The notes beneath the pieces are model-generated. The model saw nothing but the letters and a program-made list of their open reading frames with translations. It was not told where the DNA came from and made no database searches. A program made the translations under genes and the position numbers. 40,093 nucleotides of DNA from Olivibacter sp. XZL3 (GTDB lineage Bacteria > Bacteroidota > Bacteroidia > Sphingobacteriales > Sphingobacteriaceae): positions 1 to 40,093 of the forward strand of contig NZ_SBJH01000011.1 of the NCBI RefSeq assembly GCF_004368405.1, given 5' to 3'. Every line of letters starts with the position of its first letter. Position 1 is the first letter of the stretch. Below are positions 1-40,093 of this stretch, piece by piece.

Positions 1-30
1 AGGCGGATATGGGCTTTAAACGCAATAAAC

Positions 31-77
31 ACCCCTAAATCTAATTCAATTTTGAGGGGTCAGTATGCGCCAGTATA
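31..77. repeat. Possible insertion-sequence end (inverted repeat plus short motif)
   Basis: An inverted pair ACCCCT (31-36) / AGGGGT (55-60) is followed by GGGGTCAGTATGCGCCAG. Runs of GGGGTCAGT-type repeats are, from memory, characteristic of the multi-repeat ends of IS21-family elements in Bacteroidota. The neighbouring gene begins abruptly just after this motif without a start codon, which fits an element end. No transposase lies in the window, so this is an inference from the edge alone. Confidence 0.28.
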
Positions 78-158
78 TCCATCATCATATCAATTTCATC
101 ATTCGCCTACGCTCAGCAAGCCGGAAATGCCGAAGAAAAAAATAAACATATTGCTACA

Positions 159-596
159 TTGGAAAGTGAAATAATCAAGCAAAAAGAAGAAATAACGTAC
201 TTAAAGACGACATTAAAGCTTTTGAGCGCTTCGATAGAAGCGGAGGCAGAAGAAATCTCTTTTAAAATTAATGGAGTAAGAGGCAATATAAATCAACAAA
301 AGATTTTCGTAGAAGGCATTATAGAAAATAAAGGTGCTAAACGGGCGATCCAAGCTGCTGACGCAAATCTTTTTGATCCTCAAGGAAATAGTCACAAAGC
401 CTATCAGATCACTTTCGGAGACGAGACCCGATTAGAACTCCAACCCGATATCCCTGTTAAATTCAAAATAGAATTTACGGATATCCGGGAACAGCCGCCG
501 GTCATAAAGGCTATCGTTTTAAAGGTTTATCGCCGTGCAATGCCTGGAAGAACCGAAGATGTTATATTTAAAAATTTAGCCGTCCACTGGAAATGA
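159..596 (+). CDS. Secreted protein of unknown function, 5' end missing
   Basis: The only usable start is a TTG at 159, giving 145 residues. The same frame, however, stays open back to 45 and encodes a typical signal-peptide end (SISSFAYAQQ, about 96-119) followed by a charged linker, with no ATG, GTG or TTG before 159. The natural protein was therefore probably exported and its start has been lost. The visible part has a short charged helix likely to form a coiled coil (residues 1-30) followed by a beta-rich domain (about 32-145) that looks like an immunoglobulin-type sandwich. I do not recognise the family. It is the only gene on the plus strand and is separate from the degradative locus. 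It could be a pseudogene, or expressed from a start supplied by the adjacent putative insertion sequence. Confidence 0.5.
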   Translation: MESEIIKQKEEITYLKTTLKLLSASIEAEAEEISFKINGVRGNINQQKIFVEGIIENKGAKRAIQAADANLFDPQGNSHKAYQITFGDETRLELQPDIPVKFKIEFTDIREQPPVIKAIVLKVYRRAMPGRTEDVIFKNLAVHWK

Positions 597-648
597 TCTT
601 CTGAGATAAATTTGATATTGTAGAAAATCAGGGTTTGATGTCTACTGT

Positions 649-1179
649 TTAAATCAGCGATATGAATTTAACTTTCTTTTCAACTTCAGGGCGCCATTTT
701 TCCTGATTAGCTATAGTTTCATTTATTTTTTCCTGAAAATAGACCTGATACCACATTTTTTTATGAAAATTACCAAGCGATTTAAATGCACGCTCCGAAT
801 GTACCATCAGTTTTAACATGAATTCCTCCTTTGGTTCACGATGATTGTTTAGTACCTGACTAAGGGACACCGGTGTAATCCCTATATCATCGGCAAAGGC
901 ACTTCTTTTATCGTATAAGGTATCAATATAAGTCTCTAAAAAAGAGGTAAAATAGTGTTTTTTATCATAAGCAGGCGTATTCAGAAATTCTTCCATTTGC
1001 AATTTTAACTGCATAAGCCTTGCCTTAAAAATATCCGACTGTGATCTGTTGGCTATCCTCTTTTTTCTCGCTTCCATCAATAAAGACGCTTCAGCTTTTT
1101 GTTCCTCCTCTGAACTATAACGAGCATCTACTACATCATATAAAATATCTATTTTTTTCCCTTTATGCTTCATGGTCAT
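649..1179 (-). CDS. Helix-turn-helix protein, antitoxin-like
   Basis: A 176-residue cytoplasmic protein, charged and mainly helical. Residues about 105-135 (FADDIGITPVSLSQVLNN and following) have the pattern of a Cro/CI-type helix-turn-helix: a helix, the IGIT turn, and a recognition helix with SLSQVLN. No signal peptide or membrane segment. The ATG at 1179 (or a second one at 1173) lies inside the 3' end of the upstream GNAT-like gene, with a 17-bp overlap, so the two are translationally coupled. A perfect inverted repeat upstream of the pair (1645-1677) is a plausible operator for it. The role as DNA-binding autorepressor or antitoxin is inferred from the fold and layout; the protein could also be a plain regulator. 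Confidence 0.55.
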   Translation of the reverse strand: MTMKHKGKKIDILYDVVDARYSSEEEQKAEASLLMEARKKRIANRSQSDIFKARLMQLKLQMEEFLNTPAYDKKHYFTSFLETYIDTLYDKRSAFADDIGITPVSLSQVLNNHREPKEEFMLKLMVHSERAFKSLGNFHKKMWYQVYFQEKINETIANQEKWRPEVEKKVKFISLI

Positions 1180-1633
1180 AGTTGTTTATCAATTCTAATA
1201 TCTCAGGAACTTCCAGACTCAATGTCATGCCTGTTATATTCATCTTATACTTATCAATATAGTGCTGAACCAGCTCAGTTTTTGGTCGTAAAGAAATACA
1301 AGCCCATTCAGCATATTTTAACACCGCTTTCTTCGCAGCAAATGTCAATAGATTTCCAACAATATCATCATACACCTTGTTTTTCCCTACATTTTCTTTG
1401 GATACAGCCAATAAGCGGACATGAATTCGCTTTTCAGTATCTATGTACTCAAAGGACATTAACCCCAAAATATCTTTGTTATCAACGAGTGTCAGTTTGA
1501 CGATCTCGTATGCCTTCTCTTCATTCCAATTAAAAAAATAACGTTTATTTGATATCACCTTAAAATCAGCAGCTTCCACTTTAATTACTTTTATATGATA
1601 CCGCTGACCAGTAGATACCTCCAATACGCTCAT
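1163..1633 (-). CDS. GNAT-fold acetyltransferase-like protein, toxin-like
   Basis: A 156-residue protein without signal peptide. The arrangement resembles a GNAT N-acetyltransferase: beta strands through LTLVDNKDILGLMSFEYID, a central strand HVRLLAVSKENVG leading into a helix (a degenerate acetyl-CoA loop, NVGKNKVYDDIVGNLL, about residues 92-107), then a strand AEWACISLRP and a C-terminal HYIDKYKMNITG segment like the usual FYEKLGF region. The classical RxxGxG/A loop is not perfect, so catalytic activity is uncertain. It is first in a two-gene operon with an overlapping helix-turn-helix gene. GNAT toxins paired with DNA-binding antitoxins are known, but here the toxin-like gene comes first. 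The assignment rests on pattern recognition only. Confidence 0.45.
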   Translation of the reverse strand: MSVLEVSTGQRYHIKVIKVEAADFKVISNKRYFFNWNEEKAYEIVKLTLVDNKDILGLMSFEYIDTEKRIHVRLLAVSKENVGKNKVYDDIVGNLLTFAAKKAVLKYAEWACISLRPKTELVQHYIDKYKMNITGMTLSLEVPEILELINNYDHEA

Positions 1634-1644
1634 TATACTAAATT

Positions 1645-1677
1645 AACAAAAGTTTACAAAATACGGAAACTTTTGTT
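1645..1677 (-). promoter_or_regulatory. Perfect inverted repeat, probable operator of the GNAT/HTH pair
   Basis: AACAAAAGTTT (1645-1655) and AAACTTTTGTT (1667-1677) are exact 11-bp inverted copies separated by 11 nt, ending 11 nt before the start codon of the GNAT-like gene at 1633. The centre-to-centre distance (about two helical turns) suits binding of a dimeric helix-turn-helix protein. It could also fold as a hairpin, but it sits upstream of a gene, where an operator is the better reading. Confidence 0.5.
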
Positions 1678-1747
1678 TCTTTTTAGCTTGTTACTCACTT
1701 CATTCGTCCACCGTGAATGTTAAATAGTTCTAACCGAAACGCTTCAC

Positions 1748-3334
1748 CTACTTCACCCCCTCAATTTTCATATAGCTGACATCTTTCAAAATAACCGAAT
1801 CCCCACCAGCTACTGCAATATGCTGATAAATTTGCTTGGCCGGGATAGCAAAGTTTACCTTGTTAAAAGATATGTCACGCGTATTCACCAGATTAATCAT
1901 AGAATCCTGACTGTTCAATTCTGTATTTTCTACGGCGATATGCTTGGCATCTTTTATATCAAAAAGCTTTTGAGTCTTGGCCTTGACATGGCTAATCTGC
2001 ACTTTTTCAAGTGGCGCTTCGGGGATACCATCTATGCGAACAAAGTGTGCGGCACCTTCAACAATTAGATTGCTGATCTGAATATCCCGGAAATGAGGCG
2101 TTAGTTCATTAAGTTCAACTTTTTGAGAACGATTGGCAGCTGCTCCTACATGCTGAGCACTTCCCAACATATCCCACCGCAGTGCAGTTTCTCCTACACG
2201 CAGGCGAATGCGATCATAAAACAATTGCTCTCCACCCCCTCCTCTCGGTCTTCGCGTTTTGAAACGGATGCCATTTCCTTCGTTGTTAAAAACACAATCA
2301 TGTACATATAATTTGCGAATCATACCGGCCGTCTCACTTCCAATGGTAATACCGCCATGTCCCTTTTCTGCCAAACAGTAGCGCACCACCACCTTTTCGG
2401 TAGGTCGATTGACGCGTAATCCGTCCCAACCTCTACCTGCTTTCATCGCCAAACAATCATCCCCCGTCTGCAAGGTGCAATATTCGATCAATACATTCTT
2501 AGACGACTCGATATCAATGCCATCACCTCTCGGAATACCGATCGAATGAATAGTCACCCCCCTGATAATGACCCGATCACAATATTGCGGCACGATATTC
2601 CAAAATGCCGTCCGTTCCAGTCGGACTCCCTCAATAAGCACATCCCTACAGTTAATAGGTGCGATGAACATGGGAGGAAAAATAAAGCTGCCGCCCTTCC
2701 CATCATATATACGTTCGGCTACCGGTTTATCATGTGGAACCACATTTTCAATCACATCGTGCGTCATGATTTGATTCCGAACCGATCCATCTGCCGGTCC
2801 GATGAGTCGTCCCTTACCCGTAATGGCGATGTGCTCTTGGTTATTCGCATAAATACAGGCACCTAAAGACATCACTTCCACGCCCTCATTACGGGTGAAA
2901 ACAACAGGTAGATAATCTTTGATTTCCCCACTAAAATAAAGCGCTGCACCTTCCTCAAGGTGTAAATTAACATGGCTCTTCAGGGTGATCCGCCCTGTCT
3001 TCCATTTTCCTTTCGGTATACGTAGTGTTCCCCCACCATTGGCTGATAATTCATCTATACCCTGTTGAATAATCGCCGTAACCATGGCGCCTTCTTTCGC
3101 TCCTATGTCCGCTATATTTTTGTTTTGATCGGGAAAAACGGGCCTCTTCAGATGCTCCATGGAAAAAGGTGCTTTTATCGGTGCAATCGTATCCGGCATG
3201 CGCGCCGCGCCAACTTCCCCAGTCGTAGGGATAGCATGCACCTGCTGCTCCTTTTTTTCTTTTCGGCTGTTACAAGCTTGAAGCAAGCAAGCTAAGAGCA
3301 ATATAGAGCTGACAAAAGGCTGAACGAAACTCAT
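1748..3334 (-). CDS. GH28 polygalacturonase-type lipoprotein
   Basis: A 528-residue glycoside hydrolase of family 28, hydrolysing galacturonic acid linkages in pectin by inversion. The N-terminus has a lipoprotein signal (lipobox LLQA followed by Cys21), so it should be anchored in the outer or inner membrane. The right-handed parallel beta-helix carries the family motifs in order: GDGID (270-274), GDD (291-293), GHG (325-327) and RFK (357-359), the last replacing the usual RIK. The first motif is GDGID rather than NTD, as seen in exo-acting or rhamnogalacturonan-active branches, so simple homogalacturonan may not be the substrate. Its ATG overlaps the stop of the upstream TIM-barrel gene (ATGA, 3331-3334), and it is the last gene of the locus. 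No obvious terminator follows. Confidence 0.88.
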   Translation of the reverse strand: MSFVQPFVSSILLLACLLQACNSRKEKKEQQVHAIPTTGEVGAARMPDTIAPIKAPFSMEHLKRPVFPDQNKNIADIGAKEGAMVTAIIQQGIDELSANGGGTLRIPKGKWKTGRITLKSHVNLHLEEGAALYFSGEIKDYLPVVFTRNEGVEVMSLGACIYANNQEHIAITGKGRLIGPADGSVRNQIMTHDVIENVVPHDKPVAERIYDGKGGSFIFPPMFIAPINCRDVLIEGVRLERTAFWNIVPQYCDRVIIRGVTIHSIGIPRGDGIDIESSKNVLIEYCTLQTGDDCLAMKAGRGWDGLRVNRPTEKVVVRYCLAEKGHGGITIGSETAGMIRKLYVHDCVFNNEGNGIRFKTRRPRGGGGEQLFYDRIRLRVGETALRWDMLGSAQHVGAAANRSQKVELNELTPHFRDIQISNLIVEGAAHFVRIDGIPEAPLEKVQISHVKAKTQKLFDIKDAKHIAVENTELNSQDSMINLVNTRDISFNKVNFAIPAKQIYQHIAVAGGDSVILKDVSYMKIEGVK

Positions 3335-4227
3335 AATGCTTGAAAAATCTTCTTCATATAACGTGTATTCGCACCGAAGTTTCCCCGTACGTCGCGTGGG
3401 TTATTGGCATCTCTGGATCGTTCAATGACCAACCACCCGCTCCATCCCATATCATCCAAGGTCTTTTTCACTTCTACCATATTCAGGCGTTTATTATTTT
3501 CGAGCCAGACCCCATCTTCATCCGTGCAATGTATTTGGCAGATATATTCCTTTCCCAAGATCCGCAATTCCTCATGTAAATCGCGCCCATTTTTCAGGGC
3601 ATTTGAAAAGTTGAAATAACTTCGAACAGAGGAAGAACCAATATCATCTAAAAATTCCTTCTCTCCTTTGGCATCCAGCGCTGTCTCGATGCCGATCGTT
3701 ACTTTTGCTTTTGCTGCCATTTTCCCTATAACTTTCAGACGCTCCACTAAGACTGGCCGAAGTTCGGGGTATTGGATCAAGTCACATTGTATACCCAAAG
3801 GAAGAAAAGCAATCTTCACACGCATGGCCTTCATCGTGTCAATACAATCCTGCACCATTTGTTGGTAGGTGGGACGCTTCGCAAGGGATTGTGCATAAAA
3901 GCCGGTCATGGCCAAAGAACATATATCAATATTCAACGCTTTTAGTTTATCCAAGTAAGCTGTCCGAATTGCCGGATCGGCTAGTTTATTATCAAAAGTA
4001 TCCCGATTGCCCAAGCCGCCCATATCAACCTCCACACCGTCAGCACCGAGTTCATGCGTTAAATCCAGCGCGCTGATTTTTTGCCTTTTCAGCATCATCA
4101 GGTCTATTACGCCTATTTTATAAGGGCTTTTAGCGGAGGCATAGATCGTATTAGGTAATAAAGCTGTTCCCAAGGCCATCGCAGCGGCTTGATGTAAAAA
4201 TTTTCTTCGACTTATTCTTGATTTCAT
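3331..4227 (-). CDS. Tat-exported xylose-isomerase-like TIM barrel protein
   Basis: A sugar phosphate isomerase/epimerase-like protein (AP endonuclease family 2 / xylose-isomerase-like TIM barrel). I place the start at 4227, giving 298 residues, because it opens directly on a twin-arginine signal (SRRKFLHQAAAMALG, residues 6-20, cleavage near residue 30); an upstream in-frame ATG at 4329 would add 34 residues encoded within dispersed-repeat DNA. The barrel shows the expected metal-site pattern: GIETALDA, then YFNFSN, QIHCTDED and LVIERSRD near the C-terminus. Periplasmic members of this superfamily are common in glycan loci of Bacteroidota, but the substrate is usually unknown. The gene overlaps the downstream GH28 by 4 bp and so is co-translated with it. 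An epimerase or isomerase acting on a released monosaccharide is possible but unproven. Confidence 0.75.
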   Translation of the reverse strand: MKSRISRRKFLHQAAAMALGTALLPNTIYASAKSPYKIGVIDLMMLKRQKISALDLTHELGADGVEVDMGGLGNRDTFDNKLADPAIRTAYLDKLKALNIDICSLAMTGFYAQSLAKRPTYQQMVQDCIDTMKAMRVKIAFLPLGIQCDLIQYPELRPVLVERLKVIGKMAAKAKVTIGIETALDAKGEKEFLDDIGSSSVRSYFNFSNALKNGRDLHEELRILGKEYICQIHCTDEDGVWLENNKRLNMVEVKKTLDDMGWSGWLVIERSRDANNPRDVRGNFGANTRYMKKIFQAL

Positions 4228-4289
4228 AAATCTGGATTTTACTGATAACACAGTTGAAATATTAGGGTCAAGAGCATTTTGTTTGTCGC

Positions 4290-4315
4290 TTAATGGCAGC
4301 GACAGCGCCAAATAC
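4290..4315 (-). repeat. Dispersed repeat, copy 1 (partner at 39763-39788)
   Basis: Read on the minus strand, these 26 bases match the plus strand at 39763-39788 at 25 of 26 positions, including the 18-base exact core CGCTGTCGCTGCCATTAA. Weaker similarity continues on the far side (…CAAA…CTCTTGACCC). It lies just upstream of the chosen start of the TIM-barrel gene. Confidence 0.75.
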
Positions 4316-4339
4316 TTTTTTTTCCGCAAAAAAAGTATT
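4311..4339. repeat. A/T-armed palindrome, copy 1
   Basis: Exact 12-bp inverted arms AATACTTTTTTT (4311-4322) and AAAAAAAGTATT (4328-4339) around TCCGC. It is followed by CAAAAAAACTCGTCGC. The same core ACTTTTT-loop-AAAAAGT recurs at 4613-4637, 15487-15511 and, more loosely, 23361-23384. Such a stem with T-runs on both strands could terminate transcription in either direction. Confidence 0.7.
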
Positions 4340-4350
4340 CAAAAAAACTC

Positions 4351-4414
4351 GTCGCTGCAAAATTTACAGGATCGTTAGTGCTTCCCATTGCACAATGTAA
4401 ATTTTGGAGGCGAC
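4351..4414. repeat. Internal imperfect inverted repeat
   Basis: GTCGCTGCAAAATTTAC (4351-4367) and GTAAATTTTGGAGGCGAC (4397-4414) are inverted, imperfect copies around a 29-nt loop. The structure sits inside the segment bounded by the two oppositely oriented palindrome modules at 4311 and 4637. Confidence 0.5.
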
Positions 4415-4612
4415 ATTTTCGTATACCAAGGCATCTGCTTTTAACCAGAAGTATTAATCTTTTTCACAACACGGTTTATTTGTTAGTCACTTATTTTTTA
4501 TTAGGTATCTGCAAAACCTCTCCGTTCTACTTAAATGCCACCTCGGATATTCTGCGGTTTGCAGGTTGATGCACTGCAGTTGCAGCAGGAGATCCAAGTG
4601 GCGAGTTTTTGC

Positions 4613-4637
4613 GTCACTTTTTGCGGAAAAAAGTGAC
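4613..4637. repeat. A/T-armed palindrome, copy 2 (inverted relative to copy 1)
   Basis: GTCACTTTTT / AAAAAGTGAC arms with a GCGG-type loop, 13 bp after the end of the STN-esterase gene on the minus strand. On its outer-to-inner side it carries CGAGTTTTTGC, the inverted counterpart of the CAAAAAAACTCG that follows copy 1, so the two copies face each other. Its position right after a stop codon suits a terminator. Confidence 0.65.
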
Positions 4638-4649
4638 AAACATATTTCA

Positions 4650-6044
4650 TTAAAATAATTTCTCTAAATTTTCATAACCCTTCAGGGCATTTGCAGGAAG
4701 TTTTTCCCCTTGTTCACCAAATACATAAAGTATCTTTTCATCTTCGATCGTACATTTACTTTCGTCATAATTCCCTTGCTTATCTTTCACGGCTCTTTCA
4801 TCTAAACCGAAATGGTTGATCATAAAATCATATACCGGTTTGCGCTTGGAAAAGCCGAAATCGTGCCCATCTTGCGGCAAATGTACATTCTCTACCAGTT
4901 TTGGTTTCCCATAATAGCCATATAACTTCTGCAAATAAGGGAAGTCATATTCGGGCATATGGGCAGTCCAATCACCTCCATCGGATATAATCAGTTGGGG
5001 ATTAGGGGCAGCCATGGCGGCTAGCTCCACATTATTCGTTCCCCCACCACATAAATGGATCGGCATGCCACTTTCACACGGGCATCCCCCATAGAAATAG
5101 GAGGATAGCGAAACAACGGGAATGCTCAATTTAATACGGGGATCGAGGGCTGCCATCAATACGGTTTGACTACCACCACCAGAGCCTCCGCAAATAGCTA
5201 CGCGTGTGGTATCCGCATCGGGCAAGCTTAACAAATAGTCGAGAATACGTAGAGCCCCCAGGGTCTGCACGGTCTGCGACAAGCTCTTTCGGTGATCCTC
5301 GTATTTAAATTGTAAGCCGGACTCTCCCCAACCGAACAAATCGTAACTAAAAGCCATTGCACCCATTCTAGCTGTCATGGCAAAACGGATCTGCGCATCT
5401 TTACGGAAGCGATGGCCTTGCCAATGTCCATCCGGACTCAAGACGACAGGTGTCTTTCCTTTTGCTTTTGCCGGTCGATATAAGGATCCGTTCACATAAA
5501 CTCCCGGCAATATCTCCAAGGCGATATTCTGAACCGTATAGCCATCCATTTTCCGTACCGGTGTAACTATGGGTTTGGAAATAGGCTTAGCAGGCAATAG
5601 ACTTAATTTTAATGCTTTCCATAACTCCTTTCTAAGGCTGTCTTTTCTTAATTCCCAGCTTGCTTTGTCATGATATCGGGACGCCAATGTATCGAGCTTC
5701 TCCCAGCCTTCTTGAACCGGCCAACGGTAGTATTCATACTCTTTTAACTTGTAAACTCCTTCTTTTTCCTTATTCACTTTTAAATCCAAGGGCGTCAGTA
5801 CCTGCGACAGTGTTTCATCTACGGTTGGTCTAAACCGCCATAAGGCATATGTTAACTCCCGATCTTTTACCTGTTTTTCATCATACTTGATCTTGACACC
5901 GAAACGAGATTCAATTTCTTTTAGTACTACCTTGAGCGGCATCTGATATTTACGATCGCTGTCCTGCGCACGAGCTGGCCGCATATAGCACAACTGGCCT
6001 ACGACTAGCGATATGAGCAATATAAACGAAATCCGACCTGTCAT
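4650..6044 (-). CDS. STN domain fused to alpha/beta-hydrolase (esterase-like)
   Basis: A 464-residue secreted protein from the ATG at 6044, chosen because it opens directly on a signal peptide (residues 1-27, ending ARA-QDS) and starts 2 bp after the upstream stop; an upstream ATG at 6110 would add 22 residues inside the neighbouring gene. Residues about 32-103 match an STN (secretin/TonB short N-terminal) domain: YQMPLKVVLKEIESRFGV then VDETLSQVLTPLDL. Residues about 160-440 form an alpha/beta-hydrolase with nucleophile elbow GGSGG (Ser288) and a candidate catalytic His394 (QDGHDF). A CPCESGMPIH loop follows the elbow. In this locus, removal of acetyl or methyl esters from pectin is the natural guess, but a lactonase or other esterase is possible. 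STN domains are usual in TonB receptors and anti-sigma regulators, not in hydrolases. Confidence 0.72.
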   Translation of the reverse strand: MTGRISFILLISLVVGQLCYMRPARAQDSDRKYQMPLKVVLKEIESRFGVKIKYDEKQVKDRELTYALWRFRPTVDETLSQVLTPLDLKVNKEKEGVYKLKEYEYYRWPVQEGWEKLDTLASRYHDKASWELRKDSLRKELWKALKLSLLPAKPISKPIVTPVRKMDGYTVQNIALEILPGVYVNGSLYRPAKAKGKTPVVLSPDGHWQGHRFRKDAQIRFAMTARMGAMAFSYDLFGWGESGLQFKYEDHRKSLSQTVQTLGALRILDYLLSLPDADTTRVAICGGSGGGSQTVLMAALDPRIKLSIPVVSLSSYFYGGCPCESGMPIHLCGGGTNNVELAAMAAPNPQLIISDGGDWTAHMPEYDFPYLQKLYGYYGKPKLVENVHLPQDGHDFGFSKRKPVYDFMINHFGLDERAVKDKQGNYDESKCTIEDEKILYVFGEQGEKLPANALKGYENLEKLF

Positions 6045-6046
6045 AA

Positions 6047-7192
6047 TTAATCTTCCTCTTTCTTGTATTTTTCTAATTTGGGAGCTGTATAGCCCTTTAT
6101 TTTTGGCCATTCGCCATTTTTAATAGGCAATAACTTGAGTTTCTTTGGATCAACCACAACATGTTTTATTTTTTGTCGTCTCCAGGTATAAATGAAGTGC
6201 AACAAGCCATCTTTGGTTTGGATTACGGCAGGATATGAATACTGGCTTATGGGTGAATCTTCTAATATCAGTGCTGCCGACCAGCTCTTTCCGTCTTTTG
6301 ATACCGATACGTTTAAAGGTGTCCGAGGACCTTTTGCCAGATTGCCCGGAGGAAGTACATGGTTATAAACCAATACATGGCGACCATCCATCATGGTAAC
6401 TGCATCGGTTCCTGAGTTATTATTCGGTAAGTTGGTTTTTTCGAGTGGCGACCAGGTTTCACCGTTGTCGGTCGACCAAGACTGCACTAAAGCTCTGTTG
6501 CGACTACGGGCTAGTAGCTGTAAGGTACGATTACCATGCACGAGGACGCTTGGTTGGATTGCATCAATGCTATCCTTCGCTGCTAACGGACCGATTTTAC
6601 GCCAAGTCTTAGCAAAATCCGGTGTCACTTCGAAATGGATTTTCCATCCGTTGCCTTCGGTACTGCTAGGACAAAAAAGTTGACCGTTATCAAGTAAGAC
6701 GGGTTTATTTTTTACCGGACCGATATGGCCATTGGGTAGTTTTTCGGCGACCGACCAAGTTTTTCCGCCATCTTTCGAGCGTTTTAACATACCCCACCAC
6801 TCCGAAGGTTTAGGACCGATTTTGTAAAATAAAAGTAAATCACCTCCTGGCACTTGATAGAGCACGGGGTTCCAGGTAGGTAGCCGCTTACCTTCTGCCT
6901 GTATGCCGTCTGCAGCCGAAGCCGGAGCCGTCCAAGTGCCGTTTTCGAACCGACAAACATAGATCTCAACATCGGGATGACGCTCTTTAGTACCACCAAA
7001 AAAGGCAGCTACTAAACCGGTAGGTGTTTCGGCAATCGTTGCCGAATGACACGAAGGGAAAGGGGCTTTCTCATATAGGAATTCCTCTTTCAGAATGCCT
7101 TGTTTCCAAGGATGCTTTTCTTGAGCATGCGTTCCTATAAATAAACCGAGCATGAACAAGGTCAATAATTTAATCTTCATTTTTTTATCCAT
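6047..7192 (-). CDS. BNR-repeat / sialidase-like beta-propeller
   Basis: A 381-residue secreted protein (signal peptide 1-23, THAQ) with a six-bladed sialidase-type propeller (BNR_2 family). Three Asp-box motifs are visible: SKDGGKTW (139-146), STDNGETW (240-247) and SKDGKSW (298-304). The conserved N-terminal block FPSCHSATIAE and FFGGTKE (about 45-70) is typical of this family. The classical sialidase RIP motif is not seen, so sialic acid cleavage should not be assumed. In a pectin locus, a target such as the sialic-acid-like sugars Kdo or Dha of rhamnogalacturonan-II is conceivable, as is alpha-linked rhamnose. It overlaps the DUF3826 gene upstream by one base (TAATG at 7190-7194) and lies 2 bp before the STN-esterase, so the three form one operon. 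Confidence 0.72.
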   Translation of the reverse strand: MDKKMKIKLLTLFMLGLFIGTHAQEKHPWKQGILKEEFLYEKAPFPSCHSATIAETPTGLVAAFFGGTKERHPDVEIYVCRFENGTWTAPASAADGIQAEGKRLPTWNPVLYQVPGGDLLLFYKIGPKPSEWWGMLKRSKDGGKTWSVAEKLPNGHIGPVKNKPVLLDNGQLFCPSSTEGNGWKIHFEVTPDFAKTWRKIGPLAAKDSIDAIQPSVLVHGNRTLQLLARSRNRALVQSWSTDNGETWSPLEKTNLPNNNSGTDAVTMMDGRHVLVYNHVLPPGNLAKGPRTPLNVSVSKDGKSWSAALILEDSPISQYSYPAVIQTKDGLLHFIYTWRRQKIKHVVVDPKKLKLLPIKNGEWPKIKGYTAPKLEKYKKEED

Positions 7193-7875
7193 TACTTTTT
7201 CTCCTTTGCTTTCTTCGCTTTTGCCGCATCCACATAGGCTTTAAATAGTTGACGCCAATTCCGTCCATTCGCATTGAAATATTGTTCAATTTTAGTTTTA
7301 TAAATCTCAAAAATGGCAGATATCTGCTTCATACTTTTATAATCCACCGCCTGCTCTCGCGCTTGCTCTAAATTTTGCCGGATCACTTCACGTTCTTTTG
7401 CTGTTAAATCGGGAACAATCGCTTCATAACCTTTCGTTGTAAAAGCAACTTTGCCGACCGTGTATTTATCAAGAATAGCCGCTACCTGCTCTTCGGTTAG
7501 CTCTTTTCGTAAGCCGTCCATCAGCTGCTGGTGCACTTCTGTTGGCATGGCGCTATCCGCGATGATTTGCCGATCGAGCTCACTTAGTTTATTCCCCGTG
7601 GCAGGGTTAATTCCCGCAGGCACCTCCGTAAATGGATGACTATTGTGCCAATCACGTACGGCCTTTAGATGCCCCACTACCACTTGCACTAAACGTTCTT
7701 CTTTCGCTTTGTCTTGCAAAGCGAAACTTCCAATCCATTCTTGTGCTTTCTTAAGCTGCTCGGCATCCGATTTTGCCAGGCGCATCGCAGCTTCGTTCTG
7801 ACCATAACCCGCAAAGGCGAATAGTAACAAAGCAAACAGAGAACTTAAGGTTTTGATATTTTTTAATTGTTTCAT
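7192..7875 (-). CDS. DUF3826 family protein (first paralogue)
   Basis: A 227-residue exported protein (signal 1-25, AGYGQ) that is almost all helical, matching DUF3826, a family of unknown function restricted largely to glycan loci of Bacteroidota. Recognisable segments are the N-terminal AEEW-like AQEWIGSF, RDWHNSH (about 95-100), ELTEEQVAAILDKYTVGKV, EREVIRQNLEQAREQAVDYKSMKQ and the final FNANGRNW. The C-terminus is very lysine-rich. It heads the operon with the BNR protein and STN-esterase. A second copy (28926-29558) stands upstream of susC. Function is unknown; accessory binding or chaperone-like roles are guesses. Confidence 0.8.
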   Translation of the reverse strand: MKQLKNIKTLSSLFALLLFAFAGYGQNEAAMRLAKSDAEQLKKAQEWIGSFALQDKAKEERLVQVVVGHLKAVRDWHNSHPFTEVPAGINPATGNKLSELDRQIIADSAMPTEVHQQLMDGLRKELTEEQVAAILDKYTVGKVAFTTKGYEAIVPDLTAKEREVIRQNLEQAREQAVDYKSMKQISAIFEIYKTKIEQYFNANGRNWRQLFKAYVDAAKAKKAKEKK

Positions 7876-7904
7876 CTGTAAATAATTTTATTTTCTATTC
7901 GCTC

Positions 7905-7957
7905 GTATTGATCTCTCCCTACCTACGACGGGCAGGCACTACGGTCGAGATGACGCT
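7905..7957. repeat. REP-like dispersed element
   Basis: ATCTCTCCCTAC and TACGGTCGAGATGACG face each other (ATCTC at 7911-7915, GAGAT at 7947-7951). The TCTCCCTAC…GGTCGAGATGACG pattern is a type of small dispersed repeat I recognise from Bacteroidota intergenic DNA. It lies between the GH78 gene end and the DUF3826 start. Confidence 0.5.
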
Positions 7958-7970
7958 CGTGTTACGAATC

Positions 7971-8002
7971 CACACAACTCACAACGGGCGACTCGCAACT
8001 GA
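7971..8002. repeat. Short CAACTCACAAC-type repeat
   Basis: CACAACTCACAACGGGCGACTC followed by GCAACTGATCATTC; the same word pattern (CAACTCACAACTGAT) recurs at 16796-16830. Both copies lie immediately after a gene end, next to the stop codon of a glycoside hydrolase. Confidence 0.45.
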
Positions 8003-10777
8003 TCATTCATCACTCCTATTTAACTCAACACTAAACTGATACGTTCCTGCTCCCACCTCAAATACACTATGGCTACTTTCTTTTTTCACAAATCGAAGAC
8101 CTTCCACACCTTTTATTCCTTCTCCATGTTCACGGATTTTTTCTTGATCTGCTGTTGGAAAATAAACCAACGCAGTTGCATTGCCTGGTACTTCAATAGT
8201 CCATTGCAGTTTATCTTTTCCCTTTTTCCAACTGCTTCTAATCAGACCATAACTTGAACGATGGGTTCCATCTACCTGGCCTAGCGGTAAATTGAAATCA
8301 GGTTTCATGACAATTTGCTTGAAGCCGGGTTTATTGGCTTTTATGCCGATTAAATTTTCGTAATACCAGATCAATAAATCACCCAGTAACATAACATGGT
8401 TTTGAGAATTCATAGAAGGATTTGCGGTATCTCCATTCCACAACTCCCAAATGGTGGTCGCTCCTTTCTCCACCATGTAACCCCAACTCGGATAGCTTGT
8501 GTTTGTCGCCAATTGAAAGGCAAGGTCAGGGCGCCCGTTATCACTGAGCCCTCTCATTAGATATTGCGTACCGATAACGCCCGTACTGATATGCCCCTTA
8601 TTGTCGCGGCTTATTTTGGTAACCATGTTTTCAAAAACCGCCTTCCGATATTCATCGGGAACCATATCGAAATAAAGCGGAAGTAAATTCGCTGTCACGG
8701 TACTATTGCTGTACTGACCTAAACTTTTGTTCAAATACTTTTGGTTAAACGCTTCCTTTATATCCGCAGCTTTGACTTCAAAAAATCGTTTATCCACTTC
8801 ATTGTTTACAATAGCTGCAAAACGCTGCATCAGCTGTAATAAATAGTAATAGCTTGCAGAGGCCAACAATACCCCTTCCGTTTGACGTTGGGGATCCTTG
8901 GAATGTATTAGCTCTTTGGATTCAGGCGGCACACACCAATCACCATACTTGTCCTTTGTGATCAAGCCATTTTCTTCATAGTTTTCCCACATATATTGCA
9001 TCCATTTTTTCATGGATGGATAATGTTTTCTGATGGCATATACATCTCCATATTGCTGATACAACATATCCGCCACGGTCAGATAGGTCCCGGGCCAGGT
9101 TACATTATCGCTGTAATAACGCCAAAAAGCAGGTGCTACGTCCGGAATACTTCCATCTGGCATTTGGGCGCCCTGTATATCGTCGAGCCATTTGGCGTAT
9201 AATTTCGCGTTATCAAACAAAAAGCTCTCGCCATAGCAACCCGTTGTACGGTCCCCAAGCCAAGGCTGCCGTTCATTCCGTTGCGGGCAGTCGATGGGCA
9301 TACCCTTATAATTGCCCGCAATACCCCACCACGCATTTTGGTAAATCGTATTCAATGTCAACTGATCGCTTGTAAAGGTACCTGTAGTTGCTAATGCATC
9401 ATAGATAACCAAGCCTTGCAGATCATCTAAAGTAGGTTCACCGGGATATCCGCTTATTTCTACATATCGAAAGCCGTGATATACAAATCGGGGTTCCCAA
9501 TATTCCATTTCGCCACCTCGCAAAGTATATACATCCGTTACTTTCGCATCTCTTAAATTGGCGACAAACAGGCCACCGTCCGCTTGAAGGGATTCGGCAA
9601 AGCGCATCTTCACGGCGGTTCCCAACGCACCTTTTACACGGATTTTCAACCAGCCGGTCATATTCTGTCCCATATCGACGATATAGGTGTTTTTGTTAAG
9701 TGGACGAATGGCTTTCGGACGCAAGGTGTCCATTACCTGCATATATTCGTTCATTTGCGCGCGCGGCATACCTCCCGGTTCCTGTACAAAAGAAGCCTTC
9801 AGCCAAGCTTGGTCATTATATCCTACCTGATGCCAAGCAAGTAATTCTTTTCGTGCATCATACTCTTCTCCATCATACTCATTGTTTGTCCGGATCGGAC
9901 CATCCGCTGTCACTTTCCAGGTATCGTCCGTACTAATCGTTTCCTTCGTGCCATCTTCATACCATACATCAAGGTTCAAGCGCATCTTTGGATAGCCAAA
10001 CGTCTTGATCTTATACGGCTTATAGGCTTGTCGCATCGTATAAAAACGACCATTGCCCAGTATAACACCAAGGGCATTCTTGCCGTTCCGGTTAAGATAT
10101 TGGGTTACATCAAAAGTATTGTACTTTATTTCCTTTGTATAGTCGGTAGGAGCGGGTGCTAGCACCTGCTTTCCAATCTTTTCACCATTTATATAAAGTT
10201 CGTACAAGCCCAAGCCCATCATATAGGCAATCGCCTGCTTAATCTTTTTACCGGTTTGAAACTCCTTCCGAAAATAGCGTGCCGATAACCTGGAAAACTG
10301 ATCTTCGCGGTCCCACTCGAAGGATCGATCGAGACCAATCCATCTACCTTTCCAGTCATTGTATTTTAAAAGGCCAACGGTCCAATAAGCAGGCTCGCTC
10401 CAAGCAGTTTCCCCATCATTTGTCCAAACCTTTACCCGCCAATAGCATTGGTCGCGACTATTCAGTTTTTTTCCTTTATAAGAAACCTGTATGCTGCTAT
10501 CGCTCGGAATCCTACCGGAATCCCATCGATCTGCTTGCCCTTGTTTCAACAAATCCAAGGAAGATGCCACTTGAATTTGGTAGGCGATTTGCATGAGACC
10601 GCGTCTATCGCCTTTTAGCTGCCAGCTTAATCGGGGAACGCGTTGGTCGATCCCCAAAGGATTGGTCAATGATTCGCAGCGTAGATTGCTTAACTGCACA
10701 CTGCCTGTCTCGGCAAAAACTGCCGATACAACCCATAAGGTACAGAAAAGAAAAACCAATAAACGCTTGTTTCGCAT
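8003..10777 (-). CDS. GH78 alpha-L-rhamnosidase
   Basis: A 924-residue family 78 enzyme releasing terminal alpha-L-rhamnose, as needed for rhamnogalacturonan side chains or backbone. The start at 10777 is preferred over an ATG at 10801 because it begins the signal peptide (MRNKRLLVFLF…, cleaved after AVFA near residue 22). Domain order follows the family: fibronectin-like N-terminal domain (VQLSNLRCESLTNPLGID), beta-sandwich domains containing ELYINGEKIG, then an (alpha/alpha)6 barrel with the hallmark PIDCPQRNERQPW (general acid Glu502) and the later WELWNG, and a C-terminal beta-sandwich. It starts 7 bp after the upstream GH2 stop, so it is co-transcribed with it. Confidence 0.92.
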   Translation of the reverse strand: MRNKRLLVFLFCTLWVVSAVFAETGSVQLSNLRCESLTNPLGIDQRVPRLSWQLKGDRRGLMQIAYQIQVASSLDLLKQGQADRWDSGRIPSDSSIQVSYKGKKLNSRDQCYWRVKVWTNDGETAWSEPAYWTVGLLKYNDWKGRWIGLDRSFEWDREDQFSRLSARYFRKEFQTGKKIKQAIAYMMGLGLYELYINGEKIGKQVLAPAPTDYTKEIKYNTFDVTQYLNRNGKNALGVILGNGRFYTMRQAYKPYKIKTFGYPKMRLNLDVWYEDGTKETISTDDTWKVTADGPIRTNNEYDGEEYDARKELLAWHQVGYNDQAWLKASFVQEPGGMPRAQMNEYMQVMDTLRPKAIRPLNKNTYIVDMGQNMTGWLKIRVKGALGTAVKMRFAESLQADGGLFVANLRDAKVTDVYTLRGGEMEYWEPRFVYHGFRYVEISGYPGEPTLDDLQGLVIYDALATTGTFTSDQLTLNTIYQNAWWGIAGNYKGMPIDCPQRNERQPWLGDRTTGCYGESFLFDNAKLYAKWLDDIQGAQMPDGSIPDVAPAFWRYYSDNVTWPGTYLTVADMLYQQYGDVYAIRKHYPSMKKWMQYMWENYEENGLITKDKYGDWCVPPESKELIHSKDPQRQTEGVLLASASYYYLLQLMQRFAAIVNNEVDKRFFEVKAADIKEAFNQKYLNKSLGQYSNSTVTANLLPLYFDMVPDEYRKAVFENMVTKISRDNKGHISTGVIGTQYLMRGLSDNGRPDLAFQLATNTSYPSWGYMVEKGATTIWELWNGDTANPSMNSQNHVMLLGDLLIWYYENLIGIKANKPGFKQIVMKPDFNLPLGQVDGTHRSSYGLIRSSWKKGKDKLQWTIEVPGNATALVYFPTADQEKIREHGEGIKGVEGLRFVKKESSHSVFEVGAGTYQFSVELNRSDE

Positions 10778-10784
10778 CTTATTA

Positions 10785-13565
10785 TTATTCGTTAAAATCA
10801 AAATACAAAGTCAACTCTTTTGCCCTGCTCGGGTCCTTTTCATAATCATAGAAGATATTTTTCATGCCCATCGGTCCTGTGTTTTCTCGTTTTTGGGTTT
10901 TTGTCCCAATTCCTGAGATCCCCTGCATAAAGGAGATGTCACCCGAAGGGAAGACGAGATCATAGTTTTTCCACGGGTCTTCTTTAAAAGCCGGTGTGTA
11001 CAGTCGCAGAAAGATATCTTCATCGGGAGTCATTACTTTGAAAGCATGACTTTTGGTCTTAATGAGTGCCCAGTATAGATTAGCATGATAACCTTTAAAT
11101 TCAGGATACAACCAAGGAGCTTCGCCTGTTTCACTTGTATTGTATGCCTTATCCCACACGCCTAAAGTTTGTCCCTTCATTCTATTTTTCCACACGCGAT
11201 AGGGGCCTTTACCCATATACCGAAGGCCTAACATTTCTTTTTCGGGAAGTGAAAAATTCAGGCCAACATAATCGGTAAAATAGTCGCCCGGAAAATAGCG
11301 AACGAAAAGCTTTACCAAGCCGGAGGGGTAGAACGTCCATTCCAAAGTGTTATAATTTACTTTCTTGTCGAACGTAGAAGCAAAAACGAGTTTGGCTCCG
11401 TCTTGATGCAGTTGAAAGTTGCCGAAGTTATTAACGCCTTGCTGCAGGATAGGTCCATTACGGAAGGGAATCTCTCCTTTCGCATTGGTTACCTGCAACA
11501 ACTTGCCCGTTTGTCTATGCAAGGTTAACCGCAGTGTTCCGATAGTTACTAAAAGTAAGCTATCTTGCTCCTCATGGCTTATTTTGTTCGTTCCGCTTTC
11601 TTTAATCAATTGATTTGCGACATTCTTCGGACTTTGTACCGGGAAGGACCAAGTGAACAGTTCCTTTTCATAAGGATCAAAGGCCGTGAGATACAATACT
11701 TGATAACTTAGCCAGTTGGCAGGTAGTTCTATCTGTAACCTTCCTTTTTCAAACGGCTTGATCTCCGGGGAAGTTATAGTTCCACGAATAGAATCCGTGG
11801 CGACACCATCGCTCGACCAGGCTTTCAGCTTCCACGTAAAGGAACATTGGTTTAAATTGGTAAAAGCATAACGGTTTTCAACATTAAATGTACCGTCAAA
11901 AGCAGGTGTGATCTCCCGACGCTCTATAAAGACCGGGCTCCATATCTCTTTGATCGCGTAGAAACTGCCCTCCTTTTCCCGATACGGCCCCACAATGCCG
12001 TCGGCACCACGATTACCATCTGTATCGATGGAATCTTTTTTATCCTTTCGTACCACCCCTTGATCAGCAAAATCCCATAAAAATCCTCCGGCAGCAAGGG
12101 GTTCCGACCACATATGCTTCCAATAGTCTTCCAGTCCGGCACCATGACCGCCATCGTACATACCATGGAGAAACTCGGTAGGCATAACAATATCCTTCCC
12201 ATGATCGTAATTCCCAATACCGTAATTAAACTCACGATAATGTTGCGTTTCGATACCGCCGAACAATTGCCAGGGGTGTACAAGGGGGCGTTTCTGCCGA
12301 TCCTCCTGTAGAAAAATGCTATCTAAATCAAAATTATGCCCGCCCTCGTTCCCATTGGCCCATAGCACAATGGATGGATGATTTTCATCATGAACCATCA
12401 TTTCTTTTAACAGCTTTGTACCGGTAGGTGTATCGTAATGGCCATGCCATCCCGCCAGTTCATCCATGACATATAGTCCAAGCGAATCGCAAACTTCCAG
12501 GAAATGATCATCTGGGGGATAATGCGACATCCGAACGGCATTCATATTCATGGCTTTCATGAGTTCTACGTCTTCAATGCTTAGGGCTTTATTGGTTGTC
12601 CTTCCCGAATTAGGCCAAAAGGAGTGTCTATTAACCCCCTTAAACTTCATCTTTACCCCATTGACATAGATACCATCCCGCTGCTTTACTTCCACCGTTC
12701 TAAAACCGAACTTTTGTTTAACCCGATGTATCAATTTGTTTTTATCGTATAGGTCAAAAACAACTAGGTAACGATGGGGAAATTCGGCCGACCATAATAG
12801 GGGCTTTTCGATGTGGTTTTGAAGACGGATCTGCGCTTGATCCGCTGCGAGTGATTGCTGCATTGGATTTCCGACCGCCTCGCCTTCCAGTGTATATATT
12901 TGTGCTTGGACCCTATCGGCTCTTCCATTAATTTCTATGATAGATTCGAAAGCCCCATTTGCTAAAGCATTGATGGAAACATGCCCAATATGTCGCTCGG
13001 GCAGTACTTCCAGCCATACTGGACGGAAAATGCCGCCAAAAATCCAGAAGTCGCCTTTCCGCTCAGCGGCGTTTACCGATTCATTGGCGGAATGTTTAGC
13101 GACTTTCACTTCGAGCACATTCTCTTTTCCATAATGCAGGAGCTTCGAGATATCGTATTTAAAGGCATAGTAAGCTCCTTGATGGATCGGACCGGCCAAC
13201 TGACCGTTAATCTTCACTTCAGCGTCCGTCATCACGCCCTCAAACACGATGTTAACATGCTGCGTCTTCCATTCACGGGGTATTGGAAAACGGTATTTAT
13301 ATAAACCCTCCTCTTTTCCTACCTTCTCGGTTTTATCAAAGCCATAATTGTACGTTCCAAAACCCTCTAATTCCCAATTGGATGGAACAGGAATCGTAGT
13401 CCACTTTCCCGCGTTAGCTCCGCCTGTGCAATAGAATTCCCAGTTTACCCGATCGTCTTTTCCTGTACCCGAGAGATAAACGCGTTTCACTTCTTGCGCT
13501 CGCGAAGAAAAGAAAAGGCAGAGTGATCCGAATAGAAAACAAAGGTATACAATAGGCTTCTTCAT
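10785..13565 (-). CDS. GH2 beta-galactosidase-type enzyme
   Basis: A 926-residue family 2 glycoside hydrolase, secreted (signal 1-23, SSRAQ). The sugar-binding domain has the usual PSNWELEGFGTYNY near residues 61-75, FGGIFRPVWLE (176-186), then the TIM barrel with GVNRHSFWPNSG (310-321), acid/base Asn406-Glu407 in WANGNEG and nucleophile Glu464 in MPTEF. The C-terminal half contains the large beta-galactosidase small-chain type domain. Beta-galactosidase is most likely (galactan side chains of rhamnogalacturonan), but GH2 also includes beta-glucuronidases and beta-galacturonidases, which cannot be excluded by eye. It lies 1 bp after the upstream propeller gene and 7 bp before GH78, within a three-gene operon. 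Confidence 0.88.
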   Translation of the reverse strand: MKKPIVYLCFLFGSLCLFFSSRAQEVKRVYLSGTGKDDRVNWEFYCTGGANAGKWTTIPVPSNWELEGFGTYNYGFDKTEKVGKEEGLYKYRFPIPREWKTQHVNIVFEGVMTDAEVKINGQLAGPIHQGAYYAFKYDISKLLHYGKENVLEVKVAKHSANESVNAAERKGDFWIFGGIFRPVWLEVLPERHIGHVSINALANGAFESIIEINGRADRVQAQIYTLEGEAVGNPMQQSLAADQAQIRLQNHIEKPLLWSAEFPHRYLVVFDLYDKNKLIHRVKQKFGFRTVEVKQRDGIYVNGVKMKFKGVNRHSFWPNSGRTTNKALSIEDVELMKAMNMNAVRMSHYPPDDHFLEVCDSLGLYVMDELAGWHGHYDTPTGTKLLKEMMVHDENHPSIVLWANGNEGGHNFDLDSIFLQEDRQKRPLVHPWQLFGGIETQHYREFNYGIGNYDHGKDIVMPTEFLHGMYDGGHGAGLEDYWKHMWSEPLAAGGFLWDFADQGVVRKDKKDSIDTDGNRGADGIVGPYREKEGSFYAIKEIWSPVFIERREITPAFDGTFNVENRYAFTNLNQCSFTWKLKAWSSDGVATDSIRGTITSPEIKPFEKGRLQIELPANWLSYQVLYLTAFDPYEKELFTWSFPVQSPKNVANQLIKESGTNKISHEEQDSLLLVTIGTLRLTLHRQTGKLLQVTNAKGEIPFRNGPILQQGVNNFGNFQLHQDGAKLVFASTFDKKVNYNTLEWTFYPSGLVKLFVRYFPGDYFTDYVGLNFSLPEKEMLGLRYMGKGPYRVWKNRMKGQTLGVWDKAYNTSETGEAPWLYPEFKGYHANLYWALIKTKSHAFKVMTPDEDIFLRLYTPAFKEDPWKNYDLVFPSGDISFMQGISGIGTKTQKRENTGPMGMKNIFYDYEKDPSRAKELTLYFDFNE

Positions 13566-13566
13566 C

Positions 13567-15426
13567 TCATTTACTTAAGGGTTCAGCACTGAAATCTTGA
13601 ATAAAATAAACCGCTTCTTTCACCGGATCTCCCGGGTTTTTCAGGTCAAAGTCTTGATCCGTCGGCGTATCCGCATCCGGGAAGCGCCTCACTTCACCCG
13701 TTCGAAAGGCAATACGATTAATGCTAGCTACGGGTGCAAAAAATATTTTCGTGCCCTTCTGCTCGCCATTCACTGCGACGGTGTATGAACGACTACTTAC
13801 ATCCAGTTTTAATTCAATTTGTAAAGCTTCACCTGCCTGATAAGTACTTAACTTGGAATCGCGGTAACCCGCTTTAATTTTTAACAGACTATCTTTGTCT
13901 AGTATTAGACGTACGGCCGCTTGCCCCTTTGCATCCAGGCACTCTATATGGAGAAGTCCGTGGTCAACTTGCTGCGGCAACACGGTAAACTTTACCGACA
14001 GTTTTTTACCTTCGGGGACAACCCGTTCTGCCTTTGCATACTCGTAAGGATCTTTGTCCCGCAACGCTAAGACCTTATTTCCACTAGCCGTTTTCTCGAT
14101 CTTCACGGGTGCCCAAAGTGGACTGTAGAGGTTCCAGTAAGTTAATTCCTCGCCATCGCTCATCTGGTTAAACAGCTCATTTACCGGTTGCGAGACTTTG
14201 GAAGTAATCGGAACGGGAACACGCGCAACCCACATATCTTCCTTGTTCATGCTATAAGATACCCACATGTCCTTGTCTGGAGGGTTACCATTTCCTTCCA
14301 CAATTCCTCGTACATATTGTGGCCCATACGATTTATAGTTCCCCCCATAACGCATGGGTGAGATTTCGCCATTTACTAGCAATAAATCCTTATAATGAAT
14401 TCCATCATCACTGGTTGATACCGCAAGCGGCCATCTGAATTCGGAAGGGTTACACACCGTGGCATAGCGCCCATCTTCTGTGCGCTGCCCCCATATTTTG
14501 GCATTGCTATTCACAAATCCCGGAGCGCGCAGCGGATCATAAGCCCATGTTTTGCCTCCGTCGGTACTGACCGAAGTCAGGGCATGCTTCCATAAGCCAA
14601 CCACCTGCCCATTTGGAAGGCGATAGTAATTGAATGCCTTAATGGCGCGCTTCAGTGGAACCAACGGATCGTCTCGATCCGCTTCTTCTACCCATTGTTG
14701 CATCATCAGCGGCTGCGCCAACAGCTCGTCACAGGCTTTCACGAATCCCTTATCCTTACTTTCTGTATAGAATGGAAAGGCTGATAATTTTTTATCCCAA
14801 GAGGAATTATTACGGATAAAATAAATCGGGCCAAAACGGCCGTCTCTGTAGATCTCGCGAATGACTCTGCCGATACCATTTCCGTCATTGGGGTCATCCT
14901 TTGCATCCATGGCTACTCCATAATAGCCCAGTACAAATAAACGATCACTCTTTGAGACATAAAATCCCATTCGTTGATGCATCACCGCATACAGGTTTTT
15001 CGCAACTAGATCATTTCCCTTCTTCTTCCAGCCATCCGGAACTTTATAAGGAGGAAATACTACCACCGGGTCTGTCCAATGATAACCATCTTTAGAGGTC
15101 TGCAATAGGCTCTCGCCCGGAGGAATATGTTCGCCAACGGGATTACTCAAGAACTCCAAAAAAAATTGTTTGTTCCAATAAGCAAGCATGGGTTGATGAT
15201 TGTAGGTCCACCCGTGCTTACCTGCAAGCTCCGGATGTTCGCGGTTTGCCCGGAAAACCTGAATGTTATGAACACCTACGGCAGGACTTAATTGCCCATG
15301 ATGATAATCGACATTGGATAAAGTGGTACCAATGTACTTTACCGTATCCTGAGCGGCTGCCTTTCCTACTTGAAGTAGGTAGGACAGGCTCAATAATACC
15401 ATTGTTATTTTTAGTTTGAATATCAT
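13567..15426 (-). CDS. Secreted beta-propeller with C-terminal lectin-like module
   Basis: A 619-residue exported protein (signal 1-26, KAAAQ). Residues about 45-430 resemble a sialidase-like propeller, with Asp-box-like turns SKDGYHW (111-117), STDGGKTW and SDDGIHY, and conserved HGWTYNHQPM plus EFLSNPVGEH blocks. Residues about 440-619 look like a concanavalin/LamG-type jelly roll. The overall pattern resembles uncharacterised Bacteroidota proteins often labelled exo-sialidase, and more distantly the propeller enzymes that act on rhamnose-uronic acid linkages (GH145/PL27 type). No catalytic residues can be assigned with confidence. First gene of the operon with GH2 and GH78, it probably acts on the same glycan; a lyase, a hydrolase or a binding protein are all possible. 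Confidence 0.6.
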   Translation of the reverse strand: MIFKLKITMVLLSLSYLLQVGKAAAQDTVKYIGTTLSNVDYHHGQLSPAVGVHNIQVFRANREHPELAGKHGWTYNHQPMLAYWNKQFFLEFLSNPVGEHIPPGESLLQTSKDGYHWTDPVVVFPPYKVPDGWKKKGNDLVAKNLYAVMHQRMGFYVSKSDRLFVLGYYGVAMDAKDDPNDGNGIGRVIREIYRDGRFGPIYFIRNNSSWDKKLSAFPFYTESKDKGFVKACDELLAQPLMMQQWVEEADRDDPLVPLKRAIKAFNYYRLPNGQVVGLWKHALTSVSTDGGKTWAYDPLRAPGFVNSNAKIWGQRTEDGRYATVCNPSEFRWPLAVSTSDDGIHYKDLLLVNGEISPMRYGGNYKSYGPQYVRGIVEGNGNPPDKDMWVSYSMNKEDMWVARVPVPITSKVSQPVNELFNQMSDGEELTYWNLYSPLWAPVKIEKTASGNKVLALRDKDPYEYAKAERVVPEGKKLSVKFTVLPQQVDHGLLHIECLDAKGQAAVRLILDKDSLLKIKAGYRDSKLSTYQAGEALQIELKLDVSSRSYTVAVNGEQKGTKIFFAPVASINRIAFRTGEVRRFPDADTPTDQDFDLKNPGDPVKEAVYFIQDFSAEPLSK

Positions 15427-15486
15427 TTTATAGATTCTTTTAATGACTATCGGGTATCATACCCAAAACCCTATTTTTAAATTCGT

Positions 15487-15511
15487 GTTACTTTTTTCCG
15501 CAAAAAGTAAC
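15487..15511. repeat. A/T-armed palindrome, copy 3
   Basis: GTTACTTTTT / AAAAAGTAAC arms around a TCCGC-type loop, then CAAAACTTAGCGTAGCG, in the same orientation as copy 1. The base pairs next to the core differ between copies but remain paired (compensatory), which supports a selected hairpin. Confidence 0.65.
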
Positions 15512-15806
15512 CAAAACTTAGCGTAGCGTTCTCATGAATACCTTAAAAACTATTAGATCATTCATAAACTCCCGGCTTGAAATCTCCTATGAAAGCTTCT
15601 GCCATTCCTTAGCCTCTTCTATCCGGATATTTCTAGGCCGGATTTATCGCTGACGACCAGTGACTGCCTAGCAAATTCTTCTTAGGTAAACTTCCGATAG
15701 TCATTTTCCTTTATGGCAATCGTTACACCTGAAAACGATATAGTTAAGATTGCTTTACTCCCATGTCATAACCAATCGCTTCGGTTCGCGAGAACGTACA
15801 TAGTAT

Positions 15807-15837
15807 CGTCACTGCGAGGAGGTACAACCAAGCAGTC
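15807..15837. repeat. REP-like element (CGTCACTGCGAGGAGG… type)
   Basis: CGTCACTGCGAGGAGGTA continuing to CCAAGCAGTC, with ACTGC (15811-15815) pairing with GCAGT (15832-15836). This belongs to the widespread family of intergenic palindromic repeats of the GTCATTGCGAGGAGG…AAGCAATC type that gives rise to spurious ORFs containing SLRGGTTKQS. It lies 14 bp beyond the GH43 stop. Confidence 0.65.
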
Positions 15838-15850
15838 ATATCATCCCTCC

Positions 15851-16771
15851 TTATTCCACTTCCTTTTTCAATCCCTTCAAAACACCTTTACTTGCTTTGA
15901 AAATGGTACCATGTTTATGTCCTTCCGGGATATTCATTTGATTGTCAATAGCTTTAAATTGCTTAAAATCCTTTGTACTTACTGCTTTATATTTTTTATC
16001 ACCATATGAATCGAAATAAATCAGATAATCTTCTCCTGCCTTAACCACACTCGGTCCTTCCGTTTTTTCGCCTGAAAAAGGTTGAGAAACATCATGATAC
16101 GGGCCCAAAGCTTTTTCAGCGAAGGCCACCTTTAAATTACGATTGGGTCGTGTATTATCTTTCAGCACCAGCACATAATCATTTGCTTTTCTTTTAACAA
16201 TCACCGCGTCGATCACGCTAAAGCCGGGGTCGAGAAATAACTGTGCCTTAGCGAAGGTTTTAAAATCCTTTGTTGTTGTATAGTACATGCGATGGTTGTT
16301 CTTTTCCTCTTCCACTCCTTTTTCGAAGCGATATGGAATAGTGGAAGCCCATATAATGATATATTGCTTTTCCTCGTCATCATAGAACAATTCAGGCGCC
16401 CACACATTTACCGTTTCCGGTTCATGTTCCATAACGGGGATAAAGCGCTGTTCAGACCAATGTATCAAATCAGTTGACTCCGCATACCCAAAACCTTTAT
16501 CTCCTTTCCAGCTACAGGTCCATACCAAATGAAATATTCCGTCAGGACCACGAACAATGGAGGGATCACGCATCACCTTCTGAGTACCAACCGTAGGTTT
16601 CAAAAATACATGGTTCAAATCTTTCCAGTGATAGGCATCTTCACTGTATAACAAACGTAGACCCGCATCCGCCGGCTCATGGAAAGAAGTAAACATATAT
16701 ATATCCTTGGAACAAGAGGAAAAGAATCCTATTAATATAGTCAGTAGTATGTATTTTAACAGTGATATCAT
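15851..16771 (-). CDS. GH43-type lipoprotein
   Basis: A 306-residue five-bladed propeller of the GH43 type, anchored as a lipoprotein (signal ending GFFSS, lipid Cys20). Visible family motifs are VMRDPSIV (66-73), NVWAPELFYDD (122-132), VIDAVIV (187-193, with candidate Asp189) and KTEGPSVVK (236-244, candidate general acid Glu238). The usual N-terminal catalytic base region (DP near the first strand) reads FHEPADAGL here, so Asp35 is only a tentative base. Family members are alpha-L-arabinofuranosidases, beta-xylosidases or galactosidases; arabinan or galactan side-chain trimming fits the locus. It is 64 bp downstream of the GH140 gene and likely read from the same unit. Confidence 0.78.
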   Translation of the reverse strand: MISLLKYILLTILIGFFSSCSKDIYMFTSFHEPADAGLRLLYSEDAYHWKDLNHVFLKPTVGTQKVMRDPSIVRGPDGIFHLVWTCSWKGDKGFGYAESTDLIHWSEQRFIPVMEHEPETVNVWAPELFYDDEEKQYIIIWASTIPYRFEKGVEEEKNNHRMYYTTTKDFKTFAKAQLFLDPGFSVIDAVIVKRKANDYVLVLKDNTRPNRNLKVAFAEKALGPYHDVSQPFSGEKTEGPSVVKAGEDYLIYFDSYGDKKYKAVSTKDFKQFKAIDNQMNIPEGHKHGTIFKASKGVLKGLKKEVE

Positions 16772-16795
16772 TATTTAACTTTTAGCGTTCGCATG

Positions 16796-16830
16796 CAACT
16801 GGCAACTCACAACTGATAACTCACAACTGG
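16796..16830. repeat. Tandem CAACTCACAACTGAT-type repeat
   Basis: CAACTGGCAACTCACAACT is followed by GATAACTCACAACTGG: a short imperfect tandem of an AACTCACAACTG word, 5 bp after the GH140 stop. Related to 7971-8002. Confidence 0.5.
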
Positions 16831-16835
16831 TAAAA

Positions 16836-18239
16836 CTAAATCGCCTCCAAAACCAACACCCAATCATTCCCCTCCTTTTTTCCGCCCGGTGCTTCAAAAA
16901 TTTGCCCGTCTGTATTTTGTATCTCGCCAATCGCCGTATATGCACCCGTACGCGGATCGAACCAAGATGCTTTCAATTTGCCCGTTGATAATTTTACAGG
17001 ATTAACCTTAATAGTTCCTCCGTTATAGGTATAGATCAAAGCGTAATCTTTACCTCGTGTTGCGACTTTATAATCATACCGCTCGCCATTTTCAGCTAAT
17101 AGCGATTGATCGGGCACGCGATCTAAAAAGGATTTTGACAAGATCAGCTCCTTTAAATAACGCATCTGTCCGGCACCCGGATTCTGTAAGGCATCTTGCC
17201 ACAACTCCGTTGCGCCATAGGCAGCAGTTGAATCGGTATCGTTTTCGTTGAGGAACTGCATAACGGAATTATTTCCATAGGTAAAGCCGAAGCCCCCGGA
17301 GAATACCGACCAATAGGCATAACGACGTACATCTTTATCGGTCCACCTCGGCTCCTTCGGATCGTGCAAACCTTGTGGAATTCCATCATAAGAAGGTTCA
17401 CCGTCAATGGTGGGCTTGGTAGGCTGTAACTGATAATCCCCTAGTACGAAACGCCAATTGTCTTCGCCATAATGATTGGTCTCATTTGCCGATGTGTCTT
17501 GGTCGTAGCGCCGGTGGCCCGACTGGAACATATTGAAGTCTAGCCATGGTTCTTGATGAAACCATTCAGAAGAAGTAGTACGCCCCCGGGGATGAAAAGT
17601 AATAAGATGATTCGTATCGAGTTGGTTTAGTGTATTTCCGATTGTTTTCCAAACTTCAATGGAGTCACTTCCTTTTAGATCTCCTCCGTTTAACCAGATT
17701 ATATTTGGTGCAGAGGCATAACGATTGGCTAGAAAGGTAGCATAGGCCTTTGCCTGCTCCACACTTACCCCACCTTCTTTGACATTGGTGCCCCAAACAG
17801 GCACCAAAGCCAGGTATATATTTTTTTCGGCAGCTTTCTTAACTGCGTAATCAACCAATTGCCAATACGCTAGCCGTGTACTATCTTGTTGCGTGGTATC
17901 TCCTATTACCGGTTTTCCTACATTTCCCATGACGAGAGCCGAATCACCGTAAGCATTTTTAGTTTTCAACATATGCAATAGCATCACTTGAATCACATTA
18001 AAACCTTTCTCTTGCCGATCTTCCAGGTATCGGTCAATTTCTTCTTTGCTAAGTTTGCTGAATAATAACCAGCCGGTATCTCCCAGCCAGAAAAAAGGCT
18101 TACCGTCTTCTGTCACAATGTAACGCCCATTTTCAGCCACTTTTAGCTGTGGAAGGGAGTTCTCTCTTTCGTCTTTGTCGGCACAACTTATAAAGCAAAA
18201 AAAGGCCAATATGAAAACATAGTTGCTAATTCTAGTCAT
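16836..18239 (-). CDS. GH140 apiosidase-like lipoprotein
   Basis: A 467-residue protein with DUF4038 TIM barrel and C-terminal Put_collagen-bind-type sandwich, the architecture of GH140, whose founding member is an apiosidase acting on rhamnogalacturonan-II. The start at 18239 is chosen because it begins a lipoprotein signal (MTRISNYVFI…, lipid Cys19); an ATG at 18275 would overlap the upstream gene. Motifs: FFWLGDTGWLLFSKLS (about 49-64), IIWLNGGD (candidate acid Asp187) and TIDGEPSYD (candidate nucleophile Glu281). The tail ASWFDPRTG…GNDWVLVLE is typical. Adjacent to PL1 and the 1044-residue protein, it supports a rhamnogalacturonan-II substrate. Confidence 0.82.
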   Translation of the reverse strand: MTRISNYVFILAFFCFISCADKDERENSLPQLKVAENGRYIVTEDGKPFFWLGDTGWLLFSKLSKEEIDRYLEDRQEKGFNVIQVMLLHMLKTKNAYGDSALVMGNVGKPVIGDTTQQDSTRLAYWQLVDYAVKKAAEKNIYLALVPVWGTNVKEGGVSVEQAKAYATFLANRYASAPNIIWLNGGDLKGSDSIEVWKTIGNTLNQLDTNHLITFHPRGRTTSSEWFHQEPWLDFNMFQSGHRRYDQDTSANETNHYGEDNWRFVLGDYQLQPTKPTIDGEPSYDGIPQGLHDPKEPRWTDKDVRRYAYWSVFSGGFGFTYGNNSVMQFLNENDTDSTAAYGATELWQDALQNPGAGQMRYLKELILSKSFLDRVPDQSLLAENGERYDYKVATRGKDYALIYTYNGGTIKVNPVKLSTGKLKASWFDPRTGAYTAIGEIQNTDGQIFEAPGGKKEGNDWVLVLEAI

Positions 18240-18252
18240 AATATGTCGGTCA

Positions 18253-21200
18253 TTAAGCAGGGTGTAACCACACAATGCTCTGGTTAGTATTTCCTATTTG
18301 AATCTGTTGTTTTTTGCCTCCCTGTATGCGTTGTTCTCCCCTAACTTTTCCCGTATCTGGATCGAGGTAGAGCACAATGTATCGACCCTTGGCGCTGGAC
18401 AGATCGACTTCCAATTCATTTAGGCCATCAACGTAAATAATTTGCTCCGCAAGTTCTCCCCGTAGGATATACAAACCCTCCTTTCCGCTTGCTTGCGGCT
18501 TCATCTGTGAGGCAGCGGATAAAAAACCGCTAGGTAATGCACTTGGAATGCTTGCCAATGAACCTCCGCCCATGAATACCGCCCAGCCATTACTTTCAGC
18601 GCCGTTTGCCGAATAAATCACTGCCTTATCAGGGTACCGTTCCCGATAAGTGGAAACAGCCTGATAAACTTGCTCGAAGGACGTCTTCTTCGGTTTAAAC
18701 AACCTCGCCTGCTGCCGCGGCGCCAAATGCTGCCCCCCTTTGGGTTCGTAAGTACTACCATCCGCCTGTTTATACCAATATCGGATATCAATCAGGTTGA
18801 CTACCTTGTTACGGTTTGCATCGGCCAATATCGCGTCTTGTACATCTTTCGTTGTACTTAGTCCGATCAGTGCCTTCTGCTGGTTCTCCGTTTCCCATTC
18901 GGCGATAACATCTAACCAGAATTGCACGAAATGCAAAGGACCTGTATATTCAGCGCCAGTCAATTGAAGTACGTTCTTATTGTCTTTGAAATTATCTAAA
19001 CATTGCCGGATATAGGCTCTATGGATGGAAGCCCGATGTTGATTGCTGACATCGTAAAATTGGGCGTCCATAAAGATGCGTTTATCTCCTGCATATGGCG
19101 GAGGTTCAGGAAAACCTGTTTGATTTATATTATTGGCCGTTCGCCATGGGAAATCGGCGTAATGTGCGCCCGCTTCGATAATATTATGCTGGAAATAGTT
19201 TTGATGAACAAGCAATATGTCCTTTGTTTCGGCAAGACTGGCAAAGGTCTTTAACCTCGACCAGTACCATTTATTATATTTAGTTAAGTCGTACTTACTT
19301 AAACCATCCCAAGCCTGCCCTTTCCCGCTTCTGGCAAAGGGTAACTCGTAAAATGGAGGCCATACATCGCCGTCCATACGGCGTATACGTTCATGGTCAT
19401 CTCTTCTCCGATCGTACCAAAGCCCATAATTATGTTCAAAAGCAACAACCTGCTGATTTTTCAGGGTATCGATAACAGCATTTAAATCATCTGTTAGCCC
19501 ATTACCGATCTGTCCCGGAACAAATCGTGTAATATGGGGGCGGGCTTTATCCAACCAATAGCGTCGTGCACCGCCATTCCACCATTGTACATCCTGGCGC
19601 TTTCCGGTTAGTACACCGTTTTTACCTACAAGCCAACCGTTTTCTATATGGATAGTTGACGATGAAGTAACGGAGGTCTGGTCTTTCGGCGAAACAGCAG
19701 CCATGAGCTTTGCATGGTTTGCCTTCAATGAGATAGGGTTCCGCTCGCTTGCCTGATCAATAAATTGACTTAATGTCCATTTGGGTTTAGCGGCTAATTG
19801 TGTCAGTTCCTCGGCAACTTGCACCGAGGGGCTACTGGACGCTTCCGTTTCTTCTGGCATTAAGAATGTCCGCTTCGCCACACTTTCGCCTAAACGCTCT
19901 CGTAACTGTGCATAATACAGACTATAGGGCCTAATATGTTCATTAGATTGTTCCCAATAAGCATTCCCCGCAAACTGTGCCCAAGTTCCAAAAGCCCAGT
20001 TTTGAGCGGTTGGTGGTTGATAACATTCCACACGAGCCGCTGAACACTGCCAAAAAACGCTATTTGCAGCAGCCCAACCTGCTCCATTTCCGTCCTGTTC
20101 CAAATTAGCAAAGCGCAAGGCTTGACCATCAAGATTTATACAATCGAACAAGCTCCCCGACGACCAGCTATCAACCGCTCCACTAAAACTGAAAGGTTGC
20201 ACCGATTGACACTGCACAAAGGCGTTGGGCCCGGCGGCCATAAAGCCAACCGCATAATCGTGATAGCCATCTTCAGCATAGAGACGTTGAAATAAGGTTT
20301 GTTGCCCATTGGTAAAAAAGGTATTCCTCCGCTGCCCGCCAATTTCTGATATAGGAGCTGTTGATTTAGAATCTTCAACTGTTATACGCTTACCTGTTTC
20401 AGCGATATATACCGCTGAGCCCGCGAAATGTTTAAAATTGACCTGTCTTACCCAAGCATCCTCTACGTTTTCCATGGCAATAGCCATCCAACGGTGATCT
20501 TCGTCTTTAGCGTTAGCCATATCGTAGCTCGATTCCAAGCTTAGATTTTCAATGCCGACTTGCTTAATGCGCCCCTTCCATTGATAAACACTAACTTCTG
20601 CTGTATCATAACGATGATCGAGCGCTGTCGTAATAGGTGCGTCAATATAAATTCTGTTTCCTTCGAGCTTGACAATCTTCCTGTCCCAGTAGATATCGCG
20701 TTGCCCCGGTTTCCAGCCTAAAGCAGTAATGCCACCGCCAAAATGATCCGTACCCAAGGTTTTAATCCAGGCTGTAGACGAACCTCTATGAATAGTTATC
20801 TCATCGCCAACTTTAAAATCCCTGCTTTTTTTCACTTCAAAAGACATGGCATTCACTGGGACATAAGGTGTGGTCATATCCGCTCTATGTCGGTGCACAC
20901 TATCCATTATTCCGCTAATCCGGATCAAGGTTTCTCTACTTGTTCCCGTAGCAATTAATACCGTACCATTTTTGCCCGCGCCGCTTCCGCGCAAAACGAT
21001 ACCGGTAGCAGGAATTATTAAACTTCCGGCAATTTCATAGGTGCCTTTTTCAAGCAATATAGCGCCTCTAAATCCGTCTTGATTAAGAGGTAACTGGGCA
21101 ACATAGTTAATGGCCGACTGGATAGTGGCTGTAGCATCTCCCATATGGTGTTTAACCAGCGCTGACGCTTCAACGAAAGGAATCGCTTCTTCTCCTCCTT

Positions 21201-21387
21201 TATAACCACTATAGGAAAAATCAGGAATACGATTGCCCAAACTGTCAGGCACATATACTAATTTGTTTTCTTCCCATTTCAGTGGAGAGTCAATTCGTTC
21301 TTGCGCATAAAGTGGGTTACCCTTACCTAAGCAGAGCGCAAAGGTAAGGGACCACACTAACCAACTACTAAAACCACAATAAACCAT
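18253..21387 (-). CDS. Large secreted beta-helix plus barrel-like protein of unknown activity
   Basis: A 1044-residue exported protein (signal 1-28, PLYAQ). Residues about 30-500 form a pectate-lyase-like right-handed beta-helix (ATIQSAINYVAQLP, IVLRGSGAG, NLSLESSYDM and serial helix turns). Residues about 560-950 look like a TIM-barrel-type domain (RHITRFVPGQIGNG…, VVAFEHNYGLWYDRRRDDHER, ILLVHQNYFQHNIIEAGAH, IYSANGAESNGWAVFMGGG). The last about 90 residues (YIVLYLDPDTGKVRGEQRI…IVWLHPA) are a small sandwich like the GH140 tail. Probably DUF6298-related; no catalytic residues are established. It sits 29 bp after PL1 and 13 bp before GH140, so it is a strong candidate for an undescribed pectin-active enzyme, perhaps with two catalytic domains. 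Confidence 0.7.
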   Translation of the reverse strand: MVYCGFSSWLVWSLTFALCLGKGNPLYAQERIDSPLKWEENKLVYVPDSLGNRIPDFSYSGYKGGEEAIPFVEASALVKHHMGDATATIQSAINYVAQLPLNQDGFRGAILLEKGTYEIAGSLIIPATGIVLRGSGAGKNGTVLIATGTSRETLIRISGIMDSVHRHRADMTTPYVPVNAMSFEVKKSRDFKVGDEITIHRGSSTAWIKTLGTDHFGGGITALGWKPGQRDIYWDRKIVKLEGNRIYIDAPITTALDHRYDTAEVSVYQWKGRIKQVGIENLSLESSYDMANAKDEDHRWMAIAMENVEDAWVRQVNFKHFAGSAVYIAETGKRITVEDSKSTAPISEIGGQRRNTFFTNGQQTLFQRLYAEDGYHDYAVGFMAAGPNAFVQCQSVQPFSFSGAVDSWSSGSLFDCINLDGQALRFANLEQDGNGAGWAAANSVFWQCSAARVECYQPPTAQNWAFGTWAQFAGNAYWEQSNEHIRPYSLYYAQLRERLGESVAKRTFLMPEETEASSSPSVQVAEELTQLAAKPKWTLSQFIDQASERNPISLKANHAKLMAAVSPKDQTSVTSSSTIHIENGWLVGKNGVLTGKRQDVQWWNGGARRYWLDKARPHITRFVPGQIGNGLTDDLNAVIDTLKNQQVVAFEHNYGLWYDRRRDDHERIRRMDGDVWPPFYELPFARSGKGQAWDGLSKYDLTKYNKWYWSRLKTFASLAETKDILLVHQNYFQHNIIEAGAHYADFPWRTANNINQTGFPEPPPYAGDKRIFMDAQFYDVSNQHRASIHRAYIRQCLDNFKDNKNVLQLTGAEYTGPLHFVQFWLDVIAEWETENQQKALIGLSTTKDVQDAILADANRNKVVNLIDIRYWYKQADGSTYEPKGGQHLAPRQQARLFKPKKTSFEQVYQAVSTYRERYPDKAVIYSANGAESNGWAVFMGGGSLASIPSALPSGFLSAASQMKPQASGKEGLYILRGELAEQIIYVDGLNELEVDLSSAKGRYIVLYLDPDTGKVRGEQRIQGGKKQQIQIGNTNQSIVWLHPA

Positions 21388-21415
21388 ATTAACGAAATCG
21401 CAACCAGCGATAATC

Positions 21416-23077
21416 TTAATTCTTTACTAAAGCGGGTGTCACTGTTTTTATGTCTACCAAGCTATTCAGGTAATTTTCAATATTGGTATAGCCATTTGCT
21501 GCATATTTCGATGCATCGCTCGGATCATTTGCATTTAATCCGTTCTTCTTCTCCCACTCGTCCGGCATACCATCTTTGTCGCTATCCGTATAAGGCGCTC
21601 CTTTATACTCGGGATAGCCACCTACTTGATTAATATCGGTAATAATACCCTGTTTATAAGAATCAATTGGCAAGCGACGGTGTTCAAATTGCGTCTCCGG
21701 CAATTTTACATTTTTTAGGTAGTTTATCTTTCCTGTTCTTACCTGCTCGATGACGCGTGTATCCACCGGATCTCTTTTTGGAAGTGTTGCCCCCACATGC
21801 TCTAAGACATAATCGTATGCTTCCCTGGTAGGTAAGATACTGATTTCAGGCATCGGAAGGGGCTTATCATAGCGCATTTTCGCAAAATAAGGTTTAGCTG
21901 TTTCCAAGCTCATTTCATTTCCGTCTTTCCCCTCGATCTGCACACCGCCATCCCAGTTGTCCTTGGTAACCCGTTCATTCCCTTCCACAATATTTCCGGC
22001 AACATGTAATCTACCAAACACCACGTAAGGCAGTTTGCTTCTACCCGATTCCGGTTTAATAATCCGATAGCCTACGGGTGAATCTTTCGGTGTGAGCGGA
22101 CCGGGTTTGTAGTAATTATTGATGATATTATACATGGCTTTATAGTCGCCTCCATCGGTTGAACGATGCACCCAGTTAAACACCACATTATTGGCAAAGT
22201 TGAAAACGCCGTTCCAACCGATAGAAGGATTTCTACCGGCATTATCTGCCCAAAGATTTCGCATGAAAGTACAGTTCTCTCCCCCTAAGGTACTACCAAA
22301 GGCATGGTTCCAGGTATCCAAGGCTTCTGAGAAGATTGAATTCTGAATGGTAATGTTTACGGTTCCAAGCTTCTCTTCCGACGCTTTACCCGTACTGTCA
22401 TTATACATGTGCCGATACATGGACATGTTTTCGTCCAGTCCCCAACTTGCTGAAACATGATCGATCATAATGTTTCCGATCGGATTTCCACCGATGGCAT
22501 CATCTCTTCGTCCAACCCAGGTTTCTCCTCGACGGAAACGCATAAAACGGATAATTACGTCATGGGTGTTGATCCAAACCGATTCACCAGCTACACAAAT
22601 ACCATCGCCCGGAGCGGATTGACCAGCAATTGTGATATAGGGAGCCCGGATAATTAACGGCGTTTTCAAGCGAATGATTCCTGCAACATTAAAGACAACG
22701 ATACGTGCCCCCCCTTGCTCGCAGGCCTCGCGCAAAGTCCCCGGACCACTATCGGCTAAGCTGGTAACTACAATCACCTTTCCTCCACGTCCACCAAATG
22801 AGTAGGCTCCCCCACCTTCAGCCCCCGGAAATGCCGGGATATCGGACTGCGGCAAATCAATTGCCTTTGACGCCCATGGGACGTAAGGCTTCCCGTTCTT
22901 AGCTTCTTCTTCAATAATTGGCAAGGCCTTCTGCCACGCAATTTCAGATTGCCATTCAGCAGCCTTCATCATCGAATCACTCCTCCGCTTCACATCTTGT
23001 GGTATTTTTGGATATTGGGCGTAAGTTGTAGCAACGATCCCAATAAAAAAAGGTAATACTAAAAAAAGTCTCTTCAT
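21416..23077 (-). CDS. PL1 pectate lyase
   Basis: A 553-residue polysaccharide lyase of family 1 (PL1_2-like), cleaving de-esterified homogalacturonan by beta-elimination. Signal peptide 1-20 (TTYAQ). After a helical N-terminal segment the beta-helix starts at FPGAEGGGAYSFGGRGG (83-99); then GTLREA, IDHVSASWGLDE (205-216, calcium site and conserved SWG), NHAFGSTLGG and AGRNPS with candidate catalytic Arg282. The C-terminus has an EF-hand-like calcium loop (DSDKDGMPDEWE) followed by a helix-rich tail. It is the first gene of block D; the 494 bp upstream contain a repeated TTGAC motif cluster, suggesting separate control from susCD. Confidence 0.9.
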   Translation of the reverse strand: MKRLFLVLPFFIGIVATTYAQYPKIPQDVKRRSDSMMKAAEWQSEIAWQKALPIIEEEAKNGKPYVPWASKAIDLPQSDIPAFPGAEGGGAYSFGGRGGKVIVVTSLADSGPGTLREACEQGGARIVVFNVAGIIRLKTPLIIRAPYITIAGQSAPGDGICVAGESVWINTHDVIIRFMRFRRGETWVGRRDDAIGGNPIGNIMIDHVSASWGLDENMSMYRHMYNDSTGKASEEKLGTVNITIQNSIFSEALDTWNHAFGSTLGGENCTFMRNLWADNAGRNPSIGWNGVFNFANNVVFNWVHRSTDGGDYKAMYNIINNYYKPGPLTPKDSPVGYRIIKPESGRSKLPYVVFGRLHVAGNIVEGNERVTKDNWDGGVQIEGKDGNEMSLETAKPYFAKMRYDKPLPMPEISILPTREAYDYVLEHVGATLPKRDPVDTRVIEQVRTGKINYLKNVKLPETQFEHRRLPIDSYKQGIITDINQVGGYPEYKGAPYTDSDKDGMPDEWEKKNGLNANDPSDASKYAANGYTNIENYLNSLVDIKTVTPALVKN

Positions 23078-23152
23078 CAGTTTATCATATTTACGCTAAG
23101 GCCGGCCGTCTATTTGACTCACGAAAGTAAGGGCCATTGGTTAACTTACAGT

Positions 23153-23206
23153 ATCAAATATCGTCAACTTGACACGAAATATCTTATAGTATATTGACGC
23201 GATATT
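23153..23206. promoter_or_regulatory. Cluster of three TTGAC(N)CGA-type sites upstream of PL1
   Basis: TTGACACGAAATATC (23169-23183) and TTGACGCGATATT (23194-23206) are direct copies 25 bp apart, and TTGACGATATTTGAT occurs on the minus strand (23167-23153), facing the first. A looser TTGACTCACGAAAG is at 23114. Located 76-129 bp before the PL1 start codon, they are candidate regulator binding sites. An isolated TAAATTTG match on the minus strand (23232-23225) could be a -7 element but lacks a matching TTG. Confidence 0.4.
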
Positions 23207-23360
23207 ATAATATATTATCTTTCACAAATTTATTACATTCATTGTAATCGTACTCCGATTAGTCGATTATTCTACAATGGACATTCAATAGTGTATCAGA
23301 AAGTTTTATTGTCGCACAAACTAAACTAGTCAATATCCTATGCTCCGCTCTTCGGTTTGC

Positions 23361-23384
23361 TCGACTTTTGTCAAGAAAAGTCGA
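23361..23384. repeat. A/T-armed palindrome, divergent copy 4
   Basis: TCGACTTTT (23361-23369) and AAAAGTCGA (23376-23384) around GTCAAG. It shares the ACTTTT…AAAAGT core and outer-pair covariation with the other three palindromes, but has a different loop. Confidence 0.5.
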
Positions 23385-23461
23385 TAAAATAACCTTCTTT
23401 TAACACGAACACCATAACATATAGTGACGCAAGTCTCTGCCCGCGCCCATAGGGATGAAAC

Positions 23462-23494
23462 AAAAAAGCGGCACAACCATCCAAGTTGTACCGC
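23462..23494 (-). terminator. Intrinsic terminator after SusD
   Basis: On the minus strand the stem GCGGTACAAC (23494-23485) pairs with GTTGTGCCGC (23477-23468) with one G-T wobble, a 7-nt loop, and is followed by a run of six T (23467-23462). It lies 78 bp after the susD stop codon. Confidence 0.85.
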
Positions 23495-23571
23495 AGATCA
23501 CCAAAAATTAAACTAATGTATTACAAAAAAGAATAGTCAACTGCCAGCAAGTTTGCACTCCAGGTCGTCTA

Positions 23572-25587
23572 TTATTGCAACGGATCGAAAGTGCCCATAC
23601 CGTTGATACCATCCCAACCCTGTGTTTGCTCCAAATAGGGAGAACCGCTTAATATATCTTCATTCAAACCAAAAAAATAATATTCATCGTACCAGGTAAA
23701 TTGCCAGGTAGGCGTTGCATTTGTTCGATCCAAGTCGTCTTTTACGGTAATTTCAAAGTAGTTATCATATAAATAATCTAAATATTCCTCATAGTTATCT
23801 ATCCCGGCAGGATAGTTTTCTGGATTCCTGTCGATCACGGGAGCATTTGAATCACCGGCAATCATGGGGTCTTGCTCTCCTACATAATAGCTTCCGTCCT
23901 GATTTTTAACTAAGAAATAATAGCCGGTCCTTCTAGTGCCGTTCAAAGCCTGCTCTTGCAAGCCTAAACGACTTACCGTTGGGCTATTCTGATCGAAAAG
24001 CATCCAGCGCCTTAAATCCCAAAAGCGTTTGCCTTCATAAGCAAATTCTATTTTCCTTTCATTTAATACAGCGGCAAACAGTTCATCTCTTCCTGTAGCA
24101 GTCACCCCATAGTTTCCATCTAAATTCTCAACCCCGGCACGTTCCCGAATAGTTTTGATTCCTTCCAATCCTTCGGCAAGATGACCCGCCCCAATAGCGC
24201 TCTCCGCGAGATTCAGTACGACTTCCGCAAAACGCATTTCCATCACATCCGTGCCGTTTTCTTCAAAACGCCCTGACACGCCTAAAGCGGCGCTTAAATT
24301 GCTGGCTTTGCACAGATAAATACCGCTGTTATTCGCTCCTCGTGTCTCGGTGGTCAAATCGGGTACACCTTCGGCTATATCGTTGTTGTTAAACCAACGG
24401 TACGACCACTGGATATAGTTGGGATTATCATTGTAAGGCCAAGGTGCGCCATTATAAATAAAGGTTTTGTAAAATCGGGGGTCGCGATTTTTATAAAATT
24501 TCTTTTCATCATAGGTGTAGGCCGATTGCTCCGGCATCTTTCCATCTTTCATTGGAAAAGCCTCCACCATTTGACGGGTGGGTGATATAGAGCCGTCTCC
24601 ATTCACTTCTTTCGGACGAACCGCTTTCTCCCAAAAGTTGTTTTTCTTAAGTTGATCGGTTGTTCGATCATTAAAACCATAGACAAGCACTGCTTCGGGG
24701 TTATTTACTTCTTCAAACCACATGCTTGCCCAAGCTTCTCCATTTGTCAAATCTCCTTTTTTGTAAAGCCCGAACCCATTCGACTCAAGCAAAGTTTTTG
24801 CTTCTTGGTTGGCTTGATAAGCCCGTTCCCAGCGAGTAACATCATCATTTCTATTAAAAAGCGGACTTGCCCAGGTTAACAAAACCCGACCTTTCAACGC
24901 GGCTGCAGCGCCGCTTGTGATGCGCCCCCAATTGGAGCCATCCCAAGAACCTGGCAATAGCGACATCGCCATATCCAAATCAGCAATAATCTGTTCAATA
25001 CACTCTGAAGTCTTGCTTCGAGGCACCGAATTGGCTTCGTTGTTATCAGGAGATGCATTCTGTACATGTAATACAATAGGTACTCCGCCGTAGAGACGCA
25101 CCATATCAAAATATTGAAAAGCTCTCCAGAAATAAAGTTGGCCTTTCAGAGGCCCGGTAACCGAAGCATCTAACCCATGATTATCAATTTCATCAATAAA
25201 TATATTGATTTGCCGCAGCCTAGTCCATGTAGTATTATTGATACTCGAGTTGATTCTTCTTCCAAAATAAGGCAGCGCATGGCTTTGTAGGTAGGATACA
25301 CGTGCCCAGGGCTTATTGAAATCATTTTCTCCGGCTAGTTCTTCTGTAGTCTGACTGAAAGTACTACCGCCGGTTGCCAAGTTCCACATGAGCGACTGGC
25401 TATTACCTCCATTTGGCAAAAACAAGCCATATACATAATCCACATAGGCCTGTGCCAATACCGGATCCGCAAAAACTTCTTCATTATAGCCGGTAAAATC
25501 TCTCTTCTCCTCCAAAAAATCCTTTTTGCAGCCGCTTATCAAACCGACTACAAGCAGTATCAGGCTGGTTAACTTATATCTTTTCAT
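23572..25587 (-). CDS. susD-like: SusD/RagB family outer-membrane lipoprotein
   Basis: A 671-residue SusD-family surface glycan-binding lipoprotein (signal ending GLISG, lipid Cys20) that forms the lid of the SusC transporter. The family pattern is clear: an early VFADPVLAQAYVDYVYGLF, the helical LRQINIFIDEID, TPR-like LKGQLYFWRAFQYFDMVRLYGGVP, LKGRVLLTWASPLFN and a late ERKIEFAYEGKRFWDLRRW near the C-terminal third. It is somewhat longer than typical SusD proteins (about 500-600 residues). It lies 10 bp after the SusC gene and is followed by a strong terminator, so it ends the transport operon. Confidence 0.95.
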   Translation of the reverse strand: MKRYKLTSLILLVVGLISGCKKDFLEEKRDFTGYNEEVFADPVLAQAYVDYVYGLFLPNGGNSQSLMWNLATGGSTFSQTTEELAGENDFNKPWARVSYLQSHALPYFGRRINSSINNTTWTRLRQINIFIDEIDNHGLDASVTGPLKGQLYFWRAFQYFDMVRLYGGVPIVLHVQNASPDNNEANSVPRSKTSECIEQIIADLDMAMSLLPGSWDGSNWGRITSGAAAALKGRVLLTWASPLFNRNDDVTRWERAYQANQEAKTLLESNGFGLYKKGDLTNGEAWASMWFEEVNNPEAVLVYGFNDRTTDQLKKNNFWEKAVRPKEVNGDGSISPTRQMVEAFPMKDGKMPEQSAYTYDEKKFYKNRDPRFYKTFIYNGAPWPYNDNPNYIQWSYRWFNNNDIAEGVPDLTTETRGANNSGIYLCKASNLSAALGVSGRFEENGTDVMEMRFAEVVLNLAESAIGAGHLAEGLEGIKTIRERAGVENLDGNYGVTATGRDELFAAVLNERKIEFAYEGKRFWDLRRWMLFDQNSPTVSRLGLQEQALNGTRRTGYYFLVKNQDGSYYVGEQDPMIAGDSNAPVIDRNPENYPAGIDNYEEYLDYLYDNYFEITVKDDLDRTNATPTWQFTWYDEYYFFGLNEDILSGSPYLEQTQGWDGINGMGTFDPLQ

Positions 25588-25597
25588 GGTTATTGCA

Positions 25598-28500
25598 TTA
25601 AAAGGTTATATTTAGGCCTAAAGAATAGGTGCGCAGATTTGGATAACTATCATAAGCTAAATCTGCATCTTTAAAATCGAAGGGGTTGTAAAACGTTATG
25701 GGGTTCATCGCAGACACGAATATCCGCGCATTGCTCACCTTGATCGCATCAGCCAATTGCCTAGGCAAATTGTAGTTAACGTTGAAACTTCTCATCTGCA
25801 TTCTGAAAGAGCTTACTCGCCAAAATTCCGAAGTTGGTGCTAAGCTGATATTCTCCCAATTTGGATTCGGATATACACCTGTTGGATTTAATACCGGATC
25901 ATATATATCTCCCCAAAACACAGGTCGGCTTTCAAAGATCCTACTGATTTGGTTATTTAATTTGTTACGTGATGCACCATCAATTTCAGACCATCCTCCC
26001 CAAGAACCACTGATTACACAAGAAAAGCTTAGCGACTTATAAGAAGCGCGAAGGGTCGTACCAAAGCCATAGTGGCTGTTCTGTTTATTAGCCAACTTAA
26101 TTTGGTCATTCTCATCAATAATACCGTCGGGGCCGGAATACGTTCCGTCTGGCTGTAATTGTCCCCGTATATCGCGGTAATAAAACATTCCCGGCTTTAG
26201 GTCAGCTGCATTCGTACCAAACACTTGTGTAATACCGTATTCGCTCACGTATGCATCAATATCCGCTTGTGTTTTGAACATTCCAAGATAGTCGTGCCCC
26301 CACATCCCGTAATCGCTCGATTGACCGGGCTTTGGCATCCAGGGCTTCAACAAATCGACGTCATTGAAATTCCCGATTTTAACCTTATCATCATACCAAT
26401 TGAACCGCAAGTCAATGCCATAATTGAAATCGTTGCCTATCTGATCACTCCAGCCAGCTCCAATCTCAATACCGTAGGAATCCATGGCTCCAAAATTGAC
26501 AGAAGCGATAGATCCTCCTACAGTAACGGGAATATTCCCAGTCGGCTCCATTAGCATATTCGTCGACTTATTATAAAATCCCTCAATATTGGCAGCGAGT
26601 CGATTGTCCAAAAATCGAGCATCAATCCCAATATTATTTTTAAATTCATCGCTCCAAGTCGCGTCGCGATTGGGAGACTTCTCCAACTTCATCCCGATTG
26701 TGTTCTCGTTATTTCCACCGAAAACAGCGCCCTGACCATTTTGGGTCGTATAACGTTGCCGCCAAAGCCAAGCTTGTGTATCGTCTTTACCAAGCAAACC
26801 AAAGGCATAACGTATTTTCAGGAAGTCAACCCATTCTGCATTGAAAAAATCTTCTTGCGACAGCACCCACCCTACTGATCCTGAGTAAAACCGACCCCAA
26901 TAATTCTCGGGCGCAAACTTGGTGGAAGCGTCTGTACGGAATAAGAACTCCGCTAAATATTTATCCTTATAAGCGTAATTCAGTCGACCGATGTATGACA
27001 AGGCGCCGGATTCATAAGCCCTTGCATCACCGCCGATCTCTCCAAAAGCCGAATTAAACTGGCCATTGTTTTGCAAAATCGGATCATCCTTTGACACATC
27101 CTGTCTATTAGACTCCGCCTCTGATTTTTCAACACTGAATAATCCGCTGATATCGTGATCACCAAATGTCCGGGCATAATTAAGTGAAAAATTCAGCTGA
27201 TAGGACTTACTATTTTCGTTGATATAAGATAGCCGATTCTCGTTTTTAACATTTACCTCCCCATTCGTAGTCGCTCCATCATAAATATGATTAAACTGAC
27301 CGAGCCTGTCAAATTGATATAGCGTATAGGTGGTACCGATACGCTGTGCGTTCGTATTTCCCAGATTCAGTCCGTAGTTCAAGCGCGCAGCTAAACCTTC
27401 TACATAAGGTAATTGGTATTCCGCGTTTACATTCACTGTCATACCTTTCGTGACCCCTGTATTTAGGTTATTGAGACGCTGTATTTCATAAAAATGATAT
27501 TGAGACAAATCATTATTAGTTCCTGGAACTTTTACCGGATAACCGTCCACATACATAGGAATATAGCGCGGAATGGTCAACAAGGTTTTATAATCATTGT
27601 TGTCATTCTCACCAGCCACTTTGTTCCATGTCTTTACGTTATTCACATAATTTCCCGAAACCTGCAAACCCACCTTGAAATTGTTACTTACCTGTACATC
27701 CGAGCCTGCTCGAAAATTCCAACGATCATAGTTAAGGGTACCCAAATTTCCGTCTTGTTTAAAATAGGTTACATTGGAAAAATAAGTGGCACGATCAGAG
27801 CCTCCGCTGACATTGATGGAGTGTTGTGTGTTATAGGCAGAAGACCATGCTGGATCTAGCCAATCATGATTGATAGTCCTAAAATGCGCCAACTCATCAT
27901 CGCTAAAAAAATAATCTTCCTCCCGCTGTTGATTCGCCCCGTTTGGCCCGTTCATGATGTTCATGTACATTGCAAAATCATAAGCGCTCATCATCTTTGT
28001 TCGATAAACCTCGTCGTTAATAGCGTATGAGCCGCTATAATTAATCCGTGGTGCACCTTTAGTGCCTTTTTTTGTTGTCACCAACACAACGCCATTAGCC
28101 GCTCTCGATCCGTATATTGCTGCAGCAGCGTCTTTCAAAAAGCTGATGCTTTCGATTTCGGCACTAGTCAGGCTATTAAAAAGCGTATTGTCTGGCATAC
28201 CTTGAGAGGTGACTTGAATAATTCCATCGATGACATACAGTGGCTGATCATTACCTCCATCTTTCGATATAGACACCGGATTCCTAAGTCTAAGCGTTGC
28301 CGGAACACCAGGGCGTGCGGTACCCCCGCTTACGCCCACGCCTAATATTCTGCCCGCTAAACCAGCCCCTACATTACTAACAGGTAAATCCTCAATATCT
28401 TTCATTGTTATTGTTTCCACAGCCCCTGTCAGATGTGCTTTCTTTTGCGTGCCATAGCCCACTACAACTACTTCATCTAAAGCACTGTTATCTTCCTGCA

Positions 28501-28864
28501 AAACTACTTCTATGGCGCGTTGGCCGCCCAAAGCAATTTCCTTCGATTTGTACCCTACATAACTAAAGATCAAGACCTCATTCCCTGTGGGCAAATTCAA
28601 TCGGAACACCCCATTCTGATCTGTTGTAGTGGTCGTTTTGCTACCCTTGAGCTTGATACTTACACCGGGCAATGGTTCACCCTTTTCATTCTTTACGGTC
28701 CCTTGAATATTGATCCGTGCCGCAAACAGCGCTCTTCCTTTGCTGGTTGGAATAGACTTCGATGTCGCCCACGTTTGCGAAATGGGTATTATACTACACC
28801 ATACCAGCCACCATAAAACGAGCTTGCCCCTGCCAGAAACTGGTTCTTTTATTAAAAAGTTCAT
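25598..28864 (-). CDS. susC-like: SusC/RagA TonB-dependent outer-membrane transporter
   Basis: A 1088-residue TonB-dependent receptor that takes oligosaccharides across the outer membrane together with SusD. After a signal peptide (about 1-33) comes a carboxypeptidase-D-regulatory-like domain (IQGTVKNEKGEPLPGVSIKLKG… to about residue 128), then the TonB-box-like region ALDEVVVVGYGTQKK, the plug (LTGAVETITMKDIEDLP, GARPGVPATLRLRN-like turn, QPLYVIDGII) and a 22-strand barrel ending in YSLGLNITF with the terminal Phe needed for outer-membrane assembly. No STN domain is present, so it is unlikely to signal through an anti-sigma factor. It is 10 bp upstream of susD and 61 bp downstream of a DUF3826 gene. 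Confidence 0.96.
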   Translation of the reverse strand: MNFLIKEPVSGRGKLVLWWLVWCSIIPISQTWATSKSIPTSKGRALFAARINIQGTVKNEKGEPLPGVSIKLKGSKTTTTTDQNGVFRLNLPTGNEVLIFSYVGYKSKEIALGGQRAIEVVLQEDNSALDEVVVVGYGTQKKAHLTGAVETITMKDIEDLPVSNVGAGLAGRILGVGVSGGTARPGVPATLRLRNPVSISKDGGNDQPLYVIDGIIQVTSQGMPDNTLFNSLTSAEIESISFLKDAAAAIYGSRAANGVVLVTTKKGTKGAPRINYSGSYAINDEVYRTKMMSAYDFAMYMNIMNGPNGANQQREEDYFFSDDELAHFRTINHDWLDPAWSSAYNTQHSINVSGGSDRATYFSNVTYFKQDGNLGTLNYDRWNFRAGSDVQVSNNFKVGLQVSGNYVNNVKTWNKVAGENDNNDYKTLLTIPRYIPMYVDGYPVKVPGTNNDLSQYHFYEIQRLNNLNTGVTKGMTVNVNAEYQLPYVEGLAARLNYGLNLGNTNAQRIGTTYTLYQFDRLGQFNHIYDGATTNGEVNVKNENRLSYINENSKSYQLNFSLNYARTFGDHDISGLFSVEKSEAESNRQDVSKDDPILQNNGQFNSAFGEIGGDARAYESGALSYIGRLNYAYKDKYLAEFLFRTDASTKFAPENYWGRFYSGSVGWVLSQEDFFNAEWVDFLKIRYAFGLLGKDDTQAWLWRQRYTTQNGQGAVFGGNNENTIGMKLEKSPNRDATWSDEFKNNIGIDARFLDNRLAANIEGFYNKSTNMLMEPTGNIPVTVGGSIASVNFGAMDSYGIEIGAGWSDQIGNDFNYGIDLRFNWYDDKVKIGNFNDVDLLKPWMPKPGQSSDYGMWGHDYLGMFKTQADIDAYVSEYGITQVFGTNAADLKPGMFYYRDIRGQLQPDGTYSGPDGIIDENDQIKLANKQNSHYGFGTTLRASYKSLSFSCVISGSWGGWSEIDGASRNKLNNQISRIFESRPVFWGDIYDPVLNPTGVYPNPNWENISLAPTSEFWRVSSFRMQMRSFNVNYNLPRQLADAIKVSNARIFVSAMNPITFYNPFDFKDADLAYDSYPNLRTYSLGLNITF

Positions 28865-28925
28865 AAGGTTTGGTTATCTAATTTTTATTTGGTTAGTTAG
28901 TAATACGCTTGGTTGTTGCTGCGAA

Positions 28926-29558
28926 TTAATTAGGTTGTCCCCGTTGCTGTTCCTTTAACTTCTCCTCCCAAACCTGTCGTGCAATTTTTGTTTCCACGCC
29001 TTCTTTCGACAGATAATTGTTGATCTTCCCCTTGTACTTACCAAACCAAGCATGTTTCGCTTCTGAGGATCCCGCATCCATCGCTTTTTCACGTGCTTCC
29101 GTAAGATAGGCAAGAATCTGTGCTTTTTGCTGCTCCGTTAAACTTGGAAGCATTTCTAAGTAGCCCTTATAGGTAATCGGCAGCACATTATAAGTCATTT
29201 CATTTTTTACCTGCTCAATCTGTTCTTCATTTAGTTCCTTACCCAAACGCTTTAAGTATTTCCCATGAAGTTTAGCCAATTTTTCCTCACTTTTATCTCC
29301 GGTCAACTGATGAGCTTTTTCATTTTGTTCTCTATCGGTATGTATTGCATTTAGGTCCCTGTATTGTTGTACAATGATATCCCGAATAACGATGGACTTC
29401 TTAGGATCCAATTGCAGTTTGTCGACGATCTTTTGCGCTCTTTTAGTGATAACCTGCGTATAATCGTCTTGTTCAACCGCATATGTCCCTGATATAAAGG
29501 CCGTCAAAAATAAGATGGCAATTAAAATTATTCGATGTTTTTTTTGAAAATCCTTCAT
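28926..29558 (-). CDS. DUF3826 family protein (second paralogue)
   Basis: A 210-residue exported, helical protein (signal about 1-27) of the DUF3826 type. It shares with the 7192-7875 protein the order of elements: an N-terminal RDIIVQQYRDLNAIH segment, ELNEEQIEQVKNEMTYNVLPITYKGYLEMLPSLTE, and a C-terminal AKIWFGKYKGKINNYLSKEGV-like block, but sequence identity is low. It immediately precedes susC and may be the first gene of the transport operon. Its function is unknown. The 273 bp upstream contain no gene and should hold the promoter, though no clear box was found. Confidence 0.72.
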   Translation of the reverse strand: MKDFQKKHRIILIAILFLTAFISGTYAVEQDDYTQVITKRAQKIVDKLQLDPKKSIVIRDIIVQQYRDLNAIHTDREQNEKAHQLTGDKSEEKLAKLHGKYLKRLGKELNEEQIEQVKNEMTYNVLPITYKGYLEMLPSLTEQQKAQILAYLTEAREKAMDAGSSEAKHAWFGKYKGKINNYLSKEGVETKIARQVWEEKLKEQQRGQPN

Positions 29559-29831
29559 GGTAATATATTGGTTAATTTCACAAAGTAGTGTTATAATGAC
29601 ATTTTATGCAAGAAAAATTATTCATCCTTCCATTTTCTCTTATTTTTATGGAACAGGTTTATATTATACTTAGTTCCCTTCTGGTTAGTAATACAAATAT
29701 CAAGGCTTACTATTGTAAATTTTTAGCGATTATTATCTACTTATTATAGAATGTTAGCATAGCACCGCATCACATTTTATCGGAATCGATTGCAGCCGAA
29801 TCAGTTTAACAGCTTGTTTAAATTCTTGACC

Positions 29832-32800
29832 CTATTGAACCTCCAGGTTCGAAATAATCAAGCCCTTTGCTGGCGATATCTTCAATTTCAACAGGTACTG
29901 TCCGGCATTGATCATAGTAGCCGTCTGGCTATACAAATAACTCCATTTTCCTATACGGGAAGATGTAAATTGAACCTTTTCTTCATGTAAAATCGTGCCG
30001 TCGGGCATGCACAGGGTCAATGTTCCATCGATAGCTTCTTGTAGTTCATTCGCATATCTAATAGTCATACTGTAGGTATCGGCGACACCCGTTTTTATTG
30101 GCCAAGTGATCTGCGAAGCTCCCTTTTGGGGAAGTTTAAGCGCCTCTTTTTCTAAATACTGAACGGGAATGATTTCTTCAGATAATTGCGCTGTAGCCGG
30201 CTTATAAGTAACACTGGGTTTTAAATCGTGGGCCGACTGCAAATCGCTTACCGGCACAACTATAACAGGCGCTAATGGAGGCTTATCTCCGCCAAATGAT
30301 AGCCTCACCAAGCTATTGTCGTCGAAACGCCTTCTATAAACACGCCAAGTTGAGTTGGTCTCTCCGGCACTTGCTATTACTGTTTGGGTATCTTCATAGC
30401 CCGATAAGTTAACGGCATGTTTATCATTCGACTTCGGCACCATAACAAACACGTCAGCCGCTTTAGAGACACGAAAAGAAAGCGATCTGCGCTGATCTGC
30501 TGAATTATCAGCAAATCGCAGCCACGTAGCGCCAAAAAGATTAGCTGGAATATCCGTAAAATAATCGGTCTTTCCTGTAAACACTTGATCGCCGATATCA
30601 AGCCATGTCGATGGCTCTAAAAGAACGGAGTCGCCATCAAAAGCCGCTTGTTGGACAATAAGAGACGCCGCTTTCGCGGCTCTCACCTCGGCTTTTGCAG
30701 CGATTGCAATTGCCGATACCACCGCTTGCCCAGATGCCACCCGCGGAAAATCAATAAGCAATTGCCCGTCTTTCGCTTTTGCCTTATAGCTCTTTTTCAA
30801 TACCGCATCATGCCCTACTTCGTTCCATATATCGACATTGCTGTCTACGATTTCATTATTGATAGCGACATCAAAAAGCCGCCATCCCTTGCAATCCAAG
30901 CCTCCTCCTGTTCCCAACCATGGTTCGATAAAATACAGTTCTACAAGATACTCGCCATCTGGCAGCGGAAACTGGAAACTGAGCTTATCTCTCCCATAGC
31001 GGAAAGTTTGCAAGAGCGACCAGTTTTGGGTGCCTTTTACAGGATCAAAGGTGCGCCGCTGACTGGCGAAAGCCGCGGGCAGGTTATCAAAATCAGCAGT
31101 CCAGGATAAAGATCCCCAAGTATCATTGGAAGTCCACTGTCTATCAGCTTCCCATACCTTTCCCTTGGCCTCGACATAACGAGGGCCACCACAGTTTACC
31201 CGATAAATATACGCGTATCCGTCGGCATCTTTCACCTTCTCTTCAGCCGTATACAACTGCTTAAAAGTGGGGGATTGCGGCAGCCCTTGCAATACAATCA
31301 GATCTTCTGCCACTACTTTGTCTTTTATATATCCCTTTGCCCGCAATACATTGAACTGAACGGGCACTTTACTCCAGACAAAGGGCTCGGCAATTCCCTT
31401 TCTTTTCTTTCTCCCAAAGGAGTGCCCTTCTACATCATTAAATAACTCTACTTCATCACAGTTTGAGTAAACGGTAATGTTATCCTTTTCTCCGGGGCTT
31501 GTCCAGCGATTTGGCCAGGTATGTGAAACGATATACACCATTGGCGATTGGTTGGCATCCACGTAGTTTGCGCGAAACATATAGTAAGCATCGGTTGGCT
31601 CATCCCAAGACGTAAAAAGTCCTTTATAGTTTACCGGACCGATACGGTCAAGTTCCCGAACACCTTCACCTCCCTGTATTCTGCCGGGATTGTCGTGCGA
31701 ATTGAACAACCAAAAAAAGTGTCCGGCCACACTGTCTTTCACCTGCTCGGCGAGTAGCACTTTGGTTTCCATCAGCTCGCGCATCCGATCTTCTGTGTTG
31801 GCATCTTCCTTGGTAAAAGGCTTCTCTGCATGAAAGTCAATAGTGCGCCAGGCACCGTATTCTCCAACCAAAACCTGTCTTTTTAAATCTTGGTCGTATG
31901 TCATCGGATCGCCACCATAAGTACCCGTCCAGTTTTGCGGCACGTCCCAATCGGTTCCGCTTCCTCCGTTACAGGTGGTTACCTTCCTTTGGGAAGAGGC
32001 TGTAGGATCTAATTCCCGAATAAGTTCCGTACATTCCCTTGCAAAATCCTCGGGTAAGGTGCTTTCGTTTTCCAAGCCCCATAATATTACCGAGGGACTA
32101 TTTCTCCGCTCGACAACCCAATCTCTAAGTAGCTTTTTAAAATTCGCTTTAAAGGCGTCGTTATCAAACCAGATATGAGCCGCCAGCTGGGTCCAGCTCA
32201 ATATACCCAAGCTATCCCAGTGTTGCTGATAGCGCAAATTATGAGGTTGATGTGCGTCCCGGAAGGCATTGAAGCCAGCTGATCGTATTTGCTGTACCCG
32301 TGCGTCTATTTGCTCATCACCAAAAGCATGACTACCGCCTAATAAATGCTCGTACTCGGCGATTCCATTGATAAAAAAAGGTTCCCCATTAATAAAAAAT
32401 CGCTTATCGCTATCTTTTCTGTCAATAGGCCAACTTATCCAACGAATGCCATAGGCCGTTTCCTCCTGATCTACAAGTTTACTCCCTGCATATAATTGCG
32501 TCACAATTGTATAGAGATAAGGCTGCTTAGGCGACCACAAGTTAACCGAATCGCGCAGCCGGATCACTTGCCTCACCTTAGCAGTATCTTTTCCCGCTAA
32601 AACCTGGTTTTGTTTTACCTCCGCCAATACTTGTCCATGGGCATTCTTCACTTGTTGAATTACCATTAGCTCTTCAGTTTTCCGACTATAATTCTTAACC
32701 GTTGTATGAAGGTTTAAGGTGGCATCTTTTGAGCTAACCGTTGTATCGTTCCAGATATGAATACCAAAGGGTTCGATGCGGACTGCGTCGGTAACATATA

Positions 32801-33368
32801 ATTGTACAGGACGGAAGATGCCGAATGGTTGTGAACCTTCGGAAAAGCCGCGTTCTTCCGAGCAACCTCCACATACCCAGGGAAGATCACGGATAGCTGC
32901 CGGATGATCGGCTCGTACAGCAAGGACATTGTCTTCATCAAATCGTATCGCATCGCTGATATCCAGCGTAAAGCTAGTTCGCCCTCCTGCGTGGTAGCCC
33001 ACCTTCTTTCCGTTTAGCCATACGGAAGCGTAGGATCCCACACCTTCAAAATAAAGGAAATAACGTTTATGATCGCCCTCTTTTTCAATTCGGAACTTCT
33101 TTCGGTACCAGGCGTAGCCATGCCGGTTGCCATGGACTAAGCGGCGATACCCCGCATAGGTATCCCAATTGTGGGGCACTTCGATTCTCGTCCAATCTAC
33201 TGGTTTGTATTCGTTGTTTTCGAAACCCCAATAAGCCAATGAGTCGGTCTCGTGCATCACACTTAGCCAATCTCTTGATAAATCATATCGCTTACGGGCT
33301 TCTTGTGCGAGCGACTGAAAATTAATAAGGATCAGTATACAGATAAGGCTGCTCTTGATGCTATGCAT
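29832..33368 (-). CDS. GH2 glycoside hydrolase with malectin-like module
   Basis: A 1178-residue secreted family 2 enzyme (signal 1-21, QSLAQ). The sugar-binding and immunoglobulin-like domains occupy about 25-320 (VPHNWDTYAGYR, YFEGVGSYASVWLNGKKVG, FGIFRPVQLY), the TIM barrel about 320-600 with acid/base Asn434-Glu435 (WGLENES) and nucleophile Glu503 (VGEYGAW). A DUF4982-type domain follows, then a malectin-like carbohydrate-binding domain (about 721-889: YRVNCGGPRYVEA, DGEYLVELYFIEPW, LFDVAINNEIV). About 290 further residues form C-terminal beta domains. GH2 members of this shape include beta-galactosidases and beta-galacturonidases/glucuronidases; the substrate cannot be decided. It has its own gap on both sides (133 and 273 bp). 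Confidence 0.85.
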   Translation of the reverse strand: MHSIKSSLICILILINFQSLAQEARKRYDLSRDWLSVMHETDSLAYWGFENNEYKPVDWTRIEVPHNWDTYAGYRRLVHGNRHGYAWYRKKFRIEKEGDHKRYFLYFEGVGSYASVWLNGKKVGYHAGGRTSFTLDISDAIRFDEDNVLAVRADHPAAIRDLPWVCGGCSEERGFSEGSQPFGIFRPVQLYVTDAVRIEPFGIHIWNDTTVSSKDATLNLHTTVKNYSRKTEELMVIQQVKNAHGQVLAEVKQNQVLAGKDTAKVRQVIRLRDSVNLWSPKQPYLYTIVTQLYAGSKLVDQEETAYGIRWISWPIDRKDSDKRFFINGEPFFINGIAEYEHLLGGSHAFGDEQIDARVQQIRSAGFNAFRDAHQPHNLRYQQHWDSLGILSWTQLAAHIWFDNDAFKANFKKLLRDWVVERRNSPSVILWGLENESTLPEDFARECTELIRELDPTASSQRKVTTCNGGSGTDWDVPQNWTGTYGGDPMTYDQDLKRQVLVGEYGAWRTIDFHAEKPFTKEDANTEDRMRELMETKVLLAEQVKDSVAGHFFWLFNSHDNPGRIQGGEGVRELDRIGPVNYKGLFTSWDEPTDAYYMFRANYVDANQSPMVYIVSHTWPNRWTSPGEKDNITVYSNCDEVELFNDVEGHSFGRKKRKGIAEPFVWSKVPVQFNVLRAKGYIKDKVVAEDLIVLQGLPQSPTFKQLYTAEEKVKDADGYAYIYRVNCGGPRYVEAKGKVWEADRQWTSNDTWGSLSWTADFDNLPAAFASQRRTFDPVKGTQNWSLLQTFRYGRDKLSFQFPLPDGEYLVELYFIEPWLGTGGGLDCKGWRLFDVAINNEIVDSNVDIWNEVGHDAVLKKSYKAKAKDGQLLIDFPRVASGQAVVSAIAIAAKAEVRAAKAASLIVQQAAFDGDSVLLEPSTWLDIGDQVFTGKTDYFTDIPANLFGATWLRFADNSADQRRSLSFRVSKAADVFVMVPKSNDKHAVNLSGYEDTQTVIASAGETNSTWRVYRRRFDDNSLVRLSFGGDKPPLAPVIVVPVSDLQSAHDLKPSVTYKPATAQLSEEIIPVQYLEKEALKLPQKGASQITWPIKTGVADTYSMTIRYANELQEAIDGTLTLCMPDGTILHEEKVQFTSSRIGKWSYLYSQTATMINAGQYLLKLKISPAKGLIISNLEVQ

Positions 33369-33501
33369 GTTTTCGTAATCGTTTTACAATATGAAAAATC
33401 ACTTAGATCCTCTTTGAAAAAAAAGACATCAACAGGCTTAGAAGCTAAACCTGCGGTACCCTTCACCATGGTAGCCAACAATTAGCTCCTCATTTGAATA
33501 T

Positions 33502-36321
33502 TTAACGAAGCTTCAGGCTTCCATCCAATACATATCTTTGCCCTTTTTCTGTTTGAAATTGGACTTTTTTATCCTGGTATCGGACTGAACAGCTTCCGCC
33601 GAACAGCGAGCGTACTTCCAATTGCGTTAAGGTTCCTTCTTTCCATTGAAAACTCAACTCAAAACCGCCCCTCACACAGACTCCTTTAACTGCACCGGTA
33701 TTAAGAGCGTTTGGCAAGGCTGGGAGTATATCAATAGCATCTAGATGGCTCTGTACCAGCATTTCTGTCACACCGGCTGCGCCACCAAAGTTTCCATCAA
33801 TCTGAAAGGGTGGATGCGCATCAAAAAGATTGGGATATACGCCCCCACCCGTCGCCTCCGGACTCAGCAACCTGCTGACCATCTTATAAGCATGTTCGGC
33901 ATCTCTAAAACGGGCCCACAGATTAATTTTCCATGCCAAGCTCCATCCCGTCCCACCATCTCCTCTGAAAATCAAGGATTTTTTTGCTGCCTGCATTAAT
34001 TTCGGACTATCTTTCCAGTTGATTTCACTGCCCGGATATACTGCCCAGAGATGCGACACGTGCCGATGTTTATTATCAGGATCGTCCACATCTTCCAGCC
34101 ATTCCTGCAACTGCCCGAACTTCCCAATTTGGTTGGGTGCTATTTTGGCACTTTTGTTTAACAAATGTGCAGCAAATCCCTCATCTACGCCGAGAGTAGT
34201 TGCTGCCGAGGCTACATTTCTGAATAACTGCCTTATAATCTGGTGGTCCATCGTTGGCCCTGCAACCAAACCTCCTTGCTCCGGAGAGTTTGACGGACTG
34301 CTGATCAGCCACCCGCTTTTAGGATCTGTAATTAAAAAATGATCAAAAAATAAGGCAGAAGCTTTCATTATAGGATAGGCTTGCTCGCGCAAAAAGCGCT
34401 TATCGCCGCTGTAGAGAAAATGTTCCCATAAATGCTGACATAACCAGGCTCCTCCTGTTACCCATATACCGTGGTTTGGGTTGTTTATCGGCGCAGTCCC
34501 ACGCCACAAGTCGGTATTATGATGGAGCACCCATCCAGGCGCATCATAGTATACGCTTGCGGTTTTCTGTCCGGTTATGCTAAGGTCCTTTATCATGCGG
34601 AAGAGAGGTTCCTGTAACATAGAAAGGTTGGTACTTTCTGCTAGCCAATAATTCATTTCTGCATTGATATTGGTTGTATACTTGCTTCCCCAAGGGGGCG
34701 ATAGCAGATCGTTCCATATGCCCTGTAAATTAGGGGCCAAACCGCCGGGGCGCGAGCTGGAGATTAAAAGGTAACGTCCGTATTGAACAAATAAAGCCAA
34801 CAAACTTGGATCACGCCCATCCAGGAATTGAGCAATTCGCTTGTCGGTCGGTATGGCGGGAGCAGACTCCGTCCCGAAGTTTAGCGAGAACCGATTGAAG
34901 TACTGTTGGTAATCGCGAATGTGTGCCTGCTTTATTTGATCATAGGTTTTATTCCTTACGTTTTTCAGTCGCAATCCGGCTATTTCCACGGCATTCGCCG
35001 AAACATCGTCATAATTCTTGTAATTCGTTGCTGCTGTTAGAAATAAAGTTACCTCATCCGCTCCCGACATTTCGATTTTTCCGCCAGCAACCCGAAGCGT
35101 TCCACCTTTGTGACGGACATTTAGGAATCCCTCCCCCTTTAAAGCACCGTGTTTAACCTGCACGGCAAATTGTATCGTGGAATCGTCTACTTTCCGGACG
35201 GTATAGGCTTTATGAGGAGAAGTGAGCGATGCCGTAAAGCTAATCTTTCCAGGTTGATCTGCTGTTAAATGAATGCCCAAACATTCATCCGCTGCGCTGG
35301 AGAAATACGTCCGTTCGTATGAAACTCCCTTATCCTGATAGCTCGTTTTGCAGATTGCCCGCTCCAGATCGAGCTCCCGTCTATAATTTGAGTAAGACGC
35401 ATGTGGCTTGAATTGAAGCCATAAATCGCCAAAAGGCTGATAAGCTTCCTGATATTTGCCAACCGGGGGAGCCTCATCGTTCTGTATCCAATATTTCCAG
35501 CTGCTTGTCAGCTCAACACCTGCATCGTCATTGCCGTCTTTACGATATACCCTTAGCTTGCGTGCTTGATCCTTATAACCCACCAAACCGCCCTTATCGT
35601 CATAATTGATTACCTGGATGGCAAGTTGATTGTGTGCTTTTACCAACTCTTTGGGGATAGTGTATTGTCTACCCTGATTCGCATCGTAGGTAGTTCCGAC
35701 CATTTTTCCGTTAACGTACGTAAAATCCTGATCCCTTATTTTTCCCAGATCGATTACCAAATCCTGTCCGACCCAGCTTTTCGGAACATCAAAACTAGTT
35801 CGCAACCAAACAGCACCATCCAGTCCCTGCAAACCGGCCTTTTCCCATCCATCATACGTAGGAATTTCCATTACGCGCCATTGCCTATCATCAAAATGTT
35901 CTTGCGAAGGATTTTGAGGTAAACGTTCGATGTCTCTTAGTTTGGCTAACCAAGGTTCCGGCGGATCCGCCGTTGTTTTAGTACCCATAAAGTGACGACC
36001 AGCCAAGTCTTCCGCTTCTTTCTGTTTGCCTTCCGCTAATAGTTTTCGTATTTCAGCAAGGTAATCCTTCGCTCCTGCTTGATTGTAGTCCCTAGGCCCT
36101 CCTGTCCATAAGGAGGATTCATTAAATTGGATCCTATCTTCCTCTACGCCGCCAAAAACCATGGCTCCCAATTTTCCATTCCCTATGGGAAGCGCTTCGG
36201 TCCATTCGACAGCTGGCCGATCATACCATAAGCTTAAATCTTGCCCATACAGTTTATTTGTTAGCAATGCGAACAATGCGACAAGAAAAAAAAAGCGGCG
36301 ATATTTTTTAATCTGATTCAT
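33502..36321 (-). CDS. GH95 enzyme with inserted beta-sandwich domain
   Basis: A 939-residue secreted family 95 glycoside hydrolase (signal 1-26, KLYGQ). Family members are alpha-L-fucosidases and alpha-L-galactosidases, the latter used on rhamnogalacturonan-II. The N-terminal domain begins LWYDRPAVEWTEALPIGNGKLGAM and resumes at YQPFGDLWLQF; between them (about residues 113-290) lies an extra domain with WRVMEIP, DGAVWLRTSFDVP and VNGKMVG, which resembles the accessory sandwich of sialate O-acetylesterases. Catalytic candidates in the (alpha/alpha)6 barrel are Asn551 and Asn553 (TTNINAEMNYW), Glu681 (SNSPEQ) and Asp842 (QIDGNFGG), all present. The ATG overlaps the upstream GH28 stop by 4 bp (36318-36321). 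Confidence 0.88.
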   Translation of the reverse strand: MNQIKKYRRFFFLVALFALLTNKLYGQDLSLWYDRPAVEWTEALPIGNGKLGAMVFGGVEEDRIQFNESSLWTGGPRDYNQAGAKDYLAEIRKLLAEGKQKEAEDLAGRHFMGTKTTADPPEPWLAKLRDIERLPQNPSQEHFDDRQWRVMEIPTYDGWEKAGLQGLDGAVWLRTSFDVPKSWVGQDLVIDLGKIRDQDFTYVNGKMVGTTYDANQGRQYTIPKELVKAHNQLAIQVINYDDKGGLVGYKDQARKLRVYRKDGNDDAGVELTSSWKYWIQNDEAPPVGKYQEAYQPFGDLWLQFKPHASYSNYRRELDLERAICKTSYQDKGVSYERTYFSSAADECLGIHLTADQPGKISFTASLTSPHKAYTVRKVDDSTIQFAVQVKHGALKGEGFLNVRHKGGTLRVAGGKIEMSGADEVTLFLTAATNYKNYDDVSANAVEIAGLRLKNVRNKTYDQIKQAHIRDYQQYFNRFSLNFGTESAPAIPTDKRIAQFLDGRDPSLLALFVQYGRYLLISSSRPGGLAPNLQGIWNDLLSPPWGSKYTTNINAEMNYWLAESTNLSMLQEPLFRMIKDLSITGQKTASVYYDAPGWVLHHNTDLWRGTAPINNPNHGIWVTGGAWLCQHLWEHFLYSGDKRFLREQAYPIMKASALFFDHFLITDPKSGWLISSPSNSPEQGGLVAGPTMDHQIIRQLFRNVASAATTLGVDEGFAAHLLNKSAKIAPNQIGKFGQLQEWLEDVDDPDNKHRHVSHLWAVYPGSEINWKDSPKLMQAAKKSLIFRGDGGTGWSLAWKINLWARFRDAEHAYKMVSRLLSPEATGGGVYPNLFDAHPPFQIDGNFGGAAGVTEMLVQSHLDAIDILPALPNALNTGAVKGVCVRGGFELSFQWKEGTLTQLEVRSLFGGSCSVRYQDKKVQFQTEKGQRYVLDGSLKLR

Positions 36322-37871
36322 TCTTCTAATATAATGGCATTTTTTGGGGCATCTGTTATTAACAAGCGGTTTTGAACGAGGCGGAGGTCATTTGACTTGA
36401 GTAACACTGCTTCCGTTTGGCTTCCAGCTGCTTCGAGAAAAGTCTTTATAGGCTCCATAACGAAACAGTTGCTAATAAAAGCCCGCTTTACATTATTTAA
36501 TTTCAACGCCGCATTTCCACTAAAAGTGGCGGCCGTTCGAAGTCCGTTTATTTGTAAACCGCTTACGTCTGTGGCTACGATTGCAGAGCCGATAGACGGT
36601 TTAATGAAGACGTTCGTAAATGCTACATTTTTAGAAGCCCGTACGTCGAAGCCTTCCTCCGTTTCCATGACGAGGTCGCTAAAAGAAACATTCTCAATAG
36701 GCATTTCTTCCAGTCCGTTTAAATAACCTGCTTGCTTGCCTTGCGCCGTAATATTACTTAAGTGAATATTCCTAAACTGCGGCGTTCGTTCGGAAACGGG
36801 CTCAAGATCCGTTTTGGCATATTGCATGTCCAACACGATCGCCTGCTGTTTAATATTTTTCATCACGATGTTACTCACCCGAATATCTTCGACAACGCCA
36901 CCTCGGCCCCTGGCGGTTTTTATACGAATCCCACGATCGGTACCATCAAAAATGCAATTGCTAATAACGATTTTTTTAACGTCGCCCGACATTTCACTAC
37001 CGATTACGACGCCGCCATGACCGGATAACATGGTACAATTGGTAATGGTATAATTCTCGGCAGGGCGCGCTTCTTTCCTCCCCGAACGGTCTTTCCCCGA
37101 CTTAATCGTAATACAATCATCGCCAACACTGATGTGGCAATTGGAGATGTGTACATTGGCGCAGGACTCGGGATTGATGCCGTCGGTATTCGGTGAGGGC
37201 GGATTGTTGATGGTTACCCCGTCCACGGTGACATTATCGCAAAACTCGGGGTTGACCGTCCAAAAGGGAGAATTTTTAATGGTAATCCCTTCTATACGAA
37301 CATTTTTGCAATGCATGGGCTGAATAAAGGGAGGTCTTAAGAAGCCTCGTTCTACCCAGCCTGGTAAATCCGGATGCAATACATCTTTATTCAGCTTATG
37401 GAATTCTTTCTGCCACTTGGATTCCGGGGAATTCTTGACGTGAACTTCCGAATAAGCCCACCATTTCTTTCCATTTCCGTTGAGTGTACCCCGGCCGATA
37501 ATGCTTATGTTTTCGGCTTCATAGGCATAAATCAAAGGAGAAAAATTGGTAACCATCGTTCCCTCCCATCGACTCGGCACCATCGGCAAGTAATGATCAA
37601 AATCATCACTGAAGCACAGTTCCGCCCCGGCCTCAATAAATAAGGTAATATTGCTTTTTAAGTGAATGGGGCCCGTCAGGTACGTCCCCGGGGGAAAATA
37701 AATCGTTCCACCGCCGGCCTGCGAGGCTTCTGTAATGGCTTCTTTAATAGCAGGAGTTGCGAGGGCTGAGCTATCATTTTTTGCACCAAAGTCTAACACG
37801 TTCAATGTCAGCTGAGCCTGTGCGGCGGAAGAAAACAATATACAACTTAGTAAGAGATATAAGCAGCGCAT
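36318..37871 (-). CDS. GH28 polygalacturonase-type enzyme (second)
   Basis: A 517-residue secreted family 28 enzyme (signal 1-20, AQAQ) with all classical motifs: NTDG (228-231), GDD (250-252), GHG (284-286) and RIK (316-318). It is closer to the standard pattern than the other GH28 in the window, which has GDGID and RFK. Exo-polygalacturonase or rhamnogalacturonan galacturonohydrolase activity would fit. The stop overlaps the GH95 start by 4 bp and its start is 1 bp after the upstream gene, so the three genes of this block are tightly coupled. Confidence 0.9.
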   Translation of the reverse strand: MRCLYLLLSCILFSSAAQAQLTLNVLDFGAKNDSSALATPAIKEAITEASQAGGGTIYFPPGTYLTGPIHLKSNITLFIEAGAELCFSDDFDHYLPMVPSRWEGTMVTNFSPLIYAYEAENISIIGRGTLNGNGKKWWAYSEVHVKNSPESKWQKEFHKLNKDVLHPDLPGWVERGFLRPPFIQPMHCKNVRIEGITIKNSPFWTVNPEFCDNVTVDGVTINNPPSPNTDGINPESCANVHISNCHISVGDDCITIKSGKDRSGRKEARPAENYTITNCTMLSGHGGVVIGSEMSGDVKKIVISNCIFDGTDRGIRIKTARGRGGVVEDIRVSNIVMKNIKQQAIVLDMQYAKTDLEPVSERTPQFRNIHLSNITAQGKQAGYLNGLEEMPIENVSFSDLVMETEEGFDVRASKNVAFTNVFIKPSIGSAIVATDVSGLQINGLRTAATFSGNAALKLNNVKRAFISNCFVMEPIKTFLEAAGSQTEAVLLKSNDLRLVQNRLLITDAPKNAIILEE

Positions 37872-37872
37872 T

Positions 37873-39435
37873 TTAATTGATTTTAGCGTTCAGTTCGCCC
37901 AGATTCTTGCTGGAAGCGACGCGTTTACCATTCACGAATAACAGAAATCCCTTCCCTCGGCCATATCGCTCGCCGGTTCTGTCCCATAGAATCGTCAGCG
38001 TTCTGCCTTGGTAGGATAGGTTATCCAGACAGAACCAGTCCCATTCACCAGCAGGCACCAACGGTTTTACAGTTATACGACTTCCATTAGCCGGTTTTAA
38101 GCCTATCAGATCACTGATTACTAAATCACAAAATCCGGAATGGTTATAAAAAGTGCTTCGAGGGTTGTCTCCTTTCAACCAGTAACCTGTTTTCTCATCC
38201 TGATATTCACCGATATACGGTTTTTCGTCTTTTTGATGAGAAACTGCATATTGACGAAGCTTTTCAAAAAAAACCGTCGCGTCTACTTTTTGGTGCCGTT
38301 TATACGCCGTTAGCCAATTTGACAATGCTTTTAAGGTTTGTGTCGTAGCAAAGGGCCAAACAGCTCCATCCCATTCACAACTATGCCCTGTGCCGCGTGT
38401 GCGGAATGTAGGTTCCCTTCGCTCTGCGGTGGTTATACCCCAAGGCGCATCAAATCCTGCAGTATCCGTAAGTTGGAGCCATGCTTCCGCGTATTCATTT
38501 TCATCAGGCGGTAAGTTGAAATACCAGGGGATAAACCCGATCGCCTCCCTTGCGGCTAATTGACCATCTGGATGACGCGTGCTGAAAAACTTTCTTTCTC
38601 GATCCCAAAGGCTGTCCACTACCAATTTCTTAAGTATGTCTGCTTTGCGGTTATACTTATCTACTAAACTGTCTATCCGGAATAATTTAGCCATTTCCGA
38701 TAAAGCTTGGGCATTCCCATACATATAGCTATTGATGCTAGGCCTTCTGTTTTGTATTCTTCTACCGCCACTTACAGATTCCTCCATTCCGTCTTTCACA
38801 TCAAATTGCCAAAATAATCCGCTGGGCAATTGACGTTCCTGTTCCCATCTTTTATAGTCTTTATCTAATAGAGGCAACCACTTTGCCAACTGCTCTTTGT
38901 TTTGCTGCACCAGATATAAGTTATATACCGCGTCGCTCAACCAGCTGCTAAAAGAATGGAATTTAGACGGTTTAAATGTCGGCTCTTTGATTAACCAGAA
39001 ATCGATGTATTGTTTGATATATGCTTGGTTCCGCAGCCAACGGCCTTCGTAAATATGGTGCCCTAGAGCACAACTGATAGCTCCATATTTTCCTTCATGT
39101 TTCACTGGCTCAATAAATTCAGTAAAAATAAAACCGTCGGGGGTCTCTTTTAAATGCTTGCGGAAACTCCACCAGCGATAGTAATAGGTTTGTGCAATGG
39201 CGGAATCCGGACAGTCGAATAAGGGAATGTTTTCGGCCAGCCAATTGAATGACTGACTGTTTGGAATGAAATTTACCACGGCCTCCGAATCAATGCTGTT
39301 AAAATACGCCACATGTTCTTTTAAAGCATCGGTTGTTAATACGAAAGAGTTATTTTGACCAAAAGAAGATAAACATAAGTTCAAAAGTAGAAAAAGCATC
39401 CCAAGCCCACGGTGTATACACTTAAATTGTATCAT
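37873..39435 (-). CDS. Secreted (alpha/alpha)6-barrel hydrolase, MGH1-like
   Basis: A 520-residue exported protein from the ATG at 39435, chosen because it precedes the signal segment (GLGMLFLLLNLCLSSFGQ); an ATG at 39537 would add 34 unlikely residues. It looks like a six-hairpin barrel of the MGH1/GH63-like group: YYYRWWSFRKHL, SFSSWLSDAVYNLY, LFWQFDVKDGMEESVSGG, SINSYMYGNAQALSEMAKL, and EWDGAVWPFATTQTLKAL near residue 370. A C-terminal beta-sandwich (LSYQGRTLTILWDRTGERYG) closes it. GH142 (beta-L-arabinofuranosidase of rhamnogalacturonan-II) has a comparable fold, but I cannot assign it. It is first in its operon with GH28 and GH95. Confidence 0.6.
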   Translation of the reverse strand: MIQFKCIHRGLGMLFLLLNLCLSSFGQNNSFVLTTDALKEHVAYFNSIDSEAVVNFIPNSQSFNWLAENIPLFDCPDSAIAQTYYYRWWSFRKHLKETPDGFIFTEFIEPVKHEGKYGAISCALGHHIYEGRWLRNQAYIKQYIDFWLIKEPTFKPSKFHSFSSWLSDAVYNLYLVQQNKEQLAKWLPLLDKDYKRWEQERQLPSGLFWQFDVKDGMEESVSGGRRIQNRRPSINSYMYGNAQALSEMAKLFRIDSLVDKYNRKADILKKLVVDSLWDRERKFFSTRHPDGQLAAREAIGFIPWYFNLPPDENEYAEAWLQLTDTAGFDAPWGITTAERREPTFRTRGTGHSCEWDGAVWPFATTQTLKALSNWLTAYKRHQKVDATVFFEKLRQYAVSHQKDEKPYIGEYQDEKTGYWLKGDNPRSTFYNHSGFCDLVISDLIGLKPANGSRITVKPLVPAGEWDWFCLDNLSYQGRTLTILWDRTGERYGRGKGFLLFVNGKRVASSKNLGELNAKIN

Positions 39436-39691
39436 TAAATTTTTCAGCAAAAGGCGGAGCCCATTAAAATCTATTGACCCGTTTTCGGGATATAGCATAA
39501 ATGCGATGGGAATAAAATCCTTTTCTTTCTTTCTCATTACAATCGGTTAATCGTCTTTGGCGTTTAAATAAAGGTTAGAACGACCACAAAGTTATCTGGC
39601 CCGTGGAAACGTTTCTTATAATATATTTGCTTCAAATTATAGGATATTAGCGTATAGGGCTATAAGCGGCAGGCGCTAGGCCGAACCAAAA

Positions 39692-39725
39692 CAAAAATAT
39701 CGATTCTTAAAGAACTATTGTTCAA
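39692..39725 (-). promoter_or_regulatory. Weak candidate promoter for the first PUL operon
   Basis: On the minus strand TTG (39725-39723), a 23-nt spacer, then TATTTTTG (39699-39692), matching the Bacteroidota TTG / TAnnTTTG pattern. It would give a leader of about 250 nt before 39435, which is long, so this is a low-confidence call. Confidence 0.25.
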
Positions 39726-39762
39726 CCTTTTTAGCTTTTTCGTCTATTAAGTTAACCTTTTT

Positions 39763-39788
39763 GTATTGGGCGCTGTCGCTGCCATTAA
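39763..39788 (+). repeat. Dispersed repeat, copy 2 (partner at 4290-4315)
   Basis: Matches the minus strand of 4290-4315 at 25 of 26 positions. Further similarity runs on to about 39815 (CGCAAATTAAACTCTTTT and ACCC). The two copies lie in the intergenic regions near the two ends of the PUL, in opposite orientation. Confidence 0.75.
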
Positions 39789-40093
39789 ACCGCAAATTAA
39801 ACTCTTTTAACCCAGATTACGCGTTGGGAATTAAAACGAAAGGGAATGATCCAAAACCTTCATGCAGGTATGCAAACGAATTACGAATTTCGTACAAAAG
39901 GTTCTTTCTGGCCTCTGAAAACGAACACGCTCAGAAAAAACAGGCATGAAATATGGATAAGACATACTGGGGTATGGCGAATGAGCTATTGAAATGGATG
40001 TAAAGGAGCATTTCATTGCAGTTCATGAGCTAATGCGTATTCTGGGTTTAACACAACCATGCTATTGTATTTGAATGCGGTTGCCTCTAGTTA

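Follow-up and report, generated by a model that had tools for sequence, protein, structure and literature searches.

A DUF6298 protein joining a beta-helix to a GH140-like barrel is very probably part of rhamnogalacturonan-II degradation in Bacteroidota

We analyzed a stretch of 40,093 nucleotides from Olivibacter sp. XZL3 (contig NZ_SBJH01000011.1, hereafter the window) and found that it encodes a 1044-residue DUF6298 protein that is very probably a component of the breakdown of rhamnogalacturonan-II (RG-II), a very complex plant sugar polymer. We hold with middling confidence that this protein is a secreted, probably periplasmic, carbohydrate-active enzyme of RG-II made of two modules, with a glycoside hydrolase barrel acting near the apiose or the backbone. 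The initial annotation had presented it as a candidate enzyme without assigned activity. This status stands, and the literature that we searched contained no paper naming DUF6298 and none assigning a reaction to such a protein.

The gene lies on the minus strand, where an open reading frame with an ATG fills exactly positions 18253-21387, while the plus-strand frame over these positions is full of stops. At least 571 stretches in a scan of named contigs encode relatives, and the 80 loci kept from them have 56-86% identity to the window protein, which rules out a chance reading frame. The sole Pfam match of the product in a scan at E 0.01 is DUF6298 (PF19815), with 822.2 bits against a gathering cut-off of 28.1. 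As nearly the whole profile is matched, the protein is a full member of this family. Its parts are:

18253..21387, minus strand: whole DUF6298 gene, encoding a signal peptide, beta-helix, TIM barrel and beta-sandwich (ORF, Pfam, AlphaFold2)
21301..21387, minus strand: signal-peptide-like N-terminus, residues 1-29, ending in ...LYAQ (boundary set by eye)
19888..21282, minus strand: right-handed beta-helix, residues 36-500, of which 421-484 at low confidence (AlphaFold2, Foldseek, VIA, helix-family alignment)
18502..19959, minus strand: Pfam DUF6298 match, residues 477-962, profile positions 2-487 of 487 (E 1.9e-247)
18553..19662, minus strand: TIM barrel with a GH140-like fold, residues 576-945 (barrel model, Foldseek, VIA 8t9w Z 19.7)
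18949..18951, minus strand: codon of E813, an invariant Glu after strand beta4, at the clan GH-A acid/base position (alignments)
18256..18501, minus strand: C-terminal beta-sandwich resembling that of GH140, residues 963-1044 (AlphaFold2, VIA, profile comparison)

Judging from its N-terminal sequence, the protein is probably secreted or periplasmic, and no lipobox was seen in residues 1-29. A lipobox-like pattern occurs in 5 of 99 sequences, in which the starts of the reading frames are uncertain.

The following neighbors surround the gene in the window:

21416..23077, minus strand: PL1-like pectate lyase, immediate upstream partner (PDB 9buj, E 1.9e-42)
16836..18275, minus strand: GH140 apiosidase homologue (BT1012-like), immediate downstream partner (Pfam; PDB 3kzs/5msy)
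15851..16771, minus strand: GH43/arabinofuranosidase-like protein, conserved beside GH140 (NCBIfam match below cut-off)
13567..15426, minus strand: GH143-type beta-propeller (BT_1020-like) protein (E 2e-124)
10785..13565, minus strand: GH2 enzyme, 44% to a GH2-like protein of a B. theta-like RG-II locus
8003..10801, minus strand: GH78-type alpha-L-rhamnosidase
4650..6110, minus strand: RG-II pectin methylesterase, BT1017-like (6goc, DUF3826 domain-containing protein, E 1.6e-132)
33502..36321, minus strand: GH95

We take 6goc to be BT1017, which fits PMC7939467. The presence of GH140, the GH143-type propeller, the BT1017-type methylesterase, GH78, GH95 and PL1 beside the DUF6298 gene identifies an RG-II locus. 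The placement between PL1 and GH140 was confirmed, on one side by the 9buj match (a Pfam scan of the PL1-like gene gave no match at E 0.01) and on the other by Pfam and the 3kzs/5msy matches. The GH140 neighbor, whose likely ATG start is at 18239 (placed by eye), has 479 residues and matches Apiosidase (PF13204) with 384.5 bits. Elsewhere, the Olivibacter genome encodes homologues of BT0997-type (53%) and BT1002 (52%) enzymes, as well as a GH106.

To place the family more broadly, we looked at 395 Bacteroidota genomes. Full-length DUF6298 proteins are present in 19 of them, the Olivibacter genome included; a further eight (27 minus 19) have weak partial matches alone and were not counted as members. 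All 19 carry both GH143-type and GH140-type genes, and all 19 sampled genomes in which a GH143-type gene scores high (at 368 bits or above) encode the DUF6298 protein. Fisher tests gave p values of 1.8e-30 for GH143-type and 6e-20 for GH140-type genes, uncorrected for relatedness; as 9 of the 19 positives belong to one genus (g9), the association is less independent than these values suggest. GH140 also occurs without DUF6298, in 28 of the 47 genomes of the phylum sample that exceed the PF13204 cut-off and in 10 GH140-positive genomes among 99 of one genus scanned for both. Among the 80 loci kept of at least 571, 78 have PL1 within 10 kb, 64 have GH143 and 63 have GH140; the immediate upstream gene is PL1 in 73 and the immediate downstream gene GH140 in 63. 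The 17 loci lacking a separate GH140 within 10 kb comprise some cut by contig ends, full-length ones such as L058, L063, L067 and L096, and L106, from a Bacteroidetes MAG, where a single reading frame of 1438 codons fuses the DUF6298 protein (57% identity) to GH140 (55%). The co-occurrence, the proximity to PL1 and GH140 and this fusion make the protein very probably an RG-II component, a stronger tie to RG-II than the initial annotation could have known of.

The predicted structure bears out the anatomy of a beta-helix followed by a barrel-like domain, which had been proposed without a strand. A full-length AlphaFold2 model, built on 49 sequences (48 of the 80 loci and the window protein), has a mean pLDDT of 76.9 and a pTM of 0.78. 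It contains both folds, with the helix at about residues 36-420, the barrel at about 615-945 and the sandwich spanning 963-1043; residues 421-484, 656-698 and 743-767 are of low confidence. Folded alone, with an alignment from 79 of the 80 loci (L106 excluded) and the window protein, barrel and sandwich reached a pLDDT of 81.6 and a pTM of 0.88. In the VIA comparison, the best listed match of this predicted barrel was GH140 8t9w (Z 19.7, 335 aligned residues, rmsd 3.6, 15% identity), and GH140 3kzs (Z 18.7) and BT_1012 (Z 18.6) also matched; Foldseek returned 5msy with E 1.9e-12. The likeness of the C-terminal sandwich to that of GH140 also held, since the VIA match of the full-length model to 8t9w spans residues 578-1044 and a profile comparison of barrel plus sandwich with GH140 aligned the sandwich alone, at a weak 18% probability. 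Hence, homology of the barrel to GH140 rests on structure and on intermediate proteins of about 500 residues. Sequence searches of the PDB were less telling: the single protein had 16 hits at E 1 or below, 13 of which were antibody chains that we took as chance, and the profile had three, namely 7chu at E 6e-4 over 66 positions, a pectate lyase at 0.033 and an antibody at 0.24.

The intermediate proteins (L020-L030) consist of a barrel and a sandwich, for which Pfam has no separate family. The DUF6298 protein finds two collinear matches in 10 of these 11, one in the barrel and one in the sandwich (the sandwich match in L028 being below significance), and in L021 it finds one. They differ from it by low identity and by the absence of a beta-helix in their reading frames. 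Two of the ten scanned show a weak Collagen_bind_2 match, as does GH140, and full-length DUF6298 proteins are absent from eight of the nine genomes that encode them.

GH140 beta-apiosidases (BT_1012, 5msy/3kzs; 8t9w) share with the DUF6298 protein the TIM barrel followed by a C-terminal beta-sandwich, as well as the gene cluster. Yet the latter has no PF13204 match at E 0.01, an identity of 11-15%, no Glu after beta7, and a beta-helix that the 479-residue GH140 neighbor lacks. We thus rejected membership in GH140. In an alignment of 32 GH140 sequences from DUF6298 loci (31 of 63 homologues and the window's own, L104 left out), D199 and E293, presumably the catalytic residues, are invariant. 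E813, which aligns with the NE after beta4 of the 500-residue relatives, is kept in 49 of 49 proteins of the fold alignment and in 19 of 19 full-length proteins of the Bacteroidota sample. Sets A1 and A2 overlap in the window protein and possibly in species, and hence are not independent of each other. The column opposite the beta7 Glu of GH140, paired by eye, holds Ala in 24, Gly in 21, Ser in 2 and Glu in 2 of the 49. Of the two Glu of retaining clan GH-A enzymes, the one after beta4 is thus the only one conserved, and with Ala or Gly at beta7 in 45 of 49 the standard retaining mechanism is unlikely. The barrel does contain conserved acidic residues (E813, D851 and D867 in 49 of 49, D848 in 48), but the usual catalytic Glu of beta7 is absent, and the barrel could be non-catalytic. 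Among 97 of the 99 sequences (L106 and L060 left out), positions kept in at least 98% account for 97 of the 370 residues of the barrel, 81 of the 465 of the helix, 2 of the 75 of the linker and 1 of the 85 of the sandwich. Among them are R661, D664, H665, R667, R670, E681, R686, E738, R749, E813, D848, D851 and D867.

The most likely function, in our analysis, would be that of a periplasmic hydrolase that attacks acidic fragments of RG-II close to the apiose/backbone region. RG-II degradation has been proposed to take place in the periplasm (PMC9843283). The TIM barrel would be a glycoside hydrolase that arose from the GH140/clan GH-A fold, in which E813 may act as proton donor and a carboxylate other than the usual Glu after beta7 as the second catalytic residue. 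The conserved arginines of the barrel loops may bind the acidic, galacturonate-containing fragment that remains once PL1 has cut the backbone, and the beta-helix would either grip a stretch of galacturonan or form a second, PL29-like catalytic site. The cut would most likely fall at the apiose-galacturonate base of side chains A or B, or in the adjacent backbone, beside the GH140 site; our proposal leaves out the 2-O-Me-xylose/fucose linkage.

The reason for this lies in Bacteroides. Two genomes with a GH140 that equals BT_1012 at 100% identity over 300 residues carry the DUF6298 gene, as open frames of 1038 and 1037 codons; by gene order, the surrounding locus appears to match BT0977-BT1030. 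From this order, we infer that the B. theta counterpart is BT0979. The literature searched contained nothing relevant on BT0978, BT0979 or BT0980 and no mention of DUF4955. According to PMC7939467, B. thetaiotaomicron cleaves 21 of 22 RG-II linkages and leaves 2-O-Me-Xyl-alpha1,3-Fuc uncut. It is tempting to see in a hydrolase-like protein without assigned activity, found together with GH143-type genes in all 19 genomes that have it, the enzyme missing for this bond. However, Bacteroides with the BT_1012-identical GH140 carry the gene while B. theta leaves the disaccharide, which makes the bond an unlikely target, provided that the strain of that report carries this gene too. We consider this assignment highly improbable, rejected it as leading idea, and regard the suggested cut of an unassigned linkage as weakened. 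By the same account, the 21 cleaved linkages leave no obvious vacant bond near the apiose.

Other readings place the activity elsewhere, or nowhere, in the protein. The catalytic module might be the beta-helix, as a PL29-related lyase or epimerase on the galacturonate backbone of RG-II, with a degenerate barrel binding the side chain; we see this as possible, if somewhat doubtful. The barrel without its beta7 Glu favors it, as do the best VIA folds of the helix, which include an alginate epimerase/lyase (8jaz, Z 23.2), a polygalacturonase and the K1 capsule lyase. BT_1002, a GH141, is also listed for the helix (Z 20.2). Yet such folds are common to lyases, hydrolases and binding proteins. The helix faintly matches, over part of its length, the NCBIfam model of BT3328 (NF058554, PL29) with 45.7 bits, as do the Paenibacillus and Streptomyces relatives with 31.6 and 26.3. 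It is part of a wider family with a faint likeness to PL29; but the curated cut-off is 1100 bits and we rejected membership in PL29. BT3328 itself is described in PMC6994673 as a surface lyase of chondroitin sulfate and hyaluronan. Of the 395 genomes, 20 have the helix family but no full-length DUF6298 protein, so it works elsewhere without DUF6298. The neighbors of the helix-only gene in Paenibacillus indicated no clear substrate, and the Streptomyces record carries no annotation. R353 and H376 are invariant in a 20-row alignment with two barrel-less relatives, but the positions kept in 98% of the 97 fused proteins do not include H376, and conserved charged residues are denser in the barrel.

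Alternatively, the protein could be a non-catalytic periplasmic binder that handles RG-II and offers acidic pieces of it to PL1 and GH140. The lost beta7 Glu, the conserved loop arginines, the constant gene partners and the one GH140 fusion are consistent with this, but the barrel carboxylates E813, D851, D867 and D848 are more typical of an enzyme, and we find such a role quite unlikely. A bifunctional protein founding two families is unlikely too, albeit slightly less so: a helix lyase related to PL29 and a barrel hydrolase descended from GH140, the latter with its nucleophile moved or with an inverting mechanism, would jointly carry out a conserved RG-II step outside the published B. theta pathway. 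If so, they might, e.g., release a side chain together with its apiose-bearing galacturonate, or handle natural variants of RG-II.

We thus favor the barrel hydrolase acting near the apiose or the backbone. A DUF6298 protein without assigned reaction in RG-II degraders means that a step was missed, that a step is redundant, or that a helper was missed. That a GH140-like barrel has lost the standard catalytic Glu would bear on how mechanisms change within clan GH-A folds.

18253-21387, minus strand: open reading frame of the DUF6298 protein (1044 aa)

The sole name that Pfam gives to this protein is DUF6298, matching residues 477-962; hence, the DUF6298 domain begins near the end of the beta-helix. 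The full-length AlphaFold2 model, computed from 49 sequences (pLDDT 76.9, pTM 0.78; poor stretches 421-484, 656-698, and 743-767), runs from a beta-helix through a linker, in which several alpha-helices lie, into a TIM barrel and then a sandwich. Barrel and sandwich modeled alone from 80 sequences reached a pLDDT of 81.6 and a pTM of 0.88, residues 85-109 and 172-179 of that model being poor. The initial annotation, which had read a beta-helix, a barrel, and a GH140-like sandwich from the sequence, was correct, as the predicted model shows all three.

Both domains were placed by structural comparison, a check that the initial annotation had proposed. With the full model, the Foldseek matches of the helix included phage tailspikes and capsule lyases, and those of the barrel the GH140 structures 4qfu (E 3.7e-9) and 5msy (3.9e-9); VIA matched the helix to the alginate epimerase/lyase 8jaz (Z 23.2) and residues 578-1044 to GH140 8t9w (Z 19.7). 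With the barrel alone, GH140 structures came first (8t9w 19.7, 3kzs 18.7, 5msy 18.6), followed by GH5 mannanases at Z scores of at most 18.2, mostly without the sandwich. By fold and sandwich, GH140 is thus the family nearest to the predicted barrel, by a margin that is not wide because the Z scores differ by little over 1; sequence identity between GH140 structures and the barrel is 11-15%.

The barrel does hold conserved acidic residues. E813, a Glu after strand beta4, is present in 49/49 sequences and in 19/19 of a partly overlapping set, and ~500-aa relatives with weak DUF6298 matches place NE, the motif that usually carries the acid/base in clan GH-A, at this position in the alignment. 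D851 and D867 (each 49/49) and D848 (48/49) are similarly conserved, but a Glu after beta7 is not. When the beta7 strands are paired by eye (KPTIDGEP in GH140, KAVIYSAN in the DUF6298 protein), column 927, opposite the GH140 nucleophile, holds A in 24, G in 21, S in 2, and E in 2 of the 49 sequences. Since this column is mostly A or G, the alignment gives no support to a standard retaining GH-A mechanism. Close to beta7, D928 (35/49) and D/E931 (42/49) are common without being universal. The ~500-aa barrel-plus-sandwich relatives (L020-L030) have no evident beta7 Glu either. The conserved set is dense all the same: positions conserved in 98% or more of 97 sequences number 97 in the barrel (370 residues), 81 in the helix (465 residues), and 3 in the linker and sandwich; they include several arginines within 661-686, as would be expected for an acidic substrate.

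A helix profile built from 20 rows was run against 395 Bacteroidota genomes that were drawn evenly and include this one. The family occurs in 39 of them, 20 without a full-length DUF6298 protein, and the 19 fused members take the top 19 places (at least 592.9 bits; all others at most 483.7). Of 9 genomes with a ~500-aa barrel-plus-sandwich match, 5 also have the helix family and no full-length DUF6298 protein, versus 15 of the 386 others. In one genome (G033) a separate helix copy exists beside the fused one, and another has three adjoining helix genes (G384:C14:242680-249299; five matches tallied in that genome). Relatives in Paenibacillus (38% identity) and Streptomyces (35%) are matched by tblastn over the helix only. 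The NCBIfam model of the PL29 lyase BT3328 (cut-off 1100) gives faint scores for the DUF6298 protein (45.7 bits) and the Paenibacillus (31.6) and Streptomyces (26.3) relatives, a resemblance that points toward lyase chemistry without proving it. Passages of PMC6994673 name chondroitin sulfate and hyaluronan as BT3328 substrates.

In the same sample, full-length DUF6298 occurs in 19 genomes, 9 from one genus (g9). Strong matches to the GH143-type propeller occur in 21, including all 19; the other two (G190, G031) score 346 and 327 bits, versus at least 368 in the 19. PF13204 exceeds its cut-off in 47 genomes, namely all 19 and 28 without DUF6298. Fisher p values, uncorrected for shared ancestry, are 1.8e-30 with the propeller and 6e-20 with PF13204. 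By hand arithmetic, DUF6298 and propeller genes lie at most 7 kb apart in 15/19 genomes and on one contig within 80 kb in 19/19.

Neighbors were counted in 80 loci from named contigs, kept out of at least 571 relatives and spanning Olivibacter, Pedobacter, Sphingobacterium, Hymenobacter, Mucilaginibacter, Niastella, Runella, and others, as well as MAGs titled Sedimentisphaerales and Phycisphaerae. Within 10 kb of DUF6298 we found PL1 in 78 loci, GH143 in 64, GH140 in 63, and GH43-like genes in 62; the gene directly upstream is PL1 in 73 loci, and the one directly downstream is GH140 in 63. An MGH1-like glycoside hydrolase (37873-39537, minus strand, in the window) is within 10 kb in 14 of these 80. 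In a Bacteroidetes MAG (L106), a single 1438-codon ORF matches the DUF6298 protein over residues 5-998 and GH140, from its residue 44, over 1014-1437. The GH140 signal peptide is thereby gone, which argues for a true fusion, with sequencing or assembly error in the MAG possible. The Sedimentisphaerales and Phycisphaerae relatives (L086, L093) are full-length, 57% identical, and near PL1, which suggests horizontal transfer or misbinning. A 9.6-kb "Bacteriophage sp." record from human faeces (MT837463.1), perhaps misassigned bacterial DNA, holds a relative 43% identical over 94% of the query.

The window also carries GH140, a BT_1020-type propeller, GH78, two GH2, GH95, two GH28, and a BT1017-type methylesterase (6goc, E 1.6e-132). 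Elsewhere in the genome are three GH106 loci and, both on contig C107, homologues of BT1002 (52%) and of a BPa0997-like protein (53%). We take the BPa0997-like, BT1002, and BT_1020-type proteins to be GH138, GH141, and GH143. The window methylesterase (4650-6110) has no DUF3826 match, and two stand-alone DUF3826 genes lie at 7192-7875 and 28926-29558 (minus strand). In B. thetaiotaomicron, DUF3826 is the C-terminal part of BT1017 and has no esterase activity alone, according to passages of PMC7939467. The BNR/GH33-like (6047-7192) and GH78 (8003-10801) genes, both minus strand, are separate here; in the B. theta-like RG-II locus, a single 1299-aa protein matches both.

The genus of genome G238 was taken as Bacteroides from a GH140 identical to BT_1012 in two members (G395 and G451, 100% over 300 aa). 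DUF6298 occurs in 30 of 99 genomes there, one copy being broken (G445:C90:17610-19060, divided between two frames, the first of which contains a stop). GH140 (BT1012 query) occurs in 59/158 genomes and in 29 of the 30, the exception (G453) being 81% complete; another 10 of the 99 have GH140 but lack DUF6298, with only distant matches in two. Gene order in G395 and G451 is GH2-like, a 1500/1474-aa protein, PL1 (60-61%), and DUF6298 (51-53%); in G451, the domains of the 1474-aa protein are those found in hybrid two-component regulators. An RG-II locus "BT0977-30" whose regulator is BT0981 is described by Martens et al. 2011 (PMC3243724, passages); from the order of the genes, we infer that PL1 would be BT0980 and the DUF6298 protein BT0979. 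A polysaccharide lyase and DUF6298 pair also lies on a 123-kb Bacteroides finegoldii record labeled plasmid (NZ_OY725888.1), where no other RG-II-type gene is named within the 33 kb viewed, in an incomplete gene table.

The folds and RG-II setting of the protein are already known; no description of its activity was found in Pfam, NCBIfam, or the literature searched, which left out the main RG-II paper. B. theta cleaves 21 of 22 RG-II linkages, sparing 2-O-Me-Xyl-alpha1,3-Fuc (PMC7939467, passages). Therefore, on present evidence, a DUF6298 enzyme in B. theta does not cut that bond, and it is highly improbable that the protein is the missing xylosidase. A helix acting as lyase beside a degenerate barrel, favored by the faint BT3328 resemblance and the beta7 column but disfavored by the denser set of conserved charged residues in the barrel, is possible though unlikely. 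A pure binding protein, disfavored by the invariant barrel carboxylates, appears doubtful and the less probable of these two.

As to an active RG-II enzyme with its helix on galacturonan and a hydrolytic barrel, we judge the chances evenly balanced. The window's protein has a signal peptide without a lipobox (a lipobox-like pattern occurs in 5/99 sequences), from which it is probably periplasmic, and passages of PMC9843283 propose the periplasm as the site of RG-II breakdown. There, the beta-helix would hold or cut galacturonan, and the barrel would hydrolyze, with E813 as putative acid, a bond near the apiose-galacturonate base, the exact bond being proposed with less confidence than the enzyme itself.
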